Assembly: GCA_016933415.1 (NCBI GenBank)
Contig: JAFGAX010000033.1
Span: 1-37,315, forward strand
Direction of reading: 5' to 3'
DNA: 37,315 bases
Source of the DNA: a bacterium
GTDB lineage: Bacteria; Zhuqueibacterota; QNDG01; DTFT01
Position numbers and translations under genes: made by a program. Below, in pieces: positions 1 through 37,315 of this stretch. A model generated the notes under the pieces. It saw only the letters and a list, made by a program, of their open reading frames with translations. It ran no database searches and was not told the origin of the DNA. Positions within the stretch are counted from its first letter, which is position 1. Each line of letters starts with the position of its first letter.

Positions 1-27
1 CTTTTCATCAGCCGTCCGGGCACGGGC

Positions 28-1140
28 TCACCGGACCAGCATCATCTTGCCCGACAGCATCCGGCCGTCCATCTCGAGCCTGTAGATGTACAATCCCGAA
101 CGGACAGGAACACCGCGGCTGTCCAGCCCGTTCCATTTGAAAAAATGGCTCCCGGCCGGCTGGGTCCCCTCGAAAAGGGATACCGTTTCGCCGAGCGAAT
201 TGTAAATGCCAAGCCGCACTCTTCCGCCCCTTCCGAGGCTGTATGGAATGGTGGTTTCCGGATTGAAGGGATTGGGGAAATTGGACGCCAGGTCGAAGGT
301 CCGGACAGCCGGGGTCCTGTCGGACTTCACGTCCGTCCACATTCTGTCTATGACTTCGACCGCGTCTATGGCAATGGGGATTTTGTTCCCGCCGACCACG
401 AATTTGAACATGGTTTTCGGGTCGTCGACTTCGCACACGAACGTGTATGGCCCGTATACGCCCCATTGTGAAACCGTGACCGGCTGTGTCCAGTGCTGGG
501 CATAGGGATCGTAATCCATGGAGATGTCCACCGAGATGTCCTTGGGCTCCGAGGTTTCGGCCGTGAAACTGATCTCGTAGGTGTGTCCCTTCTGGAGCTT
601 GAAGGGCTGCATGAGCTGAACCGCCCAGACCGCGTCCCCGATGTTCTGGATCTCGATATAGGCGCCGGCAGAGTCCGGGGTGAGGCCGAGATCCGGCAGG
701 ACCGTGAACGTCGCCAGGGCGTTCACGTAATAGTCCAGACGCCACGGGGCCGTGCCGCAGTTGAAATCGCCGTTGAATATCATGTTGCCGTCCCGGACAT
801 TCCCCATGTAAACCAGCACCGTGTCGGACGTCATCGTGTCTCCGGCCGCGGATATGGCCCTGGCCGCATACCGGTAAAGCCCGTCCGGAAGAGCCGTCCG
901 GTTAAATTCATAGGGCGCCTTGGTCAGGTTCCGGATTCGGGCCCCGTTCTCGTAGATTTCGATTTTCGAGAGCGTGGTTCCGGTCGCCTGAGCCTCGATT
1001 ACGAAAGGGATGTCCGAACAACTGGCATACCGCGCCTTGTGAACCGGACTGGCGATGCGTACCGTCACGGCCTGGCCGGACAATTCAGCCGCGATGAAAA
1101 ACATCGCAAGAAGAGATGAAAACAACAATGGCCGTCTCAT
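28..1140 (-). CDS. Secreted protein with carbohydrate-binding-like module and T9SS sorting domain
   Basis: A 370-residue exported protein. The start is the ATG at 1140, preceded by AAAGGAGG; the longer ORF start at 1182 would bury this ribosome site. Residues 1-22 form a signal peptide (MRRPLLFSSLLAMFF...). Residues ~25-115 look like a bacterial Ig-like domain. Residues ~120-270 (beginning NMIFNGDFNCG) resemble the CBM4/9-type carbohydrate-binding jelly roll. The C-terminal ~85 residues contain NFPNPFNPETTIPY and end SGLYIYRLEMDG...MMLVR, the usual form of a type A T9SS sorting / FlgD-like domain. The protein is therefore probably exported to the surface through T9SS and binds a glycan, but no catalytic domain is present. 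It lies 60 bp downstream of the GH97 gene and probably shares its transcript. The glycan target is unknown. Module assignment rests on motif recognition, not a search. Confidence 0.85.
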   Translation of the reverse strand: MRRPLLFSSLLAMFFIAAELSGQAVTVRIASPVHKARYASCSDIPFVIEAQATGTTLSKIEIYENGARIRNLTKAPYEFNRTALPDGLYRYAARAISAAGDTMTSDTVLVYMGNVRDGNMIFNGDFNCGTAPWRLDYYVNALATFTVLPDLGLTPDSAGAYIEIQNIGDAVWAVQLMQPFKLQKGHTYEISFTAETSEPKDISVDISMDYDPYAQHWTQPVTVSQWGVYGPYTFVCEVDDPKTMFKFVVGGNKIPIAIDAVEVIDRMWTDVKSDRTPAVRTFDLASNFPNPFNPETTIPYSLGRGGRVRLGIYNSLGETVSLFEGTQPAGSHFFKWNGLDSRGVPVRSGLYIYRLEMDGRMLSGKMMLVR

Positions 1141-1200
1141 GAATGGCCTCCTTTGTTTTTGCGTTCCAGGGGGCAAATGCACCTGATCCGAAAACCGCGG

Positions 1201-3249
1201 TTACGGCCGTGTCCGGACAAAGCGGATGGCCTGCCCGCCGCCGGGCGCGAGCCTCATTTTTATAACACCGGACGCGTCCGCAGGTTCCTCCGTGACGGTC
1301 AGCGGGTATGGGTTCTTCTCCCAGTGCGCGTCTTTCCCGTCCCTGTAAATCTGAGCAGTATATTTCACGCCCGGTTCTAGAAACGCGAGCGGCGCCTCCA
1401 GAATCCGGCCCTCTTCGTCCGTGACGCTCCCCAGATACCAGTCCCCGCTGTTTCTGTCCTTTCTCGCGATGGTCACATAATCCCCGATACGGGCGTGGAG
1501 CACTTTCGTGTCCTCCCAGTCCACGGGCACGTCCCTGATGAAGCGTAAGGCATCCGGATATTTTTCATAATTTTCCGGCAGATCGGCCGCCATATGGAGC
1601 GGGCTGTACAAAACCACATAGAGGGCCAGCTGTTTGGCCGTCGTGGTATTGACCCGGTTTCGCGGCCTTTCAGGACCGAACCGCAGACCGACTATGCCCG
1701 GCGTGTAATCCATGGGGCCCGCGAGGAGCCGCGTGAAAGGCAGAATCGTGGCATGTTCGGGCGGATTGCCGCCGTCCGGGCTCCAGGCCTCGTATTCCTG
1801 GCCTCTCGCGCCCTCGCGCGTCATCAGGTTCGGCCAGGTACGCCTCAAGCCGGTGTCCTTGACCGGTTCGTGCACGTCGATCATGATTCGACGGCGGGCG
1901 GCCTCCTCGACCACTTTCTGGTGGTGCCTCACCATGTACTGGCCGTGATGCCATTCTCCGGCTTTTTCCCCTTTCCCGTCGATGCGCTGGAGCCTGGGTC
2001 CGTTGGCCACGTAACCTGTTTTCACGGTATGAATGCCGAGCTTTTCATACAGCGCGAAAGCCTCTTTCAGCTGACGCTCGTAATTGGGCACTGCCCCGCC
2101 TGTTTCATTGTGCCCGATGAGTCCCACCCCCTTTTCGGACGCATAAGCCGCCACTTCGCGTATGTCGTAATCACGTGCGCTCCGGGTGAAATCGAACCGG
2201 TCTCCGTGCACGGTCCAGTCTCCGTCCCATCCCCTGTTCCAGCCCTCAACCAGCACGCCTGCCAGACCGTTCCGGGATGCGAAATCGATGTATTTTTTTG
2301 CGTTTTCAGTCGTGGCCCCGTGTCTGGGCCCCGTGCTCCAGGTGGCCAGGTCCAGGTGCATGGCCCACCAGATTCCCGCGTACTTGCCCGGCTTGATCCA
2401 GGAAACATCTCCGAGCGCGTTGGGCTCGTTCAGATTGAGAATCAGGTAGGACGTGATCAGGCCGCCGGGGTCGTCCGCGATCTGAATCGTGCGCCAGGGT
2501 GTTTTCATCGGCGTCCGCGCCTTCACGCGGATGCCGTCCGACCAGGGCGTGAGGTCCGCCTTGAGCGTGTTCCGGCCCGCCGGAGCGAGCTGCATTGCTG
2601 CATAATCGGTCAAGGCCGCCTCGTGGATGCTGAGATACAGACCGTTGGCGGTCTCCAGGGTCAGGGGCGTATGCGCGGTGTCCATGGCGCTGACCGGCGT
2701 GCGGCGGTAAAGCTGTTCATATTCCACCTGATCCCGGTTGTAGGCCGGTATCCACCAGGCCGCGGGGTCTCCGGCGAGCGCGAATTCCGTGGTCTCATCC
2801 GTGATCTCGAACCGTTCCAGCCCATTCTGCGCCGGAATCTCGTACCGGAAACCGACCCCGTCCTCGTAAACGCGGAACACCACGTCCATCCTGCGGCCGT
2901 TCTTCCCCTTTTCCACCAGAGACACGGCCAGTTCATTGTACCGGTTCCGGATCTCCCGCTTTTCGCCCCACGGCTGAACCCAGGTCTCGTCGAATGTCCG
3001 AGTGTGGACGGATCCGATTTCGAAGGGACCCTGAAGCGGCCTTCCGCCCTTCAGGACAAAGCCCATGGCCGAACGTTGAATCAGTTCCCGTCCGAACCGT
3101 TCGATCCTGTATTTCGGACGGCCTTCCTCCAAATCGAACGCGACCCGCACCGATCCGTCGGGCGAGTCAATGGTCGCGGGCGCCGCGGACGACAGGCCCG
3201 CGGCCGCGCAGAGAATAAACAGCACAACCCATATGAAACGTGAATCCAT
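1201..3249 (-). CDS. Glycoside hydrolase family 97 (alpha-glucosidase-type)
   Basis: A 682-residue exported glycosidase with signal peptide MDSRFIWVVLFILCAAAGLSSA. The ATG at 3249 has an AGGAG site upstream. The N-terminal beta-sandwich starts with TIDSPDGSVRVAFD, followed by a TIM barrel with VLVEGWNRGWDGDW, IGHNETGG (Glu382), MIDVHEPVKDTG (Glu461), and ARGQEYEAW (Glu485). From memory of the SusB family, Glu in these three positions marks the inverting alpha-glucosidase branch of GH97, as opposed to the retaining alpha-galactosidase branch, which uses an Asp nucleophile. Length matches the family (about 650-700 residues). It likely removes glucose from non-reducing ends of alpha-glucans in the periplasm; there is no T9SS tail, so surface display by that route is not indicated. 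A 122 bp gap separates it from the PorV-like gene, so it may have its own promoter, but I found none. Confidence 0.93.
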   Translation of the reverse strand: MDSRFIWVVLFILCAAAGLSSAAPATIDSPDGSVRVAFDLEEGRPKYRIERFGRELIQRSAMGFVLKGGRPLQGPFEIGSVHTRTFDETWVQPWGEKREIRNRYNELAVSLVEKGKNGRRMDVVFRVYEDGVGFRYEIPAQNGLERFEITDETTEFALAGDPAAWWIPAYNRDQVEYEQLYRRTPVSAMDTAHTPLTLETANGLYLSIHEAALTDYAAMQLAPAGRNTLKADLTPWSDGIRVKARTPMKTPWRTIQIADDPGGLITSYLILNLNEPNALGDVSWIKPGKYAGIWWAMHLDLATWSTGPRHGATTENAKKYIDFASRNGLAGVLVEGWNRGWDGDWTVHGDRFDFTRSARDYDIREVAAYASEKGVGLIGHNETGGAVPNYERQLKEAFALYEKLGIHTVKTGYVANGPRLQRIDGKGEKAGEWHHGQYMVRHHQKVVEEAARRRIMIDVHEPVKDTGLRRTWPNLMTREGARGQEYEAWSPDGGNPPEHATILPFTRLLAGPMDYTPGIVGLRFGPERPRNRVNTTTAKQLALYVVLYSPLHMAADLPENYEKYPDALRFIRDVPVDWEDTKVLHARIGDYVTIARKDRNSGDWYLGSVTDEEGRILEAPLAFLEPGVKYTAQIYRDGKDAHWEKNPYPLTVTEEPADASGVIKMRLAPGGGQAIRFVRTRP

Positions 3250-3371
3250 GTGCGCTCCTGTTCCTTTTCAAGCCGGAACACCGCCTGAGCGGCCTTGCTG
3301 CCGTCAATCAGAGGCGGACGGCATCGTCCCGGACGACCGTTCCGGCCTCCTGCTTTCCGATCCGGCTGAAA

Positions 3372-4397
3372 CTACAGCCGGATGGCCAGGGAAAACCGCT
3401 GGGTGTTGTTCAGAATGCCGAAATCCTGATACGCGTAATCGATGCTGATATTCCCGGTACCGCCGATGCGCTGCGTAAGGCCGCCGCCCAGGGTCAGCCC
3501 CTGCTGGCTGTCGCGCGAGAACAGGGACTTGTATCCCACACGGAGCCGGACCCGGTTCCGGAACACGTATTCACAGCCCGCATTGACGCATTCGGTGCTG
3601 TCGTTCGGGTGCAGAGCGTCCAGGGCCACGATCAGCCTGTCTCCGCCGGCGCTTTTGAGCAGATCCGCGGACACACCGACGCGGAACATCAGGGGCAGGT
3701 CGAACGCGTCCGTCCGCAGATCGGCCTTGATGTTCCCGTTGTTGCCCGATTGAACCGGATCGATGTCATGCTGCACGAGCATGTCATCGCCGGTCATGCG
3801 CATTTTCGTGCCGAAATTGGAAATGGACATGCCGATGCGCATGTCGTGAAACTGGGTCCGGAACAACGTGCCGATGTCGAGGGCCAGGCCCTGGGCCCGG
3901 CTGTGGTAGATGGACTCGCGTATGTATTTGCCGTTGAACCCGATGCTGAACCGGTCGGTCAGCGCCCGTCCGACGCTGATGCCGAAGGCCAGACTGCCGG
4001 CGTCGAAATACTCGCCGGTTCCGTCCGGCGCCTCGACCGTGGTGCGCTCCATGTCGTCCATGGTCACGAACGTGGCGTTGACGCCCAGCGTGCCGAGGTT
4101 CCCGGCCGGGAGCACCAGACCGGTATAATTGGTGCGGATGTCCGCAAGCCAGCGGCCGTACGTGACGAGAAACTCGGTACCGCGTATGCCCGCAATGCCG
4201 GCCGGATTCCAGAACATGGCTGTGGCGTCATCCGCGACCGAGGCGAACGCGCCGCCCATGGCCACGGCCCTGGCGCCTGCGTCGATCGAGAGAAATTTGG
4301 CCGCGATTGTCCCGGACTTCGAGACGCCCTGACCCTCAAGGGCCTGATGGAGGGCCAGGATCGCCGCCGCTGTGAAAAAAACCCAACTTTTTCTCAT
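3372..4397 (-). CDS. PorV/PorQ-family outer-membrane beta-barrel protein
   Basis: A 341-residue protein. The start is ATG at 4397 with AGAGGAG upstream; the ORF track begins 90 codons earlier but that part overlaps the upstream gene in another frame. A signal peptide (residues 1-23) is followed by the family hallmark AGARAVAMGGAFASVADDAT and FWNPAGIA, then alternating hydrophobic strands ending in SLAIRL, as expected for a FadL-like 14-strand barrel. In Bacteroidetes, PorV is the shuttle that receives T9SS cargo from the SprA translocon and passes it to the attachment complex. Here the gene sits only 22 bp downstream of a gene for a T9SS-tailed protein, which suggests a dedicated partner. Other members of the broad PorV/UPF0164 family have no proven role, so the shuttle function is inference. 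Confidence 0.85.
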   Translation of the reverse strand: MRKSWVFFTAAAILALHQALEGQGVSKSGTIAAKFLSIDAGARAVAMGGAFASVADDATAMFWNPAGIAGIRGTEFLVTYGRWLADIRTNYTGLVLPAGNLGTLGVNATFVTMDDMERTTVEAPDGTGEYFDAGSLAFGISVGRALTDRFSIGFNGKYIRESIYHSRAQGLALDIGTLFRTQFHDMRIGMSISNFGTKMRMTGDDMLVQHDIDPVQSGNNGNIKADLRTDAFDLPLMFRVGVSADLLKSAGGDRLIVALDALHPNDSTECVNAGCEYVFRNRVRLRVGYKSLFSRDSQQGLTLGGGLTQRIGGTGNISIDYAYQDFGILNNTQRFSLAIRL

Positions 4398-4419
4398 GGG
4401 TGACTCCTCTTTCCCTCTC

Positions 4420-7400
4420 TTATTTGATGACCGCGAATTTGCCGACCTTTTCGCCGATGCCGGGCGCCTGAACGTGATAGAGGTAGACGCCGTAGGCGAT
4501 GTCCAGGTTGTCCCGGGTCCGCATGTCCCATATTTCGGTGCCGTCGCGCAGATCGGATGCGTGGTCGATGTCGGCCACCATCTGCCCGCTGATGTCGAAA
4601 ATGCGGATGCGGCACTTCTGCGGCAGATGCGTGAAATGCAGTTCGCGCGGCCCCCTGCCGCTGGCAAAGGGGTTTGCCGCCTCCCATGTATTGGCGGCGA
4701 TGTAGGGATTCGGCACTACCCGGATATCGTCCATTCCCTTTTTTGCCAGAGCCGGATCGACGGACTCCGGCGTCATCGTGAATTCGAACACGTCGTTCGA
4801 CAGAAACGGCCGGTGAAACACCAGCGACAGGGTATCCCCGGCCGACGCCTGGAGCGTGTCCGTGTCTGAATTCGCGAGCGTGATCTGCCAGGAGGCGTGC
4901 AGGGAATCCGGGTGCAGCAGAATAATCTCGTCACTCGACGACCGCGAGGTGCGGGCGGTGAATTGTCCGTCCTGCCCGGCCAGAAGGTCCCGCTCGCGGA
5001 AGGCGAAGCGGACCTTTTCGCCGGTCAGCGTGTTCCGCACCGTGAAATTCACGGGCTTGGCCGGCACTTCGGCGGTGCCGCGGAAGAAGGTGGTCGAGGT
5101 GTCGATGCCGACCTCCCCGAAAATGATCTTGAAATCAGCTGCCATGAGAGTCACCGGCATGGCCTGGAAGCTGAATGGCGCCACGGCGGGCGGATACACG
5201 CCCGGGCGGCTCCAGGCGGTGGCGTATGCATTGAGGCCGAGCACGTCCGCCGAGCTGTGGAAGGACAGGATGAATCCGTCCGTGATCGGCTGTTCATCCC
5301 CGTCGTGGAAGCACGTGTCCGCCTCCGCCAAAGTCTCTCCGGTCGTCACGTTGACCCAGGTAAAGTCCTTTGTGGCGGGCAGATTTTTCTGGTTCCCGAC
5401 CGTGACCCTTCGGTCCGTGAACGTGACCCGGTACGTGTGCGGCCGCACGGCCTGCGGATCAACGATGCGGATGCCGATCCTTCCGCCGGTCGTGCTTCCG
5501 GCCAGCCATCCCGCGGATCCCGCGCCTGATGGAATAAAACCCGCGGCCGGAGCTTCGGGCCGCACCACCGCGACATTCGTCCCCTTGTCGAGCACTCCGG
5601 TGGCGCCGATGGCGATATACCGGGCGCATTCCGTCGGCGGAATTCCCTGTTCCGCAAGGCCCCGGTCATACGACGTGACCGCGTAATAATACTGCTGTCC
5701 GTTCACCACCGTCGTGTCGGTCCAGGCATGGACGATTCCGGTGTCGTCGCCGAGCCAGTAATGAACGCCCTTGACCGGCACGGCCGCGTAGCCCTTGACG
5801 CCGTTGTCCAGATCGAACTGCGCCAGGGGCTTGGTGTAGGTCTTGACGCCCTGCCCGTCCGTGATTGCCTTCATGTCGTTCCAGCCCGGGTCCGTGGAAC
5901 GGTAGATGCGGTAACCCTCGAAATCGCGTCCCGCGATGGGATCCTCCGAAAACTCGGCCCGGTCGTCCCACATCAGCGTGACCCGGCGGTCCCCGGCGAC
6001 GGCCCGCAGTGCGGGAATGACCGGCGCCTGGGAAAAATTATAGTTCTCCGAATAGGCCTTGGCGACCCATCTCTTGTTTTCAAACAGGTCGTCCCGGTCC
6101 TCGCCGCAGATCAGGCCCATCGAGAACCGTTCAACCTGCTGCGGTGCCATGGGAAAGTAGCCGGAGCCGAACATCAACTCCGTGTCGCCCGCTTCCATGA
6201 GGTCGTCGAGACGGCCGGGGGTGAGCGCGGTCCAGACATCCTCGTCCTTGTGCAGGGGCAGGGCCGTGTACAGGTAGAGATAGAAGCTGGTCAGGCCCAG
6301 CATGTCCGATTCGTCGATGTCGGTCTTGTCGATATGCGGCTCTCCGGGCAGGTTGGTGTTCGCCCCGGACGTGGGCCGGCCGTCGCCCTCTCCCGCGTCG
6401 TCCGTACGGGCCACGCCGTCCAGCCCCACATCATCCACACGCAGGTCCCAGTCGCCGTCATTGTCAGTGCCGTCGTCCCGCCTCTCGTCCAGGAGAATGT
6501 TGTCCTTTCCCGCGCCGGTGATATAATCGATGGTTTTGGCCCCCACATTGAGATAGGTGGTGATTTCATTGGGCGGCGAGCCGATGGTCACGCCGGTGTT
6601 CTCGTCGATGAGTCCGTTCAGGTTGTCGTCGAAGCCGTTGAACGGTTCCTCGGCGATTTCTTTTCCGGGCCAGTACAGAACGGTCCTGTCCTGCCACCGT
6701 ATGCGCAGTGTGTCCGCCGCCATGCGCGCCACGGACCGTTCGTAATTCGAATAGTCGATGAGCACGATATCGTCCCCGGCATTCAGCGTGCGCGCCGCGA
6801 AATCCGCCTCGGTCAGCGCGGGGCCGGGCCCGTCCGCGCCGTCGCCGTCATTGTCGATGCCGTCGAACGCGTTGCCCGGACTTTCCAGAAAAGCGCCGCC
6901 CAGGTACCCGACCGGCCCCCATCCGCCGGTGCCGATATCATCGTTGTCCCAGGAATAGGCCAGGTCGGCGGTGATGTCGTATCCGCCGTTGTCGTCCTGT
7001 GATTCGTTTCCGAAGGCCGTGTTCATGACATGGCCCATGATGTTGCCGATCTTGAGCCCGAAAACCGTCTTGTTATGGTTCGTGGTGCCGATGTTCTCGA
7101 CGTCGTACAGACAGAACAGCGCGTCTTCCACAAGGGCCTGCGACCACTGGAAACCGCGGATATAGACGCGGACCCCCAGCCCGCGGCGCGACTGGTCCGT
7201 GCTGTCCGGATAGAACGGATATTCCCGGTTCTCATAATCGTCCACCACGAAATAACTTTCCTCGTCCGCGTTCAGCACGCCCTTTCCGAAGTACCCGTTC
7301 CATTTTCCCCGCCATCCCGGATCGACGGCGTCGTCGTTCTTGTCCGGCCAGAACGGCGGCCAGGACCAGGGCCATTTGCTCATGGCGATTTTGTTCGTGT

Positions 7401-7800
7401 CCGGGTTTGAAAATCCGGGCAGGGGCAGAAAAGTGTAGGGATCGCCGTCGGGACCGATCTTGCCGCTGGAGTTCGTGCCGTCGCCGATGGCGACCGGTTC
7501 GGTGATGATGTGCCGGACAATGCCGTCGTTGCAGAGCGCCTCGGAACCCACCAGCACGCTCGCGTCGATCAGATACGAATACCCGGAATTGATGGGCCAC
7601 TCGCCCCCGATCAGGGTCGGATCGTTGAAGTTCGTGATGCCGAACATGCCGTCGTTGTAGAACGTGGTCCTGAACTGGTTCCCCGAGTGCACACCGTCCT
7701 TCCGCTCGCGGAACACCCCATGAAGGCCCTGCATCTGGCCGTACAGGCCTGCCGTCACGGTCCAGACCGCGAGGAGAAATATACCCGCCGTTTTTTTCAT
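4420..7800 (-). CDS. Large secreted protein with Asp-rich loops, FnIII domain and T9SS-like tail
   Basis: A 1126-residue exported protein of unknown function. I chose ATG 7800 (MKKTAGIFLL...) because AAGGAGAAG lies just before it; the ORF's start at 7824 would put this site inside the gene. The signal peptide is residues 1-~22. A Trp-rich stretch (WPWSWPPFW) occurs at ~130-140. Three Asp/Asn/Gly-rich segments, GIDNDGDGADG (~310-325), GFDDNLNGLIDE (~388-402) and GTDNDGDWD (~440-450), resemble calcium-binding thrombospondin-3/MopE-type loops. A fibronectin type III-like domain spans ~590-725 (RVTLMWDD, FEGYRIYRS). The last ~100 residues start VVPNPYIAANTW and end GVYLYHV...KFAVIK, a T9SS sorting-like fold. 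It lies between the TonB receptor (36 bp) and the PorV-like gene (22 bp), so probably one operon. It may act as a surface ligand-binding partner of the receptor; that is inference from position. Confidence 0.8.
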   Translation of the reverse strand: MKKTAGIFLLAVWTVTAGLYGQMQGLHGVFRERKDGVHSGNQFRTTFYNDGMFGITNFNDPTLIGGEWPINSGYSYLIDASVLVGSEALCNDGIVRHIITEPVAIGDGTNSSGKIGPDGDPYTFLPLPGFSNPDTNKIAMSKWPWSWPPFWPDKNDDAVDPGWRGKWNGYFGKGVLNADEESYFVVDDYENREYPFYPDSTDQSRRGLGVRVYIRGFQWSQALVEDALFCLYDVENIGTTNHNKTVFGLKIGNIMGHVMNTAFGNESQDDNGGYDITADLAYSWDNDDIGTGGWGPVGYLGGAFLESPGNAFDGIDNDGDGADGPGPALTEADFAARTLNAGDDIVLIDYSNYERSVARMAADTLRIRWQDRTVLYWPGKEIAEEPFNGFDDNLNGLIDENTGVTIGSPPNEITTYLNVGAKTIDYITGAGKDNILLDERRDDGTDNDGDWDLRVDDVGLDGVARTDDAGEGDGRPTSGANTNLPGEPHIDKTDIDESDMLGLTSFYLYLYTALPLHKDEDVWTALTPGRLDDLMEAGDTELMFGSGYFPMAPQQVERFSMGLICGEDRDDLFENKRWVAKAYSENYNFSQAPVIPALRAVAGDRRVTLMWDDRAEFSEDPIAGRDFEGYRIYRSTDPGWNDMKAITDGQGVKTYTKPLAQFDLDNGVKGYAAVPVKGVHYWLGDDTGIVHAWTDTTVVNGQQYYYAVTSYDRGLAEQGIPPTECARYIAIGATGVLDKGTNVAVVRPEAPAAGFIPSGAGSAGWLAGSTTGGRIGIRIVDPQAVRPHTYRVTFTDRRVTVGNQKNLPATKDFTWVNVTTGETLAEADTCFHDGDEQPITDGFILSFHSSADVLGLNAYATAWSRPGVYPPAVAPFSFQAMPVTLMAADFKIIFGEVGIDTSTTFFRGTAEVPAKPVNFTVRNTLTGEKVRFAFRERDLLAGQDGQFTARTSRSSSDEIILLHPDSLHASWQITLANSDTDTLQASAGDTLSLVFHRPFLSNDVFEFTMTPESVDPALAKKGMDDIRVVPNPYIAANTWEAANPFASGRGPRELHFTHLPQKCRIRIFDISGQMVADIDHASDLRDGTEIWDMRTRDNLDIAYGVYLYHVQAPGIGEKVGKFAVIK

Positions 7801-7836
7801 TTTCTTCTCCTTGTCCGAGTCCATGGCCGCGACGGA

Positions 7837-10797
7837 TCAGAATCCGACCGCCATGCCGATTTCAATACGCCGGGGTTCCGCGTAATATCCGGAATTCCGG
7901 CTGTAGTCTCCGATCGTTCCGACCCGGTTCGCGTCGAACGGGATGGCCGACGGTTCGATGGTGGTCGTGTAATCCGCCGTGCCTGTATCGGACCAGACGG
8001 AATTCTGGTTCTCGATGTCAAGCAGGTTGTACGCGTTGACGAACAGCGACACCTGCAGACTCCGGATCGGGAAGGCTTTCCGGACCAGCAGGTCCACGTT
8101 CCTGCGGGAGGGCATGCGCCTGCTGTTGTCATCGAATTCGAGCATCGCGGCCGATCCGACCGTGGAGGCCCTGGCCACGGTCGGCGTATAGGGCCGGCCC
8201 GTGTAATAACTCGCGATCATCGACACCGTCCAGCCGTTCCGCACCCAGCTGAAGCTGCCGTTGATCGTGTGTGTCTGGTCCCAGCTCATCGGCACCAGCT
8301 TCAGCCGCGGCTCCTGGTTCCCGATCAAGGCGAGAAACGCGTCGTTCGGGTTGGAATAGGTGCCCTCGGCCACCTGATAATAATAGTCCAGCTCGGCCGA
8401 AAAACAGTTCGAGAACCGCTTCGACACACCCACCGTCACCCCGCGGACATTTGAGTAATCCTTGTTCTCCCACCGGGCGTATTCCACGCCGGGCATGGGC
8501 GTAACGATCATCGCGCTGGTGCTGACCCAGTCGCGAACGTCCCGGTAGAAAACCGTCACGTCCATGCCGATGTTGTCCGTGACCTGCTGCTGCAGGCCGA
8601 TTTCGTACTGTACGGTCCGCTGGGGTTTCAGGTCCGCGTTGCCCATGATGACGCGGGTGGTCGAGGGATCGATCTTGAAGTCCGGCCTGTCGTACAGATA
8701 ATTGAACGTGGGAATCTGGAAGAAATGACCGTAGGAGAAATGGATGACGCCCCGGTCCGTGACCGGATACGCGATGCCCAGTCTCGGGCTGATCTGGGTC
8801 CTGGAACCCGCCTTTTTGTGCATGAAGGCGCGCCGTTCGTCCGGCGTGTATTCCGTCCGCAGGGAATCCGGCGCGTCCGGATTCCGGTAGATATTCCCGT
8901 CCTTGAACGGGTAAAAGATGTTGGGATCCGATGGATCCGCCGGGACGACGCCCATCGAATTGAAGTAATCGAACCGCAATCCGAGGTTGACGATCAGGTC
9001 GTTCAGCTCGATCTTGTCCTGGGCATACGCGGAGAATTCCTTCGGCTTGCGGTCATATTTCCAATGGTACATGCTCGACAGCGGCTTGATCTCCGGTTCG
9101 TACGGCACGATTTCCTCGTCCGCCTCGGTTTTCAGTTTCGGACGCAGGGTGAACTGTTCGAAGAAAAGCCGGTAGAGGCGCATCTCCACGCCCGCCTTGA
9201 TCTGGTGGATGCGGTTGACCTGGCTGGTCAGGTCCAGCTTGCCGAGCCAGTATCCTGTGCTCTGTTTGAAATGATCCCGGTCCATCCCGTCGTTCAGAAA
9301 GCTGTACGGCGTCGGCGGCTGGTCCAGATCATGATGGATGTACCCGTCCGGCCCGTCCGGATCGACGATGTAGGAGTAGGGCGTCCGCTCGGCGATCAAA
9401 GAATCGAGCCTGGCCCGGCCCGCGGCCGTGGCCGGATCGAAGGTGACGGCATTGCCGCCCGCATCGGTCATACGCACCAGGTAATCGGGCTTCGCCTCCG
9501 GATTCTCGTATACGTACTGTTTGTACGTGTTGTCGAAACGGCTCAGTTTCAGCTCGTAAAACGTTTTTTCGGAAAGCACGTGGTTCATGGTGAAAATCTG
9601 CGTCAGCCCGTCGTTGAAATGACGGGCCGTTCCGTATGGATTGTATTTATAGGTGTGGTTGTACACCCGGTCCTGCCCGTCATGGCTCCAGAAGATGTTG
9701 TGCGTGAACTTCAGATGGGCGCCGGCCTGGTATTTCAGCTTGACCTGGACATTCTGCCGCTCATAGGGGCTCATCGGAACCAGGCCGCTGTCTCCGGCCG
9801 CGCCCGTGGGCCTGAACCAGTCCCTGCCGTAGAGATATCCCTCGTTCGAGAAAATCCGCGCGTTGGCGAAAAACGTGAGTTTCGGACCGAATCCAGGCAC
9901 CGGCCCGCTGAGATTCATCTCCGCGTCCGCAACCGGGTTGAATTTCGAAAGCGGGTTCTCTTCGACGCCGACCGCCTCCGGTTTCCCGGTGGCCGCGTTC
10001 GTTCCGGTCCGGACTGATTTCAGAACGCCGAACTTTCCTCCCGGGCTCACATAATCGCCGACATAGGCGCGCACCTGGCCCGTGTATTGATCGTTCCCCT
10101 CCTTGGTGATGATGTTGACGATTCCGGACATGGCCTGTCCGTACTCGGCGTTGAAGGTGCCGCTGATCACCTGCAGTTCCTTGATCGCCGCATTTTCGAC
10201 CGTGACGCCCATGGTGCCGGAAAAAACATTGGTGGCGGACACGCCGTCGACCCAGTAGGCGATTTCATTCGACCGTCCTCCGCGGATATGCAGCCCGTCC
10301 GACCGCACGACACCGGCCTGCAGGGCAAGCACCTCACTCACCTCGGACACGGGCAGGTTGCCGATCTCTTCGGACGACACGGAGACGAGCGAACTGGTCA
10401 TGTCTTTTTTCACCAGGGGCCGCTCGGCCTGAATGATCACGACCTCGTCGCTGGTCAGCACCGTGGGACGGAGGAGACCATCCAGAACCGTGGTCATGTC
10501 GATCGACACCCGGGCGTTTTCGATCACGGTCTGCCTGTACCCCATCATGGCGAAACGGACAGTGTACGTGCCGGGTGGAACGTTCAGGATCGCATAGGAG
10601 CCGTCCAGGTCCGCGGCAGCGCCGATGCCCGCGCCGGTCACGATGATGTTCGCGCCGACCAGCGGCAGTTTCGTGACCGCGTCCAAGACCACGCCTGAAA
10701 TCTTGCCGGTCGTGCCGGCCAGGAGGCCGGCCGCCCCTATCCAAACCGAAAGAGACAGCGCAAGCCAGGCTGAAACACTTTTTGATATCCTTCTCAT
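7837..10797 (-). CDS. TonB-dependent outer-membrane receptor with carboxypeptidase-like N-terminal domain
   Basis: A 986-residue receptor. Start ATG 10797 (MRRISKSVSAW...) is preceded by GGGAGAAAGG; the ORF's earlier start would add 25 residues that do not look like a signal peptide. After the signal peptide comes a carboxypeptidase regulatory-like domain (~30-110: GKISGVVLDAVTKLPLVGAN ... GTYTVRFAMMGY), then DEVVIIQAERP, which resembles a TonB-box region, then the plug (~125-235: LHIRGGRSNEIAYWVDGV, GMSGIVNIITKEG-like end), and a 22-strand-type barrel ending in Phe (GMAVGF). It would import a ligand across the outer membrane using TonB energy. It is SusC-like in its N-terminal domain, but the next gene is a T9SS cargo, not susD. 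Its upstream region holds a perfect direct repeat listed separately, so control by the adjacent HTCS is plausible. The substrate is not identifiable from sequence. Confidence 0.92.
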   Translation of the reverse strand: MRRISKSVSAWLALSLSVWIGAAGLLAGTTGKISGVVLDAVTKLPLVGANIIVTGAGIGAAADLDGSYAILNVPPGTYTVRFAMMGYRQTVIENARVSIDMTTVLDGLLRPTVLTSDEVVIIQAERPLVKKDMTSSLVSVSSEEIGNLPVSEVSEVLALQAGVVRSDGLHIRGGRSNEIAYWVDGVSATNVFSGTMGVTVENAAIKELQVISGTFNAEYGQAMSGIVNIITKEGNDQYTGQVRAYVGDYVSPGGKFGVLKSVRTGTNAATGKPEAVGVEENPLSKFNPVADAEMNLSGPVPGFGPKLTFFANARIFSNEGYLYGRDWFRPTGAAGDSGLVPMSPYERQNVQVKLKYQAGAHLKFTHNIFWSHDGQDRVYNHTYKYNPYGTARHFNDGLTQIFTMNHVLSEKTFYELKLSRFDNTYKQYVYENPEAKPDYLVRMTDAGGNAVTFDPATAAGRARLDSLIAERTPYSYIVDPDGPDGYIHHDLDQPPTPYSFLNDGMDRDHFKQSTGYWLGKLDLTSQVNRIHQIKAGVEMRLYRLFFEQFTLRPKLKTEADEEIVPYEPEIKPLSSMYHWKYDRKPKEFSAYAQDKIELNDLIVNLGLRFDYFNSMGVVPADPSDPNIFYPFKDGNIYRNPDAPDSLRTEYTPDERRAFMHKKAGSRTQISPRLGIAYPVTDRGVIHFSYGHFFQIPTFNYLYDRPDFKIDPSTTRVIMGNADLKPQRTVQYEIGLQQQVTDNIGMDVTVFYRDVRDWVSTSAMIVTPMPGVEYARWENKDYSNVRGVTVGVSKRFSNCFSAELDYYYQVAEGTYSNPNDAFLALIGNQEPRLKLVPMSWDQTHTINGSFSWVRNGWTVSMIASYYTGRPYTPTVARASTVGSAAMLEFDDNSRRMPSRRNVDLLVRKAFPIRSLQVSLFVNAYNLLDIENQNSVWSDTGTADYTTTIEPSAIPFDANRVGTIGDYSRNSGYYAEPRRIEIGMAVGF

Positions 10798-10835
10798 AAC
10801 CCTTTCTCCCTGATCAAGGAATGGGATTGCGGAAT

Positions 10836-10856
10836 GACGACAAGATAGGACGACAA
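10836..10856 (-). promoter_or_regulatory. Tandem 8-bp direct repeat upstream of the TonB receptor gene
   Basis: On the minus strand TTGTCGTC occurs twice, separated by CTATC (13 bp centre to centre), 39 nt before the receptor's ATG. AraC-family regulators commonly bind direct repeats next to promoters, and the neighbouring HTCS ends in an AraC domain. Both repeats are perfect. The assignment as an operator is inference; I could not find a convincing -35/-10 pair beside it. Confidence 0.4.
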
Positions 10857-10945
10857 ATTGAAAAATGCTCATAACCGGGTGCGGATTATTAGCATTCTAT
10901 TCCCAAAACGGCGTGCCGAGGACCGACGGATGGGCGGAAATGAGG

Positions 10946-13900
10946 CTAACTTCTTGTTTTGCCTGTTTTTGAGAGGTCGATGTTGAGCTTTGAAGCGAGA
11001 TACTCGGAGGGAGACCGGCCGAATTGCTTGCGGAAACACCTGGAAAAATAGTTCAGATCATTGAATCCCACATGGTAGGCGATTTCAGATATTTTCATTT
11101 TCCTGTTGTCCAGAAGCTGGGCTGCAGCCTTGAGGCGGATGGACCGTATGAATTCGTGCACCGTCTGTCCCGTGAGGCTCCTGATTTTTCTGTACAGCTG
11201 GGTCCTGCTGATTCCAGCCTCCCGGCTGAGCGCGTCCGCATCCAGCTTCCAGTCCGACAGCCGATTTTCCACAATCTGGCGTGTGCGCTCGAGAAACCGC
11301 TCGTCCAGGCTCATCACCGGTGTTTCACCGGGTTCCGTCAGAATCTGTTTGCGGAAATGCGCTCTCAGCTTTTTTCTCGATTCCAGCAGATTGAAAACCC
11401 TTGCCGCGAGTTCCTTGGCGTCAAAAGGCTTGGGCAGGTAATCGTCCGCGCCGATCAGAATGCCCTTGATCTTGTGCTCGTGCTCGCTGTGCACGGTCAG
11501 AAGAAGCACGGGGATATGGCTTGTTTTCTCCTCGGTTTTGATTCTGCGGCACAGGTCGTATCCATTCAGTCCGGGCATCTCGAGATCACTGATCACGAGA
11601 TCCGGCACCGTGGAAATGGCCTTCTCGAGTCCTGTTTTTCCGTCCATTGCGGACAGCATGCGCACGGAAGCGCCGAAAAGATCCTGGATGTGTCTGTGCA
11701 TGTCCGGGTCGTCGTCCACGACCAGTATCAGCGGCGTGGATCTCGACGACTCGTCCTCCGAGTCGGGTGTTCCCGAACCGGTTTCCGATGGAACGGATGA
11801 CGCAATCTCCTCCCCCGGACCGGTTCCTGCGCCGTCCCCTGCGGATTCGGTTGCCGGTTCCGCCGGTCGCTCGAACACCATCACGTCCACCGGTATCAGC
11901 ACGGTGAAAACCGTGCCCTTTCCCTCCTCGCTGTCAACAGTCATCCGGCCCTGGTGCAGTTCGACCAGCTCATGCGCGAGGTGAAGGCCGATGCCCAGGC
12001 CCTGCTCACCCGACGGAGACGCGGATTCCGCGGGACCGGAGCGGTCGAACAGCCGCTCCAGGCGGGCCGCAGGAATGCCGACGCCCGTGTCCGCCACGCG
12101 GATTCGGAAGGTTTTCTCTATCTCCTCATCCTCCGCGAGATACTCCAGGTTCAGCGTGACGCTGCCTCCGTCCGGCGTGAACTTGAACGCATTGGACAGA
12201 AGATTGTAGACGATCTTGTCCAGCGCGTCCGGATCGAACCAGGTCAATCCGTATGAAATCGTGCTGTGAAACTGAAAGTCGATTCGGTGCAGGCTCGCAT
12301 ATTCCCGGAAGGAATGATACATGTCCTGCAGGAACCGGACCATGTCGCGCTGTTCGGTTTTCAGCCGGATTTCGGACGGTTCCGTTTTGTAGAATTCAAT
12401 AAACTGGTTCAGCAGGCGCGAGAGCCGCCTGGCGTTGCGTGCCGCCATTTCCAGCGTCCCCCGGAATGCCGCGTCCACGCGGCCCGTACGGATAAGATGG
12501 TCGAGAGGCCCGAGGATGAGCATGATCGGCGTGCGCAGTTCATGCGACACACTGCTGAAAAATCGGGATTTCATCCGGTCCGCTTCCACCAGTTTTTCGA
12601 ACTGAAGGTGCTCCATCTCCAGTTCGTGCTTCATTCTCTGCCGTTTCAGGCGGGCGCGGATAAACACCATGACCGCGCCGCCCGCGAACAGACCGTACAG
12701 AAAAAACGCGATCCAGGTTTTCCAGAACGGGGGCCTGATCCGGATACGGAGGGAGAGGCCCTGCTCGTTCCACACACCGTCGTTGTTCGCGGCTTTCACC
12801 CGGAACACGTAGCGGCCGGGATTCAGGTTGGTGTAGGTCGCGTGGTTCTGGGTGCCGACCTCGTTCCAGTCCTTCTCGAATCCCTCCATGCGGAAGGCGT
12901 ACCGGTTCCGCTCCGGATGCGTGAAATTCAGGGCCGTGAACTCGAACGAAAAAACGGACGCCCGGTGCGAAAGCGTCAGGTCCTGGGTCTCGTTGATCTG
13001 CACGCGAAGGGGTCCGTGCTTGCCGACCGGCACGGACCTGTTGAATATCCTGAAATCCGTGAACGCGATCTGCGGGGGATGCGGGTTCGGACGTATGCTG
13101 TCCGGATGGAACAGGACGAAGCCGTCCGCGCCGCCGAACAGCAGTTCGCCGTTTCGGGTCCGAAATGCGGCCTTCAGGTTGAACTGGCCCCCGGGCGCTT
13201 CCGCGAGGCTCTCGAATGTCCGGAACAGCGCAGCGTCCGGATGGAAGCGCGTGACTCCTGCCAGGGAACTGATCCACAGGTTGCTCTTTCCGTCGCCCTG
13301 CACGGCCAGGATGAAGTCGTTGGGGAGCCCGTCCTTCGCGCGATAGGTCCGGAACCGTCCGGTTTCCCGGTCCAGCAGTCCAAGTCCGTTCGAAGTCCCG
13401 ACCCAGAACCGGCCCTGACCGTCTTCGAACATCGAATGGATCCGGTTGTCGCTCAGGCCCGCTGTGTCCGCGGGATTCTGCGTGTATCGGATGAAGCGCC
13501 CCTTCCCCGGCCTGTCCTCCTGAAACCGGGCCAGACCGTCGGACAAAGTGCCCACCCACAATGTGCCTCTGCGGTCCCGGTACAGGGAGAATACGATGTT
13601 GCTCTGCAGGCTGGCCGGGTCAGCGGGGTCCGTCTGATACGTCGTCATCGCGCCGGTCCGCGAATCGACCAGCGTGAGCCCGCCTCCGTATGTGCCCACC
13701 GCCATCCGGCCCCTGCCGGCATTGGCGAGCGCAAACACGTGGTTGCTCTGCAGGCCGCTGTTCCCGGAATTCAACCGCGTGAATCCATTCCCGCCCGTGT
13801 CCAGAATGCTGATTCCGCCGTTCCAGGTGCCGGCCCAGAGTCGGCCCGCATCATCAGTCGCCAAAGACAGCACGGCATTGCTGCCGAGGCTTCGCGGATT

Positions 13901-15160
13901 CCGGGGGTCGTGCCGGTATGAACGGAACGCCTGTTTCCGCCGGTTGTAATGGTTCAGCCCTCCGCCGTCCGTCGCGATCCAGAAATCGCCGAAGGCGTCC
14001 TCCAGAAACGCTGTCACAATGCCGCCGCTGAACCCGCTTCCCGGAAAACCGTGGATGCGGCTGAACTTGAGCTCGTTCGGGTCGATGCAGTTGACGCCGG
14101 CCATCCACGTTCCGAACCACAGTCTGTCCTGGCGGTCTTCGAATATGGACCACACGGAATTGCCGCTGATCGAGAATTCCTCGTCGCGCCTGCTTTTGAA
14201 CCTGTGATGGAGACGTCTTTCCCGGTCGTAGACCGCGAGCCCGTTGTCCTCCATGCTCACCCACAGCCGTCCCTGCCTGTCCTCGCAAAGCGCCAGAATC
14301 CGGTACCGGCTCAGAAAGTCATTCTCGCCGATGGAATCCGTGAAACGCCTCATCCGGATCGGGCCGGACCCGTTTCTGAAAACCTGAAGACCGGCCTGAT
14401 TGGTGGCCACCCAAAAGGTTCCGGAGTCGTCCTGAATCATCTCCTGAAAGTTCCAGAACTCATTTCCGATCGGATCCGCGTTTCCGTTGAAAACCTGCTC
14501 CAGCCGGCCGGCCGGCGAATCGAGACGGTACAATTCCCGCCACCGTCCGTACCAGATGCGTCCTTCATGGTCCTCATAAATGAAATTATGGTAATTCGCA
14601 GGATCGCCCGGCGCCGCCGGAACGTCCGGTAGAAAACGCTGGAAATCATTCGTATCCGGCCTGTACAGGCACAGGTCGTCCGCCGCGACCCAGATCCTTC
14701 CCTGCCGGTCGGCCCGGACGTCGCTGACCGTGCTTCCCGCCAGGCTGTTGGCTTGTTCGGATGCGTGATACTGGACGAAGCGGTCCAACGACCGGTCATA
14801 GCGGTTCAGTCCGTTCTCGGTCGCTATCCACAGGTCGCCTTTTGTGTCCTCCGCGATCTTGCGGATATGGTCGTTCGACAGGCTCGTGCTGTCGTCCGGA
14901 TCATGGACGTAAATGCGGATGTTGATGCCGTCGTAACGGTTCAGGCCTCTCGGCGTCCCGATCCACAGGAATCCCTGATGATCCTGGAAAATGCATTCGG
15001 CTGTGTTGTAGGAGAGGTTTTTGGAAAGGCTGCGGAAGCGAAAATTTTCGGAAGGTTCCCGGGGACGCGATAATCCGGAAGCGTTTCCCCCGCAGATGCA
15101 GGTCTGCGCCGGGGAGACGCATAATGCAAAAATCAGAATGATCTTGAGGGAGATTTTCAT
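10946..15160 (-). CDS. Hybrid two-component system regulator (sensor, kinase, receiver and AraC domains in one chain)
   Basis: A 1404-residue one-protein signalling system. Start ATG 15160 (MKISLKIILIFALC...) gives a signal peptide and is preceded by GGGAG. I count 14 propeller motifs of the type LWIGT..GLNRYD across ~60-690, enough for two seven-bladed propellers, followed by a Y_Y_Y domain (~720-810), one membrane helix (~816-834), a HisKA helix with SVSHELRTP (His873), an ATPase domain with NLLSNAFKFT, DTGVGIP and GLGIGL, an acidic/Ser linker, a receiver with VISDLEMPG (Asp1192), and a C-terminal AraC helix-turn-helix (IAYHVGFNDLNYFSRCF). In Bacteroides such proteins sense oligosaccharides in the periplasm and activate polysaccharide-utilization genes. 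Here it lies directly upstream of the TonB receptor (148 bp gap) on the same strand, which predicts control of the receptor-to-CBM gene set. All catalytic motifs look intact. Confidence 0.96.
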   Translation of the reverse strand: MKISLKIILIFALCVSPAQTCICGGNASGLSRPREPSENFRFRSLSKNLSYNTAECIFQDHQGFLWIGTPRGLNRYDGINIRIYVHDPDDSTSLSNDHIRKIAEDTKGDLWIATENGLNRYDRSLDRFVQYHASEQANSLAGSTVSDVRADRQGRIWVAADDLCLYRPDTNDFQRFLPDVPAAPGDPANYHNFIYEDHEGRIWYGRWRELYRLDSPAGRLEQVFNGNADPIGNEFWNFQEMIQDDSGTFWVATNQAGLQVFRNGSGPIRMRRFTDSIGENDFLSRYRILALCEDRQGRLWVSMEDNGLAVYDRERRLHHRFKSRRDEEFSISGNSVWSIFEDRQDRLWFGTWMAGVNCIDPNELKFSRIHGFPGSGFSGGIVTAFLEDAFGDFWIATDGGGLNHYNRRKQAFRSYRHDPRNPRSLGSNAVLSLATDDAGRLWAGTWNGGISILDTGGNGFTRLNSGNSGLQSNHVFALANAGRGRMAVGTYGGGLTLVDSRTGAMTTYQTDPADPASLQSNIVFSLYRDRRGTLWVGTLSDGLARFQEDRPGKGRFIRYTQNPADTAGLSDNRIHSMFEDGQGRFWVGTSNGLGLLDRETGRFRTYRAKDGLPNDFILAVQGDGKSNLWISSLAGVTRFHPDAALFRTFESLAEAPGGQFNLKAAFRTRNGELLFGGADGFVLFHPDSIRPNPHPPQIAFTDFRIFNRSVPVGKHGPLRVQINETQDLTLSHRASVFSFEFTALNFTHPERNRYAFRMEGFEKDWNEVGTQNHATYTNLNPGRYVFRVKAANNDGVWNEQGLSLRIRIRPPFWKTWIAFFLYGLFAGGAVMVFIRARLKRQRMKHELEMEHLQFEKLVEADRMKSRFFSSVSHELRTPIMLILGPLDHLIRTGRVDAAFRGTLEMAARNARRLSRLLNQFIEFYKTEPSEIRLKTEQRDMVRFLQDMYHSFREYASLHRIDFQFHSTISYGLTWFDPDALDKIVYNLLSNAFKFTPDGGSVTLNLEYLAEDEEIEKTFRIRVADTGVGIPAARLERLFDRSGPAESASPSGEQGLGIGLHLAHELVELHQGRMTVDSEEGKGTVFTVLIPVDVMVFERPAEPATESAGDGAGTGPGEEIASSVPSETGSGTPDSEDESSRSTPLILVVDDDPDMHRHIQDLFGASVRMLSAMDGKTGLEKAISTVPDLVISDLEMPGLNGYDLCRRIKTEEKTSHIPVLLLTVHSEHEHKIKGILIGADDYLPKPFDAKELAARVFNLLESRKKLRAHFRKQILTEPGETPVMSLDERFLERTRQIVENRLSDWKLDADALSREAGISRTQLYRKIRSLTGQTVHEFIRSIRLKAAAQLLDNRKMKISEIAYHVGFNDLNYFSRCFRKQFGRSPSEYLASKLNIDLSKTGKTRS

Positions 15161-15373
15161 GCTCTCCCGATCCGGACGGAGGTTCTGTTCATGCGGGCGG
15201 ACATCCGGATCGCGCTCTCCGGTCCGCTGTCCCAAGCCCTGATTGAAAAGAGTCAACAGCGCATTTAACGCGATTTCCGGGTCCGGTCATTCTGGATAAA
15301 CCCTGATAAAATTTATACTTTTTTATGTAAAATCAAAACATTTTTCCTCCGGTTTCATCCGGAGCCGGGGCAT
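15161..15373. other. Intergenic region upstream of the HTCS gene, with an AT-rich core
   Basis: These 213 bp separate the FecR-gene terminator from the HTCS start. The centre (about 15296-15350) is strongly AT-rich and on the minus strand holds GTATAAATTTTATC, a possible -10 region, but I see no matching -35 at 16-18 nt. No gene or RNA was recognised. It presumably contains the HTCS promoter. Confidence 0.35.
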
Positions 15374-15404
15374 AAAAAATCCCGCGGGGTTTGGCGCCCG
15401 CGGG
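15374..15404 (-). terminator. Intrinsic terminator after the FecR-domain gene
   Basis: Reading the minus strand, CCCGCGGG, an 8-nt loop, CCCGCGGG and then ATTTTTT form a GC-rich hairpin followed by a U-run. It begins about 25 nt past the stop codon of the FecR-domain gene, so it closes the dnaN-to-FecR gene series. Confidence 0.9.
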
Positions 15405-15429
15405 GTTCGGTACCGTTGTGAACGGATAT

Positions 15430-16215
15430 TTATCTTCGTTTCTGCATCATATTCTGAAGCCTGCGCCGGCGGATGTCCTCGCGCTGTTTGTTCCACTTCA
15501 CCCAGTCGGTCTGTTCGTCCATGTCCTTTCTCGAAAACTGCCCCATGGAGAGCACGATGCCCTTCGGGTCGATCGTGATCTGCTGCATGCCTTTGACAAT
15601 GTACACCCATTCATCCAGGGAGACTTCATGCGGCCCCTGAATGGGCTTCGGGCCTTCGATTTGCACGGGCTTTCCGGAGGGCTTCGGCGCCGGATCGGGC
15701 TTATCCGTTGCATTGGTGATCTTGACCTCGCCCTTGTACACCTTGAGCTGGGTGGTCGAGTCGTCCCGTACGGTCATGCGGAGCACGGTACCGGTGATGG
15801 CCGCGGCCGCCACGGGCGCGGAGATGTCGAATTCCGTTTCCGCGTTCACCTCGTGCACCGACGCCCAGATCTCGCCTTTTTCCACCTTGATGGATGTGGC
15901 CAGCTTCTTCTCCCGGGTCTCCTCGTAGAGGCGGTCGAGCAGAACCGTGGTCTTGGGCGCGAGCCGGATGATGTCCAGCTGGATGAGCTCGAGTTCGGCA
16001 CGCGACATCTGATAGGTGCGCACCTTCTCCCCGGAATTCACGGCGGACTGGACGGGCGCGTTCTCCCACATCTCAGAGGCGGGCGGCTGCTTTCTCACCT
16101 CGCCCTCGGCGAAGGCCACGATTCCCTTACGCTCCTCGCTCCGCGAGAAGCGGCCGTCCGCCAGCATCACCATCGCGGGCAGAACCAGCCAGAACACCCA
16201 CTTGAAGCGCCTCAT
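15430..16215 (-). CDS. FecR-domain exported protein
   Basis: A 261-residue protein with an N-terminal signal peptide or anchor (MRRFKWVFWLVLPAMVML). Residues ~50-165 match the FecR fold in outline: AVNSGEKVRTYQMSRAEL, LDIIRLAPKTTVLL, KVEKGEIWASV, FDISAPVAAAAITGTVLRM and TQLKVYKGEVKI. This is the stand-alone, periplasmic type of FecR domain, not an anti-sigma factor, because there is no cytoplasmic helix bundle and no sigma gene nearby. A Pro/Lys-rich segment follows, and the C-terminus is very basic (KQREDIRRRRLQNMMQKRR). Its ATG overlaps the upstream stop as ATGA, so translation is probably coupled to that gene. Function is unknown; FecR domains of this class may bind peptidoglycan or envelope polymers. 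Confidence 0.85.
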   Translation of the reverse strand: MRRFKWVFWLVLPAMVMLADGRFSRSEERKGIVAFAEGEVRKQPPASEMWENAPVQSAVNSGEKVRTYQMSRAELELIQLDIIRLAPKTTVLLDRLYEETREKKLATSIKVEKGEIWASVHEVNAETEFDISAPVAAAAITGTVLRMTVRDDSTTQLKVYKGEVKITNATDKPDPAPKPSGKPVQIEGPKPIQGPHEVSLDEWVYIVKGMQQITIDPKGIVLSMGQFSRKDMDEQTDWVKWNKQREDIRRRRLQNMMQKRR

Positions 16216-17636
16216 CGCTTCGCTCCCCCCACGTTTTCTTCGGGATAATAACGGCTGTAGATCAGATCCACCAGCTTGATGGCTTCGCGCGAGAAGGGAT
16301 CCACGTCGCGCTTGAACAGTTCATTGTCGATGAGAATCTTTGCCACGCGCCAGCTTTCCGCGTCCTCCAGTTTCTGCATCAGCTTTCCATACGCGTCACC
16401 GTCCCCGTTGAAGAGCTTTTTCACGAAGACTTTCTCGGTTTTCTCGTCGATCAGGGACCGGAAAGACGGCCGTCTGGAGTCTTTCCCGCGGCGTTCCGAG
16501 ATCAGTTCCGCATCGATGGACTCGAGCGAATCCGCATCCGCGGTTTCCGGCTCTTCCTCCTCTTCCGCCTGTTCCCGACGGATGATCCGCATCGGTTTCT
16601 TCACGGATTTCGGTTTTTCGACGGGCTCGAACACCTCTTTCTCGGGCTCGACCGCCAGCAGGGGCGTTTCCTCGCCGAGCACTGAATCGAGATCCCAGGA
16701 TTCTTCGAGCTTTTCCGGCTCCTCGATCACGACCGGTTCAGGCGCGGGTGCCGGGGCCGGCGCAGGAGCCGGTTTTCTGTCTGCGGGCCGTACCGGGTCG
16801 GCCGGTTCGGGCCGTTCAGCCCGTTCCACTGCGGAAGCCGCGGCGGCCGGAGACGAGCCGAAAGTCTCTTTCAGTTCCAGATAGCGTTTGATGGTCATTT
16901 CAAGATCGGCCGCGTCAAAGTCTTCCTTGCCCAGCTTGACTTCGACTTCAACGGCCTTGCGGAAAGATGTCATGGACCGGTCTTCGAGGAATTCCCTCAA
17001 AACGTCTCCGCCGACACGGCCGATTTCCTCGCCTTTGGTTTCGGACACAAAATCAGTGAGAACGGAAAAATCATGCAGGACCAGTTTCACCGGATCCTGG
17101 CCCGCCATTTTCCGAACGACATCCGCAGCCAGGCCGGGATATTCGTCTTTCTCAAGTTCCGTATACCCCAGCCTGCGGCATTCCTTGACGACATTTTCCG
17201 AATAGGGAAGCACTTTGGAGAAGGGGTCGAGCCGCTTTTCGAGGTCGAATATGTCGATTCTGTCCTTTTTCTCATAGAGGAGAGTGCCCATGGTCCGGAC
17301 CGGCTTGACCAGGTAATCGAGACGCAAAACCAGCGCCTGGCGGAGGATTTCTTCCACTTCCTCCTGGCGGAATATGGCGGTTTCACGGAAAACATCGAGT
17401 ATCTGACCTCTCAGGCCCTCGATATCCTCGGGTTTCAGGTCGAAATGAGGCGTGGATTTGAAGCTCAGGGGGGATTCAGAAATCAGGTATTCCTCAACCC
17501 GGTTTCTGAAAATCACTTTGATGAATGGAGGAATGGCATTGTCCGCCTGAATGCGGCCGAACCGGACTTTGTCTGATCCGCCCATGATTCTTTTTTTCAG
17601 GCTCACGACCAGGACAACGGTTTCATTTTCCCACAT
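16212..17636 (-). CDS. Unidentified protein with N- and C-terminal domains joined by a Pro/Ala/Glu-rich linker
   Basis: A 474-residue protein I do not recognise. I prefer ATG 17636 (MWENETVVLVV...) since AAAGGTG lies upstream; the ORF track starts at a TTG (17660) overlapping the archease stop, and ATG 17585 lacks a ribosome site. No signal peptide or membrane helix is visible, so it is probably cytoplasmic. Residues 1-~255 are a mixed alpha/beta, charged domain (for example GLRGQILDVFRETAIFRQEE). Residues ~262-390 are low complexity: an alternating Pro-Ala run, then long Glu-rich tracts. Residues ~392-474 form a compact helical domain (VFVKKLFNGDGDAYGKLMQK...IKLVDLIYSRYYPEE). It follows archease by 13 bp and overlaps the FecR gene by 4 bp, suggesting a functional pair with the exported FecR protein. 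Confidence 0.8.
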   Translation of the reverse strand: MWENETVVLVVSLKKRIMGGSDKVRFGRIQADNAIPPFIKVIFRNRVEEYLISESPLSFKSTPHFDLKPEDIEGLRGQILDVFRETAIFRQEEVEEILRQALVLRLDYLVKPVRTMGTLLYEKKDRIDIFDLEKRLDPFSKVLPYSENVVKECRRLGYTELEKDEYPGLAADVVRKMAGQDPVKLVLHDFSVLTDFVSETKGEEIGRVGGDVLREFLEDRSMTSFRKAVEVEVKLGKEDFDAADLEMTIKRYLELKETFGSSPAAAASAVERAERPEPADPVRPADRKPAPAPAPAPAPEPVVIEEPEKLEESWDLDSVLGEETPLLAVEPEKEVFEPVEKPKSVKKPMRIIRREQAEEEEEPETADADSLESIDAELISERRGKDSRRPSFRSLIDEKTEKVFVKKLFNGDGDAYGKLMQKLEDAESWRVAKILIDNELFKRDVDPFSREAIKLVDLIYSRYYPEENVGGAKR

Positions 17637-17649
17637 AACCGGCACCTTT

Positions 17650-18090
17650 CTAAACGTCAAAAAGGACGTTCGCTTCCCACCATGGGCCGTTTTTTTTCGC
17701 GTACAGCCCGTGTCGAGTTACCGCTTTGATTTCTTTGCAAATATCGTGCCTTGTGGGGTCTCGTTTCTCTCCATGCAGGGAAGCCTGTATTTGAAGAGTC
17801 TTTTCATTTTTTAATGAAAAATTATCCTTTTCAATTTGGAATCGTTTGAATAATAATGCCTCATTTTCCATAAAATAAAGAATTTCCCGGAGCCACTGAA
17901 GAAGCAGTTCATCCATGGTTTCCGCTTCCAGTTCCAATTTCCGGACTTCCTTCTCTTCCACGGTATCGGGATTATAGGTCTGGGAAACCATGCCCAGAGC
18001 CGCCTCTTCAAGAAGCTCCTTCTGGTTCTGGCCCCAGGCCTTGACCCCGACATCCGCCGTATGCTCGACCGGCTTGTAGCCTCCTGGCAA
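17650..18090 (-). CDS. Archease family protein
   Basis: A 146-residue protein with the archease signature: EHTADVGVKAWG near the N-terminus, LLLQWLREILY in the middle, and KAVTRHGLYAKK plus the C-terminal VLFDV. Conserved Asp residues in HTAD and FD are likely metal ligands. Archease activates the RNA ligase RtcB in tRNA splicing and RNA repair in archaea and eukaryotes; no rtcB is in this window. There is no ATG upstream of the conserved motif, and the start appears to be TTG at 18090, with a strong GAGGAGG ribosome site that overlaps the last codons of gyrA (5 bp gap). Translation is thus probably coupled to gyrA. Confidence 0.9.
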   Translation of the reverse strand: MPGGYKPVEHTADVGVKAWGQNQKELLEEAALGMVSQTYNPDTVEEKEVRKLELEAETMDELLLQWLREILYFMENEALLFKRFQIEKDNFSLKNEKTLQIQASLHGEKRDPTRHDICKEIKAVTRHGLYAKKNGPWWEANVLFDV

Positions 18091-18095
18091 GCGGG

Positions 18096-20525
18096 TTATT
18101 CCTCCTCTCGAACGACCCGCGCGACATCCGCAACGCGGTCCCCGCCCTTGAGCCGGATGAGACGCACGCCCTGCGTGTTCCGGCCGGTGACGCCGATGTC
18201 CTGCATCTGCTGGCGTAAAATCTGGCCTTTGGCCGATATCAGGAGCAGGTCGTCCGTGTCCAGCACGTCCATGAGCGCGATCATCCGGCCGACTTTTTCG
18301 CTGACCTTTAATGTGATGATGCCCTTGCCGCCCCTGGACGTCACCCGGTAGTCCGAAATGTCGGAACGCTTGCCGAATCCATTCTCTGTGACTACCAGTA
18401 AAGTCCCCTCGCGGCGGATCACGACCATGCCGATCACCTCATCCTTGCCCTGGAGGGTGATTCCGCGGACGCCGGCCGCGGCTCGGCCCATCTCCCGCAC
18501 CTCGGATTCATGGAACCGGATCGCCTGCCCGTCTCGGGTGCCGAGCACGATGTCCTGGCCCCCCTCGGTGAGCTTGACTTCGATGAGCCGGTCATCCTTG
18601 CCGAGCCCGATGGCCTGTATGCCCTTGCGCATGGGGCGACTGAACGCGGCCAGGCTGGTCTTCTTGACCTGACCGCGCCGGGTGGCCATGAACAGGTTTT
18701 TCTTTTCGTCGAAATCCTTGACCGGGACCACGGCCGAAATCTTCTCGCCGGACTGCACGGAGAGCAGGTTGATGATGGCCCGGCCGCGCGATCCCTTGCC
18801 CACCTGCGGGATCTCATGCACCTTGATCCAGAGACATCGTCCCTGATCCGTGAAAAAGAGGATGTAATGGTGCGTGGACGCGATGAAGAGGTGCTCGACG
18901 GAGTCCTCGTCGCCCGTGTCGGCGCCGATGACCCCCTTCCCGCCCCGGCCCTGACGCTTGTACCCGGAGACGGGGAACCGCTTGATGTATCCCGAATGGG
19001 AGATGGTGATCACCATGTCCTCTTCGGCGATGATGTCCTCGATCGAAAAATCGTCCACCTTGCCGACGATTTCCGTGCGCCGTTCGTCTCCGTACTTCTC
19101 CTTGATCGCGAGCAGTTCCTCCCGGATCACCTCCATCTGCTTGGCCTTGTTCGAGAGAATGCTCTTCAGCCGCTCGATTTCCTTGAGCACTGCGGCGTAT
19201 TCCTCCTCGATCTTCCTGCGCTCGAGGCCGGTGAGCCGCTGGAGCCGCATGTCGAGAATCGCGTTGGCCTGCAGTTCCGAAAAACGGAACCGCTTCATCA
19301 TGGCTTCGCGCGCGTCGTCCGGCGTCTTCGATTTCTTGATGAGCTGAATGATCTCGTCGATGTGGTCGAGCGCCTTTTTCAGGCCCTCGAGGATATGGGC
19401 CCTCTTTTCGGCCTTGTCCAGCTCGAATTTCGTGCGCCGGATCACGATCTCGTGGCGGTGCGCGATGAATTTCTCGAGCATCTCCTTGAGATTCAGGACG
19501 CGGGGACGGCCCTCCACCAAGGCCAGCAGAATCACGCCGAACGTGGTCTGCATCTGGGTGTGAACGTAAAGCTGGTTCAGAACGACCTGCGCCTGCGCGT
19601 CCCGTTTCAGTTCGAGCACAATGCGCATGCCGTCGCGGTCGGATTCGTCGCGTATGTCGGAGATGCCCTCGATCTTCTTGTCCTTGACCAGGTCGGCGAT
19701 GGACGCGATCAGGTTCGACTTGTTGACCTGATAGGGGATCTCGTTGACGATGATCGCTTCCCGGCCGTTCTTACCCTTTTCCACGGCTGCGCGCGCCCGC
19801 ACGAGAAGACGGCCCCGGCCGGTCTTGTACGCCTCGAGAATGCCCTCGGTACCCGTAATGATGCCGCCGGTCGGGAAATCCGGACCCTTGACGATGCGCG
19901 ACAACGCCTCGATCGTCGTATCGGGCCTGCGAATGAGGGCCGCGAGCGCGTCCACCACTTCCGACAGATTGTGCGGCGGAATGTTGGTCGCCATGCCCAC
20001 CGCGATGCCCGACGCGCCGTTCACCAGCAGGTTGGGGTAGGCGCAGGGCATCACCGAGGGCTCCTGCAGGGATTCGTCGAAATTGGGGACGAAATCGACC
20101 GTCTGTTTGTCGATGTCCGCCAGGATCTCCTCGGCGACGGCGGTGAGACGGGCTTCGGTGTACCGCATGGCCGCCGCGGAGTCGCCGTCGACGGAGCCGA
20201 AATTGCCCTGACCGTCCACGAGGGGATAGCGCATCGAAAAGTCCTGCACCATCCGTACCATGGCGTCATACACGGCCGTGTCTCCATGCGGATGGTATTT
20301 GCCGAGCACGTCTCCGACGATACGGGCGGATTTCCGGTAGGGCCGGTTGGGATGCAGGCCCAGTTCCGTCATGCCGTAGAGGATGCGCCGGTGCACGGGC
20401 TTCAGCCCGTCCCGGACATCGGGCAGCGCCCGCGCCACGATGACCGACATGGAGTAGTCGATGTACGAATTGCGCATCTCCTCCTCGATGTACACGGGGA
20501 CGATGCGGTCGCGTTTTTTCTGCAT
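18096..20525 (-). CDS. gyrA: DNA gyrase subunit A
   Basis: An 809-residue gyrase A subunit, which cuts and rejoins DNA during negative supercoiling in complex with GyrB. The catalytic Tyr122 lies in MRYTEARLT, exactly as in the E. coli numbering. The quinolone-contact region reads [10 protein letters not shown], with Thr at position 83 and Asp at 87; Thr83 occurs naturally in many bacteria and is not by itself evidence of acquired resistance. The C-terminal pinwheel contains the GyrA-box form QGRGGKG, which separates it from ParC. The end is acidic (VREEE). The gene follows gyrB after 36 bp and precedes archease by 5 bp. Length is typical of shorter GyrA proteins. Confidence 0.98.
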
Positions 20526-20561
20526 GGTTTTCCTTTTGTGACGGATCCCGATCCGGACGGC

Positions 20562-22758
<2,197 letters not shown>

Positions 22759-22762
22759 GCTT

Positions 22763-23881
22763 CTATGAACTCAATTTAATGGGCATCAGAAGCATTTCAA
22801 ATTCTTCGCCCGGCATCTGTTCGGCCGGAGTGACCAGGGCGGCGTTCATGGGGCTTTTCAGGTGAAATGTGGCCGCTTCGGTGTCGATCTGTTTCAGTAT
22901 GTCCATGACGTACATCGCATTGTATCCTATCTCCATGTCGTCTTCGGCGTACTGAACCGTCAATTCCTCCTTGGCCTCGCCTCCGACGTCAAGGTCTTCG
23001 GATTGCACGGTCAGTCTGTCTTTCGCGACGGAGAACCGCACCTGATGGGTGAAGGCGTTTGAAAAAAGCGACACTCGCTTCACGGCCGAACTCAGAAAAT
23101 TTCGGTCAACGGTCATCTGTTTTTTATTGTCCGAAGGAATGACGCGCTCGTAATCGGGATACTGCCCGTCTACAAGACGGGTGAAAAGTGTAGTGCCGCC
23201 GAAAATGAAGCAGAGCATCTTTTCCTGAACGATCATTCGGGTCGTTCCCTCTCCGGAGATGTTTTTGACTACGAGCTGGGCCGCCTTCGGGGGTATGATC
23301 AGGTTCACGGGCTTCTGTTTGGATTTGAAGTTCCGGTCCACGATTTTGGAAAGGCGGTGGCCGTCCGTGGCCACCATTCTGAATTCATTGGCCGTGATCT
23401 GAACGTAGACGCCCATCAGGGCCGGCCTCAGTTCGTCCGAGGATACTGCAAAAAGAGTCTTGCTGAACATCCGGTGGAGGCGGCCGTTGTCCATTTCAAA
23501 ATAGGTGTCGGAAGTGCTTTTGGGAATTTCGGGAAAATTGTCCTTGGAGATGCCCGATATCTGGTAATATCCCTGATCGGTCGTCATTTTCACTTTATGG
23601 TTTTTGTCGACTTCGAAACGGATCGCGATGTTGGGCATGGAACGGATCATCTCGATGAGAACGCGGGCCGGGAGAGCAACGGCTCCGGTTTTTTCGATTT
23701 TTTCGGGCGCGGTCTGAGTCGTGACCGAAACCTCCAGATCGGTTCCGGTGAGCCGGAGGACCTCCTCGTCCAGTTCGAAGAACACGTTCTCAAGCACCGG
23801 TGTTGCGGATTTGGCGGGAACGACGCCCGAAACCTTCTGCAAACACTGAAAAAGGGTTTCTTGCGAGATCGTGAACTTCAT
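22763..23881 (-). CDS. dnaN: DNA polymerase III beta sliding clamp
   Basis: A 372-residue clamp with three repeated domains. Recognisable parts are the N-terminus MKFTISQETLFQCLQKVSGVV, DLEVSVTTQ, MVATDGHRLSKI, and the C-terminal MDILKQIDTEAATFHLKSPMNAALVTP ending MPIKLSS, the usual beta-clamp tail. The clamp encircles DNA and holds replicative polymerase on its template. A good ribosome site (AAGGAG) precedes ATG 23881. A 301 bp AT-rich spacer separates it from dnaA, so it probably has its own promoter. Confidence 0.98.
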   Translation of the reverse strand: MKFTISQETLFQCLQKVSGVVPAKSATPVLENVFFELDEEVLRLTGTDLEVSVTTQTAPEKIEKTGAVALPARVLIEMIRSMPNIAIRFEVDKNHKVKMTTDQGYYQISGISKDNFPEIPKSTSDTYFEMDNGRLHRMFSKTLFAVSSDELRPALMGVYVQITANEFRMVATDGHRLSKIVDRNFKSKQKPVNLIIPPKAAQLVVKNISGEGTTRMIVQEKMLCFIFGGTTLFTRLVDGQYPDYERVIPSDNKKQMTVDRNFLSSAVKRVSLFSNAFTHQVRFSVAKDRLTVQSEDLDVGGEAKEELTVQYAEDDMEIGYNAMYVMDILKQIDTEAATFHLKSPMNAALVTPAEQMPGEEFEMLLMPIKLSS

Positions 23882-24182
23882 AGGAAAACTCCTTCTTGAA
23901 AAATATCCACCCAGTCTAATAAATTAAAGATTTTTTAAAAAAGATTCAAGAAAAATATAGTTTATATAGGGATGTGGAAAACAACAAACGATTTTCAGAA
24001 ACAGATATTAATTTAAATAAAAACAGCAACCTAAAGCTTTTTAAATAAGAACACTTCATGTGGATGAACGGTGGAAAGATCGAACCAGGATGTGGACAGA
24101 AAATACGCGTCTGCGGATCCAATTCAAAACGTCCATTTCATCCACACCCTGTCCACGGATCGTCCACCGACTGTCAACCGGT
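23882..24182. other. Candidate replication origin (oriC), dnaA-dnaN spacer
   Basis: This 301 bp spacer has no gene. Near dnaA it carries DnaA-box-like sites with one mismatch to TTATCCACA or its complement: TCATCCACA (24138-24146), TGTGGATGA (24059-24067) and TGTGGAAAA (23973-23981), plus weaker matches (TGTGGACAG at 24091, and GTCCAC repeats at 24151-24166). The part nearer dnaN (about 23915-24050) is extremely AT-rich, as expected of an unwinding element. Position between dnaA and dnaN, box clustering and the adjacent AT-rich stretch together support oriC. Activity is unproven, and no strand switch occurs here. Confidence 0.65.
23921..23949 (-). promoter_or_regulatory. Possible dnaN promoter
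   Basis: On the minus strand TTGAAT and TAATTT are separated by 17 nt, with the -10 about 40 nt before the dnaN ATG. Both hexamers are imperfect, and the AT-rich context makes chance matches likely. Confidence 0.3.
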
Positions 24183-25580
24183 TTACAAGACCGCCATTTC
24201 GATTTTTTTGCGCAATGCGTCCATCGTTTCCGGGAGTCGGTTTGTGGTGCCGCTGTCGGAGCGGATCGCCGCCTGTATCGTCTGAACCGCATGGATGACG
24301 GTGGTGTGATCCCGTCCTCCGAAATGCAGACCGATGCTTTTAAGGGAGTATCGTGTCATTTCCTTTGAAAAATACATGGCGATCTGGCGGGCGAAGGCGA
24401 TTTCCTGCTTCCGGCTTTTACCTCTCAGTAGATCGTCCGGAATCTGGAAATACTCACACACCACACGCTGGATCTGCTCGATGGAAATGTCTTTTCTTTT
24501 TCCGACCAGAAGATCCTTCAGGACGAGCTTGGCCAGATCGAGATTGATATCCATGCCCTTCAGCGAGGAATAGGCCAGCAGTTTGATGAGCGAACCTTCC
24601 AGTTCCCGTATGTTGGTGGTGATATTGGAGGCGATGAATTCAATGATTTCCATGGGGAGGTCGATGCCGTCGAAGCCAGCCTTCTGCTGAAGGATGGCGA
24701 TGCGCGTTTCAAGGTCCGGAGCCTGGATCTCCGTCACCAGGCCCCACTGGAACCGGGAAATCAGCCGTTCCTCCAGGCCCTTCAGTTCCTTGGGAGGACG
24801 GTCCGAGGAAAGGACGATCTGTTTGCCCTTCTGATGCAGGGCGTTGAAGGTGTGGAAGAATTCTTCCTGGGTGCGCTCCTTGCTCAGAAAGAACTGGATA
24901 TCGTCGACCAGAAGGATGTCGACGTTCCGGTACATCTGGCTGAATTCGGAGGTGCGGTTGTTCTGAATGGCATTGATGAATTCTATGGTGAATTTTTCGC
25001 TGGACACGTACAGGATTTTTTTTGCGGTGCTTTTTTCCCGCGCGAAATTGCCGATTCCCTGGATCAGATGCGTCTTGCCCAGTCCGACGCCGCCGTAAAT
25101 CACCAGAGGATTGAATGACGTTTTTCCGGGCGCCTCCGAGACGGCGAGACAGGCGGCCTTGGCGAACTGGTTGCCTTTTCCCTCAACGAACGTGTCAAAT
25201 GTGTATCGGGAATTCAGATAGGTTTCATCGCCCATGAATTTGCCGGGAGAACGGCGGACGCCGGCCGGAGGCGGGGCGGGCCTGGATTCTTCGCGCTGTT
25301 GGACCGTGAAGGCCACGTTTGCGCCCTCTCCGATGATCTGCGTGAGTGCGTTCCGGAGAATGTTCGGGTAATGCTCCTCCAGCCATTCATAGAAGAATTG
25401 GCTGGGCACCTGAACCGTCAGCATCCGATCTTCGATCTTGACCGGTACGATCGGGAGGAACCAGGTCCGGTAGCTCTGGGGATTGACCGTTTTCTGTATC
25501 TCGGCCATGCTTTTTTCCCACACGGACTTGGCGTTGTGATTGTCCACAGAAAGACCCAACTTATCAACAGGCAGGGACAT
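24183..25580 (-). CDS. dnaA: Chromosomal replication initiator DnaA
   Basis: A 465-residue initiator, standard length. Domain I (~15-95) contains VNPQSYRTWFLPIVPV. A short Pro-rich linker follows (~97-115). The AAA+ domain has Walker A GGVGLGKT (163-170) and Walker B ILLVDDIQF (222-230), with ERLISRFQWGL as the sensor/arginine-finger region. Domain IV at 390-465 contains the DNA-binding signature GGRDHTTVIHAV. It binds DnaA boxes and opens the origin. ATG 25580 has AAGGAG at proper spacing. Box-like motifs TTATCAACA and TTGTCCACA fall inside the first ~15 codons, so DnaA may repress its own gene. It has a 303 bp gap to ppdK upstream. Confidence 0.98.
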   Translation of the reverse strand: MSLPVDKLGLSVDNHNAKSVWEKSMAEIQKTVNPQSYRTWFLPIVPVKIEDRMLTVQVPSQFFYEWLEEHYPNILRNALTQIIGEGANVAFTVQQREESRPAPPPAGVRRSPGKFMGDETYLNSRYTFDTFVEGKGNQFAKAACLAVSEAPGKTSFNPLVIYGGVGLGKTHLIQGIGNFAREKSTAKKILYVSSEKFTIEFINAIQNNRTSEFSQMYRNVDILLVDDIQFFLSKERTQEEFFHTFNALHQKGKQIVLSSDRPPKELKGLEERLISRFQWGLVTEIQAPDLETRIAILQQKAGFDGIDLPMEIIEFIASNITTNIRELEGSLIKLLAYSSLKGMDINLDLAKLVLKDLLVGKRKDISIEQIQRVVCEYFQIPDDLLRGKSRKQEIAFARQIAMYFSKEMTRYSLKSIGLHFGGRDHTTVIHAVQTIQAAIRSDSGTTNRLPETMDALRKKIEMAVL

Positions 25581-25813
25581 GAAGCACTCCTTCGGGGAGT
25601 CATGAAGAAATCAAAACAGGACCCGTTCGTCAATCCATTTAAAATAGGAACGATACCCTGTTTTTAAGACGGATAATATTCACAGAAACTTTTTATATCG
25701 CGCCGGGAGACGGACACGCGGAAAGGGTTTACGGAGAAATCCACAAATTATCCACCGGGAACTCCCTCCTTTGTCGCGGAATCAATTTACCATTTTCGGA
25801 TTGAATGTCAAGG
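25581..25813. other. dnaA upstream region with DnaA-box-like sequences
   Basis: No gene was found here. The region holds TTATCCACC (25748-25756), one mismatch from the consensus box, next to AAATCCACA (25737-25745), and AT-rich stretches at 25640-25700. With the box-like sites in the dnaA 5' end (25540-25548 and 25561-25569) this forms a second cluster on the other side of dnaA from the candidate oriC. It is consistent with autoregulation or with one half of a bipartite origin. Confidence 0.5.
25784..25811 (-). promoter_or_regulatory. Candidate dnaA promoter
   Basis: The minus strand has a perfect TTGACA -35 (25806-25811), 16 nt spacer and TAAATT -10 (25784-25789). It lies just downstream of the ppdK terminator and ~200 nt before dnaA. 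The DnaA-box-like sites at 25737-25756 would fall ~30 nt downstream of the start, suited to feedback repression. Confidence 0.55.
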
Positions 25814-25853
25814 GGAAAAAAATAAAAAGGGGCGCGTGTTTGGCACGCGCCCC
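25814..25853 (-). terminator. Intrinsic terminator after pyruvate phosphate dikinase
   Basis: On the minus strand a perfect 10-bp stem GGGGCGCGTG / CACGCGCCCC with a 5-nt loop is followed by TTTTTATTTTTTT. It lies about 30 nt after the stop codon and closes the rsmI-to-ppdK gene series. Confidence 0.95.
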
Positions 25854-25883
25854 CGGTGGTCAGTAATCGACCGTCACCATTTT

Positions 25884-28664
25884 TTACTTTTTATTTTTTC
25901 TGCTTGATTTTTTCTTCGCCGTTTTCTTCGCGGCTTTTTTTACGGCTTTTGCCGGACGGCTCTTGATCGACGCCTGGGCCGCGGCCAGACGCGCGATCGG
26001 CACCCGGTACGGGGAGCAGGAGACGTAATTCATCCCCACCTTGTGGCAGAATCCCACCGAAGAAGGCTCTCCTCCGTGTTCGCCGCAGATGCCGACTTTC
26101 AGGCCCGCCCGCGTCTTCCGGCCCCGCTCGATGCCGATCTGAATGAGTTCGCCGATGCCTTCCTGGTCCAGCACCTGGAACGGATCGACGGGCAGGATAC
26201 GTTTTTCGACATAGTCCGGGACGAACCCGCCGATGTCGTCGCGAGAGAAACCGAAGCCCATCTGGGTCAGATCATTGGTGCCGTACGAGAAAAACTCCGC
26301 GGTTTCGGCGATTTTACCCGCGGTCAAAGCGGCGCGCGGGATTTCGATCATCGTTCCGTACATGTACTTGAAGCTCTTCAGGCCGACTTTGGCGCAGACT
26401 TCGCCGTAGATCTTTTCCACGATGACTTTCTGATCGTCCAGCTCCTTGACGGAGCAGACCACCGGGACCATGATTTCAGGGAAGACACGCTTGCCTTCGA
26501 GGATCAGTTCAGCCGAGGCTTCGAGTATCGCACGCACCTGCATCTCGGTGATTTCCGGGTAGGTCACGCCCAGGCGGACGCCGCGGTGTCCCATCATGGG
26601 GTTCGACTCATGCAGCGTGTCCGCCCGCTTGTTCAGCTCATCCGCGGAGATACCGAGGCTGGCCGCCAGTTCGGCGCGTTTTTCGGCTTCATGCGGCACG
26701 AACTCGTGAAGCGGGGGGTCCAGCAGCCGAATGGTGACCGGAAGGCCGTCCATCACCTCGAGGGTCGCCTTGATGTCCCGCTTGACATAGGGAAAGAGCT
26801 CGTCCAGCGCGCGGCGGCGTTCCTCCACGGAATGCGAGACGATCATCTTGCGCAGGCAGAACAGCGGGGCCTCGGAGTTTTTTCCGTAGAACATGTGCTC
26901 AGTCCTGAAAAGGCCGATACCCTCGGCGCCGAATTCAAGCGCTTTCCTGGCGTCGTCGGGCGTGTCCGCGTTCGTGCGTACATTCATGGTGCGGAATTTG
27001 TCGACCAGCTTCATGAACTGGACGAATCGCGGATTTTCGGCGGCGCTGATCATCGCCAGTTCACCGGCATAGACGTAACCGCGCGTGCCGTTGAGGGTGA
27101 GCGTGTCGCCCTCGACGAACGTACGGCCGTCCACGGTCATGGTCTTGGCGTGAACGTTGATGTCCAGCGAACTGCAGCCCACGATGCAGCACTTGCCCCA
27201 ACCGCGCGCCACCAGCGCCGCATGGGAGGTCATGCCGCCCCGTCCGGTGAGAATGCCCTGCGCCGCGCGCATGCCCTCGACGTCCTCGGGATTCGTCTCC
27301 TCGCGGACCAGAATGACCTTGCGGCCCTGCTTGCCCCATTCCACGGCGTCGGCGGCCGTGAAAACGATCTGTCCGAAGGCGCCGCCGGGACCGGCCGGGA
27401 GGCCTTTGGCGATGGGGGTGTTGGTCTTTTCTGCGGAGGGATCCACGATCGGATGCAGCAGTTCATCCAGCTGATTCGGAGACAGGCGGAGGACGGCTTC
27501 CGATTCGGTGATGCGCTTCTCCTGGAGCATGTCCATGGCCATGTTCAGGGCCGCCGTGCCGGTCCGCTTCCCGACGCGGCACTGCAGCATCCACAGGCGG
27601 CCTTCCTGAATCGTGAATTCGATGTCGAGCATGTCCCGGTAGTGCTTTTCCAGGTTCAGCCGGATCCGGTCCAATTCCTTGTACGTTTTGGGCATGGCCG
27701 TTTCGAGGGAGGACAGGTGCCGGTTCTGTTCGTTCTTGGTGTCCTCGTTCAGCGGTGACGGGGTGCGGATGCCGGCGACCACGTCCTCGCCCTGGGCGTT
27801 GACGAGCCATTCTCCGTAGAATTTATTGTCTCCGTTGGCCGGGTTGCGCGTGAAGGCCACGCCGGTCGCCGAGGTGTCGCCCATGTTGCCGAACACCATG
27901 GCCTGAACGTTCACCGCGGTGCCCCATTCGTCCGGAATGCCTTCGATCCGCCGGTAGGCCACGGCGCGGCGGCCGTTCCAGCTCTGGAACACGGCGCCGA
28001 TACCGCCCCACAACTGCTGAATCGGATCGTCCGGAAAAGGTTTTCCGAGAACATCCTGCACCTTGGCCTTGAAGATCTCCACCAGACGCTTCAGGTCTTC
28101 GGCCGTCAGGTCGGTGTCCTGCGTCACGCCGCGTTCCGCCTTCATGGCCGCCATTTCCCGCTCGAGCTGGTGGCGGATGCCCTTTCCCTCCTGGGGCTCG
28201 ATGCCGGCCGCTTTTTCCATCACCACGTCAGAATACATCATGATGAGACGCCGGTAGGCGTCGTACACGAACCGGTCGTTTCCCGTCTTCTGAATCAGGC
28301 CCGGAATGGTTTTTGTGGTCAGACCGACGTTCAGAACCGTCTCCATCATGCCGGGCATGGAACTGCGCGCGCCGGACCGGACGGACACCAGAAGCGGATT
28401 CTTGACGTCTCCGAATTTGGCGGCCATGACCCGCTCCATCTTCGCCACGGCGAGTTTGACCTGGCCGGTCAGCTCTTTCGGGTACTTCTTGCCGTTCTTG
28501 TAGTAGTAAGTGCAGACGTCCGTTGTGATGGTGAACCCCGCAGGAACCGGAATGCCAAGGTTGGCCATTTCCGCCAGGTTGGCGCCTTTGCCGCCCAGCA
28601 GTTCCTTCATGTCCGCTTTCCCGTCGGCTTTTCCGCCGCCGAAGGAATAGACGTATTTGGACAT
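25884..28664 (-). CDS. ppdK: Pyruvate, phosphate dikinase with a Lys-rich C-terminal tail
   Basis: A 926-residue enzyme that interconverts pyruvate, ATP and phosphate with PEP, AMP and diphosphate. The N-terminal ATP-grasp domain starts YSFGGGKADGKADMKELLGG and includes TRNPANGDNKFYGEW. The swivelling domain has the phospho-carrier GGMTSHAALVARG with His481 and the neighbouring Thr that regulatory proteins modify in some lineages. The PEP/pyruvate barrel ends with KVGICGEHGGEPSSVGF and NYVSCSPYRVPIARLA, including the catalytic Cys. After the usual family end there are ~28 extra residues rich in Lys and Ala (PAKAVKKAAKKTAKKKSSRK), unusual for this enzyme. A strong GAGGAGG precedes ATG 28664. 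It lies last in the operon, 53 bp after the protease gene. Confidence 0.97.
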   Translation of the reverse strand: MSKYVYSFGGGKADGKADMKELLGGKGANLAEMANLGIPVPAGFTITTDVCTYYYKNGKKYPKELTGQVKLAVAKMERVMAAKFGDVKNPLLVSVRSGARSSMPGMMETVLNVGLTTKTIPGLIQKTGNDRFVYDAYRRLIMMYSDVVMEKAAGIEPQEGKGIRHQLEREMAAMKAERGVTQDTDLTAEDLKRLVEIFKAKVQDVLGKPFPDDPIQQLWGGIGAVFQSWNGRRAVAYRRIEGIPDEWGTAVNVQAMVFGNMGDTSATGVAFTRNPANGDNKFYGEWLVNAQGEDVVAGIRTPSPLNEDTKNEQNRHLSSLETAMPKTYKELDRIRLNLEKHYRDMLDIEFTIQEGRLWMLQCRVGKRTGTAALNMAMDMLQEKRITESEAVLRLSPNQLDELLHPIVDPSAEKTNTPIAKGLPAGPGGAFGQIVFTAADAVEWGKQGRKVILVREETNPEDVEGMRAAQGILTGRGGMTSHAALVARGWGKCCIVGCSSLDINVHAKTMTVDGRTFVEGDTLTLNGTRGYVYAGELAMISAAENPRFVQFMKLVDKFRTMNVRTNADTPDDARKALEFGAEGIGLFRTEHMFYGKNSEAPLFCLRKMIVSHSVEERRRALDELFPYVKRDIKATLEVMDGLPVTIRLLDPPLHEFVPHEAEKRAELAASLGISADELNKRADTLHESNPMMGHRGVRLGVTYPEITEMQVRAILEASAELILEGKRVFPEIMVPVVCSVKELDDQKVIVEKIYGEVCAKVGLKSFKYMYGTMIEIPRAALTAGKIAETAEFFSYGTNDLTQMGFGFSRDDIGGFVPDYVEKRILPVDPFQVLDQEGIGELIQIGIERGRKTRAGLKVGICGEHGGEPSSVGFCHKVGMNYVSCSPYRVPIARLAAAQASIKSRPAKAVKKAAKKTAKKKSSRKNKK

Positions 28665-28717
28665 ACGATAACCTCCTCAGATTGATTTTGTTAGGTTGTA
28701 TGCGTAACCGGTTGTGT

Positions 28718-30367
28718 TCATTTTTTCAGGAGCGAATCGTACGATCCGGGGTCCGTGAGCAGGGAAAGCGCTTTCTGGACCACGGCGTCCTCCTGGATCC
28801 CGGCCGCCACCTGCCGGCGGACGCTGAAATACTTGGATACCAGTTCGGACCGCAGCGTTTTACGGATGTCGCCCAGGCTGTTCGCGAACATGTCTTCTTC
28901 GGCGCGGTTCAGGCTTTTCTCCAGAACATCGATGTTCTTGAGGATCTCATTGCCGTAGCCCTTGCGGATGCTTTCGTTCTTCAGGGCGGTGAGCTCTTTT
29001 TCGATCGGGTGACGGTATTCGTACTTTTTCTCGTTCAGGTACCCGCGGAAGGCCTCGAGGATGTCGGATGTCACGGCCACGGTCGAGTCCTTGACCGGGT
29101 GCGTATTGGCGTAGGTGACCGCAAAATTAAAGAAGAGCGATTTGCGGCGGAGATCCCAGTAATAGTCGCTCGCCTCGGGAAGGGGCACAACCAGGTCCGG
29201 AATGATGCCGCCGCCGCCGCTGACCGGCCGGCCGGAGACCGTGCGGAATTCGGCGGCCGGATCGAGATCAGTGGAATCCTCCCAGTCCGAATAATGCTTC
29301 CGCTGAATGCAGCGGCCGCTGGGCGTGTAATACTTGGCCGTGGTGATTTTCAGCGCCGCGTCCGGGGACAGTGGAACCACGGTCTGAACGAGCCCCTTGC
29401 CGAACGTGGTGTCGCCGACGATGATGCCCCGGTCGTGGTCCTGCACGGCTCCGGCCACGATCTCGGAAGCGGAAGCGCTGAAGGCGTTCACGAGAACGAC
29501 GAGGCGGCCCTGCCCGAAAACCGGATCACGCCGCGACCGATGCTGCTGTTCCGCGTCGGGCGTGCGGCCGCGTGTCGAGACGATCGGCGTGTTCCGGGGC
29601 AGGAAGAGTTCGGAGACTTCAACCGCGGCCTCGAGCATGCCGCCCGGATTGGAACGGAGATCGAGCACCAGGGCATTGAGTTCCCCCCGGGTCTTGAGCT
29701 GCTGGATGGCGCGGTCCACTTCGGGTCCGGCGTTTTTGGAGAAGCGGGTGAGCAGTATGTATCCGACGCCGTTTTCCAGAAACCCGGCGTACTGGACGTC
29801 CTCGACGGTGATGCTCTTCCGCACGAGCGTGAATTCCAGCGGCTTGGGCTCGCCGTCCCGCTCGATGGTGAGTGTCACCTCGGTGCCTGCGGGGCCCCGT
29901 ATCTGGCCGACTGTTTTCTCGAATCCGAGGTCTTTCGTCAGCAGGCCGCCCACCTTGAGGATCCGGTCGCCTTCACGGAGGCCCGCCCGGGCGGCCGGAG
30001 TGCCCTGAAAGGGAGGCTCGGCCACGGTCACCACGTTGTTCCGGTAGTTGAGCACCAGGCCGACGCCTTCGTATTTGCCTTCGGTGAGGATTTCCAGCTG
30101 ATCCTTGTCCTCCCGATCGATGTAATTGGTGTAAGGGTCGAGCGTGCCGAGCATCCCGTCGATGCCGGCGCGGAGGAACTTCTGGCTGTCCACCGGGTCG
30201 ACATACCGACGGCTCACCTCCTTGTACACGTTGACCAGAGGCACGAGGCTGTTCTGTATCGAGGCGTACGTGTCCGTGGAGCGGGCCGAGTTGGTCCAGA
30301 GCAGGGCCGCTCCCAGGACCGTCAGGACCAGTATGAGACTCCATTTCATCTGCGTTTGGCGCTGCAT
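28718..30367 (-). CDS. S41-family C-terminal processing protease
   Basis: A 549-residue membrane-anchored or exported serine protease. Residues 8-25 form the N-terminal anchor/signal (KWSLILVLTVLGAALLW). A PDZ domain spans ~95-180 (GVGLVLNYRNNVVTVAEP, REGDRILKVGG). The peptidase core contains LVLDLRSNPGG, the catalytic Ser in SASASE (297-302) and Lys324 in TFGKG, the Ser-Lys dyad of CtpA/Tsp enzymes. The ~150 residues after the core are helical and charged. Such enzymes trim C-termini of envelope proteins or degrade tagged ones in the periplasm. The start ATG 30367 is preceded by AAGGGGA. It lies 32 bp after the MATE gene. The particular substrate is unknown. Confidence 0.95.
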   Translation of the reverse strand: MQRQTQMKWSLILVLTVLGAALLWTNSARSTDTYASIQNSLVPLVNVYKEVSRRYVDPVDSQKFLRAGIDGMLGTLDPYTNYIDREDKDQLEILTEGKYEGVGLVLNYRNNVVTVAEPPFQGTPAARAGLREGDRILKVGGLLTKDLGFEKTVGQIRGPAGTEVTLTIERDGEPKPLEFTLVRKSITVEDVQYAGFLENGVGYILLTRFSKNAGPEVDRAIQQLKTRGELNALVLDLRSNPGGMLEAAVEVSELFLPRNTPIVSTRGRTPDAEQQHRSRRDPVFGQGRLVVLVNAFSASASEIVAGAVQDHDRGIIVGDTTFGKGLVQTVVPLSPDAALKITTAKYYTPSGRCIQRKHYSDWEDSTDLDPAAEFRTVSGRPVSGGGGIIPDLVVPLPEASDYYWDLRRKSLFFNFAVTYANTHPVKDSTVAVTSDILEAFRGYLNEKKYEYRHPIEKELTALKNESIRKGYGNEILKNIDVLEKSLNRAEEDMFANSLGDIRKTLRSELVSKYFSVRRQVAAGIQEDAVVQKALSLLTDPGSYDSLLKK

Positions 30368-30399
30368 ATCGTCCCCTTGACGCTTTTAAAGGGTTTCCG

Positions 30400-31770
30400 C
30401 TAGAAACGGATGAGCTTCCACTTGCCGCAGCGGAAGCGGAAATAGTTGATCGTGCTTTTGACGGTTTCATCGACGCCCTGCACGGCCCAGATGCCGACCA
30501 GACCCCAGTGGAGTAAAAAGGTGCCGACCCAGTTGAACCCGATCTCCAGGAGCACGACGGCCACGGCGTTGACGGTCATGATCCATTTCAGGTCGCCGGC
30601 GCCCCGCAGGCTTCCGCCGATGACGGTGTTCATGGCCTTGGGCACCTGAACCAGCGAGAAAACAATGAACGCGGTCCGGAACCCGAAATCCGCGATGAGG
30701 GCGTCCTCGCGCCGGATGAACAGGTGGAGCAGGGGCGCGGAGAATACAATCATGAGAACCAGGATGGACAGGACGGCCAGGAGCGATATCCGGTGCGTCA
30801 TGCGGCCCATGGATTCCGCCGCCGAGTGCTGGTTGGCGCCGATGTTCATGCCCATATGGGTCATGGCCGTGAGGCTGAATCCCATGTACACCATCGATAG
30901 AACGGCCTGGATCCGCAGAAAGACCTGGTGCACGGCCAGGGCGGAGATGCCGATCCACGCCACGTAGCCGGTGACGATGACCTGGCCAGCGGTCCAGACC
31001 AGCTGTTCGACCGTCGTCGGAAATCCGAGCCTGAAGAGCTGTTTGATGCTCTTCCAGTTCGGCCGTGTCATCTCGTGGACGGATAGGTACAGCGTCGACG
31101 TCGGCCTGCGGAGGGACAGGAGCGTGATCATCAATCCGAGCGAATGGGAAATGCCGACCGCGATCGCGGCGCCCCGGACTTCCAGGCGCGGCATGCCGAA
31201 GAGGCCGTAGATGAGGATGGGCGTCAGCAGAATGTTGGTCAGGTTCAGGGTGATGTTGATGACCATGGACAGACGCGTGTCGCCCGTCCCGCGGATCATG
31301 GAGACGGCCAGAAAATTCGTGATGATGATCGGCGCGAAAAAAGAGACGATTTTGAGGTACTGGATTCCGGAATCGATGCCCGAGATGTACGATTCGCCCG
31401 CATTCATCATCTCCTGCTCCCGGATGATCCGGAACAGGGCCGGGGATCCGAAATACCAGAGCAGGCCGATCAGGAATGAAAAGATCAGGCCGGACATGAG
31501 CGTCTGGCCGAGGATGTGATTCGCCCCCCATCGGTCTTTTGATCCGAGATGGCGGTTGATGAGAATGATGGCGCCCATCACGAATGTCAGCATCAGCGTG
31601 ATGGTCAGCATGATGATCTGCAGGGCGAATCCCACGCCTCCCAGCGCCGCGGCGCTGAGCCGCCCGATGAACACAGCCTCCACCAGCCACATGACGGGCT
31701 GGGAAGCCAGATCCAGCGCGGCTGGAACCGAAGTCTTGAGAATGTTAAAAATGGAACCGCGTCGCCTCAA
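30400..31770 (-). CDS. MATE-family transporter
   Basis: A 456-residue inner-membrane protein with about 12 hydrophobic helices and MatE features: SVPAALDLASQPVMWLVEAVFIG at the first helix, VSMIRGTGDTRLSMVINITLNLTNILLTPILIYG, and the repeat half starting LFRLGFPTTVEQLVWT. MATE proteins export drugs or metabolites using sodium or proton gradients, and the wider MOP superfamily includes lipid flippases. The gene starts at TTG 31770, which overlaps the inositol-phosphate synthase stop as TTGA, with GGAG upstream, so translation is coupled. Next to lipid-headgroup genes it could move lipid or solute products, but that is inference. Confidence 0.9.
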   Translation of the reverse strand: MRRRGSIFNILKTSVPAALDLASQPVMWLVEAVFIGRLSAAALGGVGFALQIIMLTITLMLTFVMGAIILINRHLGSKDRWGANHILGQTLMSGLIFSFLIGLLWYFGSPALFRIIREQEMMNAGESYISGIDSGIQYLKIVSFFAPIIITNFLAVSMIRGTGDTRLSMVINITLNLTNILLTPILIYGLFGMPRLEVRGAAIAVGISHSLGLMITLLSLRRPTSTLYLSVHEMTRPNWKSIKQLFRLGFPTTVEQLVWTAGQVIVTGYVAWIGISALAVHQVFLRIQAVLSMVYMGFSLTAMTHMGMNIGANQHSAAESMGRMTHRISLLAVLSILVLMIVFSAPLLHLFIRREDALIADFGFRTAFIVFSLVQVPKAMNTVIGGSLRGAGDLKWIMTVNAVAVVLLEIGFNWVGTFLLHWGLVGIWAVQGVDETVKSTINYFRFRCGKWKLIRF

Positions 31771-33083
31771 TCGTAATACTCCAGACCGAGATGCGTGATC
31801 AGTTCCTCGCCCTTCAGGTGCCGGAGCGTGTTCTTCAGCTTCATGAGCTGAATGAAGATGTCATGCTCCGGGTACAGTCCGGGGGCGGTCATAGGGCTCT
31901 TGAAGTAGAAAGACAGCCACTCCTGGACGCCGCGCATGCCGGCGCGCTGCGCCAGGTCGCCGAACAGGACGAGGTCCAGCACGATGGGCGCGGCCAGAAT
32001 GGAGTCGCGGCACAGAAAGTTCACCTTGATCTGCATGGGATACCCCATCCAGCCGAAGATATCGATGTTGTCCCACGATTCCTTGTTGTCCCCGCGGGGC
32101 GGGTAGTAGTTGATGCGGACCTTGTGGTAGAAATCCTTGTAAAGCTCGGGATAGACTTTCGGCTGAAGGATGTATTCCAGGACGGAGAGCTTCGATTCCT
32201 CCTTGGTTTTGAAAGACTCCGGATCATCGAGCACCTCGCCGTCCCGGTTCCCGAGGATGTTGGTGGAGAACCAGCCGTTCAATCCGAGCATGCGCGCCTT
32301 GAAACCGGGGGCCAGGATGGTCTTCATGAGGGTCTGGCCGGACTTGAAATCCTTTCCGCCCACCGGCACGCTGTTGTTCCGGGCCAGGTCCATCAGCGCC
32401 GGGATGTCGACGGTCAGGTTGGGGGCGCCGTTGAAGAAGGGGACTCCGGATTTCAGGGCCGCATAGGCATAGACCATCGAGTTGGGAATCGCTTCGTCGT
32501 TCGCAGCCAGGCCCTTTTCGAATTTCTCAATCGTGGAATGCACGTCCTGCGGCTTGATGAAGATCTCCGTCGAAGCGCACCAGATCATCAGGAGCCGATC
32601 GGCGTTTTCGCGCTTCTTGAAGGACGCGATGTCTTCCATCACCTGTTCGGCCAGCGCCATCTTGCTGGCGGCCTTTTTCACCCAGGTGCCGTTGAGGCGC
32701 TTCACGTATTTCTGGTCGAACACCGCCTTCATCGGCTTGATCGATTCCAGGCCTTTTTTCAGCGGCAGCAGGTCTTTTTCTTCCAGAACGCCGGCCTTGC
32801 GGGCCGACTCGTACGCGTCGTCCTCGATGGGGTCCCATGCGCCGAACACCAGGTCCTCCAGCCGGGCCAGGGGTATGAAATCCTTGATCATCGGCGTGCG
32901 GTTGTCGGTCCGCTTGCCGAGACGGATGGTGCCCATCTGCGTCAGGGAACCGTACGGCGGGGTGTGGCCGTTGAGGATCGCCTGTACGCCGGCGATGAAG
33001 GTGGTGGAGACGGCGCCCAGTCCGGGAATGAGAACTCCAAGTTTCCCCTTGGGCTCGGTGATTTTCGCGTTTTTATCGATCAA
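31767..33083 (-). CDS. Myo-inositol-1-phosphate synthase
   Basis: A 438-residue NAD-dependent enzyme that turns glucose-6-phosphate into 1L-myo-inositol-1-phosphate (Ino1 type). It shows the dinucleotide loop VLIPGLGAVSTTF near residue 15-30, and family blocks FFNGAPNLTVDIPALMDLA, VPVGGKDFKSGQT, LGLNGWFSTNILGNRDG, YYPPRGDNKESWDNIDIFGW and FLCRDSILAAPIVLDLV. The start is TTG at 33083 (no in-frame ATG nearby) with AAAGGAGG closely spaced. It lies between panD (24 bp) and the MATE gene (4 bp overlap). Together with the phosphatidyltransferase two genes upstream it suggests an inositol-phospholipid pathway as described in Bacteroides and Actinobacteria. Confidence 0.96.
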   Translation of the reverse strand: MIDKNAKITEPKGKLGVLIPGLGAVSTTFIAGVQAILNGHTPPYGSLTQMGTIRLGKRTDNRTPMIKDFIPLARLEDLVFGAWDPIEDDAYESARKAGVLEEKDLLPLKKGLESIKPMKAVFDQKYVKRLNGTWVKKAASKMALAEQVMEDIASFKKRENADRLLMIWCASTEIFIKPQDVHSTIEKFEKGLAANDEAIPNSMVYAYAALKSGVPFFNGAPNLTVDIPALMDLARNNSVPVGGKDFKSGQTLMKTILAPGFKARMLGLNGWFSTNILGNRDGEVLDDPESFKTKEESKLSVLEYILQPKVYPELYKDFYHKVRINYYPPRGDNKESWDNIDIFGWMGYPMQIKVNFLCRDSILAAPIVLDLVLFGDLAQRAGMRGVQEWLSFYFKSPMTAPGLYPEHDIFIQLMKLKNTLRHLKGEELITHLGLEYYD

Positions 33084-33107
33084 GGCATCCTCCTTTTGGA
33101 TGACAGG

Positions 33108-33467
33108 TCAGGGTTTTATCGGGCGGATCCGGTTTTTTTCGTCCACATGGACGATGACCGGCTGGAGACGGCGGGCGGTTTCCGTATCCGCCCAGGTGTA
33201 CGACAGAATGATGACCGGATCACCGGCCTGGGCCAGACGCGCGAGCGCGCCGTTGAGAACCACTTCGCCGGTGTTTCGGCCGCCGCGGATCACGTAGGTC
33301 TCTGCGCGCGAACCGTTGGCCAGGTTCAGAACATGCACCTGTTCGTTCGGAAGAAGATCCGCGGCATCCATGATCGCTTCGTCGATGGCGATGCTGCCTT
33401 CATAAGACAGATCCGCGCCGGTAACGACGGCGCGGTGTATTTTCGATTTGAGCATCAGGCGGTTCAT
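33108..33467 (-). CDS. panD: Aspartate 1-decarboxylase precursor
   Basis: A 119-residue pyruvoyl enzyme that makes beta-alanine from aspartate for pantothenate and CoA. The self-cleavage site is YEGS with Gly24-Ser25, where Ser25 becomes the pyruvoyl group. Lys9 in KSKIHRA and Arg and Asn residues in VIRGGRNTGEVVLNGA match the family. Length is standard. It sits 12 bp after the phosphatidyltransferase gene and 24 bp before inositol-phosphate synthase; no other pantothenate genes are in the window. Confidence 0.97.
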   Translation of the reverse strand: MNRLMLKSKIHRAVVTGADLSYEGSIAIDEAIMDAADLLPNEQVHVLNLANGSRAETYVIRGGRNTGEVVLNGALARLAQAGDPVIILSYTWADTETARRLQPVIVHVDEKNRIRPIKP

Positions 33468-33479
33468 CGGTCCTGCCCC

Positions 33480-34109
33480 TCAGGGAGACGTGGACGCGGC
33501 CCGTTTCCGCTCCTCGTTCCGAACGTGCAGGAGACGGATGAAGACGGTGACATTCGAGAGAACCGCGATGATCCAGACGGACACGACCAGGGCCGCGGGA
33601 TGCAGAATGCCGCCTGCCGCGATCAGAATGAGACGCTCGGGCCTCTGCAAAATGCCGACCTTGCAATCGAATCCCAGGCCCTCGGCGCGGGCGCGGACAT
33701 AACTCACCATGAGCGAACCCCCGAGAGCCACGGCTACGGCCAGGGTCGTCAGAAACCGTTCCTGCCGGACGAAGAAGTAAGCCATGCCGAAAAAGATCAG
33801 GGCCTCGGAATAGCGGTCGAGAGTGGAATCCAGCACGGCGCCGAATTTCGTGACTTTTCCGCTCTGGCGAGCGAGCTTGCCGTCAACGGTGTCGAAAAAG
33901 CCGGCGAGAAGCACGAGCAGTGCAGCGATCCGGAAAGAGCCCGAGGCCATGAAAACGGAAGCCACGGCGCTGACGATCAGGCCCAGGACGGTGAATGTGT
34001 TCGGATGCATGTCCCATCGGGTCAGCAGGCGGATGAAAGGGGAGACCGCGCGGGCGTAACCGTCCTTGAGAGAATCGGGAATGGCTTCGCGGTCGATGAT
34101 TTGTGTCAT
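33480..34109 (-). CDS. CDP-alcohol phosphatidyltransferase, possible phosphatidylinositol-phosphate synthase
   Basis: A 209-residue inner-membrane enzyme with about six helices. The full CDP-alcohol motif is present: D73-x2-D76-G77-x2-A80-R81-x8-G90-x3-D94-x3-D98 (in FDTVDGKLAR and FGAVLDSTLD). These enzymes join a CDP-diacylglycerol lipid to an alcohol. The nearby inositol-phosphate synthase suggests inositol-1-phosphate as the acceptor, giving phosphatidylinositol-phosphate, but glycerol-phosphate (PgsA) cannot be excluded from the motif alone. A pathway phosphatase is not seen nearby. Its ATG overlaps the rsmI stop as ATGA, and it is followed by panD after 12 bp. Confidence 0.92.
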   Translation of the reverse strand: MTQIIDREAIPDSLKDGYARAVSPFIRLLTRWDMHPNTFTVLGLIVSAVASVFMASGSFRIAALLVLLAGFFDTVDGKLARQSGKVTKFGAVLDSTLDRYSEALIFFGMAYFFVRQERFLTTLAVAVALGGSLMVSYVRARAEGLGFDCKVGILQRPERLILIAAGGILHPAALVVSVWIIAVLSNVTVFIRLLHVRNEERKRAASTSP

Positions 34110-34804
34110 GATTTTTGTTCCCTGTCCAGGTGACCGTGTATGATGAGAACGAATTCGCCGAGAATCCGGCGGCCGGAGAAAAAGGCGATCAGTTCCGAGA
34201 TCCGGCCGCGCACCGTCTCCTCGAATTTTTTCGTCAGTTCGCGGCTGACGGATGCGGGCCTGTCGCCCAGTGTCTCCAGTAAATCCTGCAGTGTCCGGAT
34301 CAGCCGGTGCGGTGATTCGTACAGGATGAGCGTCCGGGACTCTTTCGTCAGCTCCCCGAGACGGGTCCGGCGGCCCTTCTTCGCGGGCAGGAATCCTTCG
34401 AAGACGAAACGGTCGGTCGGCAGACCCGAAACGGAAAGAGCCGCAATTGCAGCCGTGGGTCCGGGAATTGGAACCACGGGGATGCGGTTCTCCGCCGCAC
34501 TGCGGACCAGATTGAACGCCGGATCCGAGATTCCCGGAGTGCCGGCGTCCGAAACAACCGCGATGGATTCTCCGTTCAGCAGACGCTGAATGAGACGCGG
34601 GCCGGTTCTTTCCTTATTATAGTCATGATAGCTTTCCAGCCGGTTGCGGATGCCGAAATGTTGCATGAGGATTCCAGTGCGACGTGTATCCTCCGCTGCC
34701 ACAAGATCCGCCTCGGCAAGAATGCGCACGGCTCTCGGCGGCATGTCTTCCAGATTGCCGATCGGGGTGCTGACCAGAAAAAGAGTGCCGATACCGGCCG
34801 GCAC
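34106..34804 (-). CDS. rsmI: 16S rRNA (cytidine-1402-2'-O)-methyltransferase
   Basis: A 232-residue SAM-dependent methyltransferase of the tetrapyrrole-methylase fold. Motifs are LFLVSTPIGNLEDM, AEDTRRTGILMQHFGI, VSDAGTPGISDPAF, PIPGPTAAIAALSVSGL, FEGFLPAKKGRR, LILYESPHRLI and SRELTKKFEE, all typical of RsmI. It methylates ribose at C1402 in the ribosomal decoding centre. The only suitable start is GTG at 34804, placed ten codons before the first motif as in other RsmI proteins, with a weak ribosome site. It is shorter than E. coli RsmI and lacks its ~50-residue C-terminal extension. It is the first gene after a strong promoter and overlaps the next gene by 4 bp. Confidence 0.96.
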   Translation of the reverse strand: MPAGIGTLFLVSTPIGNLEDMPPRAVRILAEADLVAAEDTRRTGILMQHFGIRNRLESYHDYNKERTGPRLIQRLLNGESIAVVSDAGTPGISDPAFNLVRSAAENRIPVVPIPGPTAAIAALSVSGLPTDRFVFEGFLPAKKGRRTRLGELTKESRTLILYESPHRLIRTLQDLLETLGDRPASVSRELTKKFEETVRGRISELIAFFSGRRILGEFVLIIHGHLDREQKS

Positions 34805-34822
34805 AGTCGTTTCTTTACGATC

Positions 34823-34848
34823 CTGGATATCCAGAAAGACACTTTCTG
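34823..34848. repeat. Two adjacent inverted repeats in the rsmI leader
   Basis: A 12-bp perfect palindrome CTGGATATCCAG (34823-34834) slightly overlaps a second dyad CAGAAAG-ACA-CTTTCTG (34832-34848). Both lie between the predicted transcription start and the rsmI GTG. They could be regulator sites or leader hairpins; the assignment is unproven. Confidence 0.45.
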
Positions 34849-34851
34849 TAG

Positions 34852-34872
34852 AAAAACCGGAAAGCCAGTTTT
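34852..34872 (-). terminator. Weak terminator-like hairpin after the sprA-like gene
   Basis: On the minus strand AAAACTGG-CTTT-CCGGTTTT can pair over 8 bp with one G-U, followed by a further T, then CT. It lies 35 nt past the sprA-like stop and next to the start point of the rsmI promoter. The stem is AT-rich, so termination would be weak. Confidence 0.35.
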
Positions 34873-34873
34873 A

Positions 34874-34902
34874 ATTATAATGAAAATACGGAAGAAAGTC
34901 AA
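34874..34902 (-). promoter_or_regulatory. Sigma70-type promoter for the rsmI operon
   Basis: The minus strand has TTGACT (34897-34902), a 17-nt spacer and a perfect TATAAT (34874-34879), ~70 nt upstream of the rsmI start. It starts only 5 nt after the sprA-like stop codon. It probably drives rsmI through ppdK, ending at the terminator near 25814. Confidence 0.85.
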
Positions 34903-34906
34903 GATT

Positions 34907-37315
34907 TTATCGTCCGGCCAGGGAAATGACGCAATTGATGCCGAATGCGGTTGTTTTGGTGGTTCCCAACTGGAAATTTTTACTTTGCCCGAGCTTCAGA
35001 TAACACCCTCCGTTGACCGAAGTTGAAAAGGAATAATCCACACGCGGTTCCAAAGTCCAGGTTTTCTGACTACGGGTGCTGGTATATTTGGACTTCAGGG
35101 TTTTGGCGCTGAAATCTTCCGAACTACTGCTTTCAAATGACAGTTTAAAGTCCAGATTATTGTCCAACTTCTTGTTTTTCATGAAGGGAAGACGCAAGCC
35201 ACCCTTTTTCGAGTATGAACAAGAAACACTGATCGAGCTGGCCTGCTGTTTTGTACGGCTTGCCAAAGAACTGCCCTTGACTGTAGTGGTCAAAGAGGAA
35301 GTATTATTATACTGAATATTTCCTGTAATGCCGTTTTTCATGGATATGGCAATGCCCAGAAATGGGCGGAAATTTTTTGTTAATTTTGTGCTGGTCAGCT
35401 TGGATTCTGTATAATTATCTTCCTGACTTCCGGAGAAGGAATGGGACAAGCGCAATGATTTTAGATACTTATTAATATATTTTGTTTTTTCAAGGCCCTG
35501 CCATGTCAAGCTCCAGGTCGGAAAAGGTATCCCTGTTTCGTCGCTTAAATACGCGGTTCTGGATTTGGTTTGAGTGGACTGAGAGCTTTTATTGAGGTTA
35601 TCTGAAAAATTATAATCCAATCCTGCCTGCAGGCTGCTGGTGATTTTAACGCCGGACTTCAGAGACCAGCGCAGATTTCGGGTTCGGGTGACCGGATTCG
35701 AAAGTACGTTCTCCGAGTGTGGAACGCCAGGATCCATGGTCAGTCCGAACGTATAGCCCATGTCCGGCCGGCCGAGAATGCCCTGGTCATTGGAAGAGGC
35801 TGTGCGCGTGACATTGATCGTGATGGGGTCGATTTTCCGGAATACGCCGGCCATTTTTGGGAATACGGACAGAACGGACAATCCTTTTGATCCGTCTTTT
35901 TTTTCTTCCTGCGGTTTGGCCGGGTCTTCCGGTTTCGGTGCTTTCGAACCCGCGGGCGCGGGCCGTCGTACGGGCGAAGGCCGGCCGGCAGGCTTTTTTT
36001 TGCCGAACGAAGCGAACAGCTTGGATGGATCGAAAGTGTTGGACACCGTAATGCTGTTCTGGATGCTGGAACTGACGCCGGTCTGATTGGCCCGTTGCTG
36101 GATGTTGTTCCGCCAGCGGTAATTGGCTGAATACGACGCATTGGGTTTGAGCCATTGGGCGAGTGTCGGATTCAGTTTGACGCTGAAATTCTGGCTCTTA
36201 TCCGTCTGAATGCTGTCCGTCGGGATCAGCAGTTCCGTGCTCCATTCGGCATAACGCATATCTGATGTGGAAGTGCGGCCGAAATCGAGCGTCAATGCCC
36301 GGAACGGCTGAAAAGTGGTGTCGAAATTCCTGGTGAGCGTGGCCGTGGTGTCGTTTGTGGCGATGCCTTCGCGCGTTTCGGAATTGGACCGGTTGAAGGA
36401 TCCCGTCATGTCGAAATTGACGTCCGACGGCAGATAGGTGAAACGGACCTGGGAAATCTTTTTCAGAAATCCCTTATTGCCGACCCAGGAGAAAGGCAGA
36501 ATATAATTATCTCCGCTGGGCACCAGTCTGTAGCGGAACGATCCTCCTTTCGTTTCCGTCCGTGCCTTCGGAGTCCTGTAACTGTGCCGGTTTCCGGAAG
36601 CGTAATTGGCGCTTCCGGATACAGGGTCGAGCAGAAGGCGGGCGAAGAGATTCCGTGATTTGCTCGATTTGCCCAGGGAAAATCCGATCCCCTTCTGCTC
36701 GTTCCGGTCCTGGAAGGTCTTCCGCAGGGAATCGGATTTGACGCTTTTCAGCAGGATGTCCGTGTCGTCCGGGCAGTACTTGGGGTCTGAAACACTTTTC
36801 GTATAGGTGGTTGTGACGGGAAGTGAAACGCCCCAGGATGCGGGCAGCAGTTTCTGGAGCTGGAAACTCGCGTTCAGCGATCCGCCCTGCGTGGTACTTC
36901 CCTCGCTGAACCGTTCGTTGATCGTGTGAAAATCGGCGTCCTTCCGGTTGTACTCGCCGTTGATGGAGAGGAAATCGGACCAGCGGAATTCGGAACGGAC
37001 GCGCATGGCGATGCCCTTGTCCTTGTGCACGTTCGAGAGCCGCAGTTCATCCAGCCAGATCTCGCCCGTGAAAACGCCGGTGCCGCTGTTGCGAACGCCG
37101 ATGGTCAGCCAGCGGATGTTGCGAAGGGAGGGGGACCCGGCCAGAGTGACCCTGTGCCCGCGCTCCAGGCGCTCCGTGCTGTCGGCGGGGTTGAGCCTGG
37201 CTTTTTCCTTCAGCCTGCTGAGGACGTCGAAATCCAGCTCCACCGCATTGGCGGGATCCCAGCCCGGTCGCATGGGCACGCGGATTTCATAATAGGACCG
37301 GTTGTTCGTGTCCGA
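34907..37315 (-). CDS. SprA-like T9SS translocon protein, C-terminal part (5' end outside window)
   Basis: The frame stays open to the right edge of the window, and sense codons before the ORF-track start read NNRSYYEIRVP, so the gene continues beyond it. About 803 C-terminal residues are seen. GVRNSGTGVFTGEIWLDELRL and FLSINGEYNRKDADFHTI correspond to the SprA/Sov family, where a very large 36-strand barrel forms the T9SS translocon in the outer membrane. The rest is rich in Ser/Thr and alternating strands, ending TAFGINCVISLAGR as a barrel tail. A Lys/Pro-rich insert (KKKPAGRPSPVRRPAPAG... at roughly 430-480 of the ORF-track protein) interrupts the barrel, probably as a loop. The last third is noticeably richer in A+T than the rest. 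It is consistent with the T9SS-tailed proteins at the left of the window. Confidence 0.8.
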   Translation of the reverse strand, partial: SDTNNRSYYEIRVPMRPGWDPANAVELDFDVLSRLKEKARLNPADSTERLERGHRVTLAGSPSLRNIRWLTIGVRNSGTGVFTGEIWLDELRLSNVHKDKGIAMRVRSEFRWSDFLSINGEYNRKDADFHTINERFSEGSTTQGGSLNASFQLQKLLPASWGVSLPVTTTYTKSVSDPKYCPDDTDILLKSVKSDSLRKTFQDRNEQKGIGFSLGKSSKSRNLFARLLLDPVSGSANYASGNRHSYRTPKARTETKGGSFRYRLVPSGDNYILPFSWVGNKGFLKKISQVRFTYLPSDVNFDMTGSFNRSNSETREGIATNDTTATLTRNFDTTFQPFRALTLDFGRTSTSDMRYAEWSTELLIPTDSIQTDKSQNFSVKLNPTLAQWLKPNASYSANYRWRNNIQQRANQTGVSSSIQNSITVSNTFDPSKLFASFGKKKPAGRPSPVRRPAPAGSKAPKPEDPAKPQEEKKDGSKGLSVLSVFPKMAGVFRKIDPITINVTRTASSNDQGILGRPDMGYTFGLTMDPGVPHSENVLSNPVTRTRNLRWSLKSGVKITSSLQAGLDYNFSDNLNKSSQSTQTKSRTAYLSDETGIPFPTWSLTWQGLEKTKYINKYLKSLRLSHSFSGSQEDNYTESKLTSTKLTKNFRPFLGIAISMKNGITGNIQYNNTSSLTTTVKGSSLASRTKQQASSISVSCSYSKKGGLRLPFMKNKKLDNNLDFKLSFESSSSEDFSAKTLKSKYTSTRSQKTWTLEPRVDYSFSTSVNGGCYLKLGQSKNFQLGTTKTTAFGINCVISLAGR

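What the first reader, a model, noticed from the sequence alone, without database searches (positions are those of the whole stretch)
4395..10797. TonB receptor, T9SS-tailed large protein and PorV-like protein in one tight gene set
Spacing of 36 and 22 bp joins a TonB receptor, a 1126-residue T9SS-tailed protein and a PorV-family barrel. In classical glycan-utilization loci the receptor is paired with a SusD lipoprotein; none is visible here. I infer that the T9SS cargo replaces SusD as surface binding partner, and that the PorV-like protein is a dedicated shuttle or anchor for that cargo. This arrangement would be a receptor system built on T9SS and is, as far as I know, poorly described.
Basis: partly seen in the sequence, partly recalled or inferred. 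Interest (0 to 1): 0.7.

Follow-up and report, generated by a model that had tools for sequence, protein, structure and literature searches.

The report
SusD-less glycan receptor with private T9SS shuttle

Summary
The three genes are there, with the stated 36 and 22 bp spacings, but the PorV-like gene lies at 3372-4397, outside the quoted span. They belong to a six-gene glycan locus: hybrid two-component sensor, TonB receptor, cargo, PorV-like, GH97, and a CBM4_9 protein with a T9SS tail. The set is not local. In 63 sampled cargo homologues from KSB1-phylum genomes a TonB receptor lies just upstream of 62 and a PorV-family gene adjacent to 61. The three trees agree, and swapping partners among paralogues of one genome destroys the agreement. 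Flanks carry GH13/CBM20, GH94, GH5, GH26, GH130, LacI and sugar transporters. The window's genome has no SusD; the T9SS translocon SprA is in all 59 genomes searched. The cargo is not SusD by profile, is not a lipoprotein, and has no Pfam domain. Its C-terminal domain forms a class clearly separate from the type A tails of neighbouring enzymes. Each genome typically has one canonical PorV plus many PorV-like paralogues. Best reading: a SusCD-like uptake unit whose surface partner is delivered by T9SS and held by a private PorV-like barrel. Physical contacts, substrate and the cargo's fold remain unshown. I found no description in the paper library.

The parts
10946..15160 (-). hybrid two-component sensor-regulator (nine Reg_prop repeats, Y_Y_Y, HisKA, HATPase, receiver, AraC HTH); 148 bp upstream of the receptor gene
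   Evidence: Pfam; start codon chosen at 15160
7837..10797 (-). TonB-dependent receptor (CarboxypepD_reg_2, plug, barrel); not SusC/RagA by NCBIfam cut-off
4420..7800 (-). 1126-aa T9SS cargo; signal peptide without lipobox, N-terminal domain with acidic DNDGDG-type loops, Fn3-like and beta-sandwich region, divergent C-terminal domain
   Evidence: Fn3-like region read by eye
4423..4764 (-). C-terminal domain of the cargo, a class of its own
3372..4397 (-). PorV/PorQ-family outer membrane barrel, 341 aa, proposed private shuttle and anchor
1201..3249 (-). GH97 alpha-glucosidase/alpha-galactosidase family protein
28..1140 (-). Ig + CBM4_9 protein with an ordinary type A T9SS tail (TIGR04183 over cut-off)
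34907..37279 (-). part of SprA/Sov, the T9SS translocon, cut by the contig end; same machinery, not the same operon

Best explanation
The locus encodes a glycan uptake unit that works like SusC/SusD but takes its surface partner from the type IX secretion system. The TonB receptor is the energised pore. The large cargo goes out through Sec and SprA, is collected by the adjacent PorV-like barrel through its special C-terminal domain, and stays on that barrel as an anchored surface protein beside the receptor. There its body captures glycan and hands it to the receptor. GH97 and the CBM protein process and bind the same glycan, and the upstream hybrid sensor switches the set on. Shown here: gene content, phylum-wide conservation of the trio, co-inheritance of matched partners, glycan-utilisation neighbourhoods, a distinct tail class, a separate canonical PorV, and no SusD in this genome. 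Inferred: protein contacts, tail retention, glycan binding by the cargo, and the substrate (an alpha-glucoside or alpha-galactoside in this locus, from GH97).
For: 62/63 cargo genes have a TonB receptor upstream (median gap 55 bp) and 61/63 a PorV-family neighbour, all on the same strand. Tree-distance correlations T-C 0.90, C-P 0.79, T-P 0.85 with 19 well-supported splits shared by all three. Within-genome partner swaps drop r to about 0.3, and 0 of 2000 reach the observed value. Cargo and PorV-family counts per genome correlate (Spearman 0.77; partial r 0.80 given genome size). Each genome typically has one canonical PorV at 288-333 bits and many at 247 or below. The cargo tail class is separate from neighbours' type A tails (178 vs 20 bits, 111 vs 25 bits). 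The tail co-varies with PorV-like rather than TonB, and the body with TonB. Flanks rich in CAZymes, LacI and sugar transporters. SusD absent from genome. SprA in 59/59. Precedent: PorP/SprF barrels encoded next to type B cargo shuttle and anchor it (PMC12618676, PMC9143113); PorV and PorQ anchor PorU and PorZ (PMC5562754).
Against: No physical contact was modelled or measured. The two AlphaFold models of the cargo are poor (mean pLDDT 46.6 and 41.6), so its fold and any binding face are unknown. The tail-versus-body co-variation holds overall and in subfamily B but not within subfamilies A and C. Similarity of the tail to PorZ/PorU is shared with ordinary type A tails, so it does not prove retention. 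22 of 59 genomes also have SusD.
Confidence: 0.6

Rival explanations
1. The cargo is a secreted enzyme or adhesin that acts on the glycan by itself; the PorV-like barrel is only its export shuttle and the TonB receptor simply imports the products, with no three-part complex.
For: In Flavobacterium a private barrel next to its cargo is explained by export and placement alone (PMC12618676). The cargo body has acidic, possibly calcium-binding loops and Fn3-like parts as in many surface proteins.
Against: No enzyme family matches the cargo; neighbouring enzymes use ordinary type A tails; the cargo body co-varies with the TonB receptor more than with the barrel.
Confidence: 0.22
2. The PorV-like barrel is a FadL-type pore for a small hydrophobic or aromatic nutrient rather than a shuttle.
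For: The protein also gives a weak match to Toluene_X/FadL.
Against: PorV_fam is far stronger (200.8 bits); its tree follows the cargo and its number follows the cargo's number across genomes.
Confidence: 0.06
3. The trio is an outer membrane assembly or structural complex like the Bacteroidota BamA-BamG-BamH canopy and not a nutrient receptor.
For: BamG is a FadL-like barrel that anchors a surface protein (PMC12611786); a weak BamG match in P0003 (25.5 bits against a cut-off of 250).
Against: Many copies per genome embedded in glycan loci with LacI or hybrid sensors; no BamA neighbour seen.
Confidence: 0.05
4. Chance or hitch-hiking adjacency without function.
For: None beyond the single locus.
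Against: 62/63 and 61/63 adjacency over about 20 families with three different gene orders; partner-swap test.
Confidence: 0.01

Closest known systems
SusC/SusD (RagA/RagB) glycan importers of Bacteroidota
   Same: TonB receptor with carboxypeptidase-like extension, encoded directly before its surface partner, in regulated CAZyme loci, many copies per genome.
   Different: Receptor is not SusC/RagA by NCBIfam (57.8 bits against 368); partner is not SusD (profile probability 0.2%), not a lipoprotein, is about 1,000-1,300 aa and carries a T9SS tail; a PorV-like gene is added.
SprB-SprF and other type B cargo with PorP/SprF barrels (Flavobacterium)
   Same: T9SS cargo with a divergent tail encoded next to its own PorV-like 14-strand barrel that shuttles and anchors it.
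   Different: Barrel is of the PorV/PorQ family; tail is closer to PorZ/PorU/type A than to type B; a TonB receptor is a constant third member; context is glycan use and not gliding.
PorU-PorV and PorZ-PorQ of the T9SS attachment complex
   Same: Surface proteins held by PorV-family barrels, for PorZ probably through the tail; distant sequence match of the tail to PorZ and PorU.
   Different: Here many parallel copies, each with a TonB receptor, in catabolic loci.
BamG-BamH of the Bacteroidota BAM complex
   Same: FadL-like barrel serving as pillar for an extracellular protein next to a larger barrel.
   Different: P0003 is far below the BamG cut-off; no BamA association seen; not single copy.

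Membership tests
SusCD uptake system | SusD/RagB-fold surface partner | tested here: not met
   no PF07980 in genome; hhalign cargo vs phylum SusD probability 0.2%
SusCD uptake system | receptor of the SusC/RagA family (TIGR04056) | tested here: not met
   57.8 bits against cut-off 368
SusCD uptake system | partner is a lipoprotein | tested here: not met
   no lipobox in the window cargo; 2 of 61 homologues gave a pattern match, one clearly outside the signal peptide, one doubtful
SusCD uptake system | receptor and partner adjacent, in CAZyme loci | tested here: met
SusCD uptake system | partner binds glycan and caps the receptor | not testable with these tools
   needs structure or binding assay
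T9SS cargo | signal peptide plus conserved C-terminal beta-sandwich domain | tested here: met
   tail homologous to but distinct from type A by sequence; fold not modelled well
T9SS cargo | translocon SprA encoded in the genome | tested here: met
   window 34907-37279
T9SS type A cargo (TIGR04183) | type A sorting domain over cut-off | tested here: not met
   no match in the window cargo; 14 of 39 homologous tails match at E<0.01, against 39 of 39 neighbour tails
T9SS type B cargo (TIGR04131) with PorP/SprF | type B tail and PorP/SprF-family barrel | tested here: not met
   1 of 39 tails matches TIGR04131 weakly; barrel is PorV_fam
PorV/PorQ family | NCBIfam NF033709 over cut-off | tested here: met
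   200.8 bits against 90
canonical PorV or PorQ | equivalog cut-off (250 or 220 bits) | tested here: not met
   71.8 and 91.2 bits; the genome's near-canonical PorV is elsewhere, 243.6 bits
dedicated T9SS shuttle | cargo secretion depends on the private barrel | not testable with these tools
   needs a secretion assay

The most novel reading that the evidence does not exclude
A phylum-wide, independently built counterpart of SusCD: a three-protein outer membrane uptake complex whose surface partner is delivered by T9SS and permanently held by a private PorV-like barrel through a retained tail of a class not named in the family libraries, with about ten or more parallel copies per genome.
Probability: 0.45. 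Interest if true: 0.85.

Novelty: new variant of a known kind. Interest (0 to 1): 0.7.

Why it matters
SusCD pairs are the textbook way in which FCB bacteria take up glycans. A whole uncultured phylum that mainly uses another partner, sent out by T9SS and matched to its own PorV-like barrel, would show that the same uptake idea can be built from different parts. It would explain why PorV-family genes are so numerous there (median 19 per genome), and would add a dedicated-shuttle class outside the known type B/SprF pairs. It also gives a testable role to an abundant family that has no Pfam model.

Tried and rejected
A profile search of PDB sequences with the cargo gave only chance-level hits. 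I first read the tail's match to PorZ/PorU as specific; the control with neighbour enzymes showed ordinary type A tails match PorU (36/39) and PorZ (20/39) too, so this is only a hint. The tail-versus-body co-variation split looked clean overall, but fails within two of three subfamilies, so it is suggestive only. I could not establish whether the family reaches beyond the phylum: the MAG titled 'Bacteroidetes bacterium SB10' (L060) and 30 relatives have it, but the tool does not tell their group, and GyrB identity (66%) does not separate it from other members.

Full report
1. What is in the window. On the minus strand, in order of transcription: a hybrid two-component sensor-regulator (10946-15160), a TonB receptor (7837-10797, 986 aa), the 1126-aa cargo (4420-7800), a PorV/PorQ-family barrel (3372-4397, 341 aa), a GH97 enzyme (1201-3249) and a CBM4_9 protein with an ordinary T9SS tail (28-1140). 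The PorV-like gene lies outside the quoted span. The sensor has the layout of Bacteroidota hybrid regulators of glycan loci (nine Reg_prop repeats, Y_Y_Y, kinase, receiver, AraC).

2. The cargo. It has a signal peptide without a lipobox, no Pfam domain at E<1, and in NCBIfam only weak matches, the better one of its last 70 residues to PorZ. Its body shows conserved W/P-rich stretches, acidic DNDGDG-type loops and an Fn3-like stretch read by eye. The low-confidence models are mainly beta. Against SusD sequences from the same phylum, profile comparison gives a probability of 0.2%. In 61 homologues no convincing lipobox was seen.

3. The trio is a phylum-wide module. The same genome has further receptor-cargo(-PorV) sets on contigs C63 (cut), C214, C156, C158, C74 and C155 (cut). 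Of 59 genomes searched (58 relatives plus the window's own), 56 have cargo homologues, often ten or more matches; record titles of the closest named loci mostly say candidate division KSB1 (the phylum is treated as Zhuqueibacterota in PMC11683472). I fetched 60 regions spread down the similarity ranking and scored all ORFs with profiles for the three families. Of 63 cargo genes (the window's included), 62 have a TonB receptor directly upstream, or with only the PorV-like gene between, and 61 have a PorV-family gene in the cluster; all are on the same strand. Two of the three incomplete cases are at contig ends; one receptor-cargo pair (L075) has no adjacent PorV gene. Three orders occur (receptor-cargo-PorV mostly, receptor-PorV-cargo, PorV-receptor-cargo), so selection keeps the set and not one frozen operon.

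4. Partners are matched. For 57 trios, tree distances correlate: receptor-cargo 0.90, cargo-PorV 0.79, receptor-PorV 0.85; 19 well-supported splits are shared by all three trees. In the 18 genomes with several trios, shuffling partners within a genome lowers the correlations to about 0.3, and none of 2000 shuffles reaches the observed value. Speciation alone therefore does not explain the agreement.

5. A tail class of its own. Tails of neighbouring enzymes in the same loci are ordinary type A (all 39 tested match TIGR04183). Cargo tails score a median of 24.6 bits with the profile of those tails, against 110.9 for the enzymes; with their own profile they score 178 against 20. Only 14 of 39 cargo tails match TIGR04183, 13 match CHU_C weakly and 1 matches type B. 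So the domain is homologous but separate, as expected if it is read by a different barrel. A shorter cargo class (about 700 aa; L014, L015, L021) has a largely different N-terminal part but a related tail and again a receptor and, where the contig allows, a PorV-like gene.

6. A barrel class of its own. Nearly every genome has one PorV-family gene at 288-333 bits and then a gap to 247 bits and below, where the trio members lie. In the window's genome the near-canonical PorV is on C117 (243.6 bits with the PorV equivalog model), on a different contig from any trio.

7. Which part talks to which. Distances of the cargo's tail correlate with the PorV-like protein after removing the receptor's share (0.40) and hardly with the receptor after removing the PorV share (0.07); the rest of the cargo does the opposite (-0.08 to 0.20, and 0.52 to 0.71). 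None of 200 body blocks of equal length shows so strong a preference for PorV, but within subfamilies A and C the split is not seen. I take it as a hint that the tail docks on the barrel and the body meets the receptor.

8. Function. Flanking genes include GH13 with CBM20, GH5, GH26, GH94, GH130, GH3, PF10091 glycosidases, CBM30, CBM4_9, LacI regulators, sugar-binding proteins and sugar transporters. In the window, GH97 points to an alpha-glucoside or alpha-galactoside. The T9SS translocon SprA was detected in 59 of 59 genomes and is encoded 24 kb away in the window. SusD is absent from this genome and its congener; 22 of 59 genomes of the phylum have it, mostly one to three copies. So the trio is the commoner system but not the only one.

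9. What is known. In Flavobacterium, type B cargo and PorP/SprF barrels form cognate, often adjacent pairs, with the barrel needed for secretion and probably for anchoring (PMC12618676, PMC9143113). In Porphyromonas, PorV shuttles type A cargo, and PorV and PorQ anchor PorU and PorZ (PMC5562754). In the Bacteroidota BAM complex a FadL-like barrel, BamG, is the pillar for a surface protein (PMC12611786). None of these joins a TonB receptor with a T9SS cargo and a PorV-like barrel. Searches for KSB1 with type IX secretion, SusD-less receptors and PorV with TonB found no description; most subscription papers and all preprints are outside the library.

10. Verdict. Observation confirmed. The interpretation's core (T9SS cargo in the SusD position, dedicated PorV-like partner) is well supported by comparative evidence, but contact, glycan binding and tail retention are inferred. 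It works like SusCD and like SprB-SprF, but is a member of neither by the features tested.

Noticed in passing
window 18096-25580: gyrA, gyrB, dnaN and dnaA lie together on the minus strand, so this glycan locus probably sits beside the replication origin.
   Followed up: no
window 34907-37279: C-terminal part of SprA/Sov, the T9SS translocon, at the contig end.
   Followed up: partly
window 15430-16215: FecR-domain protein just upstream of the sensor gene.
   Followed up: no
L096:11464-12963, L097:11603-13105 and others: SurA-like PPIC peptidyl-prolyl isomerase genes lie next to several trios, including ones with the order receptor-PorV-cargo; perhaps a chaperone for cargo or barrel.
   Followed up: no
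L014:3477-5594, L015:8630-10813, L021:1-2069: A second cargo class of about 700 aa with a related tail but largely different N-terminal part, also next to a TonB receptor and (L014, L015) a PorV-like gene.
   Followed up: partly
L012:2945-3937: SMP-30/gluconolactonase-like protein between cargo and PorV-like gene on contig C214.
   Followed up: no
L018:4315-8730: The genome's near-canonical PorV is adjacent to an inactivated M6-like protease with a T9SS tail.
   Followed up: no

Follow-up and report, generated by a model that had tools for sequence, protein, structure and literature searches.

Gene series at the locus

The window, i.e. the whole stretch of 37,315 nucleotides that was analysed, comes from a metagenome-assembled genome of the Zhuqueibacterota, the name proposed for the uncultured KSB1 phylum (PMC11683472). 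On its minus strand it carries, in this order, dnaA, dnaN, dciA, gyrB, gyrA, archease, the gene of a 474-residue cytoplasmic protein (called here U474) and the gene of an exported FecR-domain protein (Table 1). The first-pass annotation had described the last two as overlapping by 4 bp behind archease, inside a gyrase and replication gene series. Both statements were confirmed, the former by the open reading frames, the ATGA junction and the PF04773 match, the latter by domain searches which identified archease, gyrA, gyrB, dnaN and dnaA. The presence of archease between gyrA and U474 is confined to the order of the window.

Table 1. Features of the gyrase gene series and of its flank in the window
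Feature	Position	Strand	Evidence and remarks
dnaA	24183..25580	(-)	Confirmed by domain search; context
dnaN	22763..23881	(-)	Confirmed by domain search; context
dciA, helicase-loader gene	22483..22758	(-)	Open reading frame; PF05258 match at 22492-22749, E 3.2e-17
gyrB	20562..22502	(-)	Confirmed by domain search; context
gyrA	18096..20525	(-)	Confirmed by domain search; context
Archease	17650..18090	(-)	PF01951, E 2.4e-38; between gyrA and U474
U474, 474-aa cytoplasmic protein, family undescribed as far as libraries show	16212..17636	(-)	Open reading frame; orthologues found
U474 N-domain, residues 1-262	16851..17636	(-)	AlphaFold pLDDT 89.7, pTM 0.82
U474 disordered acidic linker, residues 263-389	16470..16850	(-)	pLDDT <50; net charge -15
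Weaker linker motif WDLDSVL, residues 314-320	16677..16697	(-)	Related W/F-x-(L/I/F) stretches in 9/10 members of the order
Linker motif MRIIRR, residues 349-354	16575..16592	(-)	10/10 proteins of the order
U474 C-domain, residues 390-474	16215..16469	(-)	Most conserved part; 41/77 positions (390-466) invariant in the order
ATGA overlap (4 bp), U474 stop and FecR start	16212..16215	(-)	Sequence read
FecR-domain protein, exported, 261 aa	15430..16215	(-)	PF04773 at residues 64-165, E 1.1e-12
Intrinsic terminator 3' of FecR	15381..15404	(-)	Terminator scan; 8 G-C pairs, then ATTTTTT
Large hybrid two-component regulator	10946-15256	(-)	Just past the FecR terminator

The regulator which follows the terminator contains Reg_prop, Y_Y_Y, HisKA, HATPase, receiver and AraC-type HTH domains. 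No recF gene is present between dnaN and dciA (22758-22766), and the same holds throughout the window's order, in whose 12 genomes the recF model TIGR00611 was not matched at any location (0/12); 25 of the 27 other genomes of the KSB1 phylum that were searched were positive. RecF seems to have been lost by this order. In one genome assembled into five contigs (G051), the gyrA match is divided into three pieces with internal stop codons (locus L137, G051:C5:2147514-2149927), which reflects either a sequencing error or a decayed gene.

Translation signals and transcript

The U474 gene starts with ATG, preceded by an AG-rich stretch, 13 nt past the archease stop codon. The start codon of the FecR gene lies inside the ATGA overlap, with a Shine-Dalgarno-like, purine-rich GGGGGGAG just 5' of it, and in relatives from the same order the two genes overlap by 4 bp or 1 bp. 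A scan of positions 15000-18400 on the minus strand gave no terminator-like site from gyrA to FecR and a single strong one, which starts some 25 bases beyond the FecR stop codon, so the transcript probably ends at FecR; among 10 relatives from the order, 7 likewise have a strong terminator-like site no more than 150 bases beyond FecR. Promoter-like matches within archease (17806-17850) are weak and little above chance. These signals are most simply explained by one transcript that ends at FecR, and U474 and gyrA are probably co-transcribed in the KSB1 phylum.

Within the order, orthologues of U474 and FecR are roughly 39-57% identical, and less similar ones occur across the phylum with the genes arranged alike, so the arrangement is not due to chance. 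It is supported that U474 and FecR form a real, translationally coupled unit adjoining gyrA across the order of the window.

The FecR protein

The FecR protein begins with a signal-peptide-like segment, and PF04773 is its only Pfam match; no cytoplasmic anti-sigma part was found at its N-terminus, and no ECF sigma gene adjoins it, the flanks being U474 and the hybrid two-component regulator. It shares the FecR domain with the FecR regulators of ECF sigma factors, but differs from them in that neither a Pfam match to the anti-sigma part nor an adjacent sigma gene was found. A likeness to the secreted FecR-type proteins of Leptospira (Lsa33, LipL45) can be seen in the domain, the signal-peptide-like start and weak matches to both models, although the NCBIfam scores are far under the cut-offs.

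Including the window's own protein, 41 close FecR orthologues were found in the phylum. Of these, 32 follow gyrA on its own strand at a distance of up to about 2.1 kb, three adjoin the end of U474 on contigs without gyrA, and the remaining six, all from one family (f17), are located elsewhere. The first-pass annotation had proposed that the pair be sought beside gyrA in relatives. It was indeed found there throughout the order and in several other families (23 genomes with both genes behind gyrA), but the pairing is not obligate: nine genomes have FecR behind gyrA without U474, and 23 have U474 behind gyrA without a close FecR (2 of them truncated by contig ends). Since each protein occurs without the other, they are best regarded as neighbours with separate histories. 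In family f17 U474 stays behind gyrA, whereas the orthologous FecR gene (about 47-50% identity), in contrast to that of the window, has neither gyrA nor U474 as a neighbour, and its setting is purely that of the envelope: directly downstream of it is a gene whose product, of about 1,090 residues, matches AsmA and DUF748, and in three genomes the two reading frames share 4 bp or 1 bp. Occurrence in a setting unrelated to replication was therefore observed for FecR in f17 and was not observed for U474. We infer that the secreted FecR protein is co-expressed with U474 by translational coupling in the window's order and has a separate role in the envelope.

Another FecR paralogue, less closely related (about 31-39% identity), is repeatedly found in a locus that also encodes the GTPase Der (L144, L145, L146, L147, L155). 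In several genomes this locus also includes a DUF512 radical-SAM/PDZ gene together with CsgG-like and FlgT_N-like genes (Pfam search of L145 only).

U474 and gyrA in the KSB1 phylum

The phylum set comprised 82 KSB1 genomes, to which all distribution counts refer. U474, full-length or split between contigs, is present in 50 of them, and two more match only by stand-alone C-domains. In all genomes with U474 and gyrA on one contig (48/48; in the remaining 2 of the 50 a contig end interrupts the region), U474 follows gyrA immediately in the same orientation or, in the window's order, is separated from it by archease alone. The match-to-match gap amounts to 25-323 nt, or about 460-616 nt where archease intervenes. 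On the other hand, none of the three profiles gave a trace of U474 behind gyrA in several families represented by mostly near-complete genomes, so gyrase in general can do without the protein.

In many families the conserved gene order around gyrA extends past FecR into an opposite-strand patatin-Omp85 gene, bioY and sugar-recycling-kinase-like genes; named from sequence by eye, the block includes genes of a BadF-type and an AnmK-like kinase as well as a nucleotidyltransferase-like gene. Because the synteny of the whole region is so deep, adjacency alone is weak evidence of shared function. U474 may be considered a partial exception to this caveat, for it keeps its place behind gyrA even in family f17, where neither FecR nor bioY is found beside gyrA. 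The patatin-Omp85 gene, in which a patatin phospholipase is fused to POTRA and an Omp85 barrel, has itself long been retained next to the gyrA block (L149, L152, L156 and others), often with bioY and genes resembling sugar kinases after it.

Architecture and conservation of U474

The first-pass annotation had assigned to U474 two folded parts and a low-complexity linker. The folded parts are borne out by AlphaFold, which gave pLDDT of about 90 for residues 1-260 and about 388-467 of the full-length protein and values mostly below 50 for the linker in between (261-387); the linker is indeed of biased composition, rich in E, P and A, but it is not featureless, as an invariant MRIIRR lies inside it. 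The model of the N-domain, built from an alignment of 41 sequences, is all-helical apart from short strand bridges and is made up of six helix-strand-helix units, while the C-domain is confidently predicted to span about 80 residues. Most members of the family are acidic overall, and the highest 19-residue hydropathy of U474 is 0.85, so it has no membrane helix.

Within the order, invariant residues make up 53% of the C-domain (41/77), 19% of the N-domain (50/262) and 5% of the linker (6/127), where the six are precisely those of MRIIRR. Distant U474 proteins are devoid of this motif, and many of them carry an IExQPPGPYPSL-type motif directly N-terminal to the C-domain. The C-domain is also found as separate proteins of roughly 80-120 aa, chiefly in family f17, and can thus be regarded as a module. 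The stand-alone copies of f17 (L092, L093, L094, L095, L099) sometimes number more than one per genome, and some are located near genes resembling Na+/dicarboxylate symporters; comparison of the gene neighbourhoods of stand-alone C-domains for a functional clue gave nothing consistent, the settings being unrelated.

Searches for relatives of U474

No match common to the family was found in Pfam and PHROGs among the 23 members scanned, only scattered weak hits of single members, and U474 itself had no convincing match in NCBIfam. Plasmid sequences gave no credible match to U474, nor did PDB sequences to the family, whether whole or domain by domain. Fold searches against PDB and viral structures yielded nothing at E <= 0.001, the best PDB match of the N-domain having E 0.025 and TM 0.24 to the query. 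A literature search on KSB1 combined with gyrA found nothing relevant. As far as the Pfam, NCBIfam, PHROGs and PDB libraries show, U474 represents an undescribed family.

DciA (PF05258) resembles U474 in being the product of a small gene that is conserved in this replication cluster throughout the phylum; the two proteins are nevertheless unrelated, and since the window has dciA as a separate gene, a replacement of DciA by U474 was discarded.

Possible role of U474

It is tentatively proposed that U474 is a lineage-specific protein co-expressed with gyrase and acting as a tethered adaptor. Two folded parts, an acidic tether and a conserved peptide fit a protein which holds two partners: one conserved partner would be held by the C-domain and another by the N-domain and the linker motif. 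The two domains are joined by the long, acidic, disordered tether, which carries a conserved docking-like motif (in the order of the window, MRIIRR). Expression of U474 would be matched to that of gyrase, and its likeliest client would be gyrase or the replication machinery; a replication protein or gyrase is our best guess for one partner given the fixed place behind gyrA, a position expected of the gene of a gyrase-associated protein and seen in 48/48 assessable genomes. A narrower version, in which U474 is a new KSB1-specific gyrase accessory factor whose C-domain or MRIIRR motif would link gyrase with the replisome or with a different chromosome machine, appears rather unlikely. The adaptor proposal is rated about equal to an equally tentative one, that U474 is a passenger with an unrelated housekeeping function, left behind gyrA by vertical inheritance of a little-rearranged block. 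That the block continues into non-replication genes (patatin-Omp85, bioY, BadF-type, AnmK-like and nucleotidyltransferase-like), that FecR acts as just such a neighbour and that several families do without U474 all agree with the passenger explanation, and the stand-alone C-domains in unrelated neighbourhoods speak against an adaptor; however, U474 is never separated from gyrA in the 48 assessable genomes, including those with FecR and bioY away.

Two further explanations are considerably less probable. The first-pass annotation had suggested a link between the cell envelope and chromosome functions, which would make U474 and FecR one system coupling the envelope to chromosome supercoiling or replication. 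The 4-bp or 1-bp overlap in the order, the terminator common to both genes and the joint occurrence behind gyrA in several families are in line with it, but each partner is found behind gyrA without the other, FecR of f17 is coupled to an AsmA-like gene instead, and no physical contact is evident between a protein without a membrane helix and a secreted one. The separability of the two genes and the synteny into unrelated genes leave the proposed coupling unsupported, and we consider it improbable. Still more remote is the notion that U474 is a degenerate EF-hand protein, a calcium-sensor-like regulator of gyrase. The six helix-strand-helix units of the N-domain recall the paired helix-loop-helix units and short strand bridges of EF-hand proteins (calmodulin, CDPK, photoproteins), and nearly all the best PDB fold matches are EF-hand proteins, but these matches are not significant (best E 0.02-0.025, TM-scores <=0.41 among the matches listed), the calcium-loop pattern D-x-[DNS]-x-[DNSG] occurs in 0/41 homologues and no Pfam EF-hand family was matched by any U474 member scanned. 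With 0 PDB matches at E <= 0.001 and calcium ligands in 0/41 homologues, EF-hand membership of the N-domain was rejected.

The FecR case advises caution in deducing function from adjacency, as the link breaks in one family and FecR stands there with an envelope gene. Nonetheless, a family with no described relatives that is always beside gyrA across about 16 families of the phylum makes U474 a fair candidate for an undiscovered partner of gyrase or replication, and it offers a short list of targets: two domains and one six-residue motif.
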